From Flavivirga algicola (GTDB lineage Bacteria > Bacteroidota > Bacteroidia > Flavobacteriales > Flavobacteriaceae): DNA of 64,000 nt. Location of the stretch: NCBI RefSeq assembly GCF_012910715.1, contig NZ_JABBHF010000002.1, forward strand, positions 253,001 through 317,000. The letters run 5' to 3'. The first letter of the stretch is position 1, and the number at the start of each line of letters is the position of its first letter. This document shows, piece by piece, positions 1 through 64,000 of this stretch. A program made the translations under genes and the position numbers. The notes beneath the pieces were generated by a model that was not told the DNA's origin, searched no databases, and saw only the letters and a list, made by a program, of their open reading frames with translations.

Positions 1-1
1 A

Positions 2-29
2 AAAAAGTTACAAAATTTTGTAACTTTTT
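2..29. terminator. Perfect 28-bp inverted repeat upstream of the ECF sigma gene
   Basis: Bases 2-15 are the exact reverse complement of bases 16-29, with a GTTACAAAA/TTTTGTAAC core flanked by A5 and T5. Read as RNA this is a hairpin followed by U residues, so it could end transcription of whatever lies left of the window. Because it lies about 30 bp before the sigma gene and is perfectly symmetric, it could equally be an operator. The sequence cannot decide between these. Confidence 0.5.
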
Positions 30-60
30 ACATTCATTTATATCTAAAGGAAAAACAAAT

Positions 61-699
61 ATGGAAGCCATAAGAATTGATGATTATAAAAACCCTATGA
101 TCCATGATTTTGATGTTATTAAAAAAATCTTAGAGGGAGAAAAAGGATTGTTTGAGATTTTAATGCGCAGAAATAATCAAAAATTGTATAGGGTTATAAA
201 AAGTTACATTAATGATGAGACACTTATAAAAGATATCATGCAAGACACTTATATAAGAGCCTATGAGAAACTTCACCAGTTTAATGGGAAATCTCAATTC
301 TCTACATGGCTAATTAGAATAGGTATCAATGAAGCCCTACGTGAACTAAGATTTAACCAAGTAAAAAAAACTGCTAAATCTTTTATAGAAGATAAAAAAG
401 AAATGAGTCCTGAAAAAGCTATCATACAAAAAGAAGCTAAGTGGATTTTAGAACAAACCATTGAAAGCCTTCCCGAAAAATACCGGGTAGTTTATATGCT
501 GAGTGAAGTTGAAAACATGTCTATGAAAGAAATTAGCGATTGCTTGGACCTTTCTACAAGTAATGTAAAAGTAAGAATCCATCGTGCTAAACACATGCTT
601 AAAAATAAGTTATATGAATTGTCTCAAAAACCTAATGTTTTTGAATTTGGCTTTTCTAAATGTGATGATTTAGTGGATATTGTAATGAAAAATCTTTAA
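61..699 (+). CDS. RNA polymerase sigma factor, ECF (sigma-70) family
   Basis: This 212-residue protein has the two-domain ECF layout. Region 2 lies at about residues 28-95 (QDTYIRAYEKL, then the FSTWLIRIGINEALRELR segment). Region 4 lies at about 135-190 (LPEKYRVVYMLSEVE, then a helix-turn-helix ending in VKVRIHRAKHMLK). It would redirect RNA polymerase to a small regulon. No anti-sigma gene of the usual kind follows; the next genes encode a membrane-anchored OB-fold protein and an outer-membrane barrel/cytochrome/YceI set, which may be its targets. The C-terminal tail (FGFSKCDDLVDIVMKNL) extends past region 4 and has two features often seen in redox-linked ECF factors only loosely, so no signal is assigned. 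The family call is firm. Confidence 0.93.
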   Translation: MEAIRIDDYKNPMIHDFDVIKKILEGEKGLFEILMRRNNQKLYRVIKSYINDETLIKDIMQDTYIRAYEKLHQFNGKSQFSTWLIRIGINEALRELRFNQVKKTAKSFIEDKKEMSPEKAIIQKEAKWILEQTIESLPEKYRVVYMLSEVENMSMKEISDCLDLSTSNVKVRIHRAKHMLKNKLYELSQKPNVFEFGFSKCDDLVDIVMKNL

Positions 700-732
700 C
701 TTTCAACTATTATTCAATTTATTTCAATAAAA

Positions 733-1137
733 ATGGGTAAAAACAGAAAAACACGAATTAGCATTATAGCACTGATAATTGTCGTTTTAATAGTTATTAT
801 TGGATATAATTATATATACCAAGACCATCGTAACATTGAAAAAGAAAAAGCCACTTTCTCTTTATCTGCTGATGAGATTAGTGCCGAATTTTCAAAAGAC
901 CCCGATACTGCCGAAAAGAAATATTTGAATAAGACTGTAGAAATTTATGGTACTATCACGGAATTAAATCCTATGGATATGACTTTAAATAACAATGTTT
1001 ATGGTGCTTTCAACATATCTCTTACTGCAACAACATCATACCATATTAATTCTAAAATAAAAATCAAAGGCAGGTGTATTGGTTATGATGATTTACTCGA
1101 ACAAGTGAAATTAGATCAATGCACCATATCTGATTAA
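733..1137 (+). CDS. Membrane-anchored OB-fold protein (tRNA_anti-like family)
   Basis: This 134-residue protein has one hydrophobic N-terminal segment (about residues 9-27, IIALIIVVLIVIIGYNYIY) preceded by lysine and arginine, so it is probably anchored in the inner membrane with the rest outside the cytoplasm. Residues about 45-130 resemble the small OB-fold domain of the tRNA_anti-like family common in Bacteroidota: SADEISAEFSKDPDTAEKKYLNKTVEIYGTI is followed by a series of beta strands and KIKGRCIGYDDLLEQVKLDQCTI. The function of the family is not established. The gene follows the sigma factor by 33 bp in the same direction and is likely co-transcribed with it. Confidence 0.7.
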   Translation: MGKNRKTRISIIALIIVVLIVIIGYNYIYQDHRNIEKEKATFSLSADEISAEFSKDPDTAEKKYLNKTVEIYGTITELNPMDMTLNNNVYGAFNISLTATTSYHINSKIKIKGRCIGYDDLLEQVKLDQCTISD

Positions 1138-1211
1138 ACCTAAATGAAAAAGATGATTGATTTCTACCAGAACTAAAAATAACAAAAACACCCTGTTTAA
1201 TCTTTAATTTT

Positions 1212-2060
1212 ATGAAATACTTACTAACTATTATTTTTTGTTTTCCCCTTCTAATCTATTCACAAGACGATTTATTAGATGAAATCGATTCAGATTCAAC
1301 TGGGATAGAATATGTTTCTGCTGCTTTTAAAGGACTAAAAATAGTCAACTTTGAGTCTACTAAACTTGTAGCTAAGAACGAACTTACGTTTATTGTATCC
1401 CATCGATTTGGAAGCCTAGAAAATGGCATTGATACTTTTTTTGGGTTGGATGATGCTGTAACACGTTTAAATTTTGTTTACGGCGTTTCCGATAACCTTA
1501 ATTTTGGAATCTCTAGAAGTTCTTTTCAAAAAATTTACGAAGTATCAACAAAATATAGGATACTAAGGCAAGTAAAAGACGGTTTCCCTTTTTCTATAGT
1601 TGGTTTTAATGCCTTTTTAATTAATACAGGCTTAGAGAAAGACAACTTACCTTTTATTGAATTTGAACACAGGCTTAGTTATACAATCCAATTATTAATA
1701 TCAAGAAAAATAAACACTAATTTATCCTTAGAATTAGCGCCTACCTTTTTCCACGACAACTTTGTACAAATTGACGGGCAAGATAATTCCCAATTCGCTC
1801 TAGGCCTAGGTGGTCGCCATAAATTATCTAAGCGTTGGTCTGTTAATATAGATTATGGTTGGCATTTAAATAGAGCTGATAACTCCCCTTTTAAAAATCC
1901 GCTATCCATTGGTTTCGATTTAGAAACTGGCGGGCATATTTTTCAGTTGCATTTTACTAATGCGCAAGGCATGAATACAAATACTTTTTTAGGTCAGGGG
2001 TCTGGAGATTGGTCTGATGGAAACATCTATTTTGGATTTAACTTAAGCAGAGTTTTTTAA
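1212..2060 (+). CDS. DUF5777-type outer-membrane beta-barrel protein
   Basis: This 282-residue protein has an N-terminal signal peptide (MKYLLTIIFCFPLLIYSQ) followed by an acidic stretch. It then has alternating polar/hydrophobic strands typical of an outer-membrane barrel (GLKIVNFESTKLVAKNELTF, VSHRFGSL, FVYGVSDNLNFGISRS) and ends in an aromatic residue (SRVF). It matches what I know of DUF5777 barrels in Bacteroidota, which commonly sit beside a small c-type cytochrome and a YceI-like protein, exactly as here (12 bp to the cytochrome gene). An electron-transfer or lipid/quinone-related role is suggested by that context only. Confidence 0.75.
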   Translation: MKYLLTIIFCFPLLIYSQDDLLDEIDSDSTGIEYVSAAFKGLKIVNFESTKLVAKNELTFIVSHRFGSLENGIDTFFGLDDAVTRLNFVYGVSDNLNFGISRSSFQKIYEVSTKYRILRQVKDGFPFSIVGFNAFLINTGLEKDNLPFIEFEHRLSYTIQLLISRKINTNLSLELAPTFFHDNFVQIDGQDNSQFALGLGGRHKLSKRWSVNIDYGWHLNRADNSPFKNPLSIGFDLETGGHIFQLHFTNAQGMNTNTFLGQGSGDWSDGNIYFGFNLSRVF

Positions 2061-2072
2061 TACCCTAATGTT

Positions 2073-2438
2073 ATGAAAAGAATATTTTTACTACTAATAT
2101 TTCAATCTATTATTTTTTCCAGCTGTACAAATGTTAGCGAGGAAGATTTAATTGCTAAAGAACCACAACCAACTATAACAACTTACAATGACGATGTAAA
2201 AACTATTATTGATAATAACTGTATTGTCTGCCACGCTAATCCACCAGTAAATGGTGCGCCAATATCGTTAACAACCTTTAATGATGTAAAAAATGCTGTG
2301 ACAAATAGCAATTTAATAAATAGGATTTCACGCCAGGCAGGAGAAAGTGGAGCCATGCCTTTTGGGGGACCCCGATTACCCCAAAATTTGATCGATATAA
2401 TACAGAAATGGGAAGACGATGGACTATTAGAAGAATGA
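2073..2438 (+). CDS. Small c-type cytochrome lipoprotein
   Basis: This is a 121-residue protein with a lipoprotein signal (lipobox FSSC, Cys18). It has a single haem c attachment motif, C50-I-V-C53-H54, in the context DDVKTIIDNNC. A likely distal methionine ligand is Met95 in GAMPFGG. The size and motif spacing fit a mono-haem cytochrome anchored by lipid to a membrane outside the cytoplasm. It lies in a run with the DUF5777 barrel (upstream) and YceI protein (downstream). It is clearly paralogous to the lipoprotein encoded at 13525-13869: NGAPISLTT here matches NGAPFSLTT there, and both end in KW-(D/N)DGLLE. The redox partner is unknown. Confidence 0.85.
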   Translation: MKRIFLLLIFQSIIFSSCTNVSEEDLIAKEPQPTITTYNDDVKTIIDNNCIVCHANPPVNGAPISLTTFNDVKNAVTNSNLINRISRQAGESGAMPFGGPRLPQNLIDIIQKWEDDGLLEE

Positions 2439-2484
2439 CATATTCTTTTACCTACGCTTATACAATTAATTAAAAAAATGAAAT

Positions 2485-3036
2485 ATGAAAAAAACACTTT
2501 TTCTAATGACCCTTTTTATTGGATTGGGGCTATCGGCACAAAGTAAATACTTAACAAAAAAAGGTACCGTTGCATTTGAGGCTTCCGTACCCTCTTTTGA
2601 AGAAGTAAAAGCATCACATAATTCTGTAACTGCTATAATAAATTCAGAAAATGGTGAATTTGCAACCTTAGTTTTAGTAAAAGGTTTTCGTTTTAAAAAT
2701 GCCCTCATGGAAGAGCATTTTAATGAAAACTATGCAGAATCAGACCTGTATCCTAAAGCAACATTTAAAGGAAAAATATTAAGTTTTTCAATGGATAAAT
2801 TAAGTGCAAAAAAACAATTATTTTTAATTAATGGCCAATTAACCTTTCATGGAAAAACGAAACAACTAGACAATGTTAAGGCCAACATAAACCTAAATGA
2901 AGATGGGCTTATTGAGATTTCTGGATTCTTTTTGGCCAACGCTACAGATTACAATATAAAAATACCAAAAGTTGTTAAAAATAAAATTGCCAATGACATA
3001 GAAGTGGCTTTCGATTTTAGTCTTAAAAAGAAGTAA
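2485..3036 (+). CDS. YceI-family periplasmic protein
   Basis: This 183-residue protein has a signal peptide (MKKTLFLMTLFIGLGLSAQS). The rest has the lipocalin-like YceI pattern: GTVAFEASVPSFEEVKASH near the start, then FATLVLVKGFRFKNALMEEHFNENYAES, then a TFKGKI strand and LTFHGKTKQL. Family members bind isoprenoid-type lipids. In Bacteroidota YceI genes often sit with cytochrome and barrel genes, as here. The gene is complete and begins 46 bp after the cytochrome gene. The ligand cannot be read from the sequence. Confidence 0.88.
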   Translation: MKKTLFLMTLFIGLGLSAQSKYLTKKGTVAFEASVPSFEEVKASHNSVTAIINSENGEFATLVLVKGFRFKNALMEEHFNENYAESDLYPKATFKGKILSFSMDKLSAKKQLFLINGQLTFHGKTKQLDNVKANINLNEDGLIEISGFFLANATDYNIKIPKVVKNKIANDIEVAFDFSLKKK

Positions 3037-3081
3037 CGACCTTTAGTCAGTGCTCCTTCCTAACCCATAAAAATCGAAACC

Positions 3082-3987
3082 ATGAATACACTTAAAACAT
3101 TACTATACTTTTCTATTTTTAAATATCCACTTACTAGAGAGGAAATTTATAAATTTTCACCTTTGCCTTCAAAAGGCACAATACGCGAGGAAATTGACCT
3201 TTTATTACACATGGGTATCATTTACAAGCTTAAGGGTTTTTACTCAATTGAAAATGACTTAGCTCATATACAGAGGAGGATTGAAGGTAACCGAATGGCG
3301 AAAAATATTATGCCAAAAGCCCTTAAGGTCTCTAAATTTATAGCTAAATTCCCTTATGTAGAAAGTGTTTCTCTTTCTGGAGCTTTATCTAAAGGTTATT
3401 ATGATGATCATGGAGATATTGATTTTTTCATCATAACTAAACCCAATAGATTATGGATAGCAAGAACCTTGCTTATTCTATACAAAAAAATCTTCCTATT
3501 GAATTCAAAGAAATATTTTTGTGTCAATTATTTTATTAGCAGTAATAATCTAAAAATTTTCGAACAAAATAGGTTTACAGCCACAGAATTGGCAACACTC
3601 ATTCCTGTTAATGGGAAAACGGTCTTTAAATCATTCATTGAAGAGAACCTTTGGGTAAAAGATTATTTCCCTAACATGACTCTAACAGATTTTTCAAAAA
3701 TACAGGATTATAAAAAGTCATGGCTATCTTTAATATTGCAAAGCTTTTTGAATTCAAAAATTGGTGATTCAATAGATGATTTCTTTAAAAAAGTCACATT
3801 AAAAAAATGGCACTCAAAATTCAATCATATGGAAAAAGATGATTTTAAAATTGCTATGAAATCTACTAAAAATGTTTCCAAACACCACCCTCAAAATTTT
3901 CAAAAAAAAGTGATTGATCTATTAAATAAAAAATACAATACCATAAGAAAACAATATAATTTAGACATACACTCTGAGCATGCTTGA
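3082..3987 (+). CDS. Nucleotidyltransferase-fold protein with N-terminal winged-helix-like region
   Basis: This 301-residue protein starts with a helical region (residues 1-60) that reads like a winged helix. The nucleotidyltransferase superfamily signature follows: the G100-A-L-S-K-G loop, then D112-I-D114 (GDIDFFI), the pair of metal-binding acidic residues. A third acidic position is not obvious. The C-terminal half is basic and lysine-rich. It opens a run of five genes with overlapping or touching ends: it overlaps the next gene by 8 bp. The substrate is unknown; it might activate or tag a small molecule or sugar handled by the following radical SAM, methyltransferase and glycosyltransferase genes. 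The superfamily call is fairly safe, the role is inference. Confidence 0.7.
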   Translation: MNTLKTLLYFSIFKYPLTREEIYKFSPLPSKGTIREEIDLLLHMGIIYKLKGFYSIENDLAHIQRRIEGNRMAKNIMPKALKVSKFIAKFPYVESVSLSGALSKGYYDDHGDIDFFIITKPNRLWIARTLLILYKKIFLLNSKKYFCVNYFISSNNLKIFEQNRFTATELATLIPVNGKTVFKSFIEENLWVKDYFPNMTLTDFSKIQDYKKSWLSLILQSFLNSKIGDSIDDFFKKVTLKKWHSKFNHMEKDDFKIAMKSTKNVSKHHPQNFQKKVIDLLNKKYNTIRKQYNLDIHSEHA

Positions 3988-5443
3988 TATAGTCTTTTCA
4001 CATTCTTATTATTATAAATTCGACCAAAAGCAATGGAAGAACAAAACGCCTTATCCCCCATTAGGCACTATTTATGCAGCCTCATATCTCAGGGAAAACG
4101 GATATTCTGTTGATCTTTTTGATGTAAATCTTCTTGATGAACCAAAAACAATTGAACCCTATTTAAAAAAGCATCAACCCAAAATATTTATTATTTATGA
4201 CGATGGTTTTAATTATCTAACAAAAATGTGCTTGACAACTATGCGTGGAGCTGCTTTTGAGATGATAAAAATAGCCAAAAGCCTACATTGTCATGTTATA
4301 GTTTGTAGTTCTGATGCTACCGATCATTATGAAAAGTATTTAAATTCTGGTGCAGATTTCGTAATTCAGGGAGAAGGAGAAATGACGCTTAAAGAGCTCG
4401 TGATCGCCCTTGAAGATAACCAAGACACATCTTTAATTCAGGGTATTGTATTCAAAAGTAAAGACGAAATAATTAAAAATCCGCCAAGAACCGTTTTAAA
4501 AGAATTAGATCAACTCCCTCTACCGGCATGGGATTTAGTTGATATTGAAGCATATCGAAATATCTGGGAGTCTCATGGAAATGAATTTACCCTAAATATT
4601 GCAACAACTCGCGGTTGCCCGTATAAATGTAATTGGTGTGCTAAGCCTATTTATGGTAATCGTTACAACTCGCATAGCCCCGAATATATTACGAAACACA
4701 TTAAACATTTGGTCGAAACATATCATGTAAACCGTTTTTGGATGTGTGACGATATTTTTGGATTAAAGCCTCATTGGGTTCAGCAATTCAATAAATGTCT
4801 AAAGACCGAAAGCCTATCGATCTCCTATTATATACAAAGTAGAGTCGATTTACTTTTAAAAGAAGACACTATCGATGCTTTAGCAGAAAGCGGACTTCAT
4901 GAAGTTTGGGTTGGAGCAGAAAGTGGTTCCCAATCCATACTGGATGGTATGGATAAAGGCATTACCGTTTCCCAAATTTATGAAGCGACTCACTTGCTAA
5001 AAGAGAAAAATATTCGTGTGGCATTCTTTATTCAATTTGGATATTTAAACGAAACCAAGGAGGATATCAATAAAACCATCCAAATGATTAAAACCCTAAT
5101 CCCTGATAATATTGGGGTTTCTGTTTCATATCCGTTGCCAGGAACCAAATTTTATGAAAAAGTTAAAGATGATTTACAACTAAAAGCTAATTGGACAGAT
5201 TCTGACGATTTGGCTATGCTATTCAAGGGAACGTTTAACCCAAAGTTCTATAAAAAACTGCATCGCTATGTACACAAAGAGTATCGTAAAAGTCAAGGAA
5301 TGGCTAATTTCAAAAAGATTTTTAAAACTCCTTTGTCTTTAACGAAATCCGAATTGAGATCTATACTTTTATATGGGTATTATGTTCCATCTGCGTTATT
5401 AGATAAAATAATTTTAAAAAATATGGAACACAGTTATGCCTAG
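3980..5443 (+). CDS. B12-binding-domain radical SAM enzyme (first of a pair)
   Basis: This is a 487-residue protein. Residues 1-150 form a Rossmann-like cobalamin-binding-type domain (PPLGTIYAASYLRENGYSVDLFD, ADFVIQGEGEMTLKEL), but I see no DxHxxG base-off motif. Residues about 200-410 are the radical SAM barrel, with C213-P-Y-K-C217-N-W-C220 binding the [4Fe-4S] cluster and a GAESGSQ motif further on. This layout is that of the BchE / P-methylase / HpnJ type, which carries out methylation or ring and carbon-skeleton chemistry. The C-terminal 80 residues are basic. It overlaps the methyltransferase gene by 8 bp and shares its layout with the second enzyme at 6218-7603, so the two may act in sequence on one substrate. 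Confidence 0.88.
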   Translation: MLDIVFSHSYYYKFDQKQWKNKTPYPPLGTIYAASYLRENGYSVDLFDVNLLDEPKTIEPYLKKHQPKIFIIYDDGFNYLTKMCLTTMRGAAFEMIKIAKSLHCHVIVCSSDATDHYEKYLNSGADFVIQGEGEMTLKELVIALEDNQDTSLIQGIVFKSKDEIIKNPPRTVLKELDQLPLPAWDLVDIEAYRNIWESHGNEFTLNIATTRGCPYKCNWCAKPIYGNRYNSHSPEYITKHIKHLVETYHVNRFWMCDDIFGLKPHWVQQFNKCLKTESLSISYYIQSRVDLLLKEDTIDALAESGLHEVWVGAESGSQSILDGMDKGITVSQIYEATHLLKEKNIRVAFFIQFGYLNETKEDINKTIQMIKTLIPDNIGVSVSYPLPGTKFYEKVKDDLQLKANWTDSDDLAMLFKGTFNPKFYKKLHRYVHKEYRKSQGMANFKKIFKTPLSLTKSELRSILLYGYYVPSALLDKIILKNMEHSYA

Positions 5444-6221
5444 TGATTTTGACATAGCTGCAAAAAATTACGATAATGTATTTACATTTTCTAAAATAGG
5501 CCGTGCACAACGGAATCGTGTGTATAGCTATCTAAATCCGATAATTAATAACACCACCAAAAAGCTTTCTATACTTGAACTAAATTGTGGTACAGGAGCT
5601 GATGCTATAAAATTGGCGAATCTCGGACATTCTGTCTTAGCCACAGACATCTCCAAAGCTATGATAGATGTGGCAAAAGCTAAAGAAACCCCTAAAAATT
5701 TAGATTTTAAAATTCAGGATATTAATACCATTTCAAGTCAAACGTTCCAAACACAATTTGACTTAATTTTCTCAAACTTTGGCGGATTAAACTGTCTTTC
5801 TAAAAAGGAATTGGAAGCTTTTATAAAAACCTCTAAAGACCTTCTAACCCCCAACGGAAAGCTAGTGTTCGTTATCATGCCTAGGTTTTGTATCTGGGAG
5901 CGACTATATTTTTATTTAAAAGGAGATTTAACAAATGCTAAAAGAAGACGTTCAAACAAAAGCGTCTTAGCCAATATAGATGGTATAAAAGTCCCTACAT
6001 GGTATTACAATCCGAAAGAAATTATATCCTTAGCAAAACCGCAGTACAAACCTGAAAAGATAAAGCCCATAGGGATAAGCGTCCCACCTTCGTATCTCGA
6101 AGCCTCTTTTATATCTAAAAGACCTCTTTTAGATCTATTAATTGGTATTGAAAAAATATTTAACTTTTCTTTTTTGGCTAAATATGCGGACCATTTTTTA
6201 ATTGAATTGACGAAGAAATGA
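5436..6221 (+). CDS. Class I SAM-dependent methyltransferase
   Basis: This 261-residue protein has the Rossmann methyltransferase motifs: motif I at residues 48-54 (ELNCGTG), the acidic end of strand 2 at D71 (VLATDISKAM), and a motif II/III region around DLIFSNFGGLNCL. The substrate-binding C-terminal half contains charged and aromatic stretches (CIWERLYFYLKGD). It overlaps the radical SAM gene before it by 8 bp and the one after it by 4 bp (ATGA), so the three are almost certainly translated together. It probably methylates the product or precursor of the two radical SAM enzymes; O-, N- or C-methylation cannot be told apart. Confidence 0.88.
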   Translation: MPSDFDIAAKNYDNVFTFSKIGRAQRNRVYSYLNPIINNTTKKLSILELNCGTGADAIKLANLGHSVLATDISKAMIDVAKAKETPKNLDFKIQDINTISSQTFQTQFDLIFSNFGGLNCLSKKELEAFIKTSKDLLTPNGKLVFVIMPRFCIWERLYFYLKGDLTNAKRRRSNKSVLANIDGIKVPTWYYNPKEIISLAKPQYKPEKIKPIGISVPPSYLEASFISKRPLLDLLIGIEKIFNFSFLAKYADHFLIELTKK

Positions 6222-7603
6222 GCCTCGTATTAACCCATGCTTATTACTTATACGAAGACCCAAAAGAGGCATATATCATGAAACCATATGCCCCTCTAGG
6301 ATTACTTTATATTTCGTCTTATTTAAATGAGAAATATGTAGAAAATCATGTCTTCGATTCTACATTTTATTCTCAAGAAGAACAACTAGTATTTATTCAA
6401 AACAAACGCCCAAAAGCCGTTGCTATTTACACCAATTTGATGACAAAAATTAACGTTATTAAATTGGTTAAACTATTAAAAAATGATTCAAGGTATGGTT
6501 TTCCTAAAGTTATATTGGGTGGTCCAGATGTCACCTATAATTGTAAAAATTATTTGAACAATGGTGCCGATTTTTTAGTTATAGGAGAAGGCGAACAAAC
6601 AACTTTAGAGTTGTATCGTGCTATAATAAGCAATAATAATTATCAAAATATTTCTGGAATTGCTTTTCTGGAAAATGACAAGGTTATAAAGACAGCTCCA
6701 AGAACTAAAATTAAAGACCTTTCGGAGCTACCCTTACCAAATAGATCTGCCATACCTGTAAATAAGTATTTAGAAACCTGGAAGACACACCATGGAAAAA
6801 GCTCTATGACCGTTAGCACACAACGTGGCTGCCCCTACACTTGTAAATGGTGCAGTACTGCCGTTTATGGTCAAAGTTACAGAAGGCGTCCAGCAAATAT
6901 GGTTGCCGCCGAATTACGTATGCTTAAAGATTCTTACAAGCCTGATAGTATTTGGTTTGTAGACGATGTATTTACAGTAAGCCATAAATGGATAAAAAGT
7001 TTTCACGAAGAAGTCATCAAACAAAATGCAATTATCCCTTTTGAATGTATTACAAGAGCAGAGCGTTTAAACAGTGAGATATTGCAACTGTTAAAAGAAG
7101 CGGGATGCTTCCGAATTTGGATTGGTGCCGAAAGCGGCTCCCAAAAAATCATTGATGCCATGGACAGACGTGTAGATGTAAATATAGTAAAAGAAGCCAT
7201 TCAAAAAACAAATGCCTTAGGTATTGAAACTGGTACATTTATTATGATAGGCTATCCTGGGGAAGATGAAACAGATATTAATCAAACTATTAAGTATTTA
7301 AAAGATGCCAATCCAACATATTTCACTATTACAGTAGCTTATCCCATTAAAGGAACATCTCTATATAATGAGATTGAAGATAAAATAATAGCACACCCTA
7401 ATTGGGAAACATCTACGGATAGGGATATTGATTTTTCTAGAACTTACTCTAGAAAATTTTATGATTATGCAGTAAGGAAAGTTGTAAACAATGTTGAACT
7501 TTACAAAGAGATAAACAAAGGAAAAAGCAGGAGTAACCTGAAAGTATTTAAACTAAAAACCAAATTACTTTTGATTGATAGGTTAATGAAAATTAATAAA
7601 TGA
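6218..7603 (+). CDS. B12-binding-domain radical SAM enzyme (second of a pair)
   Basis: This 461-residue protein has the same architecture as the enzyme at 3980-5443. An N-terminal cobalamin-binding-type domain (YAPLGLLYISSYL, ILGGPDVTYNC, ADFLVIGEGEQTTLELY) lacks a visible DxHxxG. It is followed by a radical SAM barrel with C205-P-Y-T-C209-K-W-C212 and GAESGSQKIIDAM. The basic C-terminal region resembles that of its partner. The two proteins share many local motifs but are not near-identical, so this is an old duplication with likely different reactions rather than redundancy. It begins inside the last codons of the methyltransferase gene and ends 3 bp before the glycosyltransferase gene. Confidence 0.88.
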   Translation: MSLVLTHAYYLYEDPKEAYIMKPYAPLGLLYISSYLNEKYVENHVFDSTFYSQEEQLVFIQNKRPKAVAIYTNLMTKINVIKLVKLLKNDSRYGFPKVILGGPDVTYNCKNYLNNGADFLVIGEGEQTTLELYRAIISNNNYQNISGIAFLENDKVIKTAPRTKIKDLSELPLPNRSAIPVNKYLETWKTHHGKSSMTVSTQRGCPYTCKWCSTAVYGQSYRRRPANMVAAELRMLKDSYKPDSIWFVDDVFTVSHKWIKSFHEEVIKQNAIIPFECITRAERLNSEILQLLKEAGCFRIWIGAESGSQKIIDAMDRRVDVNIVKEAIQKTNALGIETGTFIMIGYPGEDETDINQTIKYLKDANPTYFTITVAYPIKGTSLYNEIEDKIIAHPNWETSTDRDIDFSRTYSRKFYDYAVRKVVNNVELYKEINKGKSRSNLKVFKLKTKLLLIDRLMKINK

Positions 7604-7606
7604 GAA

Positions 7607-8587
7607 ATGGAAGGGATATCAAGGGTTAGTATCATAATACCTACTAGAAATAGACTAATTTCTTTAAAACGAACTTTACGCTCTATTTCCAAACAAACAT
7701 GCCTCCCTAAAGAAATAATCATTATAGACTCAAGTGACAATCTACTTAAAAGAGAGCAAGTAGATTTGAAATTTAATTGTGACTTACAAATAATTCAATC
7801 TAAGCCATCGGTATGCTTACAAAGAAATATAGGCATTAAAAAGAGTCATTCTAATTATATTTTCTTATGTGATGATGATATTGAAATCTCTAAAAACTAT
7901 ATAGAAGAACTGGTACGCTTTTTAAATAAAAACCCTTCTGAAACTATAGCTAGTGGGTTAATTTATGAAAAACATCAAGATAAGTGGCTTTATTGCTTTC
8001 CAAAAAGTTCTACTTTGGGGCTATTACATTCCTACATTTTTTCATGTTCTTTAAACTTTGAATTAGATAAAAGAGATTACCCAAATAATTTTATTATTCA
8101 GAAGATTATTGATTCTTATATAAAAAAAGGAAATCACATCTCAAAATCTGGATGGCCATGCACAATAAGTTATACTGGTGACTATTTTGCAGCACCAATT
8201 TACGGATTGGGTGCTTCAATAATTAGATCTAAGGATTTGAAAAATGTATTATATGATACTGCTTTTTATACCCATGGTGTTGGAGATAATTATGATTTAG
8301 CTATTGGTTTAGATAAAGACATAAATGTTATAAAACGTGCAAATGCTTATCATCATAAAGAAATAATAAATAGAGTAAATAGTGATAAAGCATATTATTA
8401 TAGAATAGGTGCATTACACTATATTCTACTAAAACACAAACGATTTAATCACATAAATTTACTTTTTTTAATATGGTCATTAATTGGTAATTCTATACTA
8501 TTCTTAAAAAAAAGAGCGTTAAAAAAAATCTATTATAGTTTAATTATGATTTTAAGAATCATTTTTCATCGTAATCTATATCAATAA
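7607..8587 (+). CDS. Family 2 glycosyltransferase
   Basis: This 326-residue protein has a GT-A fold N-terminus (VSIIIPTRNRLISLKRTL, EIIIIDSSD). After LQRNIGI it has the metal-binding acidic cluster D89-D90-D91 (FLCDDDIEIS). The middle part (DYFAAPIYGLGASIIRSKDL, then HGVGDNYDLAIGLD) fits acceptor binding. A hydrophobic C-terminal segment (about residues 285-305) suggests membrane association. It follows the second radical SAM gene by 3 bp and is most likely the last gene of that operon. It would add a sugar to the product of the pathway; neither donor nor acceptor can be named. Confidence 0.85.
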   Translation: MEGISRVSIIIPTRNRLISLKRTLRSISKQTCLPKEIIIIDSSDNLLKREQVDLKFNCDLQIIQSKPSVCLQRNIGIKKSHSNYIFLCDDDIEISKNYIEELVRFLNKNPSETIASGLIYEKHQDKWLYCFPKSSTLGLLHSYIFSCSLNFELDKRDYPNNFIIQKIIDSYIKKGNHISKSGWPCTISYTGDYFAAPIYGLGASIIRSKDLKNVLYDTAFYTHGVGDNYDLAIGLDKDINVIKRANAYHHKEIINRVNSDKAYYYRIGALHYILLKHKRFNHINLLFLIWSLIGNSILFLKKRALKKIYYSLIMILRIIFHRNLYQ

Positions 8588-8651
8588 TGAATTCTATTCA
8601 CATTTAAATTTTGAGTAGTTTTACTAATATCATTGAAAATCTATAGTATAT

Positions 8652-10340
8652 ATGAATATAAAACAAACCTATTTTGATATACTTTCGATAATTCCCGAAA
8701 ATAAGCATCGAAAATTATTTATTTTTTTTATAAAAAGTATACTTAATGGTTTATTAGATTTAATTTCAATGGCTTATGTTGTACCTATATTAATTTTATT
8801 TTTTGATCCAAAAAAATTAGAAAGCATGGTATCAACACATTTAAACTACACTATTAATTTACATAGCTCTTGGGTCTTATTTTTGTCTTTAGGGCTTCTA
8901 TTACTGTTTTTCATAAAAACAATAATACAAACAAAATTCAATTCTGCACTATACCGTTTTTTATTTGATATTTCGACAGAGTTATCAATGGCAAGTATAA
9001 CAAACTTTATAAATGAAAAATATCTTCAGTTTCAAAAAGAAGACAAAGGTAAAATACTTCAAAGTATAACAACTGTACCTGATGATTTTTGTCGTAATTT
9101 ATTACACTCTTTTATTTTCCTATTTTCTGAAATATTTGTTTTAATTATAATATTGACTTCTTTGCTGATACTATACTTCAAAATTACTTTAATAATATTA
9201 TTGGTTGTTTTATCATTTTCTACATTTATTTATTTTATACAAAGAAGACGGTTTTTATTGTTCGATACTATTTACCATAAATCTGAGTCTAAAGCAAATA
9301 ATCATATTTTAAATATATTAGATGGTTTTTTAGAAATCAAAAGCTCTCAAAATGAAGAGTACTTTTTAAACGAATACAAGAAAGAGAAATCATTACTCAA
9401 TAATGTTTCTGCTGAATTAATTTCATACTATTCTAATTACTCTAAATATTTAGAAATATTCTTAATTTTATGTTTAGCAATCTTAACTTTTTTTAGTTTT
9501 CAAAAAAATGACACAATAGTTCTTTTCTCTATTCTAGGAGCTGTTTGCCTAAGGCTCATTCCTTCAATAAGTAAAATTATGAATGGAATTACCATGATTA
9601 ACTCTCATTTTTATACAATTGAAGTATTAAATAAAATAAAACATAAAAAGGAAAGAGGTATAAACATTTTTAACTCTACTATTGAACTACGAAATATTTA
9701 TTTTAGTTACGGAAAAAATGCTATTCTTAAAAATTGTAATATAAATATAAAGAAAGGTAGTTTTATTGGTTTAAAAGGTAATTCAGGAATAGGTAAAACT
9801 ACTTTTATATATCTTATTTTAGGGGTTTTAGAACCCCAAAAAGGGAACTACCTTATTGATGAAAAAGAAATTAACATAGGTAATTTCTTGTCATTTGCTA
9901 ATTATGTTCCCCAACAACCCTTTTTATTTAAAGGCAGTATTATTGATAATATTGTTATGGGCCAAGAAAAAGCAAACATAAATTATGACTACATTTTTTT
10001 TCTTTGTAAAAAGCTGGCTTTACATGATGTAATTGAAAAATTGAACAATGGATACAAAACAATATTAGAACATAATAGCCTACGCCTTTCAGGAGGACAA
10101 AAACAACGACTAGCCATTGTAAGAGCTTTATATACAAAACCAGACCTATTAATATTAGATGAAGCAACAAATCAACAAAACAAATCATTAGAACAACAGA
10201 TTTTTATTTTCTTGAAAGAGCTTTCCATTAATTCGAAAACCACAATCATTAATGTTTCACATAATAAAGATGTAGATTCTTTTTTGGATGATATATATAT
10301 AATTAAGGATGAAAAATTAGAAAATATCATTGATTCTTAA
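8652..10340 (+). CDS. ABC exporter half-transporter with a degenerate D-loop
   Basis: This 562-residue fusion of a membrane domain and an ATPase domain begins with an N-terminal half holding about six hydrophobic segments (residues 20-330). The ATPase has Walker A G376-N-S-G-I-G-K-T383, signature L479-S-G-G-Q483, Walker B ending D503-E504 and an H-loop VSHNKD. The D-loop after Walker B, usually SALD, reads N507-Q-Q-N510. The domain looks otherwise intact. It probably homodimerises to export a lipid-linked glycan or the product of the operon upstream. The gene is strongly A+T-rich. It converges on the next gene, with a 14-bp overlap of the 3' ends. Confidence 0.88.
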   Translation: MNIKQTYFDILSIIPENKHRKLFIFFIKSILNGLLDLISMAYVVPILILFFDPKKLESMVSTHLNYTINLHSSWVLFLSLGLLLLFFIKTIIQTKFNSALYRFLFDISTELSMASITNFINEKYLQFQKEDKGKILQSITTVPDDFCRNLLHSFIFLFSEIFVLIIILTSLLILYFKITLIILLVVLSFSTFIYFIQRRRFLLFDTIYHKSESKANNHILNILDGFLEIKSSQNEEYFLNEYKKEKSLLNNVSAELISYYSNYSKYLEIFLILCLAILTFFSFQKNDTIVLFSILGAVCLRLIPSISKIMNGITMINSHFYTIEVLNKIKHKKERGINIFNSTIELRNIYFSYGKNAILKNCNINIKKGSFIGLKGNSGIGKTTFIYLILGVLEPQKGNYLIDEKEINIGNFLSFANYVPQQPFLFKGSIIDNIVMGQEKANINYDYIFFLCKKLALHDVIEKLNNGYKTILEHNSLRLSGGQKQRLAIVRALYTKPDLLILDEATNQQNKSLEQQIFIFLKELSINSKTTIINVSHNKDVDSFLDDIYIIKDEKLENIIDS

Positions 10341-11367
10341 GTCTTTTGATTGCATTTATTCTTTTCCCTTTTAAAAAATAAAAAGCTAGATTGGTAAAAT
10401 TCCATCCTAAAAGCCTAGGTAAAATTATTAGTTGTAAAGCTATTTTATCTTTCAGCTTCATGTTAATATTTTGAACCTCAATTTCTTTTTTAAATCTCAC
10501 CAAGTACTTCAAAAAAGTTTTCCTTACTATATCAATATCTATTATTCTCTTTTCATCAATAATCTGCATGATATAAGTATCCATAAAAACATTTAATGTA
10601 AACTTCCCTATCTTATTTTTATAATCATTTAAGTTATTATACTTTTTTGATATGTCTAATTCTAATTCAAAAACTCTATAAGCATCAACAATTCTTTTAG
10701 GTTCAAGTTCTCGTCTAGTAATAGAAGAATTTCGTCTGTAGATTTTTAGAAGTTTTTTATTGACAAATGAAGCTGTTTCAGAAAGATGTAAATATTCTAA
10801 CAAGAAAGGTCTGTCATCAAACCATAATCCCTTTTCAAAAACAATTTGTTTAGCTAAATTGGTTCTAAAAACTTTTGCCCATACATTTTCGCTAATACCG
10901 CCACAATACATTTGGTTAATCAATTCGTTAGTACTTTCTTTTTTAGATAGTTCTCCATTCCAATTTGAATTATAACTTATTTTTCCATCTTCACTATAAA
11001 CAGAAATATCACAAATAGCTATATCAGCTTTAAAACTTTTAATATCTTCTATAAAAACTTCTATCATATTAGGTTCCAAAAGATCGTCTGCATCCAAAAA
11101 AGTCACATAATCACCTGTACAATTTTCTAATCCAATATTACGAGCTTCTGCATGTCCTGAGTTTTGAATTGTAATTAAGTTTGCCTTAAAAAAACTATCA
11201 GCGTATTCTTTCGCTATTTTTAAAGAAAAATCTGTAGACCCATCATTAATTAAAATTACTTCAAAACGATTGTAGGTTTGACTTGAAACAGAGTGTAAAC
11301 ACCTATCTAAAAAATCCTCTTCATTATAAAAAGCTATTATTATTGATATTAACGGATTATTTTTCAT
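10327..11367 (-). CDS. Family 2 glycosyltransferase
   Basis: This is a 346-residue protein with the canonical GT2 N-terminus. It opens PLISIIIAFYNEEDFLDRCL, followed by VILINDGSTD, the NSGHAEARNIGL segment and the metal-binding D-A-D-D (VTFLDADDLLEP). The C-terminal 130 residues are basic and helical with a hydrophobic patch (LAFYFLKGK), as in capsular or O-antigen transferases. It lies on the strand opposite the exporter and overlaps that gene's 3' end. It is downstream of the nucleosidase-like gene by 7 bp and is probably co-transcribed with it. Confidence 0.88.
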   Translation of the reverse strand: MKNNPLISIIIAFYNEEDFLDRCLHSVSSQTYNRFEVILINDGSTDFSLKIAKEYADSFFKANLITIQNSGHAEARNIGLENCTGDYVTFLDADDLLEPNMIEVFIEDIKSFKADIAICDISVYSEDGKISYNSNWNGELSKKESTNELINQMYCGGISENVWAKVFRTNLAKQIVFEKGLWFDDRPFLLEYLHLSETASFVNKKLLKIYRRNSSITRRELEPKRIVDAYRVFELELDISKKYNNLNDYKNKIGKFTLNVFMDTYIMQIIDEKRIIDIDIVRKTFLKYLVRFKKEIEVQNINMKLKDKIALQLIILPRLLGWNFTNLAFYFLKGKRINAIKRLKNQ

Positions 11368-11374
11368 TCCAATT

Positions 11375-12115
11375 TTATGTTTTCGAACAAATTGTAATAA
11401 TAGAATTGATGATATTATTTAATTTGTCAACGTTTTGGGGAGGTGTCCAACGATTATTTGTTAAATCATCCGCTGAGACTATAATACACATAGCATTTAA
11501 TTTGTAAAATTCAGAAAACGCATATATTGAAGCACTTTCCATATCCACATGTGTCACCTTTTTTTCTCTATAATAGTTTAATAAAGATGGGGTTTCTCTA
11601 AAAGGGGCATCTGTACTCCAACCTATAGTTTCAGCAAGGTTTAATTTAGATTTTAAATTATTATACCACTCATTTTTAATAGGTTTAAAACTATCTTTCA
11701 TTGAATACAAAGTAGTACATCCAGATGTAGAAAAAGTGTTTTTAAGTATAAAACTATTATTTCTGGATTCATTAAAAATCAATGATCCTCCCAATCCAAT
11801 AAAAATAAAATTTTCTACTCCCAAACAACGCAACTCTTCTAAATGACCAATTAATGCGGGTGCACCATTTCCAAAGTTAGAAGCATACATAAAATTGTTA
11901 TTTATAATGTAGTTGTTACCAACCAGACCTTTTGCTTTTTTTGAAACAAAACGCACCTTTCTAGATAAAAGATTTTTATCTAAAGAAATAATTGCAGTTA
12001 ATGGAAGTTTATCAAAATTATATTTTCGCCTTTTTTTATTCCAGTCGACTATCATTGAAATATCCAAAATCGTATTCTCATTGTAAAAATTGGAATCTTT
12101 GAAATTAAATGACAT
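11375..12115 (-). CDS. Uridine phosphorylase / nucleosidase superfamily protein
   Basis: This 246-residue protein has the phosphorylase-superfamily landmarks: the SNFGNGAPALIGHLEEL segment, the GLGGSL loop at about 107-112, V190-D-M-E193-S-A (the sugar-binding Glu), and a late acidic motif VSADDLT. The arginine that in true uridine phosphorylases precedes the GT loop and binds phosphate is not seen (FIFIGLGG). A hydrolytic nucleosidase (MTA/SAH-like) or an unknown specificity is therefore possible. Lying next to radical SAM and methyltransferase genes, it might remove 5'-deoxyadenosine or S-adenosylhomocysteine; a sugar-nucleotide role is the alternative. It is divergent from the glycosyltransferase gene at 12208. 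Confidence 0.65.
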   Translation of the reverse strand: MSFNFKDSNFYNENTILDISMIVDWNKKRRKYNFDKLPLTAIISLDKNLLSRKVRFVSKKAKGLVGNNYIINNNFMYASNFGNGAPALIGHLEELRCLGVENFIFIGLGGSLIFNESRNNSFILKNTFSTSGCTTLYSMKDSFKPIKNEWYNNLKSKLNLAETIGWSTDAPFRETPSLLNYYREKKVTHVDMESASIYAFSEFYKLNAMCIIVSADDLTNNRWTPPQNVDKLNNIINSIITICSKT

Positions 12116-12207
12116 TAGTTAAAGCTTTATTTAAATGATAAATCTCTATGTTTGTATAAACCCCTAAATGTATTAATAATATACTAAATGCTTCAACTAA
12201 TATCCTA

Positions 12208-13260
12208 GTGAATAAAAGATTATTATTTATAACACCAATGTTTCCAAAAGATAAAGCTGAAGATACTATTGTACCTTTTATAACCCACTTCACAGAAACA
12301 TTTGTTAATAACACTGATGCAGAAGTAGATATACTAGCCCTAATGTTTCCTTTATCGAAAGATTATTTTTATGAAGGAATCAAAGTTTACACCATCAAAA
12401 GCGGATACAAAAAAAAACTGAAGATGTTTCCTTATTTAATCAAAGCAATCTCAAGAGGAATATATTTAGATAAAAAAAATAATTACGATGGTATATTATG
12501 TTTTTGGTATAGTCAAAGTACACTAGTAGGAAAAGTGATAAGTAAATTTACCAGAACACCACAAATAGTTTGGATGCTAGGTCAAGACGTTAAAAAAAAT
12601 AATAAATACCTTAATTGGATAAAAATACCTGCTCATAAAATTATAATGGTTTCAAATCAGCAGCGAAATATCTTTTATAAAAATTATAAAATCTATGTTA
12701 AAAAAATTGCAAACGTAGCTATAAATCCAAAAAGGTTTCCAAAAATAAATAATGAAGAAAGAAAGATTCAAATTCTTGGAGTTGGTAATTTAAGCCCTTT
12801 AAAAAATTATTCTTTATTTATTGATATCATTCAGGTTTTAAAAAAAGAATTCTCTAATATTTCCGTTGTACTTTGCGGTGGAGATGGTGAAGACAAAAAT
12901 TCACTTTTAAAAAAAGTAGATGACTTTGATTTATCTAATAACATCAAATTTACTGGCACTATTCCTCATAAAAAAGTTTTGAATTTCATGAATAATTCAA
13001 CGATATTTTTACATACATCAAAATTTGAAGGCAATCCCACTGTAGTACAAGAAGCACTATATTCTGGATGTTATGTTATAAGTACTATTCCAATGGAGCA
13101 AAGTTCGAAAATGGACACTTTTTTTCATAGTACAGAGAAAGATGAAATTATTAATAAAATAAAAAACATTTTACACAATCAGAAGTTTTTAGCAAAAAGA
13201 GTTGAAAAATTTAAAATGACAGATACTATTGATACTGTCTATAAAGCGTTTTTTGATTAA
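12208..13260 (+). CDS. Family 4 (GT-B) glycosyltransferase
   Basis: This 350-residue protein starts at a GTG (MNKRLLFITPMFPKDKAEDT); the ATG at 12188 runs into a stop after six codons. The C-terminal half has the GT4 features: GVGNLSPLKNYSLFIDII, VVLCGGDGEDKNSL, FTGTIPHKKVLNFM and the E-x7-E donor motif in FEGNPTVVQEAL. It is probably retaining and uses a nucleotide sugar. It is the last gene of the A+T-rich glycan segment: the 60 bases at 12661-12720 hold only 13 G or C. Its donor is unknown. Confidence 0.87.
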   Translation: MNKRLLFITPMFPKDKAEDTIVPFITHFTETFVNNTDAEVDILALMFPLSKDYFYEGIKVYTIKSGYKKKLKMFPYLIKAISRGIYLDKKNNYDGILCFWYSQSTLVGKVISKFTRTPQIVWMLGQDVKKNNKYLNWIKIPAHKIIMVSNQQRNIFYKNYKIYVKKIANVAINPKRFPKINNEERKIQILGVGNLSPLKNYSLFIDIIQVLKKEFSNISVVLCGGDGEDKNSLLKKVDDFDLSNNIKFTGTIPHKKVLNFMNNSTIFLHTSKFEGNPTVVQEALYSGCYVISTIPMEQSSKMDTFFHSTEKDEIINKIKNILHNQKFLAKRVEKFKMTDTIDTVYKAFFD

Positions 13261-13524
13261 AATTTCATTTGAGCATTACAAAGATTCTCTCTTTAAAATA
13301 TTACGTAAACTAATTTTACAAAAATATTATCACTCACTATACATTAGTAATAAATTAAATCATCTAACCGTTAAATAAGCTAAAAGCTATTAATTTAAAC
13401 ATTTTTAAATACCAAACTCATAATTTTTTTAGCGAATAGTATATTAAACTCAAATTAGTATTAATGTTATTATAAAAATATATATTTTCAAAAACATCAA
13501 TCAATTTATAAACTCTCAAACACT

Positions 13525-13869
13525 ATGAATTCTAAAAATCCTATTTTATTCCTTATGGTATTACTTGTACTTAATTGTTCTAATAGAGATGATGACCCAA
13601 TATCTCAACCAGACCCAAATGCAAAAATTACTTATGATGCTAATGTAAAAAACATTATTGGCGGCAATTGTTTACAATGTCACGGTAATCCAACAGCTAA
13701 TGGTGCTCCTTTTTCTTTAACAACTTACACTCAAGTTAAGGATAGAATAGATATTATATTAACTCGAATTAATAGCTCTTCCAGTCCTATGCCTCCTACT
13801 GGTCAAATGCCTTTCGGCAACAGGGATATTATTCAAAAATGGAAAAACGATGGTCTTTTGGAAAACTAG
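13525..13869 (+). CDS. Small c-type cytochrome lipoprotein (paralogue)
   Basis: This is a 114-residue lipoprotein (lipobox VLNC, Cys18) with a single haem motif C49-L-Q-C52-H53. Candidate distal methionines are Met89 (SPMPP) or Met95 (GQMPFGN). It shares the core NVKNIIGGNC-LQCHGNP-NGAPFSLTT and the ending KWKNDGLLEN with the cytochrome encoded at 2073-2438. Unlike that gene it stands alone, between the glycan segment and carB, with its own 264-bp upstream region and a strong terminator after it. Confidence 0.83.
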   Translation: MNSKNPILFLMVLLVLNCSNRDDDPISQPDPNAKITYDANVKNIIGGNCLQCHGNPTANGAPFSLTTYTQVKDRIDIILTRINSSSSPMPPTGQMPFGNRDIIQKWKNDGLLEN

Positions 13870-13895
13870 TGTTATAAAAAAGTGCAATCATCAAT

Positions 13896-13926
13896 AAAAA
13901 AATGCCGCTTAAAGCGGCATTTTTTT
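13896..13926. terminator. Bidirectional terminator between cytochrome gene and carB
   Basis: TGCCGCTT and AAGCGGCA pair around one to three loop bases, with A7 on the left and T7 on the right. The hairpin can stop transcription from both sides and lies 26 bp after the cytochrome stop and just beyond the 3' end of carB. Confidence 0.88.
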
Positions 13927-13927
13927 A

Positions 13928-16783
13928 TTACTTACTTAAGTACATTTTTCGTCTGGAATAAAGATCATAGAATTCATCATCCTTCAAACTATCTATAAAC
14001 AATATACTTTCACCAGTACTTTTCATTTCAGGTCCTAATCGCTTATCCACATTTGGAAACTTGTTAAAAGAGAATACAGGTTGTTTAATCGCATAACCGT
14101 CTAATTGCGGTTTAAAATCAAAATCCGTTACCTTTTTCTCTCCCAACATTACTTTTGTTGCGTAATTTACGTAAGGTTCCTTGTAGGCTTTTGCTATAAA
14201 AGGTACCGTTCTGGAAGCTCTTGGATTAGCCTCTATGATGTATACAATATCATTTTTAATCGCAAACTGAATATTAATGAGTCCTACAGTATTTAATGCT
14301 TTTGCTATAGTATGCGTATGATCAATGATCTGTTGCATGACCAAATCTCCCAAATTAAAAGCTGGCAGCGTAGCATTTGAGTCCCCTGAGTGAACACCGC
14401 AAGGCTCTATATGCTCCATAATACCAATAATGTAAACATTTCCATCTGCATCACAAATAGCATCAGCCTCTGCTTCAATGGCTCCATCTAAATAATGGTC
14501 TAATAACAGTTTGTTATTTGGAATTTTTCGAAGTAAATCGACAACATGCTCAACGAGCTCTTCTTTGTTAATAACAATTTTCATTCCTTGACCACCTAAA
14601 ACATAACTTGGTCTCACTAAAATTGGAAAATCTAATTGATCTGCTAATTCTAAAGCTTCATCAGCATTTTCAGCAACCCCAAATTCTGGATAAGGAATAT
14701 TATGTTCTTTTAATAAGGTAGAAAAACTTCCTCTATCCTCTGCTAAATCTAAAGACTCAAAACTAGTTCCTATAATTTTAATACCATATTTGGTTAACTT
14801 CTCTGCTAATTTTAATGCTGTTTGTCCTCCTAATTGTACAATAACACCTTCTGGTTTTTCATGACGAATAATATCATAGATATGTTCCCAGAAAACAGGC
14901 TCAAAATATAATTTATCGGCAGTATCAAAATCTGTAGAAACCGTTTCTGGATTACAGTTAATCATAATGGTCTCGTAACCACATTCTGCGGCTGCTAAAA
15001 CACCATGAACACAACAGTAGTCAAACTCAATACCTTGTCCTATTCTATTAGGTCCAGAACCAAGTACTACGATTTTCTTTTTATCACTTACAACACTTTC
15101 GTTATGAGTATATACTTCTCCAGAAGCCGTTTCGACCACATTTTCAAACGTCGAATAGTAATATGGTGTTTTTGCCGTAAACTCAGCAGCACACGTATCC
15201 ACTAATTTAAATACACGTTGAATATTAAATTCATCTCTCTTATTATAAACCTGGCTTTCCAAACATCCTAACATATGGGCTATCTGACGATCACCATATC
15301 CTTTTTGTTTGGCTTCTAATAATAAGTCTTTATCAAGCGTATCAATAGTATATGTAGATATTTCTTTTTCTAATTGAAATAATTCTTCATATTGTTTTAA
15401 ATACCACATATCAATTTTTGTGATATCATAAATTTGACTTAACGGAATTCCCATCGCAATCGCATCATAGATAACAAATACACGATCCCATGAAGCATGC
15501 GTGAGTTTATCAATGATTTGATTATAATCACTATATCCTTTTCCATCTGCACCTAATCCATTCCTTTTAATCTCTAAAGATTGGGTAGCTTTATGCAAAG
15601 CCTCCTGAAAAGAACGTCCAATTCCCATAACTTCTCCAACAGCTTTCATTTGTAAACCTAAAGTTCTATCAGAACCCTCGAATTTATCGAAGTTCCAGCG
15701 CGGAATTTTTACAATAACATAATCTAAAGTAGGCTCAAATAAAGCCGAAGTAGATTTAGTGATCTGATTATCTAGTTCATCTAAAGTATAACCAATGGCA
15801 AGTTTTGTAGCAATTTTAGCAATCGGATACCCCGTTGCTTTACTTGCTAATGCTGAAGAACGTGATACTCTCGGGTTTATTTCAATAGCTATAATTTCTT
15901 CTTTTTCATCTGGGCTTACAGCAAATTGCACATTGCATCCACCTTCAAAATCACCTATGCTACGCATCATCTTAATGGCCATATCACGCATCTTCTGATA
16001 GGTTCTATCACTTAAAGTCATTGCGGGAGCTACTGTTATAGAATCTCCTGTATGAATTCCCATTGGATCCATATTTTCGATAGAACATATAATGACAACA
16101 TTGTCATTTTTATCACGAAGCAATTCTAATTCATACTCCTTCCACCCCATCATCGCTTTATCGATCATCACTTCATGGATTGGCGAAATTTCTAATCCTC
16201 TTCGTAATAATTTATCGAAATCTTCCTCTTCATAAACAATAGCGGCGCCAGCACCTCCTAAAGTAAACGATGAACGAATACATAATGGAAAACCAAACTC
16301 TTGAGCAATTTCTTTACCTTTTAAAAAAGAGGTCGCAGTAGCTTGTGGTGCCATACCAACACCAATCTTTTCCATTAGCTCTCTAAACTGTTCTCTATCT
16401 TCCGTAATATTTATGGCATTAATATCAACACCAATTAATTCAACTCCAAAATCTTTCCAAATACCTTTTTCATCAGCTTCAATACATAAATTTAAAGCCG
16501 TTTGTCCACCCATAGTAGGCAATACTGCATCAATTTGTGGGTGCTCTTTTAGAATTTTGATAATGGATTTTGTGTTGAGAGGAAGCAAATAAACATGATC
16601 TGCCATGGAAGGGTCTGTCATGATCGTTGCAGGATTGGAGTTAATAAGAATCGTTTCAATTCCGTCTTCTTTAAGCGATCTTAAAGATTGGGAACCTGAA
16701 TAATCAAACTCACACGCTTGCCCAATAACTATAGGGCCTGAGCCAATAATTAATATAGATTTAAGTTTAGAATTCTTTGGCAT
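13928..16783 (-). CDS. carB: Carbamoyl-phosphate synthase large subunit, without the C-terminal regulatory domain
   Basis: This 951-residue enzyme makes carbamoyl phosphate from glutamine-derived ammonia, bicarbonate and two ATP, for pyrimidines and arginine. Two homologous ATP-grasp halves are visible. The first opens SILIIGSGPIVIGQACEFDY and contains SFTLGGAGAAIV and EINPRVSRSSALASKATGYP. The second opens IVVLGSGPNRIGQGIEFDYC and contains SYVLGGQGM and EANPRASRTVPFIAKAY. The protein ends about 120 residues short of the E. coli enzyme: the methylglyoxal-synthase-like domain that binds UMP and ornithine is absent. This matches the short CarB I know from Flavobacteriia. carA is not nearby. Confidence 0.97.
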   Translation of the reverse strand: MPKNSKLKSILIIGSGPIVIGQACEFDYSGSQSLRSLKEDGIETILINSNPATIMTDPSMADHVYLLPLNTKSIIKILKEHPQIDAVLPTMGGQTALNLCIEADEKGIWKDFGVELIGVDINAINITEDREQFRELMEKIGVGMAPQATATSFLKGKEIAQEFGFPLCIRSSFTLGGAGAAIVYEEEDFDKLLRRGLEISPIHEVMIDKAMMGWKEYELELLRDKNDNVVIICSIENMDPMGIHTGDSITVAPAMTLSDRTYQKMRDMAIKMMRSIGDFEGGCNVQFAVSPDEKEEIIAIEINPRVSRSSALASKATGYPIAKIATKLAIGYTLDELDNQITKSTSALFEPTLDYVIVKIPRWNFDKFEGSDRTLGLQMKAVGEVMGIGRSFQEALHKATQSLEIKRNGLGADGKGYSDYNQIIDKLTHASWDRVFVIYDAIAMGIPLSQIYDITKIDMWYLKQYEELFQLEKEISTYTIDTLDKDLLLEAKQKGYGDRQIAHMLGCLESQVYNKRDEFNIQRVFKLVDTCAAEFTAKTPYYYSTFENVVETASGEVYTHNESVVSDKKKIVVLGSGPNRIGQGIEFDYCCVHGVLAAAECGYETIMINCNPETVSTDFDTADKLYFEPVFWEHIYDIIRHEKPEGVIVQLGGQTALKLAEKLTKYGIKIIGTSFESLDLAEDRGSFSTLLKEHNIPYPEFGVAENADEALELADQLDFPILVRPSYVLGGQGMKIVINKEELVEHVVDLLRKIPNNKLLLDHYLDGAIEAEADAICDADGNVYIIGIMEHIEPCGVHSGDSNATLPAFNLGDLVMQQIIDHTHTIAKALNTVGLINIQFAIKNDIVYIIEANPRASRTVPFIAKAYKEPYVNYATKVMLGEKKVTDFDFKPQLDGYAIKQPVFSFNKFPNVDKRLGPEMKSTGESILFIDSLKDDEFYDLYSRRKMYLSK

Positions 16784-16817
16784 TTTTACTGGTTATATGT
16801 TGTATTAAAATTTGTTA

Positions 16818-16825
16818 CAAAAATA
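16818..16825 (-). promoter_or_regulatory. Bacteroidota -7 element for carB
   Basis: On the minus strand these bases read TATTTTTG, matching TAnnTTTG, about 35 bp before the carB start codon. No TTG at the expected spacing was found upstream, so only the -7 part is supported. Confidence 0.55.
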
Positions 16826-16840
16826 CTACTTAGCAGATAT

Positions 16841-16873
16841 AAAAAAAGGCGTTACACTTAAGTAACACCTTTA
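16841..16873 (-). terminator. Rho-independent terminator of rpmH
   Basis: On the minus strand GGTGTTAC pairs with GTAACGCC (one G-U pair) around a six-base loop and is followed by seven T. It lies 23 bp after the rpmH stop codon. Confidence 0.8.
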
Positions 16874-16895
16874 AAATATCAACAATTGTTAATCA

Positions 16896-17057
16896 TTATT
16901 TCTTATGTCTTGTTTCAGATGACACAGATAACTTTTTTCTTCCTTTAGCTCTTCTACGTGCTAATACCTTTCTACCGTTAGCAGAAGCCATTCTTTCTCT
17001 GAAACCGTGTTTGTTTCTTCTCTTTCTTTTAGAAGGCTGAAATGTTCTTTTACTCAT
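16896..17057 (-). CDS. rpmH: 50S ribosomal protein L34
   Basis: This is a 53-residue, very basic protein starting [20 protein letters not shown] and containing [20 protein letters not shown], the near-invariant L34 sequence. A six-residue extension ([10 protein letters not shown] region) at the C-terminus is usual in Flavobacteriia. It stands alone, with its own promoter and terminator, and without the rnpA neighbour seen in many bacteria. The reading frame was found directly in the DNA. Confidence 0.97.
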
Positions 17058-17096
17058 TATCTTGTATCTTTAAATCTGAATTGTATTTTTCTTAAG

Positions 17097-17113
17097 TTTG
17101 GAGCTCCTCCAAA
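17097..17113 (-). promoter_or_regulatory. Hairpin in the rpmH leader
   Basis: In the transcribed leader TTTGGAG and CTCCAAA form a perfect seven-bp stem with a GAG loop, between the promoter and the L34 start. It could protect the mRNA or serve as an autoregulatory site; no function is shown by sequence alone. Confidence 0.5.
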
Positions 17114-17121
17114 ACCGAGGG

Positions 17122-17152
17122 CAAATATACAAAGCCTTTATTACTTTGCAAA
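17122..17152 (-). promoter_or_regulatory. rpmH promoter (-33 and -7 boxes)
   Basis: On the minus strand TTTG (17149-17152) is followed after exactly 19 bases by TATATTTG (17122-17129). This is a full match to the Bacteroidota housekeeping promoter. It predicts a leader of roughly 55-60 nt. Confidence 0.85.
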
Positions 17153-17356
17153 CCATTTTTAAAAAAATATTTTCAATTATTTTTTTGAGTAAAAACTTTC
17201 CAACCAAACCCTTGTATGTTTAGGCTAATCAGTACTTTTTGTTAAATATCTATGAGTTAATTTTAATAAAAATTTAGTTTCTTTGCAATCTAAAACAAAA
17301 GAGGCCTTGTTTGCATATATAAAAATAACGTCTACTCACATTATAAACTTATTAAA

Positions 17357-17932
17357 ATGTACAATAAAATTATAAAACTAATTATAGCTGCGGGGATTAT
17401 TGCTTATGCTGTCTATCAATTTACAGAAGGCTATATAGGCAATGGTATTATGCTTATTCTGCTCTCTTTAATTTTTGTATTTCTTTACTTTAAGAATGAG
17501 TTTATTTTATTAGCTTTTTTAAGGCTACGTAAACAAGACTTCGATGGCGCAAAAAAATGGCTCAGTAAAATTAAAAAACCAGAATCGGCTTTAGTAAAGA
17601 AACAGCAAGGATATTATAATTACTTACATGGTATTATGGTTTCACAAAGTAACATGAATGAAGCCGAAAAATATTTTAAGAAGGCGGTTTCTCTTGGGCT
17701 ATCTATGAATCATGATCTAGCTATGGCCAAATTAAATTTAGCTGGTATCGCTTTTTCCAAACGCAGAAAACAAGAAGCTCAAAAACTACTATCTGAAGCT
17801 CAAAAACTGGACAAACAAGGTATGTTGACCGATCAGATAAAAATGATGAAACAAAATATGAAGCGCTCTCAAATGCCTAATCAGCATTATGGTAGTGGCG
17901 GTTCTTTAAGAGCTCAAAAAAGAAGAGGATAA
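17357..17932 (+). CDS. Membrane-anchored TPR protein
   Basis: This 191-residue protein has two N-terminal membrane segments (about residues 5-22 and 29-45) followed by cytoplasmic helical repeats. Tetratricopeptide-like units are seen at about 58-80 (DFDGAKKWLSKIKKPESAL), 82-108 (GYYNYLHGIMVSQSNMNEAEKYFKKAVSLGL) and 115-145 (DLAMAKLNLAGIAFSKRRKQEAQKLLSEA). The C-terminus is basic and glycine-rich (YGSGGSLRAQKRRG). It probably acts as a protein-binding scaffold. No partner is evident; the next gene is convergent. Confidence 0.75.
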   Translation: MYNKIIKLIIAAGIIAYAVYQFTEGYIGNGIMLILLSLIFVFLYFKNEFILLAFLRLRKQDFDGAKKWLSKIKKPESALVKKQQGYYNYLHGIMVSQSNMNEAEKYFKKAVSLGLSMNHDLAMAKLNLAGIAFSKRRKQEAQKLLSEAQKLDKQGMLTDQIKMMKQNMKRSQMPNQHYGSGGSLRAQKRRG

Positions 17933-17969
17933 TTAATTAGTTCATTACCCTCTCAAATTAGTATTTTCT

Positions 17970-18896
17970 TTACTGAACATCATAATACCCTTTTTTAGGG
18001 ATATCTATAGTATATAACTTTTTTGATTTATTATTTAAATGCGATTCGCGCAGCCAAGGATTATGAAGTTTTAGTATTTTGTAATTAATACCAAAATTTT
18101 GTGCAAATTGAGAAAAATCGGTTACGGCTGTATCAATCTCAACCTTATATGTAGGAATGTTTTCATATAAATCTTTTTCTCTAAAATTAAAACCATATTT
18201 AGCTGGGTTAGATAAAATTTCTTTTAAAGCAACAATTCTAAAAATATAGCGCCCCGTTTCCTCTATAAGTAATAAATCGTAGTAATTAGATACTTTTTGT
18301 TCTCTTAACTTTCTGGAAACACCCGCAGTGCCTGCATTATAAGCTGCAGCTGCCAAAGTCCAAGAACCCAATCTTTTTTTAGATCTCAATAGGTATTTGC
18401 AGGCTACTTCTGTTGCTTTTTCCAAATGATAACGCTCATCGACATTATCATTAATTTCTAGACCGTTCTCTCTCCCTGTAGTTTTCATAATTTGCCAAAC
18501 ACCTCTGGCCCCTGCTGGAGATACCGCATTGGTTAAGCCGCTTTCTATAACTGCCAAATATTTAAAATCATCTGGAATACCATGTTTCTTTAAAATAGGC
18601 TCAATAATTGGAAAATACTTTTTAGCACGTTTAAACATTAATAAACCGTTAGATTGCCAATACGTATTGACTAACAATTCTCTATCCATGCGCTCTAAAA
18701 TATCAGGACTTTTAAGAGGCATAGGCTCTCCTGCAAAATTTAAATCTTCAGGAACCTGTAATGCATAAACATTATAGTCATTAATTAATTTTTTTTCGAA
18801 ATTCTCATCGGTAGGAGCGTCTTGCAGGGCATAAATAAATAGGGCTGACAAACTTAATAATCCCACAAACGCCAATAATCTTTGTACTGTCTTCAT
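17970..18896 (-). CDS. Lytic murein transglycosylase (SLT/MltD-like)
   Basis: This 308-residue exported protein has an N-terminal hydrophobic segment (residues 8-24). The SLT domain has the catalytic Glu118 in AVIESGL, then NAVSPAGARGVWQIMKTTGR, a YHLEKATEVACKYL segment and the AAAAYNAGTAGV motif. It cleaves peptidoglycan glycan strands to 1,6-anhydro ends. The C-terminal 70 residues (TDFSQFAQNFGINYKILKLHNPWLR) may be a weak LysM-like binding region. It is followed upstream by a hydrolase gene in the same direction, 35 bp away. Confidence 0.9.
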   Translation of the reverse strand: MKTVQRLLAFVGLLSLSALFIYALQDAPTDENFEKKLINDYNVYALQVPEDLNFAGEPMPLKSPDILERMDRELLVNTYWQSNGLLMFKRAKKYFPIIEPILKKHGIPDDFKYLAVIESGLTNAVSPAGARGVWQIMKTTGRENGLEINDNVDERYHLEKATEVACKYLLRSKKRLGSWTLAAAAYNAGTAGVSRKLREQKVSNYYDLLLIEETGRYIFRIVALKEILSNPAKYGFNFREKDLYENIPTYKVEIDTAVTDFSQFAQNFGINYKILKLHNPWLRESHLNNKSKKLYTIDIPKKGYYDVQ

Positions 18897-18931
18897 TTTT
18901 AATAAGTTTTGCTTAAAGGTAAAATTTTTAT

Positions 18932-19597
18932 TTAGTTTTCTAAAATTAAACGAGGTAAATTCTCGTTAAACCACTTATATTTATTGATAATCATAATATG
19001 TGTCCCTTTTTTTATTGTGATACAATCGGTTATATTTTTAATAGGAAACACAGCGTCATTATCTCCATGAATATGTATAATATTTGATGGACTTTCTTCT
19101 TGGCCCCAACAAACTATTTGTTTAATAGCCCAACTTAAATATTTACTATCATTAACCGATAAGTACTTTTTATACAAATCTAAACGCTTTTTTATATGGC
19201 TACCAAAAGCATATTTGGCGAGTAAATCAATATTACCAGCTAATTGTGTTGGTACTAATGCATAAGCCTTTGTTTTTTTAGCCAAAATCATGTGCTTAGG
19301 TAATTCGTACATGGATTTAACACTAGAAACTATAATGAGTTTTCTAATGTGTATATGCTTACTTATTTCTTGTGCCAAAACCCCTCCAAAGGACACCCCT
19401 AGTAGCACAATATTTTCATGCGTAATATTATTAATCATGCGTAATGCATAATCTCCAATAGATTCGTTATCAATTGGCATCATCCATTCAAGCCAGTGAA
19501 TCTCAAATTGGTTTTCTGGTAATTTTATATATTCAAAAATTATGGGGCTTGCCGCCATTCCTGGCATTAAATAAACATGTATGATTTCCTTGTTCAT
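18932..19597 (-). CDS. Alpha/beta hydrolase
   Basis: This 221-residue protein has the nucleophile elbow G67-V-S69-F-G-G. A likely acid follows in HGDNDAVFP and a catalytic His in KGTHIMI, with the oxyanion region MPGMAASP near the start. The family call is clear but the substrate is not; small esterases or lipases of this size are common beside cell-wall genes. It shares a strand with the transglycosylase gene downstream, 35 bp away. Confidence 0.82.
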   Translation of the reverse strand: MNKEIIHVYLMPGMAASPIIFEYIKLPENQFEIHWLEWMMPIDNESIGDYALRMINNITHENIVLLGVSFGGVLAQEISKHIHIRKLIIVSSVKSMYELPKHMILAKKTKAYALVPTQLAGNIDLLAKYAFGSHIKKRLDLYKKYLSVNDSKYLSWAIKQIVCWGQEESPSNIIHIHGDNDAVFPIKNITDCITIKKGTHIMIINKYKWFNENLPRLILEN

Positions 19598-19718
19598 TTA
19601 AACTTTAGTTTGGTTTTATAAATAGAGTTACCTTTTAAATTCAAACAACTCTTTTTCTAATGGTTTATTTTATAAGGCATTAACCTTAATTTATCTTTAA
19701 AATGACAATTTTTTTTTG

Positions 19719-19726
19719 TACTTTTG
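19719..19726 (+). promoter_or_regulatory. Bacteroidota -7 element
   Basis: TACTTTTG matches TAnnTTTG and lies about 67 bp before the start of the small acetyltransferase gene. No clear -33 TTG was found at the right spacing. Confidence 0.5.
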
Positions 19727-19792
19727 CAAAACAAAGTTATATAAATAGTACTCACTATTTAAGATTCCTTAAGAAATAAAACAAAAATTACC

Positions 19793-20089
19793 ATGGTTGA
19801 AGCTGCAGAACTAATTGATAATGATTTTTTACGTCAATTTGAAATAAAAATTGATGAGCATTTAGCTAAAATTGAATATTCTTTACAAGAAAGGAAAATC
19901 TTTTTAACAAAGCTTATTATACCAGAAGGCATTAAAGATGAGGATTTTGGCAAAGAATTTATGGCTGCTGTGTTCGAGCAAATTGAAGAGCGCAATTTAA
20001 GTGTCGTTCCAACAAGCCCTGAAATTGCTAAGTTTGTGAGAAGCAACAGAAAATATAAGCGTATGCTTCCTGTTGGAGTAAGAATTTAA
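19793..20089 (+). CDS. Small GNAT-like N-acetyltransferase (YidJ/YjdJ type)
   Basis: This 98-residue protein resembles the minimal Gcn5-like acetyltransferase family (about 90-100 residues). Strands carry FEIKIDEHLAKIEYSLQ and KIFLTKLIIPEGIKDEDFG. Helices follow in FMAAVFEQIEERNLSVVPT, then an EIAKFVRSNRKYKRML ending. The long QxxGxG acetyl-CoA loop of larger GNATs is reduced, as in the family. The substrate is unknown. The gene stands alone with a strong terminator 28 bp after it. Confidence 0.75.
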   Translation: MVEAAELIDNDFLRQFEIKIDEHLAKIEYSLQERKIFLTKLIIPEGIKDEDFGKEFMAAVFEQIEERNLSVVPTSPEIAKFVRSNRKYKRMLPVGVRI

Positions 20090-20116
20090 TTTTTAAAACA
20101 AAAATTACGAACCATA

Positions 20117-20148
20117 AGAAAATCTGAAACTAATGTTTCGGATTTTCT
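20117..20148. terminator. Bidirectional terminator after the acetyltransferase gene
   Basis: Bases 20117-20130 and 20135-20148 form a 14-bp stem (AGAAAATCTGAAAC with GTTTCGGATTTTCT, one G-U pair) around TAAT. It separates the acetyltransferase gene from the convergent lipoprotein gene. Confidence 0.75.
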
Positions 20149-20179
20149 GTTTTCTGAGGATATCTAAAACGTTAATTGC

Positions 20180-20680
20180 TTATTGCTTGGTATACACCAA
20201 TGTTAAATCTTTAGTAGTAATTACTTCTGTAAAATCTTCGTTATATATTTTAATCGATTCTTTAACCACACGTAATAATTGATTATCAATTATAATAGAT
20301 TCATTATCATTAAATATAACTGCATCCATATTTTGAGAATAGGTCGTTGCAAACCCAATAACACCTTGATTATCACATGTTACATTAAACGTATATTCAT
20401 CTGAAGTTCCTTGCTTTAAAGCTATATCTAGATCTGGATTAAAAGTTTTATTTGAAGTTACAACCCCATTAGCTTCAAAAATTAAAGTTTCATTGTTTGG
20501 GCACGTGATTTCATCTAAAATATTGGAACTAGCTGTACCATCATCATTGATGTCAAGTCCGTCAGCCACTTCCCAAGCAGTTAATTTCCATGTGCCTACA
20601 ACGGATACGACATCGTTATCATCATCTGAACAACTAACCAGAGACAATGCAAAGCATAAAACAAAAAGAAACTTATTCAT
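20180..20680 (-). CDS. Lipocalin-like lipoprotein
   Basis: The chosen ATG start gives a 166-residue lipoprotein with signal MNKFLFVLCFALSLVSCSDD (lipobox LVSC) and an acidic Asp-rich tether. The frame extends 18 codons further upstream to a GTG, but that would put non-signal residues ahead of the signal peptide. The mature part opens VVGTWKLTAWEVADGLDIND, the usual start of Bacteroidota lipocalin-like lipoproteins, and continues as a small beta barrel with two conserved-looking cysteines (ITCPNN, VTCDNQ). It is probably on the outer membrane; its ligand is unknown. Confidence 0.8.
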   Translation of the reverse strand: MNKFLFVLCFALSLVSCSDDDNDVVSVVGTWKLTAWEVADGLDINDDGTASSNILDEITCPNNETLIFEANGVVTSNKTFNPDLDIALKQGTSDEYTFNVTCDNQGVIGFATTYSQNMDAVIFNDNESIIIDNQLLRVVKESIKIYNEDFTEVITTKDLTLVYTKQ

Positions 20681-20833
20681 TTTTGGGGCATAAATTAACT
20701 CGCATAAAAGTATGGCGTGGCTTTTTATTTGCACAAAAAATAAGTCAAAGTGAGCAAAACTCTAGCTAATATGTAGATAATGTCGTTTTCTAGTTAAAAC
20801 TACCGTAAAAAAAACAATGATAATTACAGATTT

Positions 20834-22159
20834 CTAGTTTGAAAATACATTTACAAACTCAAACCTCACTAAACCATCTGTATCAATTTCCGTGAGATCC
20901 ACCTGATGCAATGTATTAACTAATTTCGGATTCCAAGGTGTCTTTACTTTAACATAGTTCTCTGTAAATCCATGAATATAACCTTCCTTATTTTCGCTTT
21001 CAAACAATACCGTTCTTGTGGTTCCTACTTGACTTTCATAAAAAGCACGGCGTTTTTTAACCGAAAGGCCTCGCAGCATTTTACTGCGTTTACTTCTTAT
21101 ATTATTTGGCACAACCCCACTCATTTCTGCAGCTTCAGTATTGTCGCGTTCTGAGTAAGTAAACACGTGTAAATATGAAATATCTAAGGTGCTTAAAAAA
21201 TTATAGGTTTCTAAAAAATGCTCATCTGTTTCTCCTGGAAAACCAACAATAACATCCACACCTATACAAGCATGAGGCATAACATCTCTTATTTTTGAAA
21301 CACGATCTATATATAGTTCTCGCATATAACGGCGTTTCATTTTTTTAAGAATTTCATTGCTTCCAGATTGTAACGGCACGTGAAAATGAGGCACAAAAGC
21401 TCTCGATTTAGAAACCAAATCGATCGTTTCATTTTTTAAAAGATTGGGTTCGATAGATGAAATCCTTAAACGTTCAATGCCCTCAATTTTGTCAAGTTCG
21501 GTTACTAAATCTAAAAAAGTATGTTCATGCTTTTTGTTGCCAAACTCTCCCTTCCCATAGTCACCAATATTAACACCAGTAAGAACAATTTCCTTTATGT
21601 TTTGTTTAGAAATCTCTTTAGCATTTTTTAAGACATTTTCCATGGTATCACTTCTAGAAATACCACGTGCCAGCGGAATAGTACAGTAGGTACATTTATA
21701 ATCACATCCATCTTGAACTTTTAAAAAGGCTCGCGTTCTATCTCCAATAGAATAACTCCCAACATAAAAATCGGCTTCTTCAATCTCACAAGAATGCACC
21801 TGGCCGAGGTCATTTTTAGAAAGATCATTCAAGTAATCGGTTATTTTGAACTTTTCAGTAGCTCCTAAAACCAAATCAACACCGTTAACATCAGCTAACT
21901 CTTGGGGCTTTAGTTGTGCATAACACCCTACTGCTACAATAAATGCATCAGTATTAACCTTTTGAGCTTGTTTCACAATTGTTTTAAAACGTTTGTCTGC
22001 ATTTTCGGTAACCGAACAGGTGTTAATCACATAAATATCTGCTTGTTCAGAAAAGTCCACACGATCAAAGCCTTCATTTGTAAAATTTCTGGCAATAGTA
22101 GATGTTTCTGAAAAATTCAGTTTACAGCCTAAAGTATAAAATGCGACTTTTTTCTTCAT
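20834..22159 (-). CDS. mtaB: tRNA t6A37 methylthiotransferase MtaB
   Basis: This is a 441-residue member of the MiaB/RimO/MtaB family. It converts N6-threonylcarbamoyladenosine-37 of ANN-decoding tRNAs to its 2-methylthio form. The N-terminal UPF0004 domain binds one cluster through C12 (TLGCKLN), C48 (NTCSVTEN) and C79 (VGCYAQL). The radical SAM cluster is held by C152-x3-C156-x2-C159 (GCDYKCTYC). A C-terminal TRAM-like segment is present. The NTCSVT and TLGCKLN sequences favour MtaB over MiaB or RimO. It is transcribed alone, divergent from the ABC ATPase gene. Confidence 0.92.
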   Translation of the reverse strand: MKKKVAFYTLGCKLNFSETSTIARNFTNEGFDRVDFSEQADIYVINTCSVTENADKRFKTIVKQAQKVNTDAFIVAVGCYAQLKPQELADVNGVDLVLGATEKFKITDYLNDLSKNDLGQVHSCEIEEADFYVGSYSIGDRTRAFLKVQDGCDYKCTYCTIPLARGISRSDTMENVLKNAKEISKQNIKEIVLTGVNIGDYGKGEFGNKKHEHTFLDLVTELDKIEGIERLRISSIEPNLLKNETIDLVSKSRAFVPHFHVPLQSGSNEILKKMKRRYMRELYIDRVSKIRDVMPHACIGVDVIVGFPGETDEHFLETYNFLSTLDISYLHVFTYSERDNTEAAEMSGVVPNNIRSKRSKMLRGLSVKKRRAFYESQVGTTRTVLFESENKEGYIHGFTENYVKVKTPWNPKLVNTLHQVDLTEIDTDGLVRFEFVNVFSN

Positions 22160-22228
22160 TTATTGTTTTTCATTTCCTTTACGAAAGAAATGTATTTATA
22201 TTTACTTGTTTTCTAACTTAAAAGCCTG

Positions 22229-22259
22229 CAAATTTACGTAATTGGTTCAAGTAATACAA
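22229..22259 (-). promoter_or_regulatory. mtaB promoter (-33 and -7 boxes)
   Basis: On the minus strand TTG (22257-22259) is followed after 20 bases by TAAATTTG (22229-22236), a good Bacteroidota promoter. It predicts a leader of about 60 nt to the mtaB start at 22159. Confidence 0.75.
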
Positions 22260-22298
22260 TCTAAGTATGAAGACTTAAACTAAAAGCTGACAATAAAA

Positions 22299-23456
22299 AT
22301 GACAAGAGCCGAAACACGCATTAAAGAAGTAGTCACTTTTTTTGAAAATAAAGACACTTTTTTAGGGTATCGCAAACTTATGGATTGTGCTATCGACACG
22401 CAAAACCTAGATATTTATAATGAAGTCATAGCCCTAACAGATTGGAAAGAAAAATTCCCAGACAGAGAAGATGAACTCATAAAGAGAAGCCTTCAAATTC
22501 TGGATAAAATCTCCAAAATTCCAATTGAAGACTATCATACCAAAAGCCCTGTTATTTCTGGATCAAATATTATTAAAAGTTATGGTACGAATCGTTTTAG
22601 ATTGGGGCCTATTTCAGTTAATATACATAAAGGAGACGTATATGGATTAGTTGGAGAAAATGGTAATGGTAAAACAACACTTTTAAGAATTTTAGCTAAA
22701 GAATTAAAATACAATGAAGGGTCTTTAGAATTTAATTTTGATAAAGATTTTAAAAGCGACTATGATTTACGCTCCAATTTAGTGTACATACCCCAAAGGA
22801 CAAAAAAATGGTACGGTAGCCTTAAGGATAACTTAAAATTTGTTTTATCAAACTATGGTATAAGTCCCGAAGAAAATGAAACCAGAGTTCTTATGATGAT
22901 TGCCCGTTTTGGTTTATGGAATTATAAGCATTTAAAATGGAACGAATTATCTTCAGGCTATAAAATGCGTTTTGAGTTGGCAAGAACATTGTTAAGACAA
23001 CCCGAACTATTACTTTTAGATGAACCTCTAGCCAACCTAGATGTATTGGCCCAACAAGTGATTCTAGAAGATTTAAAATCTATTTGTAATTCTATAAACA
23101 ATCCAATTGCGTTAATATTAAGTTCCCAGCAATTGTATGAAGTAGAAAAGGTGTCCGATAAAGTCATATATCTTAAAGACGGTATTTATAAGGAACAAGA
23201 AGACGAAAATACAGTTGCAAATACTAAAAATTATTTAATCGTAGAGATTGATTGTAATTGCGACAGAGACAAACTCAAACAAATCTTTACTGATTTAAGC
23301 CTTAAAAAGTTAGTTTTCAATGGTGGTATTTTTATTGCCTACTTCCCTATTGATATCGCTTTCCCTTTAGTCCTTAAAACTTTAGGAAAACATAAAATAG
23401 ATGTTATTTATACACGTAATATAACAAAATCCACAAGACGTTTCTTTGTTTCTTAA
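22299..23456 (+). CDS. ABC transporter ATPase with N-terminal extension and altered H-loop
   Basis: This 385-residue protein carries an 85-residue helical N-terminal extension ahead of the ATPase domain. Walker A is G119-E-N-G-N-G-K-T126, the signature is LSSGYKMRF, and Walker B is LLLLDEPLANLD. At the H-loop position, where a His normally follows the SS of the switch strand, the protein reads S275-S276-Q277-Q278. A C-terminal 75-residue extension follows. It is a free ATPase subunit and partners with the polytopic protein encoded 10 bp downstream. The loss of the His could slow hydrolysis or mark a subfamily. Confidence 0.85.
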   Translation: MTRAETRIKEVVTFFENKDTFLGYRKLMDCAIDTQNLDIYNEVIALTDWKEKFPDREDELIKRSLQILDKISKIPIEDYHTKSPVISGSNIIKSYGTNRFRLGPISVNIHKGDVYGLVGENGNGKTTLLRILAKELKYNEGSLEFNFDKDFKSDYDLRSNLVYIPQRTKKWYGSLKDNLKFVLSNYGISPEENETRVLMMIARFGLWNYKHLKWNELSSGYKMRFELARTLLRQPELLLLDEPLANLDVLAQQVILEDLKSICNSINNPIALILSSQQLYEVEKVSDKVIYLKDGIYKEQEDENTVANTKNYLIVEIDCNCDRDKLKQIFTDLSLKKLVFNGGIFIAYFPIDIAFPLVLKTLGKHKIDVIYTRNITKSTRRFFVS

Positions 23457-23466
23457 AGCCAAATCG

Positions 23467-25227
23467 ATGAAAAAATTCATATATAAAACGAACCAACACT
23501 TACTTGAAAATCATCCAATAATTTGGAATACAAAACTATTATGGGCTTTAACGACTGCTATTATTTTACATGTTTTGTTTTTTGTTTTTGGGTTCTTTGC
23601 TATTACTAACCCGAAAATTTTGCATGAGTATGGGGCTAAGCAAATCTTTTTTGAAAATGGCACCGTTTACATTAGCATTATCCTATCCATTTTAATACTT
23701 GTTATTTGGCTTATTTTCCTGTTTAAAAACAATGCCTTTAAAAGTTTTTATCCAATATCAAGACTAAAATTATTTAAACAATTTTTCATCTATTTAATAA
23801 TCACTTTCCTTTCTACAACATTTTATATTTCATATAATTTAGGTGTTAAGTCTTATATTTCATACCAATATGATGATGAGAGCACTGAGAAAGAAATTTC
23901 GGCTTCTAATACTGCCTCATTATTCTTTTCTAAAAACATATTAGATTATACTATTAACCAGCGTTGTTATCCACCCCCATTCGATACTTTATATTGCGAA
24001 ATCTATAATGGCATAACTCGTACCGAAGACAGTTTATCATTAAGATTCCTGGATTACCATTACAAGTATTATACGCTTTATAAAAAAGAAGGCACAATAA
24101 ACCAGGAGTTCACAGATAGCACTTATACAGATTATGTGTATTACAAAACGAAAGATACAATTCGGACTTATTTTTATAAAGATTCTTTCTTTGATATTTC
24201 ACCTCATGTAAAGACAGTCAACCCTAGTTATTTTAACTATTCAAAAATCTTTTACGAATCCCAAAAAGACAAACTTGAACATGATGTTATTCAATATAAT
24301 TACTCTGAATATAATGATTTTGACTACGACCAGTACAATTATCGGTTGGGTTTCAATAAAAATAATAAGCGATGGAGCAAGTTGAATTACGACCTTTTAA
24401 AACGAAATGACCCTAATGAAATTAGGCAAATATTATCTGATTTTTTGGTGATTTGTAATCAATATGAAATTAGGCATAATTTAACTGCCAAGAATTGGTT
24501 TGACATGATTTATCATCCAGATGGCAACTTCGAATTAAAAAATCTGATCAGGAATGAACCTAGGTTAGAATTACAATATGAATCCAACGAGCCTAAAACT
24601 ACCTTAGATACCTTTTACAAAAACCATATCACAGATTATTATTTAGATAATGATTCTTTATTTAGGGTTTTCGAAAACATAGAAGAGATTAAAGACAGTG
24701 ATCCTTTTTTAGAAAGTATTCATTTTTTTATGTGGTTTGCTTTCTTTTTCTCTGCTTTGGTTTTTATGTTTAGAGTTACAGGTTTAAAGCCCCTACTCTT
24801 TACAATTATAAGTATTGGGATTTTAACCATATTTGTTATACTACTAGCAGTTTTTTATGCGTACATAACCAAATTTAATGATGAAAAGGTTGGCTTTTTC
24901 GCATCTTATTTAAGCCTTATATTGGGCGCTGTTATTTTGTCTATCCCTATATTTTATGCAAAAAAAATAAAAAAGCTTATCGTTGCAATTTGCTTGAACA
25001 TATCTATTATCGGGTTTATACTTTATATTTTCCTAATAATAACCATAATAACCTTACATCAATCTTATGCATGTGGGAGGTATTTTGCTTATCTCATTGA
25101 GGATTGCCCTAATCTATTGGAAAGCTTAGGCATAACTTGGAGCTATATTTTATTCATTATTAATTTGTTCTTTATATACATGTATTCTGGTGTTATAAAA
25201 AACTGGAAAGCCTTACCCGAAGGATAA
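23467..25227 (+). CDS. Large polytopic membrane protein, probable partner of the ABC ATPase
   Basis: The frame is open from 23446, but the ATG at 23467 (MKKFIYKTNQHLLEN) leaves a 10-bp gap after the ATPase gene and is preferred; the product is then 586 residues. Three membrane segments lie near the N-terminus. A long, tyrosine- and aspartate-rich domain of roughly 290 residues follows, probably outside the cytoplasm, and then about six more membrane segments. I do not recognise the family, and the layout differs from the permease folds of oligopeptide transporters. Position points to a role as the membrane subunit of this ABC system. Confidence 0.6.
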   Translation: MKKFIYKTNQHLLENHPIIWNTKLLWALTTAIILHVLFFVFGFFAITNPKILHEYGAKQIFFENGTVYISIILSILILVIWLIFLFKNNAFKSFYPISRLKLFKQFFIYLIITFLSTTFYISYNLGVKSYISYQYDDESTEKEISASNTASLFFSKNILDYTINQRCYPPPFDTLYCEIYNGITRTEDSLSLRFLDYHYKYYTLYKKEGTINQEFTDSTYTDYVYYKTKDTIRTYFYKDSFFDISPHVKTVNPSYFNYSKIFYESQKDKLEHDVIQYNYSEYNDFDYDQYNYRLGFNKNNKRWSKLNYDLLKRNDPNEIRQILSDFLVICNQYEIRHNLTAKNWFDMIYHPDGNFELKNLIRNEPRLELQYESNEPKTTLDTFYKNHITDYYLDNDSLFRVFENIEEIKDSDPFLESIHFFMWFAFFFSALVFMFRVTGLKPLLFTIISIGILTIFVILLAVFYAYITKFNDEKVGFFASYLSLILGAVILSIPIFYAKKIKKLIVAICLNISIIGFILYIFLIITIITLHQSYACGRYFAYLIEDCPNLLESLGITWSYILFIINLFFIYMYSGVIKNWKALPEG

Positions 25228-25250
25228 AACTGTAAATTATTTGCTTTTAA

Positions 25251-26870
25251 ATGAAACTAATAAAAACAAAACTCCTAACTGCCTTTTTATTTATAACATG
25301 CATTATTTTGTTGTTATGCTCATGTACAAATAACACATCAATCCAAAAAGATCATTTAGTTTTCCGATATAATGAATATGCAAACATTAATACTTTAGAT
25401 CCAGCTTTTTCGCGAACTCTACAGGACAATTCGGTATGTAATCAATTATTTAATGGTTTAGTGCAATTGGACAACAAATTAAATATCCTTCCATGTATAG
25501 CTAAAAGCTGGAGTACATCGGAGGATGGGCTGACTTACAAATTTATATTGAGAAATGATGTTTATTTTCACAAACATGAACTATTTGGAAAGGATTCCAC
25601 CAGAGTGGTCATTGCAGAAGATTTTAAATATAGTCTTAACCGGTTAAGAGATAAAAAAATTGCGGCACCCGGGAGTTGGGTTTTAAATAAAGTAGATGAT
25701 TTTAAAGCTATTAATGATACAGTTTTTCAAATCAGTTTAAAGCAACCTTTTCCTGCTTTTATAGGCTTATTAACCATGAAGTATTGCTCGGTTGTTCCAA
25801 AAGAAGTCGTTGAACACTATGGCATAGAGTTTAGATCACATCCTATCGGCACAGGTCCTTTTAAATTTAAACGCTGGAAAGAAAATATTAAACTTATTTT
25901 TAGAAAGAACCAGCATTACTTCGAAAAAGACGAAGCAGGCAAATCATTACCATACCTAGAAGCTGTAGCAATTACTTTTTTGCCCGATAAACAAAGTGAG
26001 TTTTTACAATTTGCTCAAGGTAATATCGATTATGTATATGGTTTAGATGCCTCGTATAAAGACGAGTTATTAACCGCAGACGGACACCTACGCAATTCCT
26101 ACGCTAAGACAATCAATATGATTCGCGGCCCTTATTTAAATACCGAATATTTAGGTTTCTATTTAGATTCTAAAACTCCAGAAATTCAATCAGTACTCAT
26201 AAGAAAAGCCATAAATTATGGGTTCGACAGAAAAAAAATGATGATTTATTTACGTAATGGTATTGGTAATCCTGCCAACGGTGGCTTTATTCCAATAGGG
26301 TTAGCTGGCTATAATAAATCTATTGGTTTTTCTTACCAACCAGAAAAAGCAAAACAACTCATAGAACAATTCAAAAAAGAAAGTGGTATAACAAATCCAG
26401 AAATCACATTGGTTACAACAAGTAATTATTTAGATTTTTGTGAATTTATACAGCGAGAACTTGAAAAAGCTGGACTAACCATTAATGTTGATGTTATGCC
26501 TGAAGCCACTTTAAGATCTGCCCGGTCTAATGGAAAGGTCGATATGTTTAGGAGTTCCTGGATCGCTGATTACCTGGATGCAGAAAACTACCTATCAATA
26601 TTCTATAGTAAAAATTTCGCGCCAAAAGGGTCTAACTATTTTCACTTTAAAAATACTTTATTTGATAGTTTATACAACCAAGCGTTTACGATTACCGATA
26701 TTGAAAAAAGAAAACATTTATATACTGCCATGGACTCTTTAGCCATGCAAAACGCCATCATGGTACCTCTATATTATGATGAAGTGGTTCGTTTTACAGG
26801 AAAAAATGTTTCTGGACTTGGCATTAACCCTATAAACCTCTTGGATTTAAGGCGAGTTAAAAAGGATTAA
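25251..26870 (+). CDS. Oligopeptide-binding lipoprotein of SBP_bac_5 type
   Basis: This 539-residue lipoprotein has lipobox LLCSC. Its opening NTLDPAFSRTLQDNSVCNQLFNGL and the WSTSEDGLTYKFILRNDVYFH segment are classic for dipeptide/oligopeptide/nickel-binding proteins of the OppA/DppA family. Later landmarks are PIGTGPFKF and the KPIRKAINYGFDR-like stretch (IRKAINYGFDRKKM). It would capture a peptide-like substrate outside the inner membrane. It lies 23 bp after the unusual membrane protein and shares the direction of the ATPase, yet no DppB/DppC-type permeases are present. It ends with a 14-bp overlap of the next gene's 3' end on the opposite strand. Confidence 0.9.
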   Translation: MKLIKTKLLTAFLFITCIILLLCSCTNNTSIQKDHLVFRYNEYANINTLDPAFSRTLQDNSVCNQLFNGLVQLDNKLNILPCIAKSWSTSEDGLTYKFILRNDVYFHKHELFGKDSTRVVIAEDFKYSLNRLRDKKIAAPGSWVLNKVDDFKAINDTVFQISLKQPFPAFIGLLTMKYCSVVPKEVVEHYGIEFRSHPIGTGPFKFKRWKENIKLIFRKNQHYFEKDEAGKSLPYLEAVAITFLPDKQSEFLQFAQGNIDYVYGLDASYKDELLTADGHLRNSYAKTINMIRGPYLNTEYLGFYLDSKTPEIQSVLIRKAINYGFDRKKMMIYLRNGIGNPANGGFIPIGLAGYNKSIGFSYQPEKAKQLIEQFKKESGITNPEITLVTTSNYLDFCEFIQRELEKAGLTINVDVMPEATLRSARSNGKVDMFRSSWIADYLDAENYLSIFYSKNFAPKGSNYFHFKNTLFDSLYNQAFTITDIEKRKHLYTAMDSLAMQNAIMVPLYYDEVVRFTGKNVSGLGINPINLLDLRRVKKD

Positions 26871-27558
26871 TATTATTATTCTTTCTATGCTCTTTAACAA
26901 TTCCAAAAATTATGAGATAGACTGATATACCATAAGACAACATAATTAGAATATCCTGCATTGGAAGATCCATTTTAAATGTTTTTATTGCCATCATGCC
27001 TTCAGAAAGCATATAAAAAATAACACCAAAAAACACATATAAATAGCTAATCCTATCAACAACATCTTTTCTTAAAAAAGCAAACTGAATAAGTAATAAC
27101 GACACAAAAAAACTGAGTAATGCCGGTATAAAAAAATTCTTTAAGCTATTATAAAGTAAACTCACTATAAAAACGGTATAAGCAAATAGCACTATGGAAA
27201 AGGGAACCAGTCTCATAATATCAAAATCTGATCTATGAGATAATCGTAAGCTTAAAAAGATTTTTGCAAAACCAAAAATAGCCAAACTAGCACTTAAGAG
27301 AATAATATTAGTATGTTCTATAATAAGTATATCTCCTATTAAAAAACAGGATAATGACAAGATTACCCATGACTTTTTAATCTTTCTTTTCTCTGTAGTA
27401 TTATAACAGTAATATAAAAACAAAAGCAATGTTATAGGAGGCTTGGAGATGTAACGATATGGAAAAGAACTGAGATTTAGTTTGACTAAGATATCTATAG
27501 TTAAAACAACAAAGAAAAGGATAGTGAACTTTTTTTCATTTTTAAAAATGTGCGACAC
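26857..27558 (-). CDS. YhhN-like (lysoplasmalogenase/TMEM86 type) membrane protein
   Basis: This 233-residue protein has about eight hydrophobic segments. YhhN-family landmarks are a KPPITLLLFLYY helix, the FLIGDILII motif with its conserved acidic residue, and an FGFAKIFLSLRL helix. In animals the family hydrolyses the vinyl-ether of lysoplasmalogens; in bacteria the role is unclear. A second protein of the same layout is encoded at 28273-28980. The assignment is from overall pattern and is moderate. Confidence 0.6.
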   Translation of the reverse strand: MSHIFKNEKKFTILFFVVLTIDILVKLNLSSFPYRYISKPPITLLLFLYYCYNTTEKRKIKKSWVILSLSCFLIGDILIIEHTNIILLSASLAIFGFAKIFLSLRLSHRSDFDIMRLVPFSIVLFAYTVFIVSLLYNSLKNFFIPALLSFFVSLLLIQFAFLRKDVVDRISYLYVFFGVIFYMLSEGMMAIKTFKMDLPMQDILIMLSYGISVYLIIFGIVKEHRKNNNINPF

Positions 27559-27853
27559 TGTTTATCTTTTTAGGGGCTATTAAAGTTTACACCCTTTAAA
27601 AAATGTAAACCTTAGCTAATATAGAAAAATAGAATTGTATTAGCCAATTTCCTTCAAATTGAACAAAATTTTTCTGAGATTATTAAAATTAAAGAGGCAT
27701 CTATTATAAACAAAATAGGGAGTTTATTTAAAATATAGTGCTTGCCAATTATTATTCATATTTCTAACGAAGCATAAAATAACTTTCGTTTTTTCTACTT
27801 TTTAATAGCCTTTTTATTCTTTATTACTTCTACCTATGTCATTAATTTCATCT
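27559..27853. other. Non-coding stretch between the YhhN-like gene and the 95-aa gene
   Basis: This is 295 A+T-rich bases. I see no convincing reading frame, hairpin or promoter motif in it. Confidence 0.5.
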
Positions 27854-28141
27854 TTAATAACGACTACGGATTTCTTCCATTTTTTTTCTAAGAGAATATA
27901 AAATAAATACAGCCCCAAGTCCAAATGGTAAAGCTATGATAGTCAATATTAGGCTATTTTCTAAGTCTATATACATGATTCCAAACTCTACCAATAGCGC
28001 CAAAACTATTCCAGCCATAAAAGTTCCCGCATAATAAACAACAATACTTAATATGGCATACAGCCATTTATTTTGTTTGTATTCTTCTGATAAATCATAA
28101 AATCTTTTTCCGATAAAATAAATGAGTAAAATTCCTAGCAT
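27854..28141 (-). CDS. Small membrane protein
   Basis: This 95-residue protein has three hydrophobic segments (about residues 1-10, 26-48 and 60-80) and a charged C-terminus (LRKKMEEIRSRY). The segments carry glycines (YAGTFMAGIVLALLVEFGIMY). No family is recognised. It lies between the two YhhN-like genes on the same strand but with wide gaps (131 bp upstream and 295 bp downstream), so its transcription unit is uncertain. Confidence 0.6.
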   Translation of the reverse strand: MLGILLIYFIGKRFYDLSEEYKQNKWLYAILSIVVYYAGTFMAGIVLALLVEFGIMYIDLENSLILTIIALPFGLGAVFILYSLRKKMEEIRSRY

Positions 28142-28272
28142 AAAATATTTTAATTTAAAATAATTAATATCGTCATCTTCCTTGCCTTTTATTCATTTTG
28201 ATGAAAGACAACTTGTTTGATTTTAAGTACCAATAACATATAGATAAGAAAAGCTTTAACTTAAAAATTTAA

Positions 28273-28980
28273 TCAACTAAAAAGTTTCTTTTTAACAAAT
28301 AAAAAATTAGTTTCTTTAATTATACCAAGCACAATAAAATACTGAGATAAGCCATAAAACAACATAATTGTAATTGAATGGTAAGCAAAATCATTATCAT
28401 AAAAAAGCCTTAGCCCGGTAATATTATCTGATAAAACAGAAAACACAATACCAGTTAAAACCCAGCTATAGCTAGCTGAATTAACTTCTCCTTTTCTTAA
28501 ATAAGCAAATGCTATAGTGGTCACTGCTATAAACAAATACAGTAAAATAAGTAAAAAATAACTATTTAAATTGTTATAGATTGAAATTAAAAAGCCAACT
28601 AAATATACAAAACAAAAAGCTAAAAAAGGAGATAATTTAATCAAGCTAAAATCTCTTTTATTTGAAAAGCGAAAAACATAAAACACTTTTCCTAAAATGA
28701 AACAAAAAGTGCCTATAATAAAACAAATTGTTTGGGTGTGTAAAATCAAAAAAACATCACCTGCCAGAAAGCTCAATAAAGCGCAAATAACAAAAATTCG
28801 TTTTCGTTTAAAGTGCTCTTTATTATTAACCAGATAATATACTAATAGTAACGTTGTAACTAAACTTTTAGAAAAAAACCTACAAATTAGAATGTCAGGG
28901 TTAAGTTTTACTAAAATATCTATGAATAATACCGAGAAGAAAAGAGTTGAGAATAAATAAATATTTTTAAATAAAGCCAC
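28273..28980 (-). CDS. YhhN-like membrane protein (second copy)
   Basis: This 235-residue protein resembles the protein at 26857-27558 along its length. IDILVKLNPD here matches IDILVKLNLS there, SKSLVTTLLLVYYL matches SKPPITLLLFLYYC, and FLAGDVFLILHTQ matches FLIGDILIIEHTN. About eight membrane segments are predicted by eye. The pair is an old duplication. As with the first copy, a lysoplasmalogenase-like function is possible but unproven. Confidence 0.6.
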   Translation of the reverse strand: MALFKNIYLFSTLFFSVLFIDILVKLNPDILICRFFSKSLVTTLLLVYYLVNNKEHFKRKRIFVICALLSFLAGDVFLILHTQTICFIIGTFCFILGKVFYVFRFSNKRDFSLIKLSPFLAFCFVYLVGFLISIYNNLNSYFLLILLYLFIAVTTIAFAYLRKGEVNSASYSWVLTGIVFSVLSDNITGLRLFYDNDFAYHSITIMLFYGLSQYFIVLGIIKETNFLFVKKKLFS

Positions 28981-29034
28981 CGTTGTTATGCAGGTTTATG
29001 GAGATTTAAGAGCATTGCAATTTAGAACTTTTAT

Positions 29035-29943
29035 TTAATTAAAAAAATATATATCGTCATCTCCTTTTCCACCTTGACGTTTTGATGAAAAGTAACCTGT
29101 CTTATTTTCAGCATCAATAATTAGACTAAAATCATCTTGTTTGCTATTTAAAGGTTTTGGCATTTTTACAGCTTTTTTAAAAGTTCCATCCTCATTCATA
29201 ATACTTTTATAAATATCGAATCCACCAAATCCATTGGGTCTATTTGAAGCAAAATACAAGGTATTATCAGCACTTATAAAAGGAAACATCTCTCGGCTAT
29301 ACGAGTTGACTTTACTTCCTAAATTTTTTGGCTCGCCATAAGTACCACCATCAAAGATATCTACTTTAAAAATATCTGAACCGCCTCTTGTGTTCTCCCT
29401 CCCTCCCCTAATATTTGCTGTAAAATATAAGGTTTTCCCATCTTTACTTAAAGCAGGATGTGCATAAGAATATTTAGGATTGCAGAATGGCAAGACTCTA
29501 AAATTAGTCCAACCCAAGCCAGCCATAAACTCTCCTACCGAAATATGAAAGTTAGATTCTTTAAAGTTACCTTTTGGCATATTTTTCCTCGTATAATTTG
29601 TTGCCAAATAAATGTGTTTTCCATCAGGTGATATTGTTGCACTGGTAATATGAGATATGTGCTGTTTTGGATCTATTTGAACAAGTTTTATATTATTAAT
29701 AGAGCCTTCATCTAATAAATCACCTTCATAAATTGTTAGGATGGGGTTGCCCTCAAAACGTTTTACCCTACCCTTTTTATCTAATAAATATGATGTAAAA
29801 ACAACTTTTGAATCACTAATCTGCATCAAGCCAAAATGTGGATACTTAGTATTAATATCCAAGTTTTTAACAGTGTAATCCTTCGTTTGAGAAAAACCTA
29901 TCAGTCCAATTAAAAAGAGTATATAAAAAAATAACTTAAGCAT
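29035..29943 (-). CDS. PD40/WD40-like beta-propeller protein, exported
   Basis: This 302-residue protein has a signal peptide (MLKLFFYILFLIGLIGFSQ). Repeated TolB/PD40-type blades contain the pattern S-x-DGK-x-(I/L)-Y: TISPDGKHIYLATN, ALSKDGKTLYFTAN, FISADNTLYFASN and INAENKTGYFSS-like at the end. GGFDIYKS and GGSDIFKVD segments occur between blades, as in the OmpA-associated PD40 proteins of Bacteroidota. No OmpA or TPR domain is fused, so it is a stand-alone propeller. Its partner is unknown. Confidence 0.82.
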   Translation of the reverse strand: MLKLFFYILFLIGLIGFSQTKDYTVKNLDINTKYPHFGLMQISDSKVVFTSYLLDKKGRVKRFEGNPILTIYEGDLLDEGSINNIKLVQIDPKQHISHITSATISPDGKHIYLATNYTRKNMPKGNFKESNFHISVGEFMAGLGWTNFRVLPFCNPKYSYAHPALSKDGKTLYFTANIRGGRENTRGGSDIFKVDIFDGGTYGEPKNLGSKVNSYSREMFPFISADNTLYFASNRPNGFGGFDIYKSIMNEDGTFKKAVKMPKPLNSKQDDFSLIIDAENKTGYFSSKRQGGKGDDDIYFFN

Positions 29944-30016
29944 AAAGCAATGTACACAAACAAATATAATGATTTGAATTCAAATCGATTACAATGCGCT
30001 ATTGCCGATTTATAAA

Positions 30017-31192
30017 TTATTCTCTTCTATATTTTTTGGTTTCTTCGAAAACATGTTCCAGAATTGCCTGATCCTGTTCTGTAAATTCCTTATTACGCCT
30101 AGCCATAACAATGCCAGCTACTTCAAATGCTTTCTTGGTTAAATAGGTTGTAAAACCATTACTGCCTCCCCAGCTAAAACTTGGCACAAAATTTCTTGGA
30201 AATCCGCTGCCAAAAATATTAGCACTAACACCTACAACGGTTCCTGTGTTGAACATCGTGTTGATACCACATTTACTGTGATCTCCCATCATGAGCCCAC
30301 AAAACTGCAATCCCGTCTTAGCAAAACCTTCAGTTTCATAATCCCACAAACGCACTTCGGCGTAATTATTTTTTAAATTAGACGTATTAGTATCTGCTCC
30401 TAGGTTGCACCATTCTCCCAAAACAGAATTCCCCAAAAAGCCATCATGACCTTTATTCGAGTTAGCAAATAAAACTGCGTTGTTAACCTCACCGCCTACT
30501 TTACTACTAGGTCCAATGGTTGTTGGCCCATAAATCTTTGCAGCTAACTTCACCATAGCATTTTCACATAAAGCAAAAGCTCCGCGTATAATGCTTCCTT
30601 CCATTATCTCTGTATTCTTACCAATGTAAATAGGTCCTCCGCTAGCATTAAGTGTTACAAACTCCAATTTAGCTCCTTCTTCTACAAAAATATTCTCTGG
30701 AGCAATCACATTGTTACTCGATGGTATGGGTTGCGACGTTCTATCTTTTGTAAGTAAGTTAAAATCTTCTTGAATAGCTTCTCCATTCTTAGAAAAAATA
30801 TCCCAAGTATTTTCAATCTTTATAATATGACTCTCAAATTCAAATTTTTCAAAAGCATTGAAGTCTATATCCTCTTGTCCTTCTTTAGCAAAAAATGCAA
30901 TAATAGTATCGTCTTTAAAAATGGCTTGGTGCTCTTTTAAATCTTTTATTTTGTTTACCAATTCAAAATTTGGAAGGCATGATGCATTAATCATCACATT
31001 TTCTTCCAGTTCTACCATAGGATATTTATCAGATAGATAGTCTTCGGTAATAGTTGTCGTTGTGGTTTTCAAAAAAGCTTCCCACTTTTCACGAATGGTT
31101 AAAATTCCAACCCTAATATCGGCTACTGGTCTGGTAAATGTAAACGGCAACAAATTGTTACGAGAAGATCCATCAAAAAGAATGTAATTCAT
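30017..31192 (-). CDS. GlmU-family protein (Bacteroidota alternative sugar nucleotidyltransferase)
   Basis: This 391-residue protein opens MNYILFDGSSRNNLLPFTFT and RPVADIRVGILTIREKW, the hallmark of the alternative GlmU-like family of Bacteroidota. A divergent nucleotidyltransferase-like N-terminus is followed by a left-handed beta-helix from about residue 170 with hexapeptide-type repeats (GGPIYIGKNTEIMEGSIIRG, AKIYGPTTIGPSSKVGGEV). The family is thought to supply UDP-GlcNAc-pathway activity in organisms without a standard GlmU. It lies between the propeller gene and rpmE2, with the L31 terminator upstream. Confidence 0.88.
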   Translation of the reverse strand: MNYILFDGSSRNNLLPFTFTRPVADIRVGILTIREKWEAFLKTTTTTITEDYLSDKYPMVELEENVMINASCLPNFELVNKIKDLKEHQAIFKDDTIIAFFAKEGQEDIDFNAFEKFEFESHIIKIENTWDIFSKNGEAIQEDFNLLTKDRTSQPIPSSNNVIAPENIFVEEGAKLEFVTLNASGGPIYIGKNTEIMEGSIIRGAFALCENAMVKLAAKIYGPTTIGPSSKVGGEVNNAVLFANSNKGHDGFLGNSVLGEWCNLGADTNTSNLKNNYAEVRLWDYETEGFAKTGLQFCGLMMGDHSKCGINTMFNTGTVVGVSANIFGSGFPRNFVPSFSWGGSNGFTTYLTKKAFEVAGIVMARRNKEFTEQDQAILEHVFEETKKYRRE

Positions 31193-31293
31193 AAAAAATC
31201 AAAATTATGAGTTAAGAAGCTACAAGTTTTGTACGTTTTACTATCGCATGTATTATTTATACATTCAAAAGTAACTCAATTAGATAAAATATA

Positions 31294-31320
31294 AAAGCCT
31301 TTCATAAACTGAAAGGCTTT
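31294..31320 (-). terminator. Rho-independent terminator of rpmE2
   Basis: AAAGCCTTTCA and TGAAAGGCTTT form an 11-bp stem with a five-base loop. It lies 37 bp beyond the L31 stop codon and ahead of the GlmU-like gene, and T-rich sequence follows on the minus strand. Confidence 0.82.
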
Positions 31321-31357
31321 ATAAATATTTATATTACGAATATGAATTGCGCTTAAA

Positions 31358-31609
31358 TTATTTTTTAAATTTAGCGTATTTTGTCTTGAATTTATCAATA
31401 CGACCAGCAGTATCTACTAATTTAGATTTACCAGTGTAATAAGGGTGAGAAGTTCTTGATATCTCCATTTTAACAAGTGGATACTCAACACCATCAACTT
31501 CAATAGTTTCATTAGTATCTGCAGTAGATTTTGTTAAAAACACATCATCATTAGACATATCTTTAAATGCTACTAATCTATAATTTTCTGGATGTATACC
31601 TTTTCTCAT
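31358..31609 (-). CDS. rpmE2: 50S ribosomal protein L31, type B
   Basis: This is an 83-residue L31 of the type B (zinc-independent) class. It begins MRKGIHPENYRLVAFKDM and ends in a lysine-rich tail, has the TSHPYYTGKSKLVDTAGR motif, and lacks the CxxC zinc ligands. The ATG at 31609 is chosen; the frame has a GTG one codon earlier. The gene has its own promoter and terminator. Confidence 0.96.
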   Translation of the reverse strand: MRKGIHPENYRLVAFKDMSNDDVFLTKSTADTNETIEVDGVEYPLVKMEISRTSHPYYTGKSKLVDTAGRIDKFKTKYAKFKK

Positions 31610-31645
31610 CACTAAATGCTTTTATTCTTTACAATTTTCGAGCTG

Positions 31646-31675
31646 CAAATTTAAGTATTTTTTATAAATCCGCAA
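31646..31675 (-). promoter_or_regulatory. rpmE2 promoter (-33 and -7 boxes)
   Basis: On the minus strand TTG (31673-31675) is followed after 19 bases by TAAATTTG (31646-31653). The spacing and boxes are the same as at rpmH. Confidence 0.8.
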
Positions 31676-31768
31676 TATTTTTTATTATTTTTTATTTTAA
31701 CCTTTTCGTGTAACATTTTATTATATTAGTATACTAACAGATCAACTAACATTTTTAAACAAAATATT

Positions 31769-32299
31769 ATGGAAAAATCTTTAAAGTCTATTGCTTCAAA
31801 TTACGGACTATATTTAGGTGCAATACTGGCTCTTTTAACCGTTGTGGCTTACGCTGTAAGCCTTGATTTACTAACAAACATGTGGTACGGAATTTTTATT
31901 CTAATAACAATAATAGTCTTAGGAATTATTTCAGTTGCCAAAACAAAACAACTTCAAAATGGATATGCCTCTTTTAAGGAAGCGTTTACTGCATACTTTT
32001 TCACTGTTTTAATTGGCTTAGTAATAAGCACTCTGGTTTCTTATCTATTATTTAATTTTATCGATACTGATGCTGCAGAGGTATTGAAAGAAAAGACTAT
32101 TGAACAAACCGTTCAAACACTTGAAAGTTTTAATGTTCCTAGTGAGAAGATAGCCGAGTCTGTTGAGCAAATTGAGTCTCAAAATCAATATTCGTTAGGA
32201 AACATTTTTAAAGGACTGGCAGGATATTTAGTGCTTTTTAGTATTATCGGGTTAATTGTTGCTGCTGCGATGAAAAAAAGTAAGCCAGACACAGAATAA
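31769..32299 (+). CDS. DUF4199 membrane protein
   Basis: This 176-residue protein fits DUF4199, common in Bacteroidota. Two N-terminal membrane helices (residues 12-30 and 36-55) come first. The conserved QLQNGYASFKEAF motif follows with a third helix (TAYFFTVLIGLVISTLVSYLLF). After a charged, coiled-coil-like stretch there is a final helix. It precedes the GtrB-like glycosyltransferase gene by 39 bp, a frequent pairing in Flavobacteriia. The function is unknown. Confidence 0.85.
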   Translation: MEKSLKSIASNYGLYLGAILALLTVVAYAVSLDLLTNMWYGIFILITIIVLGIISVAKTKQLQNGYASFKEAFTAYFFTVLIGLVISTLVSYLLFNFIDTDAAEVLKEKTIEQTVQTLESFNVPSEKIAESVEQIESQNQYSLGNIFKGLAGYLVLFSIIGLIVAAAMKKSKPDTE

Positions 32300-32338
32300 A
32301 TTCATTATTTTTGAATATTGAATTTTGAAAATATTTAA

Positions 32339-33289
32339 ATGAATATATCTGTAGTTATACCACTACTAAACGAACAAGACTCTTTAACAGAATTATATGA
32401 TTGGATTGCAAAAGTTATGCAATCCAATCATTTTTCATATGAAATTATTTTCATTGATGACGGCAGTACAGATAATTCCTGGCAAATTATTTCTCAATTA
32501 GCATCACAAAACAATCACGTAAAAGGCATTCGCTTTTTTAAAAATTTTGGAAAATCCCAAGCACTACATGCTGGCTTTGAAAAAGCCAAGGGCAATGTGG
32601 TTATTACTATGGATGCAGACTTGCAGGATAATCCTGATGAAATTCCAGAACTCTACAATATGATTACAAATGGTGGCTACGATCTGGTTTCTGGATGGAA
32701 AAAGAAGCGTTACGATTCTGTTATTGCTAAAAACTTGCCATCAAAATTATTCAATTGGGCTGCTAGAAAAACATCTGGTGTTAAATTAAACGACTTTAAT
32801 TGCGGACTTAAAGCATATCACTTAAATGTTGTTAAAAATATTGATGTTAACGGTGAAATGCATCGATACATTCCTGTATTATCTAAAAATGCAGGGTTTA
32901 CAAAAATTGGTGAGAAAATAGTACAACATCAAGCTAGAAAATATGGAGAAACAAAATTCGGTATGAATCGCTTTGTCCATGGTTTTTTAGATTTAATCAC
33001 TATTTGGTTCTTGTCACGCTTCGGTAAACGCCCTATGCATCTATTTGGCGCATTAGGTTTTATTATGTTTACCATTGGTTTTGGATTTGCATTCTATTTA
33101 GGTATCGATAAACTATTTTTAAATCCAACGGGCAGACTTATTACAGAACGTCCTCAATTTTATATTGCCCTTTCAACCATGGTTATCGGCACACAATTTT
33201 TTGTTGCTGGCTTTTTAGGTGAAATTGTTTTGCGTACCAAACAAGGCAAAAAGCGCTATTATATTAAAAAGGAACTGAACTTTAATTAG
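32339..33289 (+). CDS. Polyprenyl-phosphate glycosyltransferase (GtrB/DPM-like, GT2)
   Basis: This is a 316-residue protein. The GT-A domain opens NISVVIPLLNEQDSLTELYD, with FIDDGSTDNSW and the metal-binding DADLQDNPDEIPEL motif typical of undecaprenyl-phosphate glucosyl/mannosyl/GlcNAc transferases. Two C-terminal membrane helices (about residues 232-255 and 272-300) anchor it. It transfers a sugar to a polyprenyl phosphate at the cytoplasmic face. The DUF4199 gene lies upstream and a phosphosugar mutase gene downstream. Confidence 0.9.
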   Translation: MNISVVIPLLNEQDSLTELYDWIAKVMQSNHFSYEIIFIDDGSTDNSWQIISQLASQNNHVKGIRFFKNFGKSQALHAGFEKAKGNVVITMDADLQDNPDEIPELYNMITNGGYDLVSGWKKKRYDSVIAKNLPSKLFNWAARKTSGVKLNDFNCGLKAYHLNVVKNIDVNGEMHRYIPVLSKNAGFTKIGEKIVQHQARKYGETKFGMNRFVHGFLDLITIWFLSRFGKRPMHLFGALGFIMFTIGFGFAFYLGIDKLFLNPTGRLITERPQFYIALSTMVIGTQFFVAGFLGEIVLRTKQGKKRYYIKKELNFN

Positions 33290-33406
33290 CATTCATACTT
33301 TTTCAAAAAAATACAACCTACTAATGCCTTATAAAAATACTAAAACGTTTGCGTTATTAAATATTAGTTCAACGTGAAAAACAAAGATATTATCTCGTTA
33401 ATTGAT

Positions 33407-33414
33407 TATTTTTG
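33407..33414 (+). promoter_or_regulatory. Bacteroidota -7 element of the phosphosugar mutase gene
   Basis: TATTTTTG matches TAnnTTTG and lies 19 bp before the ATG at 33433, giving a short leader. No -33 TTG at standard spacing was seen. Confidence 0.55.
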
Positions 33415-33432
33415 CATTTATTTAACTGACAT

Positions 33433-35163
33433 ATGATTTACATAGAACCAAAAATTTTAGATAGAATCAATACATGGTTAACGCCAACTTTTGATAATGA
33501 AACTCAAGCATTCATTAAAGACAGCATTGCTAGCAATCCAAAAGACATTCAAGAAAGTTTTTATAAAGACTTAGAATTTGGAACTGGTGGTATGCGAGGT
33601 ATTATGGGAGTTGGAACCAACCGCATCAATAAATATACTTTAGGAAAAAGTACTCAGGGATTAAGTGATTATTTACACAAATCGTTTCCAAACGAAAATC
33701 CAAAAGCTGTTATCGCATACGATTGCAGACACAATAGCAAGACATTAGCTAAAGTTGTTGCTGATGTTTTTTCGGCAAATAGTATTGAAGTTTATTTGTT
33801 TGAGGATTTACGTGCTACACCAGAATTATCTTTTGCCGTTAAACATTTAAACTGTCATTGTGGTATCGTTTTAACAGCTTCCCATAACCCGCCAGAATAC
33901 AATGGATATAAAGTATATTGGCAAGATGGAGGCCAACTAGTTCCGCCACATGACGATGCCTTAATACAAGTTATAAACAACCTTGACTACGCCAATATAA
34001 AATTTGAAGCGAATAACGATCTTATTCATTACATAGGAAAGGATGTTGATGATACGTTTATAAATGCTTCAGTAAAAAATGGTAGTTGTGGAGCTTCACA
34101 AGAAGCCAAAGACAACTTAAACATTGTATTCACATCACTTCACGGTACGTCAATTACAGCAGTCCCAGAAACTTTAAAGCGTGCTGGATACAAAAATGTT
34201 CATATCGTAAAAGAACAAGAAGTCCCTGATGGTGATTTTCCAACCGTAGCATCACCTAATCCAGAAGAGCCTGCCGCATTAAAAATGGCATTGGAGTTAG
34301 CAGACAAAGTAGGTGCCGATATCGTTATAGGAACCGATCCTGATTGTGACAGATTGGGCGTTGCTGTTCGTAATTCAGAGAATAAGCTACAATTGCTTAA
34401 TGGGAATCAAACTATGGTTATGATGACCGATTTCTTATTAAAGCAATGGAAAGCTGAAGGAAAAATTAAAGGAAAAGGATTTATTGCCTCAACCATAGTA
34501 TCTACACCCATGCTTAATAAGCTTGCCGAAGCTTATAGCGTAGATAGCAAAATTGTATTAACAGGTTTTAAATGGATAGCTAAATTAATAAAAGATTTCC
34601 CTGAGCTTGATTTTATTGGTGGTGGCGAAGAAAGTTTTGGTTTTATGGTAGGTGATTTTGTTAGAGATAAAGATGCTGTTACCTCAACACTTCTAGCTTG
34701 CGAAATAGCTGCACAGTGTAAAGCTAATGGTAGTTCTTTTTTCAGTGAGCTTATAAATTTATATGCTGAACACGGGTTTTACAAAGAGCGCTTGATATCG
34801 CTTACCAAAAAAGGTATTGAAGGTGCCGAAGAAATTAAGCAAATGATGATCGATGCACGTGAAAACCCTTTAACTGAAGTCAATGGATCTAAGGTAATTA
34901 AAGTTGAAGATTATCAATTATCTGTTAGTAAAAACATGATTTCTGGTGAAGAAAGTACGATTGACATTCCAAAATCCAATGTATTGATTTATTATACAGA
35001 AGATGGCAGCCAAATAGCACTAAGACCTAGTGGAACAGAACCAAAAATAAAATTCTACGTTAGTGTAAATGACGATTTAGAATCTGTTGATGCTTTTTAT
35101 GATACCGAAGCTAAGCTAGAATCTAAAATAGATGCTATTTTAAAAGATATGAAACTTAATTAA
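33433..35163 (+). CDS. Phosphoglucomutase/phosphomannomutase family (phospho-sugar mutase)
   Basis: This is a 576-residue alpha-D-phosphohexomutase with all four active-site segments. The phosphoserine loop is [13 protein letters not shown] (Ser150), the metal loop is [10 protein letters not shown], the sugar loop is GGGEESFGF, and the phosphate loop is [11 protein letters not shown]. It interconverts hexose 1- and 6-phosphates; the long Bacteroidota form usually acts on glucose and/or mannose phosphate. It supplies sugar phosphates for cell-envelope glycans and sits next to the GtrB-like and exporter genes. Confidence 0.95.
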
Positions 35164-35216
35164 TGAAACATTTAATTCATTCTAGAATAGCTTTAAAACA
35201 TAACAAATACTACTAG

Positions 35217-37052
35217 ATGAGTCATTTTGTAAATATTCTACGATACGCAAAGCCATATAAAAGATTTGCTATAGGACATATTATATCCAATGTGTTTTTT
35301 GCCTTATTTGGCACATTATCCTTCATTTCTTTAAAACCGATGTTGGATGTCATTTTTAAAGAAAATAAAATAGCTCCAACAACAAAACCCATTTATGAAG
35401 GTTATATGGAAATTGGAGATTATGTTGAAAACTATTTGGCATATGAAATGAATCAATTTACCGGTGGGGATAAATCAAAAGCCCTATTATTTACAGTTGG
35501 TTTAATTGTTATCATGTTTTTACTCAAAAACTTATCTGGTTATTTGGCAAACTACTTTTTAGTGTTTTTGCGTAATGGCGTTATAAGAGATCTTAGAAAT
35601 AGAGTTTATAAAAAAACCATAGAGCTGCCTTTATCGTATTTATCAGAACAACGAAAAGGGGACATTTTAGCTAGGGTTACCAGTGATGTTTTAGATTTAC
35701 AATATTCTTTCCTATCTGTATTAGAACTTATTGTAAGAGAGCCGTTAACTATTATATTCACAATAGCGGCTATGCTCATTATAAGTGCAAAACTTACGCT
35801 CTTTGTATTTATTTTTATTCCTATAATGGGGTTTATTATATCTAAAATTGGCAAAAGTTTAAAACGAAAATCTGATCGCGTTCAAAAAGAACAAGGCTTA
35901 TTTTTATCCACTTTAGAAGAAACCTTAACAGGTTTAAGAATCATTAAAGGTTTTAGTGCAGAAAATAAATTCAATGAAAAGTTTCAAGAATCTACATCTA
36001 GGTTTTATAAGTTTTCTAATAAATTAATGAACAGGCAAAACTTAGCATCTCCTTCCAGTGAATTTTTAGGAATTTGTATGATCGCTGTTATATTATGGTA
36101 TGGAGGTAGTTTAGTTCTAACTAAAGACCAGAACTTAGCACTAGACAGTACCAGCTTCTTAATCTACATGGGGTTATCTTATCAAATATTAACACCTGCC
36201 AAAGCTATTTCACGTGGGCTTTATAATATTAAAAAAGGAGGTGCCGCAGCTGAAAGAATTCAAGAAATCATTGATACCCCTAACCCTTTAAAGGATAAAG
36301 AAAATGCCATTGCAAAAATGAGTTTTGATTCTGAAATAGAATTTAAAAACATTTCTTTTAAATATGAGGACGATTATGTACTGAAAAACTTCTCATTAAC
36401 TATCCCTAAAGGAAAAACGGTAGCTTTGGTTGGACAATCTGGAAGTGGAAAATCAACTATTGCCAATTTAATAACACGTTTTTACGATGTTAACAAAGGA
36501 GAAATTTCAATAGACGGTATAGATATTCGAGATTTAACAACTGATTCCTTAAGACGTCAATTAGGTATAGTAACTCAAGATGCTATTTTATTTAACGATA
36601 GTATAAAGAATAATTTAAAACTTGGTAATGACAATGCCAATGATAATGACATCATTGAAGCCTTAAAAATTGCCAATGCCTGGGAATTTGTTAAGGATTT
36701 GCCCGAAACTATTAATACAAATATCGGAGACTCAGGAAATAAGCTTTCTGGTGGTCAAAAGCAACGTTTAAGTATCGCTCGTGCAGTTCTTAAAAGTCCG
36801 CCTATTATGGTTTTAGATGAAGCAACTTCGGCTCTGGATACCGAGAGTGAACGTTTAGTACAAGTCGCTTTAGAAAATATGATGAAAAACAGAACTTCTA
36901 TTGTTATTGCACATAGATTATCTACCATACAAAATGCCGATGAAATTATAGTTCTTAATAAAGGGGAAATTGTCGAACAAGGTAAACATAAAGATCTTAT
37001 TAGTAAAAAAGGAACCTACTACAAACTTGTAGAAATGCAAAGTTTCGGATAA
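35217..37052 (+). CDS. MsbA-like ABC exporter (half-transporter)
   Basis: This 611-residue protein has a membrane domain of six segments (residues 18-330) and an ATPase with canonical motifs. Walker A is G406-Q-S-G-S-G-K-S413, the signature is LSGGQKQRLSIARA, Walker B plus D-loop is VLDEATSALD, and the H-loop is IVIAHRLSTI. Residues about 40-85 hold an inserted loop with charged residues. It resembles lipid flippases such as MsbA. It comes 53 bp after the phosphosugar mutase gene and has a strong terminator after it. Confidence 0.92.
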   Translation: MSHFVNILRYAKPYKRFAIGHIISNVFFALFGTLSFISLKPMLDVIFKENKIAPTTKPIYEGYMEIGDYVENYLAYEMNQFTGGDKSKALLFTVGLIVIMFLLKNLSGYLANYFLVFLRNGVIRDLRNRVYKKTIELPLSYLSEQRKGDILARVTSDVLDLQYSFLSVLELIVREPLTIIFTIAAMLIISAKLTLFVFIFIPIMGFIISKIGKSLKRKSDRVQKEQGLFLSTLEETLTGLRIIKGFSAENKFNEKFQESTSRFYKFSNKLMNRQNLASPSSEFLGICMIAVILWYGGSLVLTKDQNLALDSTSFLIYMGLSYQILTPAKAISRGLYNIKKGGAAAERIQEIIDTPNPLKDKENAIAKMSFDSEIEFKNISFKYEDDYVLKNFSLTIPKGKTVALVGQSGSGKSTIANLITRFYDVNKGEISIDGIDIRDLTTDSLRRQLGIVTQDAILFNDSIKNNLKLGNDNANDNDIIEALKIANAWEFVKDLPETINTNIGDSGNKLSGGQKQRLSIARAVLKSPPIMVLDEATSALDTESERLVQVALENMMKNRTSIVIAHRLSTIQNADEIIVLNKGEIVEQGKHKDLISKKGTYYKLVEMQSFG

Positions 37053-37070
37053 TATTAATAACTAAAAAGT

Positions 37071-37106
37071 AAAAAAGGATAGAGATTTGGGCATCTATCC
37101 TTTTTT
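37071..37106 (+). terminator. Terminator after the MsbA-like gene
   Basis: AAAAAAGGATAGA pairs with TCTATCCTTTTTT over 13 bp around a ten-base loop, 18 bp after the stop codon. The right arm supplies the T-run. Confidence 0.87.
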
Positions 37107-37307
37107 GTTCATTGATAGACTTGGGGACGACTAACAACAATAAGTAGGTTTCTGTTACAAACATAAAACAAAAAACCTTTTGAACCAAGAAAAAACGCAT
37201 TTAATCGTCGATTTAATACATTTAATCGATAAAAATAACTACATTAAATTGATTATCAGTTAATTACAAAATATTAAAAAATAAAACTTAAACTTTCTGT
37301 ATTTTTA

Positions 37308-37323
37308 TTAGTCTAAAGACTAA
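37308..37323. promoter_or_regulatory. Perfect palindrome just before the ECF sigma gene
   Basis: TTAGTCT and AGACTAA flank two A residues, ending nine bases before the GTG start of the sigma gene at 37333. It could be an operator or a leader hairpin covering the start region. Confidence 0.45.
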
Positions 37324-37332
37324 ATATTTTTT

Positions 37333-37875
37333 GTGACCAACGAAACGCAACTAGTAGAACAATTAAAATCTGAAAGCCATAAAGATCACGCTTTTAGAAC
37401 GCTAATCACGCTTTATAAAGATCGCTTATACTGGCATATTCGTCATATAGTAAAATCACACGATGATACTGATGACGTACTCCAAAATACATTTATTAAA
37501 GTTTATAAAAACATTCATAACTTTAAAGGAGATAGTAAATTGTTTTCATGGTTATACCGCATTGCTACTAACGAATCGATTACATTAATTAATAAAAATG
37601 CTAAACGTCTGCAAATTACAAGTGAAGAAGTGCAACAATTAGCAATAAACAATTTAGCATCCGATGTTTATTTTGAAGGCGACGCCATTCAACTAAAATT
37701 ACAACAGGCTATTGCTACTTTGCCAGAAAAGCAACAGCTCGTTTTTAATATGAAATATTTTGAAGACATAAAGTATAAAGATATGGCCGACATACTAGAA
37801 ACCAGTGAAGGTGCATTAAAAGCTTCTTATCACATCGCTGTTAAGAAAATTGAAACCTATTTAACTAAAGATTAA
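37333..37875 (+). CDS. RNA polymerase sigma factor, ECF family
   Basis: This 180-residue protein starts at GTG (MTNETQLVEQL). Region 2 includes DDTDDVLQNTFIKVYKNIHNFKGDSKLFSWLYRIATNESI. Region 4 includes LPEKQQLVFNMKYFEDIKYKDMADIL followed by TSEGALKASYHIAVKKIE. It heads a three-gene module: sigma factor, one-membrane-segment protein with repeated motifs, and exported Spy-like sensor. The gaps are 32 and 11 bp. In Bacteroidota such modules respond to envelope stress, and the second protein probably serves as anti-sigma factor. Confidence 0.93.
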   Translation: MTNETQLVEQLKSESHKDHAFRTLITLYKDRLYWHIRHIVKSHDDTDDVLQNTFIKVYKNIHNFKGDSKLFSWLYRIATNESITLINKNAKRLQITSEEVQQLAINNLASDVYFEGDAIQLKLQQAIATLPEKQQLVFNMKYFEDIKYKDMADILETSEGALKASYHIAVKKIETYLTKD

Positions 37876-37907
37876 ACCTTTATTAAAACTATAAGTCTTA
37901 ATAGATA

Positions 37908-38405
37908 ATGAAACAGAATAAACTACATAACATTAAAAAAACTGGGTTTAAAGTTCCCAAGGATTATTTTGATACTTTGGAAGATGCTCTTTTAAGTGAT
38001 ATAAAACTTAAAGAAGCATCAAATGATTCTGGTTTTAAACTACCTGAGGGCTACTTTGACACTTTAGAAGATAAGGTTATGGAAAAAGTTTCAACCAAGC
38101 CTCCTGTAAAAGTAGTGCCTTTATTTAGAAAAAGAAGCATCATTTACATATCTGGTATAGCAGCGGCTGCACTACTTTTATTTAATCTTTCAATTTTTAA
38201 AAGTAAACCAACTTTTGATTCTTTAGATTTTGAAACCGTTGAGAATTATATATTGAATGAAAATATTGGTTCTTATGAAATTGCAACATTACTACCTGAA
38301 GAAGATTTGTTAGAAGAAAACTTTATAGAGTATAAAGTTGAAGAAGAATCTGTAAAAACCTATATATTAGACAATCTGGACATTGAAGATCTTATTATTG
38401 AATAA
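37908..38405 (+). CDS. Single-pass membrane protein, probable anti-sigma factor
   Basis: This is a 165-residue protein. The cytoplasmic N-terminus holds a duplicated motif (GFKVPKDYFDTLEDALL at about 13-29 and GFKLPEGYFDTLEDKVM at about 42-58). A single hydrophobic segment follows (about residues 78-94, IIYISGIAAAALLLFNL), then an acidic outer part ending DIEDLIIE. This GF-(K)-(V/L)-P-x-x-YF pattern is typical of the small proteins that accompany Bacteroidota ECF sigma factors. It lacks a zinc-binding anti-sigma motif. Sigma binding is inferred from gene order. Confidence 0.7.
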   Translation: MKQNKLHNIKKTGFKVPKDYFDTLEDALLSDIKLKEASNDSGFKLPEGYFDTLEDKVMEKVSTKPPVKVVPLFRKRSIIYISGIAAAALLLFNLSIFKSKPTFDSLDFETVENYILNENIGSYEIATLLPEEDLLEENFIEYKVEEESVKTYILDNLDIEDLIIE

Positions 38406-38416
38406 AGTACAAACTC

Positions 38417-38866
38417 ATGAAAAAAATCATACTACCTATATTAATATTTTTTCTTTCGCTAAATATTTTAGCACAACATGATAGAGGAAAAATTAAAGCT
38501 CTTAAAATTTCGTTCATTACTGAAAAACTAGATTTAACAGAGGATGAAGCTCAGAAATTTTGGCCGGTTTACAATAATTATGATAAGGTAACCTCTAAAA
38601 TAAGACATGAAGATATTAGAAGTATTCGTCGTGAAATTAGAAGCAATATAAACACCTTAACAGATAAAAAAGCAAAAGATCTAATCACGAAGCTAAATAA
38701 AGCCGAAAGTGCCCTCCATAACCAGCGTATGGAGTTATCAAATAAATTATTGCAAATCTTGCCTCCCAGAAAAATAATTTTATTAAAAATAGCTGAGGAT
38801 GATTTTAAAAGAAAAATGCTCCAGCACTTTAAAAATAGAGGTTACAAAGGAAGGAAAAGGGAATAA
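38417..38866 (+). CDS. Exported Spy/CpxP-like sensor protein
   Basis: This 149-residue protein has a signal peptide (MKKIILPILIFFLSLNILAQ). A helical body contains the LTEDEAQKFWPVYNNYD motif, an LTxxQ-like pattern found in Spy, CpxP and CnrX relatives. Two long charged helices and a basic C-terminus follow. It probably lies in the periplasm and reports envelope stress or metal to the sigma/anti-sigma pair upstream. The gene is last in the operon. Confidence 0.8.
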   Translation: MKKIILPILIFFLSLNILAQHDRGKIKALKISFITEKLDLTEDEAQKFWPVYNNYDKVTSKIRHEDIRSIRREIRSNINTLTDKKAKDLITKLNKAESALHNQRMELSNKLLQILPPRKIILLKIAEDDFKRKMLQHFKNRGYKGRKRE

Positions 38867-38921
38867 ATTAGATTGAATATCCCTAACATGTTGCCTAGCC
38901 TTCACACTTTTCATGAACTTT

Positions 38922-39992
38922 TTACTCTCTAAAGGTTAACTTTGAAATACTTCCTGCCCCAGCGGCGTAAGCTATTGAATCGTTTAAAAATCGGATCGTA
39001 TAAAAGCCTTCATCATTTAAATGTTTCCATGAATTTCCAGAATCATTACTATAATCTATCCCTTTAAACCCAACGGCAACCAGTTCTTTGCCTCCCCTAT
39101 TTGGAATATATTGTACACAGCTTCTATAGCCAGGGTTTTTATTTTGAGCTACTAATTCCCAGGTTTTACCTCCATCAATTGTTTTAATTTTATTAGCAGC
39201 ATTATCTTCTGGTTTTGTGTAATCTCCACCTATAGCAAAGCCATTGAGCTCATCATAAAAATCGATAGAATACATACCTGTTGTTTCTAAACCTTGAACT
39301 ATTGGTGTATTATAAACTTTCCAGGTTTTTCCTTTATCGGGTGAATATAAAATTCTACTAGATTTTCCTCCTGTAGCTACCCAAGTATGGTTCCCTACAA
39401 TAGCAATATTAGTATCGCTTGCTGCAAAAGCGGCTTCACCTTCATTAACTTTTGGTAAAGAATCGCAGGGTAATTTGTGCCATGTTTCCCCACCATCTCT
39501 TGTAATAATAATACTCATACAATCGTTTGTAGGATCTCCAATAGCAATACCTTCTTGGTTATTCCAGAAATCCATGGAATCATAAAAAGTCTTAGGATGA
39601 TTTTCCCTGTAAACTACAGTATCTTTGCCTATATCTAACTTAAACAACAAAGCTGGGGATCCTATGCTTAAGCCATACCCGTGTTTACTGCTCCCTGCCA
39701 AAGCCCTGAAATTAGGGGATATCGAATCACTCTTAACTTTAATGGGATACGCTATATTTTTATTAGATGTTCCATTTTCCTCAATAGGTACAACACCCAT
39801 GTTTCCGTTGGACGTTAAAAAAACCAAAACATTAGTATTTTCAATAATTTCTAGTGCCCTAACATTCAATAAGGAATCTTTTATAATGGTACTAATCTCA
39901 ACACTATTAATGTTTCGAAACTTAAATGTATTGAACGCTTTAAATCCAAAAAATATAAACATGGCTATTAACAGTAAAGATACCTTTTTCAT
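38922..39992 (-). CDS. YCF48-like / BNR-repeat propeller protein
   Basis: This 356-residue protein has an N-terminal membrane or signal segment (MKKVSLLLIAMFIFFGFKAF). Propeller blades carry the SPDKGKTW, TRDGGETW, TIDGGKTW and SNDSGNSW motifs of BNR/sialidase-type repeats. GLETTGMYSIDFYDELNGFAIGGDY and AVGFKG resemble the YCF48 family. In plants YCF48 helps assemble photosystem II; in non-photosynthetic bacteria the role is unknown. It is separated from the SCO operon upstream by a terminator. Confidence 0.85.
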   Translation of the reverse strand: MKKVSLLLIAMFIFFGFKAFNTFKFRNINSVEISTIIKDSLLNVRALEIIENTNVLVFLTSNGNMGVVPIEENGTSNKNIAYPIKVKSDSISPNFRALAGSSKHGYGLSIGSPALLFKLDIGKDTVVYRENHPKTFYDSMDFWNNQEGIAIGDPTNDCMSIIITRDGGETWHKLPCDSLPKVNEGEAAFAASDTNIAIVGNHTWVATGGKSSRILYSPDKGKTWKVYNTPIVQGLETTGMYSIDFYDELNGFAIGGDYTKPEDNAANKIKTIDGGKTWELVAQNKNPGYRSCVQYIPNRGGKELVAVGFKGIDYSNDSGNSWKHLNDEGFYTIRFLNDSIAYAAGAGSISKLTFRE

Positions 39993-40019
39993 AAAACCTA
40001 AATTTCTATAAAAATAGAA

Positions 40020-40047
40020 AAAGCTTCGTGATGAATCACGAAGCTTT
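40020..40047 (-). terminator. Terminator of the YHYH/MORN/SCO operon
   Basis: AAAGCTTCGTGAT and ATCACGAAGCTTT form a 12-13 bp stem, beginning 23 bp beyond the SCO stop codon. T-rich sequence follows on the minus strand. Confidence 0.85.
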
Positions 40048-40070
40048 ACAATAATACTATTAATTAAAAT

Positions 40071-40700
40071 TTATCCCTTTCCTTTTAAAATAGTAATATG
40101 CCTCTTTAATCGTTCTATATCAATTTCCAAAGTGCCATTATAAACGCCCCGTATATATCCTTGTTTATCTATCAAAATAAAGTTTTCGGTATGTATAAAG
40201 TCGCTCTCATTTTGTGTTTTTATAAAATCTTCATCGGCGAAATACCCGTTCCTAGCTATTTTATACAATGCCTCTTTATCTCCAGTCACTAAATGCCACC
40301 TAGCAGCATTTACATGATTTCTTTGGGCATAATCTTTTAAAACAGGTATGGAGTCTTTCCAAGGCATGACCGTGTGAGAAAGCATCATAATATCTTTATC
40401 ATTTTTATAAGCCTCCTGAATACTTCCCATATTTTTGGTAAGCTTGGGGCAAATACCAGGGCAACTGGTAAAAAAGAAATCAGCGATATAAATCTTCCCT
40501 TTATACGTTTCATTAGTAACAGTTTCTCCATTCTGGTTAAGAAAAGAAAACTCTGGGATTCTGTGTGTCGCTTTATGCCATTCTGGGGTAAAATCGGCAC
40601 TATTAAAATAAGGCAACTTTGCAATGTCGCTATTTTCTATTTGCTTGTTTTTACAAGAAGCAATAATAAAAATGAATGCTATTAAAATAGAATACTTCAT
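40071..40700 (-). CDS. SCO-family protein (copper/thiol, thioredoxin fold) lipoprotein
   Basis: This is a 209-residue lipoprotein (lipobox IIASC, Cys16). The SCO metal/thiol site is C80-P-G-I-C84 in FFFTSCPGICPKL, and the matching His is H170 (DFIHTENFILID). SCO proteins deliver copper to CuA of cytochrome oxidase or act as thiol oxidoreductases. It is the last gene of a minus-strand operon with the YHYH and MORN-repeat genes, overlapping the MORN gene by 4 bp. The oxidase genes are not in the window. Confidence 0.92.
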   Translation of the reverse strand: MKYSILIAFIFIIASCKNKQIENSDIAKLPYFNSADFTPEWHKATHRIPEFSFLNQNGETVTNETYKGKIYIADFFFTSCPGICPKLTKNMGSIQEAYKNDKDIMMLSHTVMPWKDSIPVLKDYAQRNHVNAARWHLVTGDKEALYKIARNGYFADEDFIKTQNESDFIHTENFILIDKQGYIRGVYNGTLEIDIERLKRHITILKGKG

Positions 40701-41266
40701 TTAATTTCGTCGCTATTTGTTGTTACCGTATAACATTTTTTTAACCCTATTAAACCAAACCGTTCGTCTCCGACTACTTCATAATTAGCTTTTATAGTAC
40801 CATCTGGTTTCCAAAGACGCTGACGACCAACTTCTTTTCCATTTACATAGTTAAAATCCCTGTACAATTGCTTGGTTTCATACCATTCTCTAACTATACC
40901 ATGATATTCGCCCTTTTCATTAAAATGATATTCAAATTTAAGAATGGTATCATTCCACCAAGCTTTATGAACTCCAGATTTAACTCCTTTTATATATAAA
41001 CGCTCCATAGATTTTGAACCGTTCTCAAACCAATGTTTCTCGTAACCTTCTTTTCTACCAGCTACATATTCAATATCAGATTTCAAATTCCCACTAACAT
41101 AGTACGTTTGTAAATTCCCAGTAAATGCCGTGTTTTTATACAACAGAACACCATTATCAAGCTGCAAATTAGGATCTGACGCTTTGAGAACTCTTTCGGA
41201 ATCCAAAGCATTACAAGCATACAGGACACCTACAAAAAAGATGATATGTTTTAATTTGATCATCAC
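40697..41266 (-). CDS. MORN-repeat (YwqK-like) lipoprotein
   Basis: This 189-residue protein has a lipobox-like signal (GVLYAC, Cys18). MORN_2/YwqK-type repeats follow: GNLKSDIEYVAGRKEGYEKHW, NGSKSMERLYIKGVKSGVHKAWW, EYHFNEKGEYHGIVREWY and LYRDFNYVNGKEVGRQRLW. YwqK is labelled an antitoxin in some bacteria, but the repeat is general and no toxin gene is adjacent, so that label should not be carried over. It lies between the YHYH gene (directly abutting) and the SCO gene (4-bp overlap). Confidence 0.82.
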   Translation of the reverse strand: MMIKLKHIIFFVGVLYACNALDSERVLKASDPNLQLDNGVLLYKNTAFTGNLQTYYVSGNLKSDIEYVAGRKEGYEKHWFENGSKSMERLYIKGVKSGVHKAWWNDTILKFEYHFNEKGEYHGIVREWYETKQLYRDFNYVNGKEVGRQRLWKPDGTIKANYEVVGDERFGLIGLKKCYTVTTNSDEIK

Positions 41267-42046
41267 CTAATTAGTAATATTTCCAGGTGTTCCAAAATAG
41301 CCATTCCCATTAATGTAAGGATCTTCACTGGTTATATGATAATGATAAATTCCTTCTGGGAAATCTGCAGTTACAGAAGTATGACCATGATAGGCATCTA
41401 AATCCTCATTGGTTATAACTTCACCATTTTCAAGAGGACCATAAACAGGGAAACCATCCGCTAAAAGCCCTAGAAAAGCATCTTCTCCAAATTGCTGGGT
41501 TAAATAGGTAGGTTCTATATGATAATGATATTGCCCTGTACGCTGCGGATGTCCCAACCATTGATCGAACGAATCAATTTCATTGGTTAACGGCTGATCT
41601 GGACCAGCGTACTGATTAAAAAACACAACGCCATTTCTTGAAATACCAATTGGCCCTAGACCTGTTACTTGCTTATTCGCAGCCTCGGCTGGGTTTAACG
41701 TCATTGTAAAAACTATATTTTGTGCACTAATCGTATTAGGGTTTATATTCCAATTAGGATTTGTACCATTATACGCTTCATATAAGGGGTTGTTTGTCGG
41801 CCAATATGGACTTGTATGATTCGGTAAATCTTGCGTTGTAAATGTAACCGTATTTCCATTTACTTCATAAGACAACCCCGTTCCTTCAAATTTTGAAAGA
41901 ATAGCACTTATATCATAATCCGTATCGGCAGGTTGTTCATTTCCATCTTCGTTTGCTATAGTTGTAGAATCATCTCCATTAGAGCATGCAAAAAAAATGA
42001 TGGTAGTTAATAGAGATATAATTAATATTCTTTTTAAATTTTTCAT
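41267..42046 (-). CDS. YHYH-domain lipoprotein
   Basis: This 259-residue lipoprotein has lipobox FFACS and an acidic tether. It then has the YHYH domain, named for two copies of the motif: QYHYHIEPTYL (where the conserved His pairs may bind metal) and GIYHYHITSEDPY. The DGFPVYGP segment and a late YHGHTSVTADFPEG are also family features. A metal or copper role is suggested by the histidine pairs and by co-transcription with the SCO protein, but the biochemical function of the family is not established. Confidence 0.88.
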   Translation of the reverse strand: MKNLKRILIISLLTTIIFFACSNGDDSTTIANEDGNEQPADTDYDISAILSKFEGTGLSYEVNGNTVTFTTQDLPNHTSPYWPTNNPLYEAYNGTNPNWNINPNTISAQNIVFTMTLNPAEAANKQVTGLGPIGISRNGVVFFNQYAGPDQPLTNEIDSFDQWLGHPQRTGQYHYHIEPTYLTQQFGEDAFLGLLADGFPVYGPLENGEVITNEDLDAYHGHTSVTADFPEGIYHYHITSEDPYINGNGYFGTPGNITN

Positions 42047-42057
42047 AGGTCTATTTT

Positions 42058-42153
42058 TTAATATGATGAAAAAATCACCAAAAGGTTTAAAATCAATACA
42101 GATATCACCAAAAATGAAATACTAATAACTAAGGCTGCTCTTTTAACTTTCAT
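42058..42153 (-). CDS. 31-residue single-pass membrane peptide
   Basis: A short open frame starts at ATG 42153 and ends at a TAA 11 bp before the YHYH gene. The product opens with four charged or polar residues (MKVKR), then a continuous hydrophobic helix (AALVISISFLVISVLILNLL), ending VIFSSY. A single transmembrane segment with a positive inside start is a plausible small membrane protein. It lies in the same direction as the operon, so co-transcription is likely. Translation cannot be proved from one sequence. Confidence 0.4.
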   Translation of the reverse strand: MKVKRAALVISISFLVISVLILNLLVIFSSY

Positions 42154-42223
42154 TGTTTTATTTGAGATTTGTCTTTTTAGATGCAGTTCGTAATTAAACC
42201 TTGCGCGAAATTCTATTTTTTTC

Positions 42224-42253
42224 AAAAAAAAAGACTTTCAATATCTGAAAGCC
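42224..42253 (-). terminator. Terminator of the second ECF module
   Basis: On the minus strand GGCTTTCA pairs with TGAAAGTC (one G-U pair) around a five-base loop and is followed by nine T. It lies 19 bp after the sensor gene stop. Confidence 0.85.
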
Positions 42254-42271
42254 CTATAAAATGAAGCAAAA

Positions 42272-42787
42272 TTAATGCATTGGTGGCGGTGGCCCAAACC
42301 CTGGACCGCCTTTTCTTAAAGGAGGTCTTTGCTCTTTTCTGCCTTCTTTATGAAGCGCTTCATTAATTATTTTTTTAAACTTTTCTTTTTGTTGCTCATT
42401 ACACAATGCTTCAATAGCTTTAAGGTGATAAAAAGTTTCTATATCCCTTTCTTTTATTTTTTCACCTATCATGCTCGTAATAGAATCTATGCTATTTTCA
42501 CTGGATGACTTATCAAATATTTGGTTAAACAAAGCCTCTTTTAATTGCTTGATCTCTCCTCCAATACCTCTCATTATATGATGATGTTCTCTATTAAGGT
42601 CTTCTAATTGAAACATTTGGTCTTCATCAAAGTTTAATTCTTTAACAATAAAACCAACAGGTCCTTTGCCTTTAGGCTGATTGTTATTTTCTGTTTTGTT
42701 GGAACCTCCCAAGTAATTAAATAGAAAAAAACCATTAACGACTATTAAAAATAGCAACAATACATATAAGAGTGCGTTCTTTTTCAT
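42272..42787 (-). CDS. Periplasmic heavy-metal-sensor-like protein (Spy/CnrX type)
   Basis: This is a 171-residue protein. A signal anchor (residues 5-24) comes first. A helical body has NFDEDQMFQLEDLNREHHHIMRGI, a pattern of the CpxP/Spy/CnrX fold with a His-rich helix. A C-terminal basic and Gly/Pro-rich tail (GGPGFGPPPPMH) follows. The HHH and terminal His/Met could bind metal. It is the last gene of a three-gene ECF module on the minus strand, 10 bp from the probable anti-sigma gene. Confidence 0.82.
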   Translation of the reverse strand: MKKNALLYVLLLFLIVVNGFFLFNYLGGSNKTENNNQPKGKGPVGFIVKELNFDEDQMFQLEDLNREHHHIMRGIGGEIKQLKEALFNQIFDKSSSENSIDSITSMIGEKIKERDIETFYHLKAIEALCNEQQKEKFKKIINEALHKEGRKEQRPPLRKGGPGFGPPPPMH

Positions 42788-42797
42788 AATCTCTTAT

Positions 42798-43109
42798 TTA
42801 ATTAAACAATGATGTGTCTGAACCTGAAGACAAACCATATGTCTCTGCAAACTCGCTTATATCTTCATCATATTTGTTATCGTCAAGCTGTGTAAAGGCC
42901 AATATGTTTAAAACAATAAAACAGACTAAAGTTGCCAATTGTAATTTAGGAGAAAACCATGTTCCAATTAATGGCACTTCTTCTTTCTCTGTAAACAACT
43001 TTTGCATGGTTTTATCCTTAAAAAAAGGAGATACCTTAACGGCTTCGATAGTGTCCACTGCACTTAAAGTATCCTTAACCTTATCCTCTATGTTTTTATT
43101 TATTTCCAT
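42798..43109 (-). CDS. Single-pass membrane protein, probable anti-sigma factor
   Basis: This is a 103-residue protein. The cytoplasmic N-terminal part contains KVKDTLSAVDTIEAVKVSPFF and DKTMQKLFTEKEE. One hydrophobic segment follows (about residues 55-72, LQLATLVCFIVLNILAF), then a short acidic outer tail ending SDTSLFN. The gene order (sigma, this gene, sensor) is the same as at 37333-38866, though sequence similarity to the second gene there is low. It lies 40 bp after the sigma gene. Confidence 0.65.
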   Translation of the reverse strand: MEINKNIEDKVKDTLSAVDTIEAVKVSPFFKDKTMQKLFTEKEEVPLIGTWFSPKLQLATLVCFIVLNILAFTQLDDNKYDEDISEFAETYGLSSGSDTSLFN

Positions 43110-43149
43110 GTTATATATAGTTAGATGCCATAACTTTTAAAAACTTGCG

Positions 43150-43728
43150 TTACTTTTCATTTTTATAATAATTCTCTAATAACCCTTGTAAATTTTTCTT
43201 CGCCCTGAACATGAGAGACTCCACCGAAGACAGACTTTTATTAATAATTTCTCCTATCTCTTTATTGCTCATTCCATCTATCTTGCTAAGTGTAAATACA
43301 GTTCTCTGATCTTCGGACAGTTGATTAATAGCAAGAAATAGTGTTTCACTTTTTTCTTTATTCTCTAAAATAATTCCAGGATGGTTCATCTCTGTAAAGT
43401 ATTTCGTTTTATCCATAGGTAGGTCGTTACCCATTATGGATTGTAAAAAAGCAAAACGTTTTTTAGTATTCCTTTTTCTTATAAATTCTAAACATTTATT
43501 AGTTGTAATACGATATATCCAAGTTGACAGTTTAGAATTCCCTTTAAATTTACGAATAGAATTAAAAACCTCCATAAAAACATCCTGAGCTATATCTTCA
43601 GCATCTTCTTTATTGGGCACAAATGATATGCAAGTCGCAAATACCTTGTCCTGAAAATCATCAATCAACTTACTATAAGCCGATTGTTTTCCTGCATTTA
43701 GATCATTAATAAAATTTTGCTCTGCCAA
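43150..43728 (-). CDS. RNA polymerase sigma factor, ECF family
   Basis: This 192-residue protein has region 2 at about residues 25-95 (DAEDIAQDVFMEVFNSIRKFKGNSKLSTWIYRITTNKCLEF). A basic linker (RKRNTKKRF) follows. Region 4 contains INQLSEDQRTVFTLSKIDGMSNKEIGEI, then SLSSVESLMFRAKKNL. It heads the minus-strand module with the probable anti-sigma gene and heavy-metal sensor. It is divergent from the RNA methyltransferase gene at 43805, and the -7 of that gene lies between them. Confidence 0.94.
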   Translation of the reverse strand: MAEQNFINDLNAGKQSAYSKLIDDFQDKVFATCISFVPNKEDAEDIAQDVFMEVFNSIRKFKGNSKLSTWIYRITTNKCLEFIRKRNTKKRFAFLQSIMGNDLPMDKTKYFTEMNHPGIILENKEKSETLFLAINQLSEDQRTVFTLSKIDGMSNKEIGEIINKSLSSVESLMFRAKKNLQGLLENYYKNEK

Positions 43729-43778
43729 GGGATTCTTTTAATGCACGCAAATTAGGAAATTAATTGCTGAATTAAATG

Positions 43779-43786
43779 TAACTTTG
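43779..43786 (+). promoter_or_regulatory. -7 element that decides the start of the RNA methyltransferase gene
   Basis: TAACTTTG matches TAnnTTTG. The upstream TTG start offered by the frame (43784) lies inside this element, so translation must begin at the ATG at 43805. Confidence 0.7.
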
Positions 43787-43804
43787 CAGCCTTATTTAAA
43801 TAAC

Positions 43805-45019
43805 ATGCGATTACATAGAAATCTTTGCTTTTCAGTTATAGACGGATTAACCTTAATTTTTAATGAAGGTAAGTATGCCGATAAAGTTATTCAGCAACTC
43901 CTAAAAAGAGATAAACGCTGGGGGGCCAGAGATAGAGCTTTTGTAGCTGAAACGACTTATGACATTGTACGCTGGAAACGTTTGTACGCTGAAATCGCCG
44001 AAGTAAAAGAGCCTTTTAATAGAGATAATTTATGGCGTATGTTTGCTGTTTGGGCAACTTTGAAAGGTATAAAACTACCAGATTGGAAATATTTCGAAAA
44101 GACGCCTACCCGAAAAATAAAAGGACGTTTTGATGAGTTTTCGAAAATCAGAAAATTTAGAGAATCCATTCCAGATTGGATAGATAATGTTGGTTTAGAG
44201 GAATTAGGTGAAGAGAAGTGGACTAAAGAAATAGCGATGCAAAATGAGCAAGCTGATGTTATTTTGAGAACCAACACCCTAAAAACCACCAAAGAAAAAT
44301 TACAAAATATACTTTTCGATCAAGGCATCGAAACCGAACCTATTAAGGGTTACAACTCTGCTCTTAAATTAGTTGAACGCGCTAACGTTTTTGTAACTGA
44401 TGCCTTTAAAAATGGTTTTTTTGAAGTTCAGGATGCATCATCGCAGTTAGTGGCCGATTTTCTAGATGTAAAACCAGGCATGAAAGTGGTCGACACATGT
44501 GCTGGTGCTGGTGGCAAAACATTGCACATTGCTTCGCTGATGGAAAATAAAGGTCAAATTGTTGCTATGGATATTTACGAAAGTAAGCTCAAAAAATTAA
44601 AAGTTAGAGCGAGACGTAACGGTGTTCATAATGTGGAACTAAAAGTTATTGATTCTACTAAACCAATTAAAAAATTATACAATAAAGCAGACCGCGTTTT
44701 AATAGATGCACCTTGTTCTGGTTTAGGCGTATTGCGTAGAAACCCAGATGCTAAGTGGAAACTGGAACCTGAATTTTTAGATCGCATTAGAGAGACCCAA
44801 CAAGAAGTATTACAGCAGTATTCTAAAATGGTAAAACCAAACGGAAAGCTGGTGTATGCGACCTGCTCTGTACTACCATCAGAAAATCAAAACCAAGTGG
44901 AAGCTTTTTTAAAATCTGAAGCAGGTACAAATTTTTCTTTAGTAAAAGACAAAAAGGTTCTAGCACATACTTCTGGTTTTGACGGGTTCTACATGGCTCT
45001 TTTGGAAAGAAAAGGTTAA
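43805..45019 (+). CDS. RsmB/NOP2-family RNA (cytosine-5) methyltransferase
   Basis: The product from ATG 43805 is 404 residues (MRLHRNLCFSVIDGL). An N-terminal NusB-like or PUA-like part (ADKVIQQLLKRDKRWGARDRAF) comes before the methyltransferase. Motif I is VVDTCAGAGGKTLHIASLM, motif IV is DAPCSGLGVLRRNPD with the catalytic Cys, and motif VI is YATCSVLPSENQNQVEAF. It methylates cytosine-5 in rRNA or tRNA, and the twin Cys motifs TCS and PCS mark the family. The specific target base cannot be told. Confidence 0.9.
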   Translation: MRLHRNLCFSVIDGLTLIFNEGKYADKVIQQLLKRDKRWGARDRAFVAETTYDIVRWKRLYAEIAEVKEPFNRDNLWRMFAVWATLKGIKLPDWKYFEKTPTRKIKGRFDEFSKIRKFRESIPDWIDNVGLEELGEEKWTKEIAMQNEQADVILRTNTLKTTKEKLQNILFDQGIETEPIKGYNSALKLVERANVFVTDAFKNGFFEVQDASSQLVADFLDVKPGMKVVDTCAGAGGKTLHIASLMENKGQIVAMDIYESKLKKLKVRARRNGVHNVELKVIDSTKPIKKLYNKADRVLIDAPCSGLGVLRRNPDAKWKLEPEFLDRIRETQQEVLQQYSKMVKPNGKLVYATCSVLPSENQNQVEAFLKSEAGTNFSLVKDKKVLAHTSGFDGFYMALLERKG

Positions 45020-45080
45020 ATTATTATATCTCACAACTAAAAGTACCGAGTAGTAGTCCGCTAAAAATAGCTATATTTTT

Positions 45081-45088
45081 TATCTTTG
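45081..45088 (+). promoter_or_regulatory. -7 element of the toxin-antitoxin pair
   Basis: TATCTTTG matches TAnnTTTG, 15 bp before the antitoxin ATG. No -33 TTG at usual spacing was found. Confidence 0.6.
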
Positions 45089-45103
45089 GTAAAAACTCTG
45101 TGA

Positions 45104-45325
45104 ATGGATTTACAAACCAGAAAATTAGAATTCATTAAAGAATTTCTAAAAATTCAAAGTGAAGATATTATAGAGCGTCTCGAAAAGTTATTAAAAAAAG
45201 AAAAAACTACTGATTTCTGGAACGGCTTATCACCTGAACAAAAAAAAGAAATTGAAAAAGCTTCTCTAGAAATTAAAAATGGAAAAGTCACTGATTACGA
45301 TTCATTTATCCAGAAACACAAATAA
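45104..45325 (+). CDS. Probable antitoxin of a RelE/ParE-type pair
   Basis: This is a 73-residue, charged, mostly helical protein (MDLQTRKLEFIKEFLKIQSE, then LEKLLKKEKTTDFWNGLSPE and a LEIKNGKVTDYDSFIQKHK tail). The size and the immediately following toxin gene (the toxin ATG directly follows this stop) fit the addiction-module antitoxins of Bacteroidota. It would bind and neutralise the toxin and probably repress the operon. There is no clear DNA-binding motif to prove that. Confidence 0.75.
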   Translation: MDLQTRKLEFIKEFLKIQSEDIIERLEKLLKKEKTTDFWNGLSPEQKKEIEKASLEIKNGKVTDYDSFIQKHK

Positions 45326-45598
45326 ATGAATAGAAAAGTTGTAATTTCTAAAACTGCTGAAAAGAAATCAGAACAACTTTTCTCTTTTTTAATTAAAAAG
45401 TGGTCTTTACAGGTAAAACTAGGGTTTATTGAGAAATTAGATACTTCTGTCCAAATTATTCGAAACCAACCAGAATCCTTTCCTGAATCGAAAATTAAAA
45501 AGGGTTTAAGAAAATATGTCATTACAAAACAAACAACTTTGTTTTACAGGTTTGATTCCAAAAATATATTTGTAGTAGCTATCTTTGATACAAGATAA
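45326..45598 (+). CDS. RelE/ParE-family toxin
   Basis: This 90-residue protein opens MNRKVVISKTAEKKSEQLFS and has the IEKLDTSVQIIRNQPESFPES segment. It ends YVITKQTTLFYRFDSKNIFVVAIFDTR, the strand pattern with the conserved late D-x-R typical of the RelE/ParE toxin fold. RelE toxins cut mRNA on the ribosome while ParE relatives hit gyrase; this sequence alone does not separate them. It directly abuts its antitoxin gene. Confidence 0.85.
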   Translation: MNRKVVISKTAEKKSEQLFSFLIKKWSLQVKLGFIEKLDTSVQIIRNQPESFPESKIKKGLRKYVITKQTTLFYRFDSKNIFVVAIFDTR

Positions 45599-45691
45599 CA
45601 CCCCAAAAAGCTTAGAAAGGAACTTTAAATTCTTTAGCTTTAAATATATTTCTGAGTCTTTTTATTTTATTTAAACAAACTCAAATATGAT

Positions 45692-46231
45692 ATGAAATAT
45701 AAAAACATTGTATTTATTGGTAAAAGCTTAGACGGTTTTATTGCTGGTAAAAACGGTGAGCTAGATTGGTTGGATATGATTCCAAACCCAGAACAAAATG
45801 GCATGGGTTATTATGATTTAATGGATGAAATAGATGCCATCGTGATGGGTAAAACAACCTTCGAAACGGTTCTTAATTTTGGTATAGATTGGCCCTATAA
45901 AAAGCATGTATTTGTATTAAGTTATTCTTTAAATCAAACCCCTAAAGCACTTGAAGAAAAAGTAACCTTACTAAAAGGCAACGAAAAGGATGTTTTAAAT
46001 ACTATCCATAACAGAGGATTTCTCAACCTGTACATAGATGGTGGCAAAACAGTTCAAAATTTTCTTAAAGCCGATTTAATTGACGAGCTAAGAATTTCAA
46101 CCATTCCAATTCTATTGGGCGATGGTATTCCGTTATTTGATGTCCTTCCTAAATCACTAGTGTTTAATCATGTTAAAACAGAAGTATTTCTTGATCAAAT
46201 TGTTCAAAGTCATTATAAACGAAAAAGGTGA
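45692..46231 (+). CDS. Dihydrofolate-reductase-fold (RibD C-terminal type) reductase
   Basis: This 179-residue protein has the motifs of stand-alone RibD_C/DHFR-fold proteins: VFIGKSLDGFIAGKNGELDWL, AIVMGKTTFE, the NLYIDGGKTVQNFLKADLIDEL NADPH loop and RISTIPILLGDGIPLF. It is not a standard folA; members reduce various substrates and most are uncharacterised. Its last base overlaps the first base of the fructosamine kinase ATG (TGATG). Confidence 0.87.
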   Translation: MKYKNIVFIGKSLDGFIAGKNGELDWLDMIPNPEQNGMGYYDLMDEIDAIVMGKTTFETVLNFGIDWPYKKHVFVLSYSLNQTPKALEEKVTLLKGNEKDVLNTIHNRGFLNLYIDGGKTVQNFLKADLIDELRISTIPILLGDGIPLFDVLPKSLVFNHVKTEVFLDQIVQSHYKRKR

Positions 46232-47091
46232 TGAACCATGATTTAAGATCATATGTATCAACCCTTCTTAAAGAATCCATAATTAAAGTTTTTTCCGTTC
46301 AAGGTGGTGATATTTCAAAGGCATACCGTATTGACACTCCAAAAAATTCCTATTTCTTAAAATTAAATGGAGCAATTAATGCTAAAAAAATGTTTCAATC
46401 TGAAGCCCACGGGCTGCAGTTGATTCGCAAAACAAGTACTATAAAAACACCAAAGGTTTTAGCTTACGATACTTTTGAAGATACTGCCTTTTTATTAATG
46501 GAATTTATTGAAAACAAATCTCCTTCATCTGAAGATTCTAAAAACTTAGGACTTCAATTAGCTGCATTACACAAATGTACGTCTGAAGATTTTGGCTTAG
46601 GTCAGGACAATTTTATTGGGAGCTTAGCGCAAAGTAACACGCAACATAAAACCTGGTTAGATTTTTACATTTACGAACGCTTATTACCGCAACTAGAGCT
46701 AGCTCAACAAAAGCGGTTGCTTTCTAAAAACGAGTGCCCATCTATTCAGAAAATTGAAGACGTCTTAGAGTCACTGTTTGTAGATATAAAACCAGCCTTA
46801 TTACACGGTGATTTATGGAGTGGTAATTATCTTATTTCTAAAGATGGCACACCGTATTTAATTGATCCCGCTAGCTATTATGGTCATTATGAAGTGGATA
46901 TTGCTATGTCCAAGCTATTTGGTGGCTTTGATACATCTTTTTATGAAGCGTATTTCTCAAATTTAAAAAGCGACAAAAACACCTCAGCAAGAATAGAAAT
47001 CTATCAATTTTACTACCTTCTGGTGCATTTAAATTTATTTGGACATTCTTATTATGGTTCTGTGTTTTCTATCTTAAAAAAGTATTTTTAA
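46231..47091 (+). CDS. Fructosamine kinase-family (ketosamine 3-kinase) protein
   Basis: The ATG at 46231 is chosen over the GTG one codon earlier because it overlaps the preceding stop in a TGATG junction; the product is 286 residues. The kinase-like fold shows SYFLKLNG (ATP lysine), ALLMEFIEN-like hinge (AFLLMEFIEN), the catalytic loop LLHGDLWSGNYL and the metal Asp in LIDPASYYGHYEVDIAM, all family marks. It phosphorylates fructosamines or ribulosamines on damaged proteins, a repair step. It is probably co-expressed with the reductase upstream. Confidence 0.9.
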   Translation: MNHDLRSYVSTLLKESIIKVFSVQGGDISKAYRIDTPKNSYFLKLNGAINAKKMFQSEAHGLQLIRKTSTIKTPKVLAYDTFEDTAFLLMEFIENKSPSSEDSKNLGLQLAALHKCTSEDFGLGQDNFIGSLAQSNTQHKTWLDFYIYERLLPQLELAQQKRLLSKNECPSIQKIEDVLESLFVDIKPALLHGDLWSGNYLISKDGTPYLIDPASYYGHYEVDIAMSKLFGGFDTSFYEAYFSNLKSDKNTSARIEIYQFYYLLVHLNLFGHSYYGSVFSILKKYF

Positions 47092-47160
47092 ATTCCTGAG
47101 ACATGTATTGAACTTGCTCTATTAAGGTAGAAATTTTATAAATTAAACTAAAGTATTATA

Positions 47161-47188
47161 ATGGATTCCTGCCTTAGCAGGAATAATA
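47161..47188. repeat. REP-like palindromic unit
   Basis: ATTCCTGC and GCAGGAAT form a perfect 8-bp stem (47165-47184) around CTTA, preceded by ATGG and followed by AATA. The same ATTCCTGCNNNNGCAGGAAT pattern occurs as a dispersed repeat in many Flavobacteriia, from general knowledge. Only one copy was found in the window. Confidence 0.6.
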
Positions 47189-47247
47189 ACGGCATATCAC
47201 ATTACGTAAAAAAAGTATTACCTTTAGCCTAGCAAAAATTATAGATA

Positions 47248-47790
47248 TTGAATAACATACCTGCCTACAAAACCGAACTACTAAAATCTAAAACCAGAAA
47301 AATCCAATACCTATTTGAAAGTAAAGGACATAGGTCAATAATTAAAGCTATAGAATATACCCCAGTTGCCAAAAGAAACGGAAAAGTAATCTATAATTTA
47401 GGGTTTGGTGACTACAATGAAGAAAATGGTAATATTTTTGATGATTCCAATAGTAATAATGGTGATATGAGAAAAGTATTTAGTACCGTTCTTAATACCA
47501 TCCCAGAATTCTTTAAAGAAAATGAAGATGCTGCTATTTGGGTACAAGGTAGCGATAGTGCCGATAAATTTAAAGCACTTTGTGAGTCTAATTGCAAAAA
47601 GAACTGTGATGATATTTGCAAAAACTTTAACAGAAGAATTAAAACTTACCGGTACTACGTAAATAAAAATTTCATTGAACTAAGTAAAGAGTATGCCTTT
47701 TTTGGGTTGACAAATGAAAAAAAAGCCAATTTAACACAATATATCCCTGAAAACGAATACATTGGTATTTTGGTTTTTAAGAAAAAATGA
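47248..47790 (+). CDS. DUF6934-family protein
   Basis: This 180-residue protein starts at TTG, with no ATG before it in frame. The core VIYNLGFGDYNEENGNIFDD, followed by NSNNGDMRKVFSTVLNTI and AIWVQGSDSADKF, is the signature of DUF6934. A short run C112-x3-C116-x3-C120-x3-C124 sits where most members I recall have few cysteines. It is followed after 27 bp by a 56-residue basic gene. Such two-gene arrangements recur in Bacteroidota and behave like toxin-antitoxin or defence cassettes by position, but no activity is established. Confidence 0.7.
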   Translation: MNNIPAYKTELLKSKTRKIQYLFESKGHRSIIKAIEYTPVAKRNGKVIYNLGFGDYNEENGNIFDDSNSNNGDMRKVFSTVLNTIPEFFKENEDAAIWVQGSDSADKFKALCESNCKKNCDDICKNFNRRIKTYRYYVNKNFIELSKEYAFFGLTNEKKANLTQYIPENEYIGILVFKKK

Positions 47791-47817
47791 AGTAAATTTG
47801 TATAACATTTAGAAAAA

Positions 47818-47988
47818 ATGGGAAGAAAAAAACAAATACTAAAAGCTACAAAAGTGCTTTCTATGTCTAAAACGACAAAAGAGCGCATATCCAGTATTGC
47901 CAAAGATATTAAAGGCAAAGAATTGTTCCCTGAAAAAACAGAATTGGCTAAAAAAACATTAAGCTCTATTAAATCGCTCCCAATTTAA
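47818..47988 (+). CDS. Small basic protein paired with the DUF6934 gene
   Basis: This is a 56-residue protein (MGRKKQILKATKVLSMSKTT, then KERISSIAKDIKGKELFPEK and a LAKKTLSSIKSLPI tail) found by reading the DNA. It is basic and helical, without a recognised domain. Same direction, short gap after the DUF6934 gene and no promoter seen between them suggest co-transcription. By analogy with toxin-antitoxin gene pairs one could be the antidote; this is inference. Confidence 0.5.
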   Translation: MGRKKQILKATKVLSMSKTTKERISSIAKDIKGKELFPEKTELAKKTLSSIKSLPI

Positions 47989-48149
47989 GATAGTTTCTTA
48001 CGGATATATAAATAAAGAAACAAGCGTAAACCAAATTAGTTTGCCTTGTTTGTTTATAAACAATGTATTTTTTCTATGTTCAAAACCTCGTGAATAACTC
48101 TCAATTATCCCGAGCATATTTTTACAAGAAATTCGACCAAAAAGAAGTA

Positions 48150-48157
48150 AATTTGCA
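48150..48157 (+). promoter_or_regulatory. -7 element of purL
   Basis: TAAATTTG matches TAnnTTTG, 31 bp before the purL ATG. A -33 TTG at the usual spacing is not evident. Confidence 0.6.
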
Positions 48158-48188
48158 CTTTCTTTAAACACACACAAATTAAGACATA

Positions 48189-51100
48189 ATGATTCATTTC
48201 TTTGGAAACGTAACCAGCAAGATATTTGCTGTTCAAACAACAAAAGAATTATCAACAGAAGCCACATCAAAATTAGTGTGGTTATTTGGCAACCAGCCCA
48301 AAATAGAACAAGCATCTCTCGATGCTTTTTTTGTTGGTCCACGTGCTGCCATGATAACCCCTTGGAGCACCAATGCTGTAGAAATAACTCAAAACATGGG
48401 GATTTCTGATATTATTAGAATTGAAGAATTTCAAGCTATTTCTAAGGATTTTAAAGCATTCGATCCTATGATTTCAGAAAAATTCAATGGATTGAATCAA
48501 AATTCTTTCACCATTGATATCAAACCAGAAGCTATCCTTGATATAGAAGATATAGCTGCTTACAATCAAAAAGAAGGTTTATCATTAAGCGATGAAGAAG
48601 TTGAATATTTAGAAGGTGTTTCAAAAAAAATAGGCCGACCACTAACTGATTCCGAAGTTTTTGGTTTTTCACAAGTAAACTCAGAACATTGCCGCCATAA
48701 AATCTTTAACGGAACATTTGTTATTGATGGTGAAGAAAAACCAATATCACTTTTCAAGCTAATAAAAGAAACATCAAAACAACACCCTAACGATATTGTT
48801 TCTGCATATAAAGATAACGTAGCCTTTATAAAAGGGCCTAAAGTAGAACAATTTGCTCCAAAACGGGCAGATGTTCCAGATTACTATACTACAGAAGCAT
48901 TCGAATCTGTTATTTCACTTAAAGCAGAGACACATAACTTCCCCACAACTGTTGAGCCCTTTAATGGGGCTGCTACGGGTTCTGGCGGAGAAATTAGAGA
49001 TCGGCTAGCTGGTGGAAAGGGGTCTATTCCTCTAGCGGGAACGGCTGTTTATATGACATCATACTCCCGATTAGAAGAAAATCGTCCTTGGGAAAAAGCT
49101 GTTGAGGAACGCAAATGGTTGTATCAAACACCTATGGATATTTTAATAAAAGCATCTAATGGAGCTTCTGACTTTGGTAACAAATTTGGGCAACCACTTA
49201 TTTGTGGCTCTGTGCTAACTTTCGAACATGAAGAAGATGCTCGTAAAATTGGTTTCGATAAGGTAATTATGCAAGCTGGAGGCATAGGCTACGGTAAAAT
49301 AGATCAAGCTTTAAAAGATACACCAAAAACGGGAGACAAAATAGTCATTCTTGGAGGTGAAAATTATCGCATAGGAATGGGAGGTGCTGCGGTTTCTAGT
49401 GCCGACACTGGAGAATTTGCTTCTGGTATCGAATTAAACGCGGTACAACGTTCTAATCCAGAAATGCAAAAACGAGCTGCAAATGCTGTTCGAGGCATGG
49501 TAGAAAGCGACGAAAATTTTATTGTTTCTATTCATGATCATGGTGCTGGTGGTCATTTAAACTGCTTATCTGAACTTGTTGAGGATACAGGTGGAAAAAT
49601 AGATTTAGATGCCCTACCTGTTGGAGATCCTACGCTTTCTGATAAAGAGATAATAGGTAACGAATCTCAAGAACGTATGGGCTTAGTGATTTCCGAAGAA
49701 CATATAAAAACGCTTCATAAAATTGCAGATCGCGAACGTTCTCCAATGTATACCGTTGGGGATGTTACTGGTGATGATCGCTTTACATTCCAATCTAAAA
49801 CCAAAGGTAACAAACCAATGGATTTAGCTATGGAAGATATGTTTGGGAGCTCCCCTAAAACAATAATGACCGATAAAACCGTCAATAGAATATACGGTGA
49901 TGTGAGTTATAATTCTGATAACTTTTACGATTATTTAGATCAGGTATTACAATTAGAAGCAGTTGCTTGTAAAGACTGGCTAACCAATAAAGTAGATCGA
50001 TGTGTTGGTGGAAAGGTTGCCAAACAACAATGCGCAGGCCCCCTACAATTACCTTTAAATAATGTTGGTGTCATGGCATTAGATTATAAAGGTAAAGAAG
50101 GTATCGCAACATCTATTGGACACTCCCCTATTTCTGGATTGATTAATCCTGTTGCTGGCAGTAGAAATTCTATTACTGAGGCTTTGACCAATATTATCTG
50201 GGCACCTTTAAAAGATGGACTGCAATCCGTTTCATTATCTGCAAACTGGATGTGGCCTTGTAAAAATGAAGGAGAAGATGCGCGTTTATATGAAGCAGTG
50301 AAAGCTGTTTCAGAATTTTCAATTGATTTAGGAGTTAATGTTCCAACAGGAAAAGATTCTTTATCAATGAAACAAAAATATCCGAATGAAGAAATTATAG
50401 CTCCAGGAACCGTTATTATCTCTGCTGGAGCAAACTGCAACGATATCTCTAAAGTCATAGAACCTGTTTTCAACAAAAAAGGCGGAGATGTATACTACAT
50501 CAACATATCACAAGACGATTTTAAATTGGGAGGAAGTTCATTTGCCCAAATAGTCAATAAAATAGGTAATGAAACCCCAAATGTAAAAGACGCTACTTAC
50601 GTTAAAAACGTATTCAATACCATTCAAAATTTAATAAGAGACGAGAAAATCGTGGCAGGACACGATGTAGCCTCTGGTGGATTGATTACAACACTTTTAG
50701 AAATGTGCTTTGCTGATGTTAATCTTGGTGCTGAATTGGATGTATCTAATTTAGGTGAAAAAGACGCATTCAAATTATTATTTTCTGAAAATTCAGGAAT
50801 TGTTATTCAGTCAAAAGACAATTCGATTGAATCTGTTTTAAATGATGCGCATATTAAATTTCATAACATCGGAAAAGTGACAGAAAGTGATACTTTAAGT
50901 ATTATTAACCATACTGAAGTGTTTACAATGACAGTTTCCAGATTACGTGATGTTTGGTACAAAACATCATACTTATTAGATCAAAAACAAACAGCAAATG
51001 ACCTAGCTGAAGATAGATTTAACAATTATAAAAATCAACCTTTACAATATATATTTCCTAAACAATTTACTGGAAAACTACCAGAACTAAACGGCAATAG

Positions 51101-51842
51101 ACCTAAAGCAGCCATTCTTCGTGAAAAAGGCAGTAATTCTGAACGTGAAATGGCTAATGCTATGTATTTAGCTGGGTTTGATGTAAAAGATGTCCACATG
51201 ACCGATTTGATTTCTGGCAGGGAAACTCTTGAAGATATTCAGTTTTTAGGTGCCGTTGGTGGGTTTAGCAACTCAGACGTATTGGGATCTGCCAAAGGGT
51301 GGGCAGGTGCGATTAAATATAACGAAAAAGCGAAAAAGGCTATTCAAAATTTCTTTGATAGAGAAGATACTTTATCAGTTGGCATTTGTAATGGCTGCCA
51401 ACTGTTTATGGAACTTGAAGAAATCAACCCAGATCATGAAATACATGGTAAAATGCGCCATAATGATTCTAACAAGCATGAGAGTTCATTTACTTCGGTA
51501 AAAATTCAGGAGAATAACTCTGTAATGCTTTCAACACTGGCTGGAAACACTTTAGGGGTCTGGATTTCTCATGGTGAAGGGAAATTTGATTTACCATATG
51601 CTGAAGACCAATATCATATTGTTGCAAAATATGGCTACGAAGAATATCCTCATAACCCCAATGGTTCCGATTTTAACACAGCTATGATGTGTGATAAAAC
51701 AGGGAGGCATTTAGTAACGATGCCACATATAGAGCGTTCGACATTCCAGTGGAATTGGGCAAACTATCCAGATGGAAGACAAGACGAAGTATCTCCTTGG
51801 TTAGAAGCTTTTGTGAATGCTCGAAAATGGATTGAAAAGTAA
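48189..51842 (+). CDS. purL: Phosphoribosylformylglycinamidine synthase (single-chain)
   Basis: This is a 1217-residue single-chain FGAM synthase (the proteobacterial/eukaryotic type), fourth step of purine synthesis. The PurS-like N-terminus leads to a synthetase part with VFGFSQVNSEHCRHKIFNG, KAETHNFPTTVEPFNGAATG and GSGGEIRDR. A second ATP-binding unit holds VPTGKDSLSM. The C-terminal glutaminase opens AAILREKGSNSEREMANAMY, with the nucleophile Cys in VGICNGCQLFMEL and the Trp/His ending PHIERSTFQWN. All parts are complete. No other pur genes are adjacent. Confidence 0.97.
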   Translation: MIHFFGNVTSKIFAVQTTKELSTEATSKLVWLFGNQPKIEQASLDAFFVGPRAAMITPWSTNAVEITQNMGISDIIRIEEFQAISKDFKAFDPMISEKFNGLNQNSFTIDIKPEAILDIEDIAAYNQKEGLSLSDEEVEYLEGVSKKIGRPLTDSEVFGFSQVNSEHCRHKIFNGTFVIDGEEKPISLFKLIKETSKQHPNDIVSAYKDNVAFIKGPKVEQFAPKRADVPDYYTTEAFESVISLKAETHNFPTTVEPFNGAATGSGGEIRDRLAGGKGSIPLAGTAVYMTSYSRLEENRPWEKAVEERKWLYQTPMDILIKASNGASDFGNKFGQPLICGSVLTFEHEEDARKIGFDKVIMQAGGIGYGKIDQALKDTPKTGDKIVILGGENYRIGMGGAAVSSADTGEFASGIELNAVQRSNPEMQKRAANAVRGMVESDENFIVSIHDHGAGGHLNCLSELVEDTGGKIDLDALPVGDPTLSDKEIIGNESQERMGLVISEEHIKTLHKIADRERSPMYTVGDVTGDDRFTFQSKTKGNKPMDLAMEDMFGSSPKTIMTDKTVNRIYGDVSYNSDNFYDYLDQVLQLEAVACKDWLTNKVDRCVGGKVAKQQCAGPLQLPLNNVGVMALDYKGKEGIATSIGHSPISGLINPVAGSRNSITEALTNIIWAPLKDGLQSVSLSANWMWPCKNEGEDARLYEAVKAVSEFSIDLGVNVPTGKDSLSMKQKYPNEEIIAPGTVIISAGANCNDISKVIEPVFNKKGGDVYYINISQDDFKLGGSSFAQIVNKIGNETPNVKDATYVKNVFNTIQNLIRDEKIVAGHDVASGGLITTLLEMCFADVNLGAELDVSNLGEKDAFKLLFSENSGIVIQSKDNSIESVLNDAHIKFHNIGKVTESDTLSIINHTEVFTMTVSRLRDVWYKTSYLLDQKQTANDLAEDRFNNYKNQPLQYIFPKQFTGKLPELNGNRPKAAILREKGSNSEREMANAMYLAGFDVKDVHMTDLISGRETLEDIQFLGAVGGFSNSDVLGSAKGWAGAIKYNEKAKKAIQNFFDREDTLSVGICNGCQLFMELEEINPDHEIHGKMRHNDSNKHESSFTSVKIQENNSVMLSTLAGNTLGVWISHGEGKFDLPYAEDQYHIVAKYGYEEYPHNPNGSDFNTAMMCDKTGRHLVTMPHIERSTFQWNWANYPDGRQDEVSPWLEAFVNARKWIEK

Positions 51843-51863
51843 ACTAAAAAAACATAGTCATAA

Positions 51864-51897
51864 AAAAGCCCTTTCAATTAATTTTAAAAGGGCTTTT
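51864..51897. terminator. Bidirectional terminator between purL and the MFS gene
   Basis: AAAAGCCCTTT and AAAGGGCTTTT form an 11-bp stem around 12 bases, 21 bp after the purL stop; T-tracts occur on both strands. Confidence 0.85.
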
Positions 51898-51920
51898 CTC
51901 GACTAAGACAAAACAATGCG

Positions 51921-53177
51921 CTAAGCAAAATTTAGTTTTTTATTTATCTTTTTATAAGCTTGATTTACCGTTCGTTTCATTAATAATGATACTATAAGTG
52001 CTATAACAAATAGACCTGCAAAGACCTCTAAAGTAGCATCTAATGATCCCGTAGCATTTTTAACAACATCATAAATTGTAGGACCTACAACTCCTGCTAA
52101 TCCCCAGGCTGCTAGTACCATACCATGTATAGCCCCTAATTGTTTGGTTCCAAATAAATCACCTAAAAATGCTGGCAACGTTGCAAAGCCCCCTCCATAC
52201 ATAGTGATAACTGTAAATAAAACGACTAGAAAAGCTAATTCCATTGAAATTTTTGGCAAGAAAAAGAAAGCCAGAATTTGAAAAGCAAAAAATATGATAT
52301 AAGTATTTGCGCGTCCTAAGTAATCTGAAAGGCTGGACCACATGATTCTACCCAGTCCATTGAAAACACCTATTAGTCCTACAATTGCTGCTGCTTCCAT
52401 GGGTGTATAATTAAGTTTCTCTTGCATCATCGGACTTGCTGCAGATATAATGGCAATACCACAAGCAATATTAATAAACATCATAATCCAGATGTAATAA
52501 AAACGTGCCGTTTTTAGTGAAGCATTCGCATCTATATTTGCCATATCTGCTTTAATAGTTTTACCCTCTCCTGGTTTAAAACCTTCTGGCATATACCCTT
52601 CTGGTGGTCTTTCAATATATCTTGCAGAAGACAATATCAATAGCATGTATATAGCGCCTAAAATGTAAAAGGCATTCGATACACCCACAGCATCAAAAAG
52701 CGATTGCATCACTGGCCCAAAAATTAAAGCCGCAAAACCAAAGCCCATAATGGCCATTCCTGTCGCCAAGCCACGTCTGTCTGGGAACCATTTTACCAAA
52801 GTACTTACTGGTGTAATATATCCAAGACCTAATCCAATCCCCCCTATAACACCATAGCAAAGGTAAAACAGCGTTAACGACTCTAATTGAACAGCAAGCC
52901 CAGAACCTAAAATACCAAAGCCGTAAAATAATCCAGCTGTTGTACCGCTTACTTTTGGTCCTACTTTCTCTACCCATCTACCTAAAAATGCTGCAGATAG
53001 CCCCAATAATAAAATAGCAATTTTAAATGCCCATTTTATAACACTACCATCAACATCAAAAATATCTTTTACGGGGTTGGTCATAACAGAATAAGCATAA
53101 ACCGATCCAATTGAAATATGTATTCCAACTGCCGAAGCGGCTATTAACCAACGATTCTTAAGTTTTTGTGTTTGCAT
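51921..53177 (-). CDS. MFS transporter, OFA (oxalate/formate/lactate) family
   Basis: This 418-residue protein has about twelve membrane helices. OFA-type landmarks are WLIAASAVGIHISIGSVYAYSV near the N-terminus, GLGYITPVSTLVKWFPDRRGLATGMAI after helix 4, and GIGGVFNGLGRI-like (GLIGVFNGLGRIMWSSLSDY) in the second half. The family exchanges oxalate and formate or carries lactate/pyruvate. Here it is last in the pflB-pflA operon, 38 bp after pflA, so formate or a C3 acid is the likely substrate. This is inferred from context. Confidence 0.87.
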   Translation of the reverse strand: MQTQKLKNRWLIAASAVGIHISIGSVYAYSVMTNPVKDIFDVDGSVIKWAFKIAILLLGLSAAFLGRWVEKVGPKVSGTTAGLFYGFGILGSGLAVQLESLTLFYLCYGVIGGIGLGLGYITPVSTLVKWFPDRRGLATGMAIMGFGFAALIFGPVMQSLFDAVGVSNAFYILGAIYMLLILSSARYIERPPEGYMPEGFKPGEGKTIKADMANIDANASLKTARFYYIWIMMFINIACGIAIISAASPMMQEKLNYTPMEAAAIVGLIGVFNGLGRIMWSSLSDYLGRANTYIIFFAFQILAFFFLPKISMELAFLVVLFTVITMYGGGFATLPAFLGDLFGTKQLGAIHGMVLAAWGLAGVVGPTIYDVVKNATGSLDATLEVFAGLFVIALIVSLLMKRTVNQAYKKINKKLNFA

Positions 53178-53215
53178 AATATTTATATTTAAGTGTTGAT
53201 AACGAGCAACACTTT

Positions 53216-54004
53216 TTAATTTATTTTAACTTCTTTAAAGTAATTTTTTAAAATCTCGACTGCGGCATCAATTTCTTCTTCTGTATTCTCGCGTGCATCT
53301 TTTAGTTGGTAATCCCAACCTAAAGCTTCCCACTTATGAATACCTAACTTATGATAAGGTTGAAGTTCAATTTTTTCAATGGTTTTGTAATCCTTAAAAT
53401 ACGTCCCCATTTGATGCAAAAGTTCAGGTTTATTAGTAATCTCTGGTATAAGCACATACCTTAACCACATTTTTTTCCCTGAAGCCTCCCTATGTTTAGC
53501 AAAAGTGAAAGTGGTTTCTTTATTACGCATTCCTGTTAAAGCTTCATATCCTGCTTCAGTCATATGCTTTATATCTAACATGACTAAATCTGCATAGGTA
53601 TCTAATAATTCTTCTGTAAAATGGTTTAATATTCTACCATTAGTGTCAATATTAGTATGAATACCTTCTTCTTTTAAGCGTTTAAAAAAAGGGATTAATT
53701 CTTTAGACTGCAACAAAGGCTCGCCTCCTGAAACTGTGACCCCTCCTTTTTTGCCAAAATATGATTTCATATTCAACGCCATATCTACCAACTCATCTAT
53801 ATGGTAAAGTTTACCTCCTGTTGTATTAATTGTGTCTGGATTATGACAATACAAGCACTTTAATTTACATCCTTGTAAAAATATAACCATACGAACTCCA
53901 GGACCATCATGCGTTCCAAAGGATTCAATAGAATGCACTCTTAATATGTTCTCTTCTGTTTTGATAGGACAATTTTTTGAAATTAGTATCCGCAAAAGAA
54001 GCAT
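53216..54004 (-). CDS. pflA: Pyruvate formate-lyase activating enzyme
   Basis: This 262-residue radical SAM enzyme generates the glycyl radical on PflB. The cluster ligands are C46-K-L-K-C50-L-Y-C53 (FLQGCKLKCLYCHNP), preceded by the family opening RVHSIESFGTHDGPGVRMV, and GGVTVSGGEPLLQ follows. The first 20 residues (MLLLRILISKNCPIKTEENI) precede the usual start; a GTG at residue 23 is an alternative. It lies 45 bp after pflB. Confidence 0.95.
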   Translation of the reverse strand: MLLLRILISKNCPIKTEENILRVHSIESFGTHDGPGVRMVIFLQGCKLKCLYCHNPDTINTTGGKLYHIDELVDMALNMKSYFGKKGGVTVSGGEPLLQSKELIPFFKRLKEEGIHTNIDTNGRILNHFTEELLDTYADLVMLDIKHMTEAGYEALTGMRNKETTFTFAKHREASGKKMWLRYVLIPEITNKPELLHQMGTYFKDYKTIEKIELQPYHKLGIHKWEALGWDYQLKDARENTEEEIDAAVEILKNYFKEVKIN

Positions 54005-54049
54005 GATGCTCCTTTTGCAGATACTTCTTAATTAGAAATATTAATAAAA

Positions 54050-56275
54050 CTACATGGACTCGTGGAAAGAACGTGTTATAACTTCTAATTGCTGCTCTTT
54101 TGTTAATCTTACAAAATTAACAGCGTAACCAGAAACACGAATTGTTAATTGTGGGTATTCCTCAGGATGCTCCATAGCATCAAGTAAAGTTTCTTTATTT
54201 AATACATTAACATTAATGTGCTGTGCATTCCTTAAGAAATAACCATCTAAAATGGATGTTAAATTTTCGATTCTATCTTCGTCATTAGCACCCAAAGACT
54301 TTGGCACTATTGAAAAAGTATTAGAAATACCATCTTGAGAATCTTTATAATCGATTTTTGCTACCGAGTTTAAGGATGCTATAGCACCTTGTGAATCACG
54401 ACCATGCATCGGATTAGCCCCTGGTGCAAATGGAATACCTTTTGCCCTACCATCTGGTGTTGCTCCTGTTTTCTTTCCATAAGCAACATTCGATGTGATG
54501 GTTAACACAGACATAGTTGGTTCAGCATTTTTATAAACTGACAACTTCTTTAACTCATTATTAAAATCGGCCACCGCATTAGCAGCTAAAACATCTACCC
54601 TATCATCATCATTACCATAACAAGGAAACTCTCCTTCTATTTTAAAATCAACCGTTAAACCTTCTTCATTTCTAATTGGCTTTACTTTAGCATATTTAAT
54701 TGCTGACAAAGAATCTGCCACAATTGATAAACCAGCAATACCGTAAGCTATATTGACACTTGGGTTGGTATCAATTAGTGCCATTTGAGCTTTTTCATAA
54801 TAGTATTTATCGTGCATGTAGTGAATAATATTCATAGAATCATTATACACGCGCGCCACATCTTTCATGGCTATTTTAAAGTTAGCCATGACTTTATCGA
54901 AATCTAAATACTCACAATCACAAGCTTCAATACCATCAACCATTTTAGTGCCTGTTATTTCACAACGGCCACCGTTAATAGCTAATAATAATGTTTTGGC
55001 CAAGTTAGTACGTGCTCCAAAAAACTGAATAGATTTCCCTAATGCCTGATGCGATACGCAGCATGCTATTCCGTAATCGTCAGACCCTCTACTTTCTCTC
55101 ATCAAAGCATCATTTTCAAATTGAATTGATGATGTGTCTATAGATACTTTAGCACAGTAATCTTTAAAGTTTTTTGGTAAATCTTCAGACCAAAGAATCG
55201 TCATATTAGGCTCTGGTGAAGGTCCTAAATTATATAAGGTATTCAAGAAACGGAAAGAGGTTTTAGTTACCTTCGTTCTCCCATCTTCAAACATCCCCCC
55301 TATAGCTTCAGTCACCCAAGTTGGATCACCAGCAAAAATTTCATCGTAAGCACTCATTCTTAAATGACGTACCATTCGAAGTTTCATGACAAACTGATCT
55401 ATATATTCTTGAGCCTCTTCCTCAGTTATAAGCCCTTCCTGTAAATCATTTTCAATAAAAATATCTAAAAAGGTTGACACATTACCTAACGACATGGCTG
55501 CGCCATCTTGTTCTTTTACAGCAGCTAAATAAGCCATGTATGTCCATTGTACAGCTTCTTTCGCATTTTCAGCAGGACGGCTTAAATCTAAATCATATTT
55601 ACCTCCTAATTCAATGATTTCTTTCAATGCTTTTATTTGCTCAGAGACTTCCTCTCGTAAACGAATAACAGCATCGCTCATTGGCCCTTCAATTTTCGCT
55701 AAATCTTCCTGTTTAGATTTAATCAAAAAATCAATTCCGTATAAAGCTACACGACGATAATCACCAATTATTCTACCACGTGCGTAGTTATCTGGAAGCC
55801 CAGTTAAGAAGCCTAATGAACGATACTTTTTTATTTCAGCATTATAGGCGTCAAAAACCCCATCATTATGAGTTTTAACATATTTTGAAAATAATTCTGT
55901 TAAGGCATCATTAGGTTTTACGCCATGCTCAGACAATGCCTTTTGAACTACTTTAAATCCGCCAAAAGGTTTCATGGTTCTTTTCAATAATTCGTCTGTT
56001 TGCAATCCTAAAATAACCTCATTATCTTTATCTATATATCCAGCATTAAAGGCGCTAACTGTCGAAATTGTTTCTGTATCTATAGAACGTACACCATTAT
56101 TTTGTCGTTCTTCTTTAGTAGCTTGTTTGCATACTTCCCATAATTTTTGAGTTCTAGCACTTGGGCCAACCAAAAATTCTGATGTTCCATAATAAGGAGT
56201 AATGTTATTAATAACAAAATCCCTTACATCGACTTTTTCAGTCCAAATTCCGTAGTTAAATTGTTTTACTTCCAT
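54050..56275 (-). CDS. pflB: Formate C-acetyltransferase (pyruvate formate-lyase)
   Basis: This is a 741-residue glycyl-radical enzyme. It converts pyruvate and CoA to acetyl-CoA and formate in anaerobic or micro-oxic conditions. The catalytic cysteine pair is C405-C406 (GIACCVSHQ), and the radical glycine is near residue 716 (RVSGYAVNF). The substrate loops [12 protein letters not shown] and [19 protein letters not shown] are present. It heads the operon pflB-pflA-transporter and is preceded by a CRP/FNR-like site. An oxygen-sensitive enzyme in this lineage implies a fermentative mode. Confidence 0.97.
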
Positions 56276-56324
56276 TGTTTTATTTTTATTAATATTTTAT
56301 ATAATCATGTTTGTTTTACTATTT

Positions 56325-56368
56325 CAAAGTTATATACTGGACCTAATTATAAAGCTGACAATTATCAG
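56325..56368 (-). promoter_or_regulatory. pflB promoter with CRP/FNR-like binding site
   Basis: On the minus strand TAACTTTG (56325-56332) matches the -7 consensus. Upstream, CTGACAATTATCAG on the plus strand (56355-56368; TGA-N6-TCA core, two mismatched positions in the palindrome) lies with its centre about 33 bp from the -7 centre, near -43 of the predicted start. This is the class II activator position of CRP/FNR regulators. FNR-type control of pfl is the usual biology. Confidence 0.6.
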
Positions 56369-56375
56369 TAAATGG

Positions 56376-56722
56376 AAGTTTTTTTTATGGATTTTTTAAC
56401 GAAAACGTTTGAGTTTTATCACTTTAAAAATAAAATATGTAAACTTTTAACCTTAGCAGGTATAAAAATTTAACAAAGAGATTAATTTCATGTGATTTCT
56501 CATTTATTATTATAAATTAGATACATTTTTCATAATAATTTAAAACAAACCAGTTTATTTAAGTTATTTCACAATAAATAACAAAATACGGTCCCCAAAA
56601 TTTGAAAATCGATAAATACCCTTTCTAAAACATTTATAAACTGTTATAAAAATTCTATTTTGTTTACGCAATTTGAAAATCCTTTTTAATTTCATATTTT
56701 GCAATACAAGAAACTATTTTAA
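56376..56722. other. Intergenic region between pflB and the acyl-CoA ligase gene
   Basis: Apart from the pfl promoter elements at its left end, this A+T-rich stretch has no reading frame or RNA gene that I can support. Promoter signals for the rightward ligase gene must lie here, but the closest candidate (ATATTTTG ending at 56701) misses the TA of the -7 consensus. Confidence 0.5.
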
Positions 56723-58492
56723 ATGGCAGACGTTACACGAATTTTTGATTTTCCTTATTATCAATTAGAAACTTATAATTTAGATAAAGCACTCACTTCT
56801 AAGCACAAAGGTGAATGGTACTCTATTTCAACTCAAGAATATGTTAACCAAGCCAATGCTATTAGTAGAGGTTTATTGCGTTTAGGAGTACAACCAAATG
56901 ATAAAATCGCTGTCATTTCTTCAACTAATAGAACAGAATGGAATGTTTTAGATATAGGTGTCCTTCAAATTGGTGCGCAAAATGTGCCGATTTATCCAAC
57001 GATAGCTGCTGAAGATTACGAATATGTCTTAAACCATTCTGAATCTATTTATTGTTTCGTTTCCGATGCGGAAGTTTTAGATAAACTCAATGTTATAAAA
57101 GACAATACCAAACTTAAAGGAGTTTACACGTTTAATGATATTGAAGGCGAAAAAAGCTGGAAAGAAGTTTTAAAATTAGGTGAAGATACTAGCAACCAAA
57201 AAGAAGTTGAGTCCAGAAAAGAAGTCGTTAAACCAAATGATCTGGCTACTTTAATTTACACTTCGGGCACTACTGGTAAGCCCAAAGGTGTTATGTTATC
57301 TCATAATAATTTGGTATCTAATGTTATAGATAGCATGTCCAGAGTCCCTCTAGAAATAGGTAAATCTAGAGCCTTGAGTTTCTTACCTATTTGTCATGTT
57401 TTTGAAAGAATGATACTATATCTCTATCAATACTGTGGCATAGAAATATATTTTGCAGAAAGTATTGAGACCATAAGCGACAACTTGAAAGAGGTCAAAC
57501 CTCAAGTTATGACAGCAGTTCCTAGGCTTTATGAAAAAATGTATGATAAAATAATAGCCAAGGGTACAGAATTAAAAGGTATAAAAAAGGTATTGTTTTT
57601 TTGGGCGGTGAACTTAGGTTTAAAATATGAGCCCTATGGTAAAAATGGCGGGTGGTACGAGTTTCAATTAAAAATAGCAAACAAAATTATTTTTAATAAG
57701 TGGCGAGAAGCACTAGGAGGTAACATTAATACCTTGATATCTGGAAGTGCTGCACTGCAACAACGACTCATCAGGGTGTTTTCTGCTGCAAAAATGGAAA
57801 TACTAGAAGGTTACGGGCTAACAGAAACATCTCCTGTGGTTTCTGTAAATTGCCCTTTTAACGGAGGCATTAAGATTGGAACCGTAGGTCGAATTATTGA
57901 CAATGTTGAAGTTAAAATTGCCGATGATGGAGAAATTTTGGTTAAAGGACCTAATGTCATGCTTGGTTATTATAAAGATCCTGAAAAAACTAAGGAGGTG
58001 ATGACTGAAAATTATTTCCATACAGGTGATATAGGTGAAGTTGATGATGACAATTTCTTAAAAATTACAGATCGTAAAAAAGAAATGTTCAAAACTTCTG
58101 GTGGTAAGTATGTGGCTCCTGCCCTCTTAGAAAATCAATTTAAGCAATCTAGGTTTATTGAACAAATAATGATTATTGGAGAAGGCGAAAAAATGCCTGC
58201 CGCTTTAATCCAAATTAATTTCGAATTTGTTGAAGAATGGGGAAGACGTCATAACATAACTTTCCAATCTAAAAATGATATCATCACCAACCCCAAGTTA
58301 TTAGAGCGCATTCAAGAAGAAATTGACAATGCCAATAAAAACTTTGGTAAGTGGGAACAGATTAAAAAATTCGAAATAACCCCAGATGTTTGGTCAATTG
58401 ACGCCGGCCACTTAACACCTACAATGAAAATGAAAAGAAAAGTGATTAAGACTAAATATGTAGATTTAATAGAAAAAATCTATAGGTCATAA
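56723..58492 (+). CDS. Long-chain acyl-CoA synthetase (AMP-forming)
   Basis: This is a 589-residue ANL-superfamily enzyme with P-loop-like TLIYTSGTTGKPKGVMLSHNN, the A5 motif EGYGLTETSPV, A7 YFHTGDIGEVDDDNFLKITDRKKEMF, and A10 lysine near GHLTPTMKMKRK. The long linker and length fit long-chain fatty acyl-CoA synthetases (FadD/FAA type), which activate fatty acids for beta-oxidation. The MarR-fad operon follows 121 bp later. It is transcribed alone. Confidence 0.93.
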   Translation: MADVTRIFDFPYYQLETYNLDKALTSKHKGEWYSISTQEYVNQANAISRGLLRLGVQPNDKIAVISSTNRTEWNVLDIGVLQIGAQNVPIYPTIAAEDYEYVLNHSESIYCFVSDAEVLDKLNVIKDNTKLKGVYTFNDIEGEKSWKEVLKLGEDTSNQKEVESRKEVVKPNDLATLIYTSGTTGKPKGVMLSHNNLVSNVIDSMSRVPLEIGKSRALSFLPICHVFERMILYLYQYCGIEIYFAESIETISDNLKEVKPQVMTAVPRLYEKMYDKIIAKGTELKGIKKVLFFWAVNLGLKYEPYGKNGGWYEFQLKIANKIIFNKWREALGGNINTLISGSAALQQRLIRVFSAAKMEILEGYGLTETSPVVSVNCPFNGGIKIGTVGRIIDNVEVKIADDGEILVKGPNVMLGYYKDPEKTKEVMTENYFHTGDIGEVDDDNFLKITDRKKEMFKTSGGKYVAPALLENQFKQSRFIEQIMIIGEGEKMPAALIQINFEFVEEWGRRHNITFQSKNDIITNPKLLERIQEEIDNANKNFGKWEQIKKFEITPDVWSIDAGHLTPTMKMKRKVIKTKYVDLIEKIYRS

Positions 58493-58554
58493 CTTTAAAA
58501 ATCATATAACACATTTTCAATACTCTCTCAATTAAATTGTGTTAAGTTTTATAT

Positions 58555-58580
58555 AATTTATTATGCATGCATAATAAATT
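58555..58580. promoter_or_regulatory. Perfect 26-bp palindrome, probable MarR operator
   Basis: The first 13 bases (AATTTATTATGCA) are the exact reverse complement of the last 13. It ends four bases before the -7 box of the marR gene, so a bound dimer would cover the promoter. MarR proteins bind palindromes of this kind and repress their own operon. A fatty acyl-CoA or related ligand is the likely inducer, given the fad genes. Confidence 0.8.
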
Positions 58581-58584
58581 TTCA

Positions 58585-58592
58585 TATCTTTG
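58585..58592 (+). promoter_or_regulatory. -7 element of the marR-fad operon
   Basis: TATCTTTG matches TAnnTTTG, 21 bp before the MarR ATG. The TTG start offered upstream by the frame (58590) falls inside this box, so the ATG at 58614 is the real start. Confidence 0.75.
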
Positions 58593-58613
58593 GTCTCCAA
58601 CCAACCAGATATT

Positions 58614-59057
58614 ATGAAAGATAAAACAATAGACTATATACTAAGGACAACATGGCTTGCAGTGCAAAAAATGTATAATGAAGAGGCTGCAAAATTTGAT
58701 AGTACTATGGCAACGGGCTTTACTTTATTGAGTATAGACCCAGAAAAAGGAACGCCTTCTACCGCTTTAGGACCTAAAATGGGTATGGAAGCCACGAGTT
58801 TATCAAGAATATTGAAAACGATGGAATCTAAAGGACTAATTGAGCGTAAACCCAATCCAAAAGATGGTCGTGGTGTTATCATTTCTCTCACTGAATTTGG
58901 TCTTGAAAAAAGAACCTATTCAAGAGATAAAGTTTTAACATTTAATGAAACTATAAGAAATAACGTTTCTGAAGAAAAATTAAACAGTTTTTATGAAGTC
59001 GCCGAAGTCATTAACGAACTGGTAACGAATAAAAAAATATATAATCAAAACGAGTAG
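58614..59057 (+). CDS. MarR-family transcriptional regulator of the fad operon
   Basis: The protein starting at ATG 58614 is 147 residues, a winged-helix MarR. The recognition region is MGMEATSLSRILKTMESKGLIERK, and the wing is PNPKDGRGVIISLTEFG, both family marks. Helices at both ends dimerise. It lies 9 bp before fadN in the same direction and shares its promoter, with the palindrome at 58555 as its likely site. It most likely keeps fatty-acid degradation off until an inducer is present. Confidence 0.9.
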   Translation: MKDKTIDYILRTTWLAVQKMYNEEAAKFDSTMATGFTLLSIDPEKGTPSTALGPKMGMEATSLSRILKTMESKGLIERKPNPKDGRGVIISLTEFGLEKRTYSRDKVLTFNETIRNNVSEEKLNSFYEVAEVINELVTNKKIYNQNE

Positions 59058-59066
59058 TAGTATAAA

Positions 59067-61475
59067 ATGAGTAAACGTAGAATAAAAAAAGTGGCCATAA
59101 TTGGCTCAGGTATTATGGGAAGTGGTATTGCATGCCATTTCGCTAATATAGGCGTCGATGTTTTATTACTTGATATAGTCCCAAGAGAACTAAATGACAA
59201 AGAGAAATCCAAAGGTTTAACACTCGAAGATAAAGGCGTAAGAAACAGATTGGTTAATGATGCCCTTGCTACAGCATTAAAATCAAAGCCTTCCCCTATT
59301 TATCATCCCAAATTTGCAAATCGTATTACAACTGGTAATTTAGAAGACGATATTGCTAAGGTTGCCAATGTTGATTGGATTATGGAAGTTGTTGTTGAAC
59401 GTTTAGATATAAAACAACAGGTTTTTGAATCGCTAGAAAAACACAGAACGCCTGGTACTTTAATTACCAGTAATACTTCTGGTATTCCTATTAAGTTTAT
59501 GAGTGAAGGGAGAAGTGAAGATTTTCAAAAACATTTTTGCGGTACACACTTTTTTAATCCTGCACGCTACTTAAAGCTATTCGAAATCATTCCTGGCCCC
59601 AAAACAGATACCTCGGTTTTAGAATTCCTTAATGAGTATGGCGAACAATTCCTGGGAAAAACATCTGTCGTGGCTAAAGACACTCCTGCTTTTATTGGAA
59701 ACCGCATTGGCATCTTTAGTATCATGAGTTTATTCCACGCTGTTAAAGATATGGAGCTAACCATTGAAGAAGTCGATAAATTAACAGGTCCTGTTATTGG
59801 TAGACCAAAATCTGCTACATTTAGAACAGTCGATGTTGTTGGTTTGGACACTTTAGTTCATGTAGCAAATGGTATTGCAGAAAACTGTAAAGAAGATGAA
59901 CAACTGGAACTCTTTAAACTTCCAGGTTTCATTAGTACCATGGTAAAAAACAAATGGTTGGGAAGCAAAACCAAACAAGGGTTTTATAAAAAAACGGTTT
60001 CTGCAGAAGGCAAAAAAGAAATCCTATCATTAGATTTAAACACTTTAGAGTATCGCTCTGCACAAAAAGCAAAATTCGCTACTCTGGAATTGACCAAAAC
60101 TATCGATAAGGTTGTAGACCGGTTCAAAGTATTAGTCTCAGGTAAAGATAAAGCTGGCAAATTTTACAGAAAAAGTTTCGCTGCCCTATTCGCATATGTC
60201 TCGAATCGTATTCCTGAAATAACAGATGAATTGTATAAGATTGATGATGCCATGAAAGCTGGTTTTGGATGGGAACATGGTCCCTTTCAAATTTGGGATG
60301 CTATAGGAGTCGAGGCTGGTATAGAAATAATGAAAGCAGAAGGTTTAGCACCAGCACCCTGGGTAAACGATATGTTAAAAGCAGGAAGCAAATCATTCTA
60401 TTCTGTAAAAGAAGGTGCTACTTATGCTTACGATATTCCAAAGCAAACACAAGAAAAAATACCTGGGCAAGATGCCTTTATCATCTTAGATAATATTAGA
60501 AAATCTAATGAAGTATTTAAAAACTCAGGGGTAGTCATTGAAGATTTAGGAGATGGTATATTAAACTGTGAATTCCAGTCTAAAATGAATACGATTGGAG
60601 GGGATGTTTTAGCAGGACTTAATAAGGCCATTGATCTGGCCGAAAAAGAATATCAGGGATTAATTGTTGGTAACCAAGGCGCCAATTTCTCAGTTGGCGC
60701 TAATATTGGTATGATATTCATGATGGCCGTAGAACAGGAATATGACGAACTTAATGCTGCCATTAAGTATTTTCAAGATACCATGATGCGTATGCGTTAC
60801 TCGGCGATTCCAACCATTTCGGCACCACACGGCATGTCTTTAGGTGGCGCCTGCGAATTATCAATGCACGCCGATAAAGTAGTTGCTGCCGCAGAAACCT
60901 ATATCGGTTTGGTAGAGTTTGGTGTTGGTGTGATTCCTGGCGGAGCTGGTTCAAAAGAAATGGCTTTAAGGGCTTCTGATACTTTTAGAAAAGGCGATGT
61001 AGAATTAAACACTTTACAAGAATACTTTTTAACCATCGGTATGGCAAAAGTGGCAACATCTGCTTATGAAGCTTTCGATTTGGGTGTCCTTCAGAAAGGA
61101 AAAGATATTGTCGTTATTAATAAAGACCGGCAGATAGCCACTGCAAAAGCGCACGCTAAATTAATGGCTGAAGCTGGTTACACGCAGCCCGTAAAACGCA
61201 AAGACGTAAAAGTACTCGGAAAACAAGCTTTAGGTATGTTTTTAGTTGGAACCGACTCTATGGAAGCTGCAAATTATATAAGTGAACATGATCATAAAAT
61301 AGCAAATAAATTGGCTTATGTGATGGCAGGGGGTGATTTATCCGAACCTACCCTAGTTACCGAACAATATTTATTGGATTTAGAACGTGAAGCTTTCTTA
61401 AGTTTATGTACCGAACGGAAGACCTTAGAACGCATACAGCATATGTTGAAGACTGGGAAACCGCTTCGTAATTAA
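59067..61475 (+). CDS. fadN: 3-Hydroxyacyl-CoA dehydrogenase / enoyl-CoA hydratase fusion (FadN type)
   Basis: This is an 802-residue bifunctional beta-oxidation enzyme. The N-terminal NAD-binding part has G13-S-G-I-M-G18 and SNTSGIPIKFM, then HFFNPARYLKLFEIIPGP. The dehydrogenase helical domain follows to about residue 440. The C-terminal crotonase part (from about 500) has IVGNQGANFSVGANIGM and GMSLGGACELSMHAD, the oxyanion loops. The domain order (dehydrogenase first) is that of B. subtilis FadN, not FadB. With fadA and fadE next, the gene order matches the fadNAE operon. Confidence 0.92.
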   Translation: MSKRRIKKVAIIGSGIMGSGIACHFANIGVDVLLLDIVPRELNDKEKSKGLTLEDKGVRNRLVNDALATALKSKPSPIYHPKFANRITTGNLEDDIAKVANVDWIMEVVVERLDIKQQVFESLEKHRTPGTLITSNTSGIPIKFMSEGRSEDFQKHFCGTHFFNPARYLKLFEIIPGPKTDTSVLEFLNEYGEQFLGKTSVVAKDTPAFIGNRIGIFSIMSLFHAVKDMELTIEEVDKLTGPVIGRPKSATFRTVDVVGLDTLVHVANGIAENCKEDEQLELFKLPGFISTMVKNKWLGSKTKQGFYKKTVSAEGKKEILSLDLNTLEYRSAQKAKFATLELTKTIDKVVDRFKVLVSGKDKAGKFYRKSFAALFAYVSNRIPEITDELYKIDDAMKAGFGWEHGPFQIWDAIGVEAGIEIMKAEGLAPAPWVNDMLKAGSKSFYSVKEGATYAYDIPKQTQEKIPGQDAFIILDNIRKSNEVFKNSGVVIEDLGDGILNCEFQSKMNTIGGDVLAGLNKAIDLAEKEYQGLIVGNQGANFSVGANIGMIFMMAVEQEYDELNAAIKYFQDTMMRMRYSAIPTISAPHGMSLGGACELSMHADKVVAAAETYIGLVEFGVGVIPGGAGSKEMALRASDTFRKGDVELNTLQEYFLTIGMAKVATSAYEAFDLGVLQKGKDIVVINKDRQIATAKAHAKLMAEAGYTQPVKRKDVKVLGKQALGMFLVGTDSMEAANYISEHDHKIANKLAYVMAGGDLSEPTLVTEQYLLDLEREAFLSLCTERKTLERIQHMLKTGKPLRN

Positions 61476-61492
61476 ATAGTGTATAAGTACGA

Positions 61493-61504
61493 AGTATTAA
61501 GTAT
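61493..61504 (+). repeat. Left inverted repeat of the four-helix-bundle cassette
   Basis: AGTATTAAGTAT is the exact reverse complement of the bases at 61895-61906. It is part of degenerate AAGTA-type repeats lying between the fadN stop and the cassette gene. Confidence 0.7.
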
Positions 61505-61538
61505 GGAGTACATAGAAAATCGAATTAAATTTTTTACT

Positions 61539-61895
61539 ATGCATAGATTTGAAGAATTGAAAATATGGCAAAAAGCAATGGATATAACGGAAAACTGTTA
61601 TAAAGCATCCGAAAATTTCCCAAAAGAAGAGAAGTTCAATTTAACATCTCAACTTAGAAGAAGTGCCATTTCCATCCCTTCAAATATTGCTGAAGGTGCA
61701 GGAAGAAATACCAATGGGGAATTCAAACAATTTTTAGGGATTGCGAATGGTTCTTCCTTTGAATTATTAACACAATTATATTTATCTAAAAGGCTAAATT
61801 TAATAACAGAGCAAAAAGTAAGGCCTATCATTAACGAAATTCTCGAAATTACAAAAATGAATTATTCACTTCAGAAATCACTTATGAAGTCTTAA
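61539..61895 (+). CDS. Four-helix-bundle protein (23S rRNA intervening-sequence family)
   Basis: The frame is open from a GTG at 61479, but the ATG at 61539 gives the standard beginning of this family, MHRFEELKIWQKAMDI. The product is 118 residues. Other marks are FPKEEKFNLTSQLRRSAISI, PSNIAEGAGRNTNGEFKQFL and a closing helix NEILEITKMNYSLQKS. The family is found inside 23S rRNA of Leptospira and related bacteria and as stand-alone genes in Bacteroidota. Here it lies between fadN and fadA in the same direction, bounded by inverted repeats, and looks like an inserted cassette. Its function is unknown. Confidence 0.88.
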   Translation: MHRFEELKIWQKAMDITENCYKASENFPKEEKFNLTSQLRRSAISIPSNIAEGAGRNTNGEFKQFLGIANGSSFELLTQLYLSKRLNLITEQKVRPIINEILEITKMNYSLQKSLMKS

Positions 61896-61906
61896 TACTT
61901 AATACT
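61895..61906 (+). repeat. Right inverted repeat of the four-helix-bundle cassette
   Basis: ATACTTAATACT pairs exactly with the repeat at 61493-61504 and overlaps the last base of the cassette stop codon. A partial further TTAATAC copy follows before fadA. Confidence 0.7.
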
Positions 61907-61923
61907 AAAATCTTAATACAAAT

Positions 61924-63117
61924 ATGCACAGACAGGCTTACATAGTAAAAGCATATAGAACAGCTGTAGGTAAAGCACCTAAAGGTGTATTTCGCTTTAA
62001 AAGAACTGATGAATTGGCTGCAGAAACCATTCAATTCATGATGAAAGAATTACCACAATTAGACAAAACCCGCATTGACGATGTGATTGTTGGGAATGCC
62101 ATGCCTGAAGGATCCCAGGGTTTAAATATGGCTCGTCTTATCTCTTTAATGGGGTTAGATAGTGTCGATGTGCCAGGAGTCACTGTAAATCGTTTTTGTT
62201 CATCTGGTATAGAAACCATAGGTATCGCAACGGCAAAAATACAATCTGGAATGGCAGATTGCATTATTGCTGGAGGTGCAGAAAGCATGAGTGCCGTACC
62301 CATGACAGGATTTAAGCCTGAACTAAATTATGATATTGTAAAGGCAGGTCACGAAGATTATTATTGGGGCATGGGAAATACTGCCGAAGCTGTTGCAAAT
62401 CAATTTAAAGTATCTCGTGAAGATCAAGATGAATTTGCCTACCATTCACATATGAAAGCTTTAAAAGCACAAGCCGAAAATCGTTTTCAAGATCAAATTG
62501 TACCTATAGAAGTAGAGCAAACTTATATTGACTCTAATGGTAAAAAAGCTAATAAATCATACACAGTAACAAAAGATGAAGGTCCGCGTACTGGTACAAG
62601 CTTAGAAGCGCTTGCCAAACTAAGACCTGTTTTTGCACAAGGTGGTAGCGTCACCGCAGGGAACTCTTCTCAAATGAGTGATGGAGCAGCCTTTGTAATG
62701 GTAATGAGTGAAGAGATGGTTAAAGAATTAAATCTGGAACCCATTGCACGCTTAGTAAACTATGCAGCGGCAGGCGTTGAACCCCGAATTATGGGAATAG
62801 GTCCCGTAAAAGCCATTCCAAAAGCATTAAAACAAGCTGGTTTACAACAATCAGATTTAGAGCTCATTGAATTAAACGAAGCATTCGCTTCACAATCTTT
62901 AGCTGTAATTAGAGAACTAAACCTCAATCCTGACATTGTAAACGTGAACGGAGGAGCCATTGCCCTCGGACATCCTCTTGGGTGTACAGGAGCTAAACTA
63001 TCTGTACAACTATTTGATGAAATGCGCAAACGCAATATGAAAGGAAAATATGGCGCCGTTACTATGTGTGTTGGAACTGGGCAGGGAGCTTGTGGTATTT
63101 TCGAATTTTTAAATTAA
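61924..63117 (+). CDS. fadA: Acetyl-CoA C-acyltransferase (3-ketoacyl-CoA thiolase)
   Basis: This 397-residue thiolase has the acylated Cys92 (VNRFCSSG). The catalytic His is in NGGAIALGHPLGCTGAK and the second Cys in MCVGTGQGACGIFEF near the end. It carries out the last step of beta-oxidation. It follows the four-helix-bundle gene by 28 bp and precedes the acyl-CoA dehydrogenase by 23 bp. Without the cassette it would abut fadN as in B. subtilis fadNAE. Confidence 0.95.
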   Translation: MHRQAYIVKAYRTAVGKAPKGVFRFKRTDELAAETIQFMMKELPQLDKTRIDDVIVGNAMPEGSQGLNMARLISLMGLDSVDVPGVTVNRFCSSGIETIGIATAKIQSGMADCIIAGGAESMSAVPMTGFKPELNYDIVKAGHEDYYWGMGNTAEAVANQFKVSREDQDEFAYHSHMKALKAQAENRFQDQIVPIEVEQTYIDSNGKKANKSYTVTKDEGPRTGTSLEALAKLRPVFAQGGSVTAGNSSQMSDGAAFVMVMSEEMVKELNLEPIARLVNYAAAGVEPRIMGIGPVKAIPKALKQAGLQQSDLELIELNEAFASQSLAVIRELNLNPDIVNVNGGAIALGHPLGCTGAKLSVQLFDEMRKRNMKGKYGAVTMCVGTGQGACGIFEFLN

Positions 63118-63140
63118 AAACAACCCAAATAATAATTAAA

Positions 63141-64000
63141 ATGGAAGCATCAGAAAAAGATATTTTACGTGGCGGACAATTCTTAGTTAAAGAAACCAAT
63201 TGTGAAGACATATTCACACCCGAAGATTTCAATGAGGATCAGTTGATGATGAAAGAAGCTGTAACTGAATTTGTAGATAGAGAAATTTGGGTAAAAAAAG
63301 CACAATTTGAAAAAAAGGACTATGCCTTAACAGAATCCTGTATGCAAAAAGCTGGTGAACTCGGATTTTTGAGTGTTTCTGTACCAGCAGAATACGGTGG
63401 TATGGGTATGGGCTTTGTAGATACCATGTTGGTTTGCGACTATATATCTGGCGCCACTGGTTCTTTCAGTACAGCTTTTGGCGCCCACACAGGAATAGGA
63501 ACCATGCCTATTACATTATATGGAACCGAAGAACAAAAACAAAAATATGTCCCAAAATTAGCTTCTGGTGAGTGGTTCGGTGCTTATTGCTTAACAGAGC
63601 CTAGTGCTGGTAGTGATGCCAATTCTGGAAAGACCAAAGCAGTACTTTCTAATGATGGAAAAAGTTATAGCATTACTGGACAGAAAATGTGGATTTCTAA
63701 TGCTGGATTTTGTAGTTTAATGATTGTTTTTGCCCGCATTGAAGACGATAAGAATATTACAGGTTTTATTGTGGAATACGATCCAGAAAACCCTAATGGT
63801 ATTACCATGGGGGAAGAAGAACACAAACTAGGTATTCGTGCATCGTCAACAAGACAAGTATTCTTTAATGATACTGTTGTCCCTATTGAAAATATGTTAT
63901 CTACAAGAGGAAACGGCTTTAAAATAGCCATGAATGCGTTAAATGTAGGTAGAATTAAATTGGCAGCTGCATGTTTAGATGCTCAAAGACGTACTATTAC
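63141..64000 (+). CDS. fadE: Acyl-CoA dehydrogenase, 3' end outside the window
   Basis: Only the first 286 codons lie in the window. It starts MEASEKDILRGGQFLVKETN. The N-terminal acyl-CoA dehydrogenase part shows GFLSVSVPAEYGGMGMGFVD, AYCLTEPSAGSDANSGKTKA and YSITGQKMWISNAGFCSL, the FAD/substrate-binding segments. Following fadN and fadA, it is the first beta-oxidation enzyme and completes the operon order. Length and C-terminal domains cannot be judged. Confidence 0.92.
   Translation, partial: MEASEKDILRGGQFLVKETNCEDIFTPEDFNEDQLMMKEAVTEFVDREIWVKKAQFEKKDYALTESCMQKAGELGFLSVSVPAEYGGMGMGFVDTMLVCDYISGATGSFSTAFGAHTGIGTMPITLYGTEEQKQKYVPKLASGEWFGAYCLTEPSAGSDANSGKTKAVLSNDGKSYSITGQKMWISNAGFCSLMIVFARIEDDKNITGFIVEYDPENPNGITMGEEEHKLGIRASSTRQVFFNDTVVPIENMLSTRGNGFKIAMNALNVGRIKLAAACLDAQRRTI

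Follow-up and report, generated by a model that had tools for sequence, protein, structure and literature searches.

Within the window, the 64,000-nucleotide stretch of Flavivirga algicola DNA that we analyzed, five open reading frames (ORFs) follow one another on the plus strand. The first (NT; positions 3082 to 3987; 301 amino acids) encodes a protein called a winged-helix, nucleotidyltransferase-fold protein on the basis of a sub-cutoff NTP_transf_2 match and a predicted model. It is followed by R1 (3980 to 5443; 487 amino acids), a B12-binding radical SAM enzyme assigned by Pfam, clade, and predicted fold; by MT (5436 to 6221; 261 amino acids), a class I SAM-dependent methyltransferase (Pfam Methyltransf_25, 59.6 bits; cutoff, 27); and by R2 (6218 to 7603; 461 amino acids), a second B12-binding radical SAM enzyme assigned by Pfam and clade. 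The fifth ORF (7607 to 8587; 326 amino acids) encodes a family 2 glycosyltransferase (Glycos_transf_2, 58.6 bits; cutoff, 23.3). Successive ORFs overlap by 8, 8, and 4 nt, and the fifth begins after a 3-nt gap. This overlapping layout and the methyltransferase and glycosyltransferase calls agree with an earlier sequence-only reading, which had proposed a five-gene operon next to an ABC transporter.

The transporter is indeed present, at positions 8652 to 10340 of the plus strand, with fused membrane and ATPase domains (cluster 13, found in 23 of 80 related loci). Beyond it lie a family 2 glycosyltransferase (10327 to 11367, minus strand; cluster 26, 11/80 loci), a nucleoside-phosphorylase superfamily protein (11375 to 12115, minus strand; PNP_UDP_1, 38.2 bits against a cutoff of 25.1; cluster 25, 11/80 loci), and a GT4-type glycosyltransferase (12208 to 13260, plus strand; Glycos_transf_1, 87.1 bits against a cutoff of 26.4; cluster 18, 20/80 loci). 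A Bacteroidota promoter pattern matched 9 times in the window, with 6.45 matches expected, and had no match between positions 1507 and 3082.

Conservation of the core genes

The 80 related loci were the best 80 of 419 R1 matches, so they come from close relatives, and the way they were chosen ensures that each has R1; NT was present in all 80, MT in 79, and R2 in 71. The gene order and the overlaps were common to relatives in the Flavobacteriaceae: with the window included, NT overlapped R1 in 72 of 81 loci, R1 overlapped MT in 64 of 80, and MT overlapped R2 in 50 of 67. An arrangement in which order and overlaps are repeated among relatives is more than chance. Across 149 genomes of the family, NT and R1 were found in the identical 10 genomes (including that of F. 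algicola itself), side by side. Culturable species with the core include Kordia periserrulae (L034) and Winogradskyella echinorum (L045). Among 395 sampled Bacteroidota genomes, 27 had an R1/R2-type match (E value of at most 1e-60). Each of the 27 also had an NT match no more than 5 kb away on that contig, and in 20 of them the distance was at most 600 bp.

We retrieved the locus from 20 of the 26 other Bacteroidota genomes with an R1/R2-type match. NT was on the strand opposite R1 in 4 of these 20 distant loci (L174, L176, L178, and L180), which means that the genes do not form an operon everywhere. The simple ORF caller overlooked NT in L172 and R1 in L178, and sequence searches detected both. 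Eight genomes whose core locus lacks R2 were searched, and six of them had no R2 elsewhere, although four of these six are metagenome-assembled genomes by title and perhaps incomplete. The constant part is therefore NT-R1-MT, usually with R2, which is optional. The distribution data cover Bacteroidota genomes, and in the relatives examined there the core genes were linked. Within this phylum, neither outcome that the earlier reading named as refuting it (radical SAM proteins in a known pathway clade, or genes unlinked in most relatives) was observed.

The same was not true of the fifth gene. Among the 66 loci, not counting the window, in which R2 is full length, the ORF 3' of R2 encoded a methyltransferase in 28, a CxxCH protein in 15, a GT-C-like protein in 14, a family 2 glycosyltransferase of the window type in 4, and something else in 5. 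Thus, of the five-family set put forward earlier, the NT-R1-MT(-R2) linkage stood, and the glycosyltransferase as a fixed member, and with it the five-gene unit, was rejected.

Pairwise distances correlated at 0.79 for R1-R2, 0.57 for NT-R1, 0.52 for R1-MT, 0.39 for NT-R2, and a weak 0.24 for NT-MT. Distances of the flanking PolA gene correlated as well, with those of R1 (0.71) and NT (0.74; n = 27), so the correlations between gene pairs mainly reflect vertical inheritance.

The radical SAM enzymes R1 and R2

R1 and R2 both passed the Pfam cutoffs for the Radical_SAM domain (67 and 82.6 bits, respectively; cutoff, 29.5) and for the N-terminal B12-binding domain (PF02310; 36.1 and 34.2 bits; cutoff, 32.1). 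They are only 32 to 33% identical to each other, which bears out the description of two divergent B12-type enzymes, while R1 is 67 to 78% identical to 26 relatives that had been preselected at less than 78%. The three cysteines of the CxxxCxxC motif were kept in 99 of 99 R1 and 71 of 71 R2 sequences of at least 380 amino acids. In a radical SAM tree built by a quick method from 87 of the 204 rows (one in five of the Flavobacteriaceae R1 and R2 rows was used), with a midpoint root and long branches flagged, R1 formed a clade of its own and R1 and R2 were sister clades.

R1 matched 42 NCBIfam models and R2 matched 48; among the 25 top-scoring models listed per protein, neither enzyme reached a cutoff. 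Scores for R1 and R2, respectively, were 158 and 155 bits with BchE (TIGR02026; cutoff, 481.35), 128 and 130 bits with HpnJ (TIGR03471; cutoff, 577.6), 97 and 92 bits with HpnR (TIGR04367; cutoff, 650), 119 and 156 bits with the P-methyltransferase PhpK (TIGR04479; cutoff, 600), and 65 and 79 bits with the AprD4 model (cutoff, 500).

The predicted model of R1 has the class 1 cobalamin radical SAM fold, closest to AprD4 (Z score, 23.8), MgmA (23.4), and OxsB (23.2); these and TsrM (21.1) aligned over 371 to 421 residues. The top match, AprD4, a radical SAM diol dehydratase acting on paromamine (6fd2), is effectively tied with MgmA and OxsB; it aligned over 413 residues but is only 16% identical to R1. 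Z scores to OxsB, TsrM, TokK, and CysS ranged from 19.6 to 23.2. R1 shares with these four enzymes and MgmA the N-terminal Rossmann B12 domain, the radical SAM barrel, the C-terminal helices, and the CxxxCxxC motif, and its model superposes on the class 1 enzymes and MgmA over most of its length and has a hairpin that follows Rossmann strand 5 (strands 156 to 160 and 163 to 166 in R1, counted by eye). It differs from them in sequence, with identities of 13 to 24% in the structural alignments, and in its partners, NT and MT.

An asparagine occupies the column of the cobalt-facing Asn186 of OxsB in all 99 R1 and all 71 R2 sequences. In the HMMER alignment of R1, N78 pairs with OxsB N186, in the loop after strand 3, and N73 of R2 falls in the same column as R1 N78; R1 has a three-residue insertion here, and the pLDDT of its model is below 50 at residues 77 to 84. 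The aligned residue gives a weak hint that R1 and R2 might carry out a sugar rearrangement. BchE has an asparagine in this loop one position off the R1/R2 column, so the residue is not a clean marker of OxsB-like enzymes. If it is meaningful, the family would offer many natural homologues for studying the role of cobalamin in nonmethylating enzymes.

The nucleotidyltransferase-like protein NT

The nucleotidyltransferase call made earlier for NT was weaker than the calls for the other genes, and we describe NT as nucleotidyltransferase-like. Its NTP_transf_2 (PF01909) score of 18 bits is under the Pfam gathering cutoff of 21, but the S-G...D-x-D stretch (S99, G100, D112, and D114) was invariant in 28 of 28 sequences; the third catalytic acid was not identified. 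The predicted model (pLDDT, 89.6) combines a winged helix with a weak likeness to MNT- and ANT-type nucleotidyltransferases. The best Foldseek match was weak (E value, 3.1e-3), and Z scores to ANT(4') were 7.3 to 7.6 over 108 to 115 residues, all below 8. NT has the D-x-D pair in common with MNT antitoxins and aminoglycoside nucleotidyltransferases and differs from them in its extra N-terminal winged helix and its linkage to R1.

The variable cassette

The cassette that starts with the fifth gene varies among loci. It consists of genes for glycosyltransferases and exporters, along with methyltransferases and additional radical SAM enzymes, a composition like that of surface-glycan loci. In the window it comprises three glycosyltransferases and the ABC protein. 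Among the 80 related loci, 70 held at least one member of six glycosyltransferase clusters within the retrieved flanks, and some of the 10 without one are short contigs. Other recurring clusters were a GDSL hydrolase, a polysaccharide deacetylase, methyltransferases including FkbM, and a protein of capsular synthesis; all of these Pfam assignments, including those of the glycosyltransferase clusters, were made on one representative per cluster. Wzx-like and GT-C-like membrane proteins, assigned by eye, also recurred. The genome carries 34 widely spread family 2 glycosyltransferase genes, so neighboring glycosyltransferases alone are weak evidence.

The ABC transporter is only distantly PglK- or MsbA-like, scoring 179 bits with the PglK model (NF050066; cutoff, 1000) and 166 of 602 bits for MsbA. 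An initiating sugar-phosphate transferase was absent from the window, and the five Bac_transf genes of the genome are all on other contigs; a relative of such a transferase occurred in 3 of the 20 distant loci (L178, L181, and L185, by BLAST label, with Pfam agreement checked for L181 only).

Loci for surface polysaccharides and O antigens have constant genes beside a cassette of glycosyltransferase and exporter-like genes that differs among relatives, and the locus described here has the same constant-plus-variable layout. Unlike in O-antigen loci, the constant block is NT-radical SAM-MT-radical SAM, and the window has no initiating transferase.

Proposed function and alternatives

A tightly packed four-gene block with two B12-type radical enzymes is thus repeatedly found as one unit in scattered members of the Bacteroidota, and it probably contributes to making an unusual portion of a surface sugar or glycolipid. 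We consider it reasonably likely that the four-gene constant part and the variable part from the fifth gene on form a surface-glycan or glycolipid locus with a shared unusual building block. The gene surroundings favor a glycolipid or glycan as the type of pathway, and our best reading of the module is an undescribed sugar-modifying unit of such a pathway, with inferred chemistry. Among the open-license papers examined, none dealt with the gene set, and no core enzyme had a characterized close relative among the comparisons made.

In the proposed scheme, the constant part would make or modify one shared building block, most likely a sugar. NT would attach or recognize a nucleotide on the precursor; R1, together with R2 where present, would perform radical carbon chemistry on it with [4Fe-4S]-SAM and cobalamin, either methylating a carbon or rearranging the sugar skeleton in an OxsB-like way; and MT would methylate a heteroatom. 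The variable glycosyltransferases could then attach more sugars, and the exporter (the ABC protein here, Wzx-like proteins elsewhere) may carry the lipid-linked product over the membrane. A sugar is proposed as the substrate because of the neighbors and because AprD4 and OxsB act on sugars; against it, the equally close folds of MgmA and TsrM act elsewhere, methylating protein or tryptophan. Most known cobalamin radical SAM enzymes come from the pathways of antibiotics, RiPPs, hopanoids, and cofactors, and two sister families of them with NT and variable glycosyltransferases would place such chemistry in the Bacteroidota cell envelope. At four genes, the core is a compact target that lends itself to a clear test.

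A variant of this proposal, in which R1 and R2 are plain methylcobalamin C-methyltransferases that make a C-methyl sugar and nothing about them is OxsB-like, is a substantial possibility that we rate somewhat below even chances. It gains from the off-column asparagine of BchE, which makes this residue an unclean marker, and from a review in which three of the four structurally characterized enzymes are methyltransferases (PMC13331322). It sits less well with the asparagine at the Asn186 column, where TokK has Trp and TsrM has Arg, although a single residue is no proof.

We regard it as unlikely that the product of the core is a diffusible small molecule, such as a nucleoside-like natural product, that the nearby glycosyltransferases decorate and the exporter exports. 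In favor of this, nucleoside-type enzymes recur among the satellite genes: the window and 11 of 80 loci encode a relative of nucleoside phosphorylases, and of the 20 distant loci, 3 have a cytidine-deaminase-fold protein and 8 have an amidohydrolase (BLAST labels, one representative of each checked). OxsB, among the nearest folds of R1, also speaks for it, since it acts on the sugar of dATP (PMC13331322). The glycosyltransferases and the GT-C-like and Wzx-like membrane proteins in which the cassette varies are a better fit to a glycan, and carrier-protein, NRPS, and PKS families were absent from about 40 scanned proteins, a small share of the neighbors.

A bolder form of the glycolipid proposal, to which we give little credence, would make R1 and R2 an OxsB-like nonmethylating pair that carries out two consecutive skeleton rearrangements of a nucleotide-linked sugar, with NT giving the nucleotide. 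If this is true, the resulting sugar would have a ring size or branching without precedent and would be the core shared by surface glycolipids that otherwise vary across the Bacteroidota.

A phosphonate route was rejected. The PhpK cutoff was not reached, and the genome has a PEP_mutase-family match (227 bits) on another contig (C23), but 11 of the 14 control genomes matched this family as well, which leaves the match with little information. Finally, the best NCBIfam matches include BchE, HpnJ, PhpK, and a ladderane-associated radical SAM model, and the outline of HpnI-HpnK-HpnJ, which forms the hopanoid cyclitol ether, is similar in that a glycosyltransferase and a radical SAM enzyme work on the sugar of a lipid, HpnJ acting last, after the glycosyltransferase and the deacetylase (PMC12583986). 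Nevertheless, membership of R1 and R2 in a known lipid pathway (hopanoid HpnJ/HpnR or ladderane) or in BchE-type ring closure was rejected as very improbable: they reach 0.14 to 0.34 of the cutoffs for BchE, HpnJ, HpnR, and the ladderane model, the genome has no SQHop_cyclase_C (hopene cyclase) match, and the BchE-level proteins of the phylum score 749 to 776 bits with the model that scores R1 and R2 far lower.

A constant four-gene core

Positions 3082-8587 of the window hold five plus-strand ORFs that overlap by 8, 8, and 4 nt and end with a 3-nt gap, so the overlapping run described by the sequence-only reading is present, as is the adjacent ABC transporter gene (8652-10340, downstream of the five ORFs). 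Pfam matches above the cut-off likewise bore out two proteins with B12-binding and radical SAM domains (R1 and R2), a class I methyltransferase (MT), and a family 2 glycosyltransferase (GT2), but the sequence of the proposed nucleotidyltransferase (NT) scored 18 bits, short of the 21-bit cut-off. The genome comprises 5.02 Mb in 37 contigs, with the window on contig C12, and among the best 80 of 419 relatives listed, the closest named relatives of the R1 gene are from Flavobacteriaceae.

The 419 R1 relatives came from scanning a single genome for each species, and the best 80, all Bacteroidota by title, were kept. These loci contain R1 by construction; all 80 also had NT, 79 had MT, and 71 had R2 (67 R2 proteins, window included, had at least 380 amino acids). 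All core gene pairs were on the same strand in the 81 loci that include the window, and, counted in the same way, overlaps joined NT to R1 in 72/81, R1 to MT in 64/80, and MT to R2 in 50/67. The constant part is thus a core of four genes, NT, R1, MT, and R2, and not the five-gene set first proposed: the glycosyltransferase lies outside it, since the ORF following R2 varies. The unit is patchy in distribution, as the same 10 of 149 family genomes, that of the window counted, carried both R1 (E values up to 1e-60) and NT (up to 1e-4), side by side in each.

R2 is a usual but optional core gene, absent in place from nine of the 80 loci. Eight of these nine genomes (all except that of locus L105) were searched for R2 elsewhere, and two carried it: Kordia algicida, where a separation of about 25 kb between R1 and R2 suggests an insertion or rearrangement within the core, and a metagenome-assembled genome (MAG) with R1 and R2 on different contigs. 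The other six gave an R1 match only (311 to 324 bits); four of them (L049, L052, L056, and L100) are MAGs by title, which makes the absence there less certain. A locus subtype lacking R2 was also seen (L041, L049, L052, L056, L060, and L100), with a divergent MT (29 to 37% identity to that of the window; 516 to 521 amino acids in L049, L052, and L056) and, next to it on the minus strand, a protein of 358 to 412 amino acids, a GT2 of cluster 26, and a nucleoside-phosphorylase relative.

Linkage across the phylum

Profile searches of 395 genomes from the phylum matched NT (E values up to 1e-6) in 30 and R2, with a profile that also catches R1 (up to 1e-60), in 27, all among the 30. In 27/27 genomes carrying both, the genes were linked on one contig within 5 kb, and in 20 within 600 bp; NT matches in the three NT-only genomes (G166, G267, and G525) were weak. 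Neighborhoods were fetched for 20 of the 26 other genomes with an R1/R2-type match. R1 appeared in the ORF tables of 18 and, by profile search, in a nineteenth (L178), while L172 had only an R2-like protein in its table; R2 was found in four (L169 to L172). An MT-type best match, which generic methyltransferases also give, occurred in 19 (absent from L186), about 7 kb away in L179. NT lay on the strand opposite to R1 in L174, L176, L178, and L180, and 4.4 kb from it in L188. The linkage of the core genes is thus old, and the tight operon is characteristic of the closer relatives.

Ten of these 20 distant loci (L173, L174, L176 to L180, L184, L185, and L187) had further B12-type radical SAM proteins of about 500 amino acids (families R4 and R5) near the core, accompanied in seven (L174, L176 to L179, L184, and L185) by an amidohydrolase relative and a methyltransferase, possibly a second module. 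A cytidine-deaminase-fold protein (Pfam check on L181) was close to NT-R1-MT in three: L175 (7238-7789), L181 (11123-11701), and L183 (7118-7840).

The radical SAM enzymes and the NT protein

The sequence-only reading described R1 and R2 as divergent but alike in architecture. Neither protein reached the cut-off of any of its 25 best-listed NCBIfam models (42 models matched R1, and 48 matched R2). By E value, BchE came first for R1 (158 of 481 bits), and for R2 it was PhpK (156 of 600 bits); across 296 sampled genomes of the phylum, 62 proteins at BchE level scored 749 to 776 bits. In a quick, midpoint-rooted tree of 87 of the 204 radical SAM proteins from the loci, with some long branches flagged, R1 and R2 formed separate sister clades (SH-aLRT 98 and 99; 100 together), apart from the R3, R4, and R5 families of the same loci, in a tree built without HpnJ, HpnR, and OxsB references.

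The AlphaFold model of R1 (mean pLDDT 80.8; below 50 at residues 77 to 84, 209 to 229, and two short stretches) matched AprD4 (Z 23.8), MgmA (23.4), OxsB (23.2), TsrM (21.1), CysS (20.3), and TokK (19.6). By our strand count, the model has the beta-hairpin after the fifth Rossmann strand given for OxsB, TsrM, and TokK in a review (PMC13331322). The same review places a residue from the loop after strand 3 below the cobalt (OxsB Asn186, TsrM Arg69, and TokK Trp76) and has OxsB contracting the sugar of deoxyadenosine phosphates, its methylation activity being regarded as an artefact. R1 N78, which follows strand 69-73 in the model, paired with the OxsB residue counted as 186 in a HMMER alignment; R2 N73 shared its column and also fell on Asn186 when the positions after strand 3 were matched by eye with no gaps. 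The asparagine was kept in 99/99 R1 and 71/71 R2 proteins, with Thr or Ser in R3, R4, and R5. In a second alignment with five BchE and 18 other B12-type radical SAM proteins, it was present in 35/35 R1 and 18/18 R2, and all other rows had a gap, so the residue assigned to them varies with the reading of the loop: ungapped by eye, Asn in one of 17 readable proteins (L227); shifted by one position, also in BchE (5/5) and L221. This is a weak hint that the asparagine may face the cobalt as in OxsB, since it concerns a single residue, R1 has three inserted residues, the loop is modeled at low confidence, and the background is uncertain.

The NT model (pLDDT 89.6) shows an N-terminal winged helix and, after it, a domain resembling nucleotidyltransferases. 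Foldseek matches were weak (best E value 3.1e-3, an MNT protein), and VIA-align against ANT(4') gave Z 7.3 to 7.6 over 108 to 115 residues, below the safe level of the tool. S99, G100, D112, and D114 were invariant in 28/28 sequences. Enzymatic activity of NT is plausible.

The variable cassette and the probable product

Directly after full-length R2 (66 loci, window left out), the next ORF fell in a second methyltransferase cluster in 28 loci; 15 loci had a CxxCH-containing protein there, 14 a GT-C-like membrane protein, four the window-type GT2, and five some other ORF. At least one member of six glycosyltransferase clusters, each named by the Pfam match of its scanned representative, lay within the fetched flanks of 70/80 loci. 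Other cluster representatives matched GT87, GDSL hydrolase, polysaccharide deacetylase, FkbM methyltransferase, an NKWYS capsular-synthesis protein, and additional radical SAM enzymes; the labels Wzx-like, GT-C-like, and adenylylsulfate-kinase-like are putative, read off hydrophobicity and sequence without a family match. Farther downstream in the window lie a GT4 enzyme and two minus-strand genes, one for another GT2 and one for a nucleoside-phosphorylase relative. As GT2 matches number 34 and are spread over the genome, two nearby mean little alone, and the weight falls on recurrence in relatives.

Surface-glycan loci usually pair a constant block with a changing glycosyltransferase cassette, and the same arrangement is seen here. 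Unlike a standard capsule locus, the window locus has no initiating sugar-phosphate transferase, the genome's five all being on other contigs. Most likely, the core makes an unusual sugar that forms a common part of a surface glycan or glycolipid, a class of product that we consider fairly probable; any specific reaction is far less likely. No description of the core gene set was found in the open-licence papers searched. Its parts come from known families, and the NT-R1-MT-R2 combination and the R1 and R2 clades appear undescribed within that literature.

R3, a further B12-type radical SAM family, occurred in 14 loci (Kordia-type loci such as L034, at 16123-17550) and often had genes for a GDSL hydrolase and a polysaccharide deacetylase close by; its best NCBIfam match was HpnJ (156 of 577.6 bits). 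Immediately upstream of NT, a four-gene block at 733-3036 (clusters 15, 10, 5, and 14) kept its order in some twelve of the 80 loci and, being rearranged or inverted in others, looks like an independent neighbor unit. Two related CxxCH-containing lipoprotein-like genes (2073-2438 and 13525-13869; 40% identity over 115 aligned columns) flank the core and cassette as if framing them.
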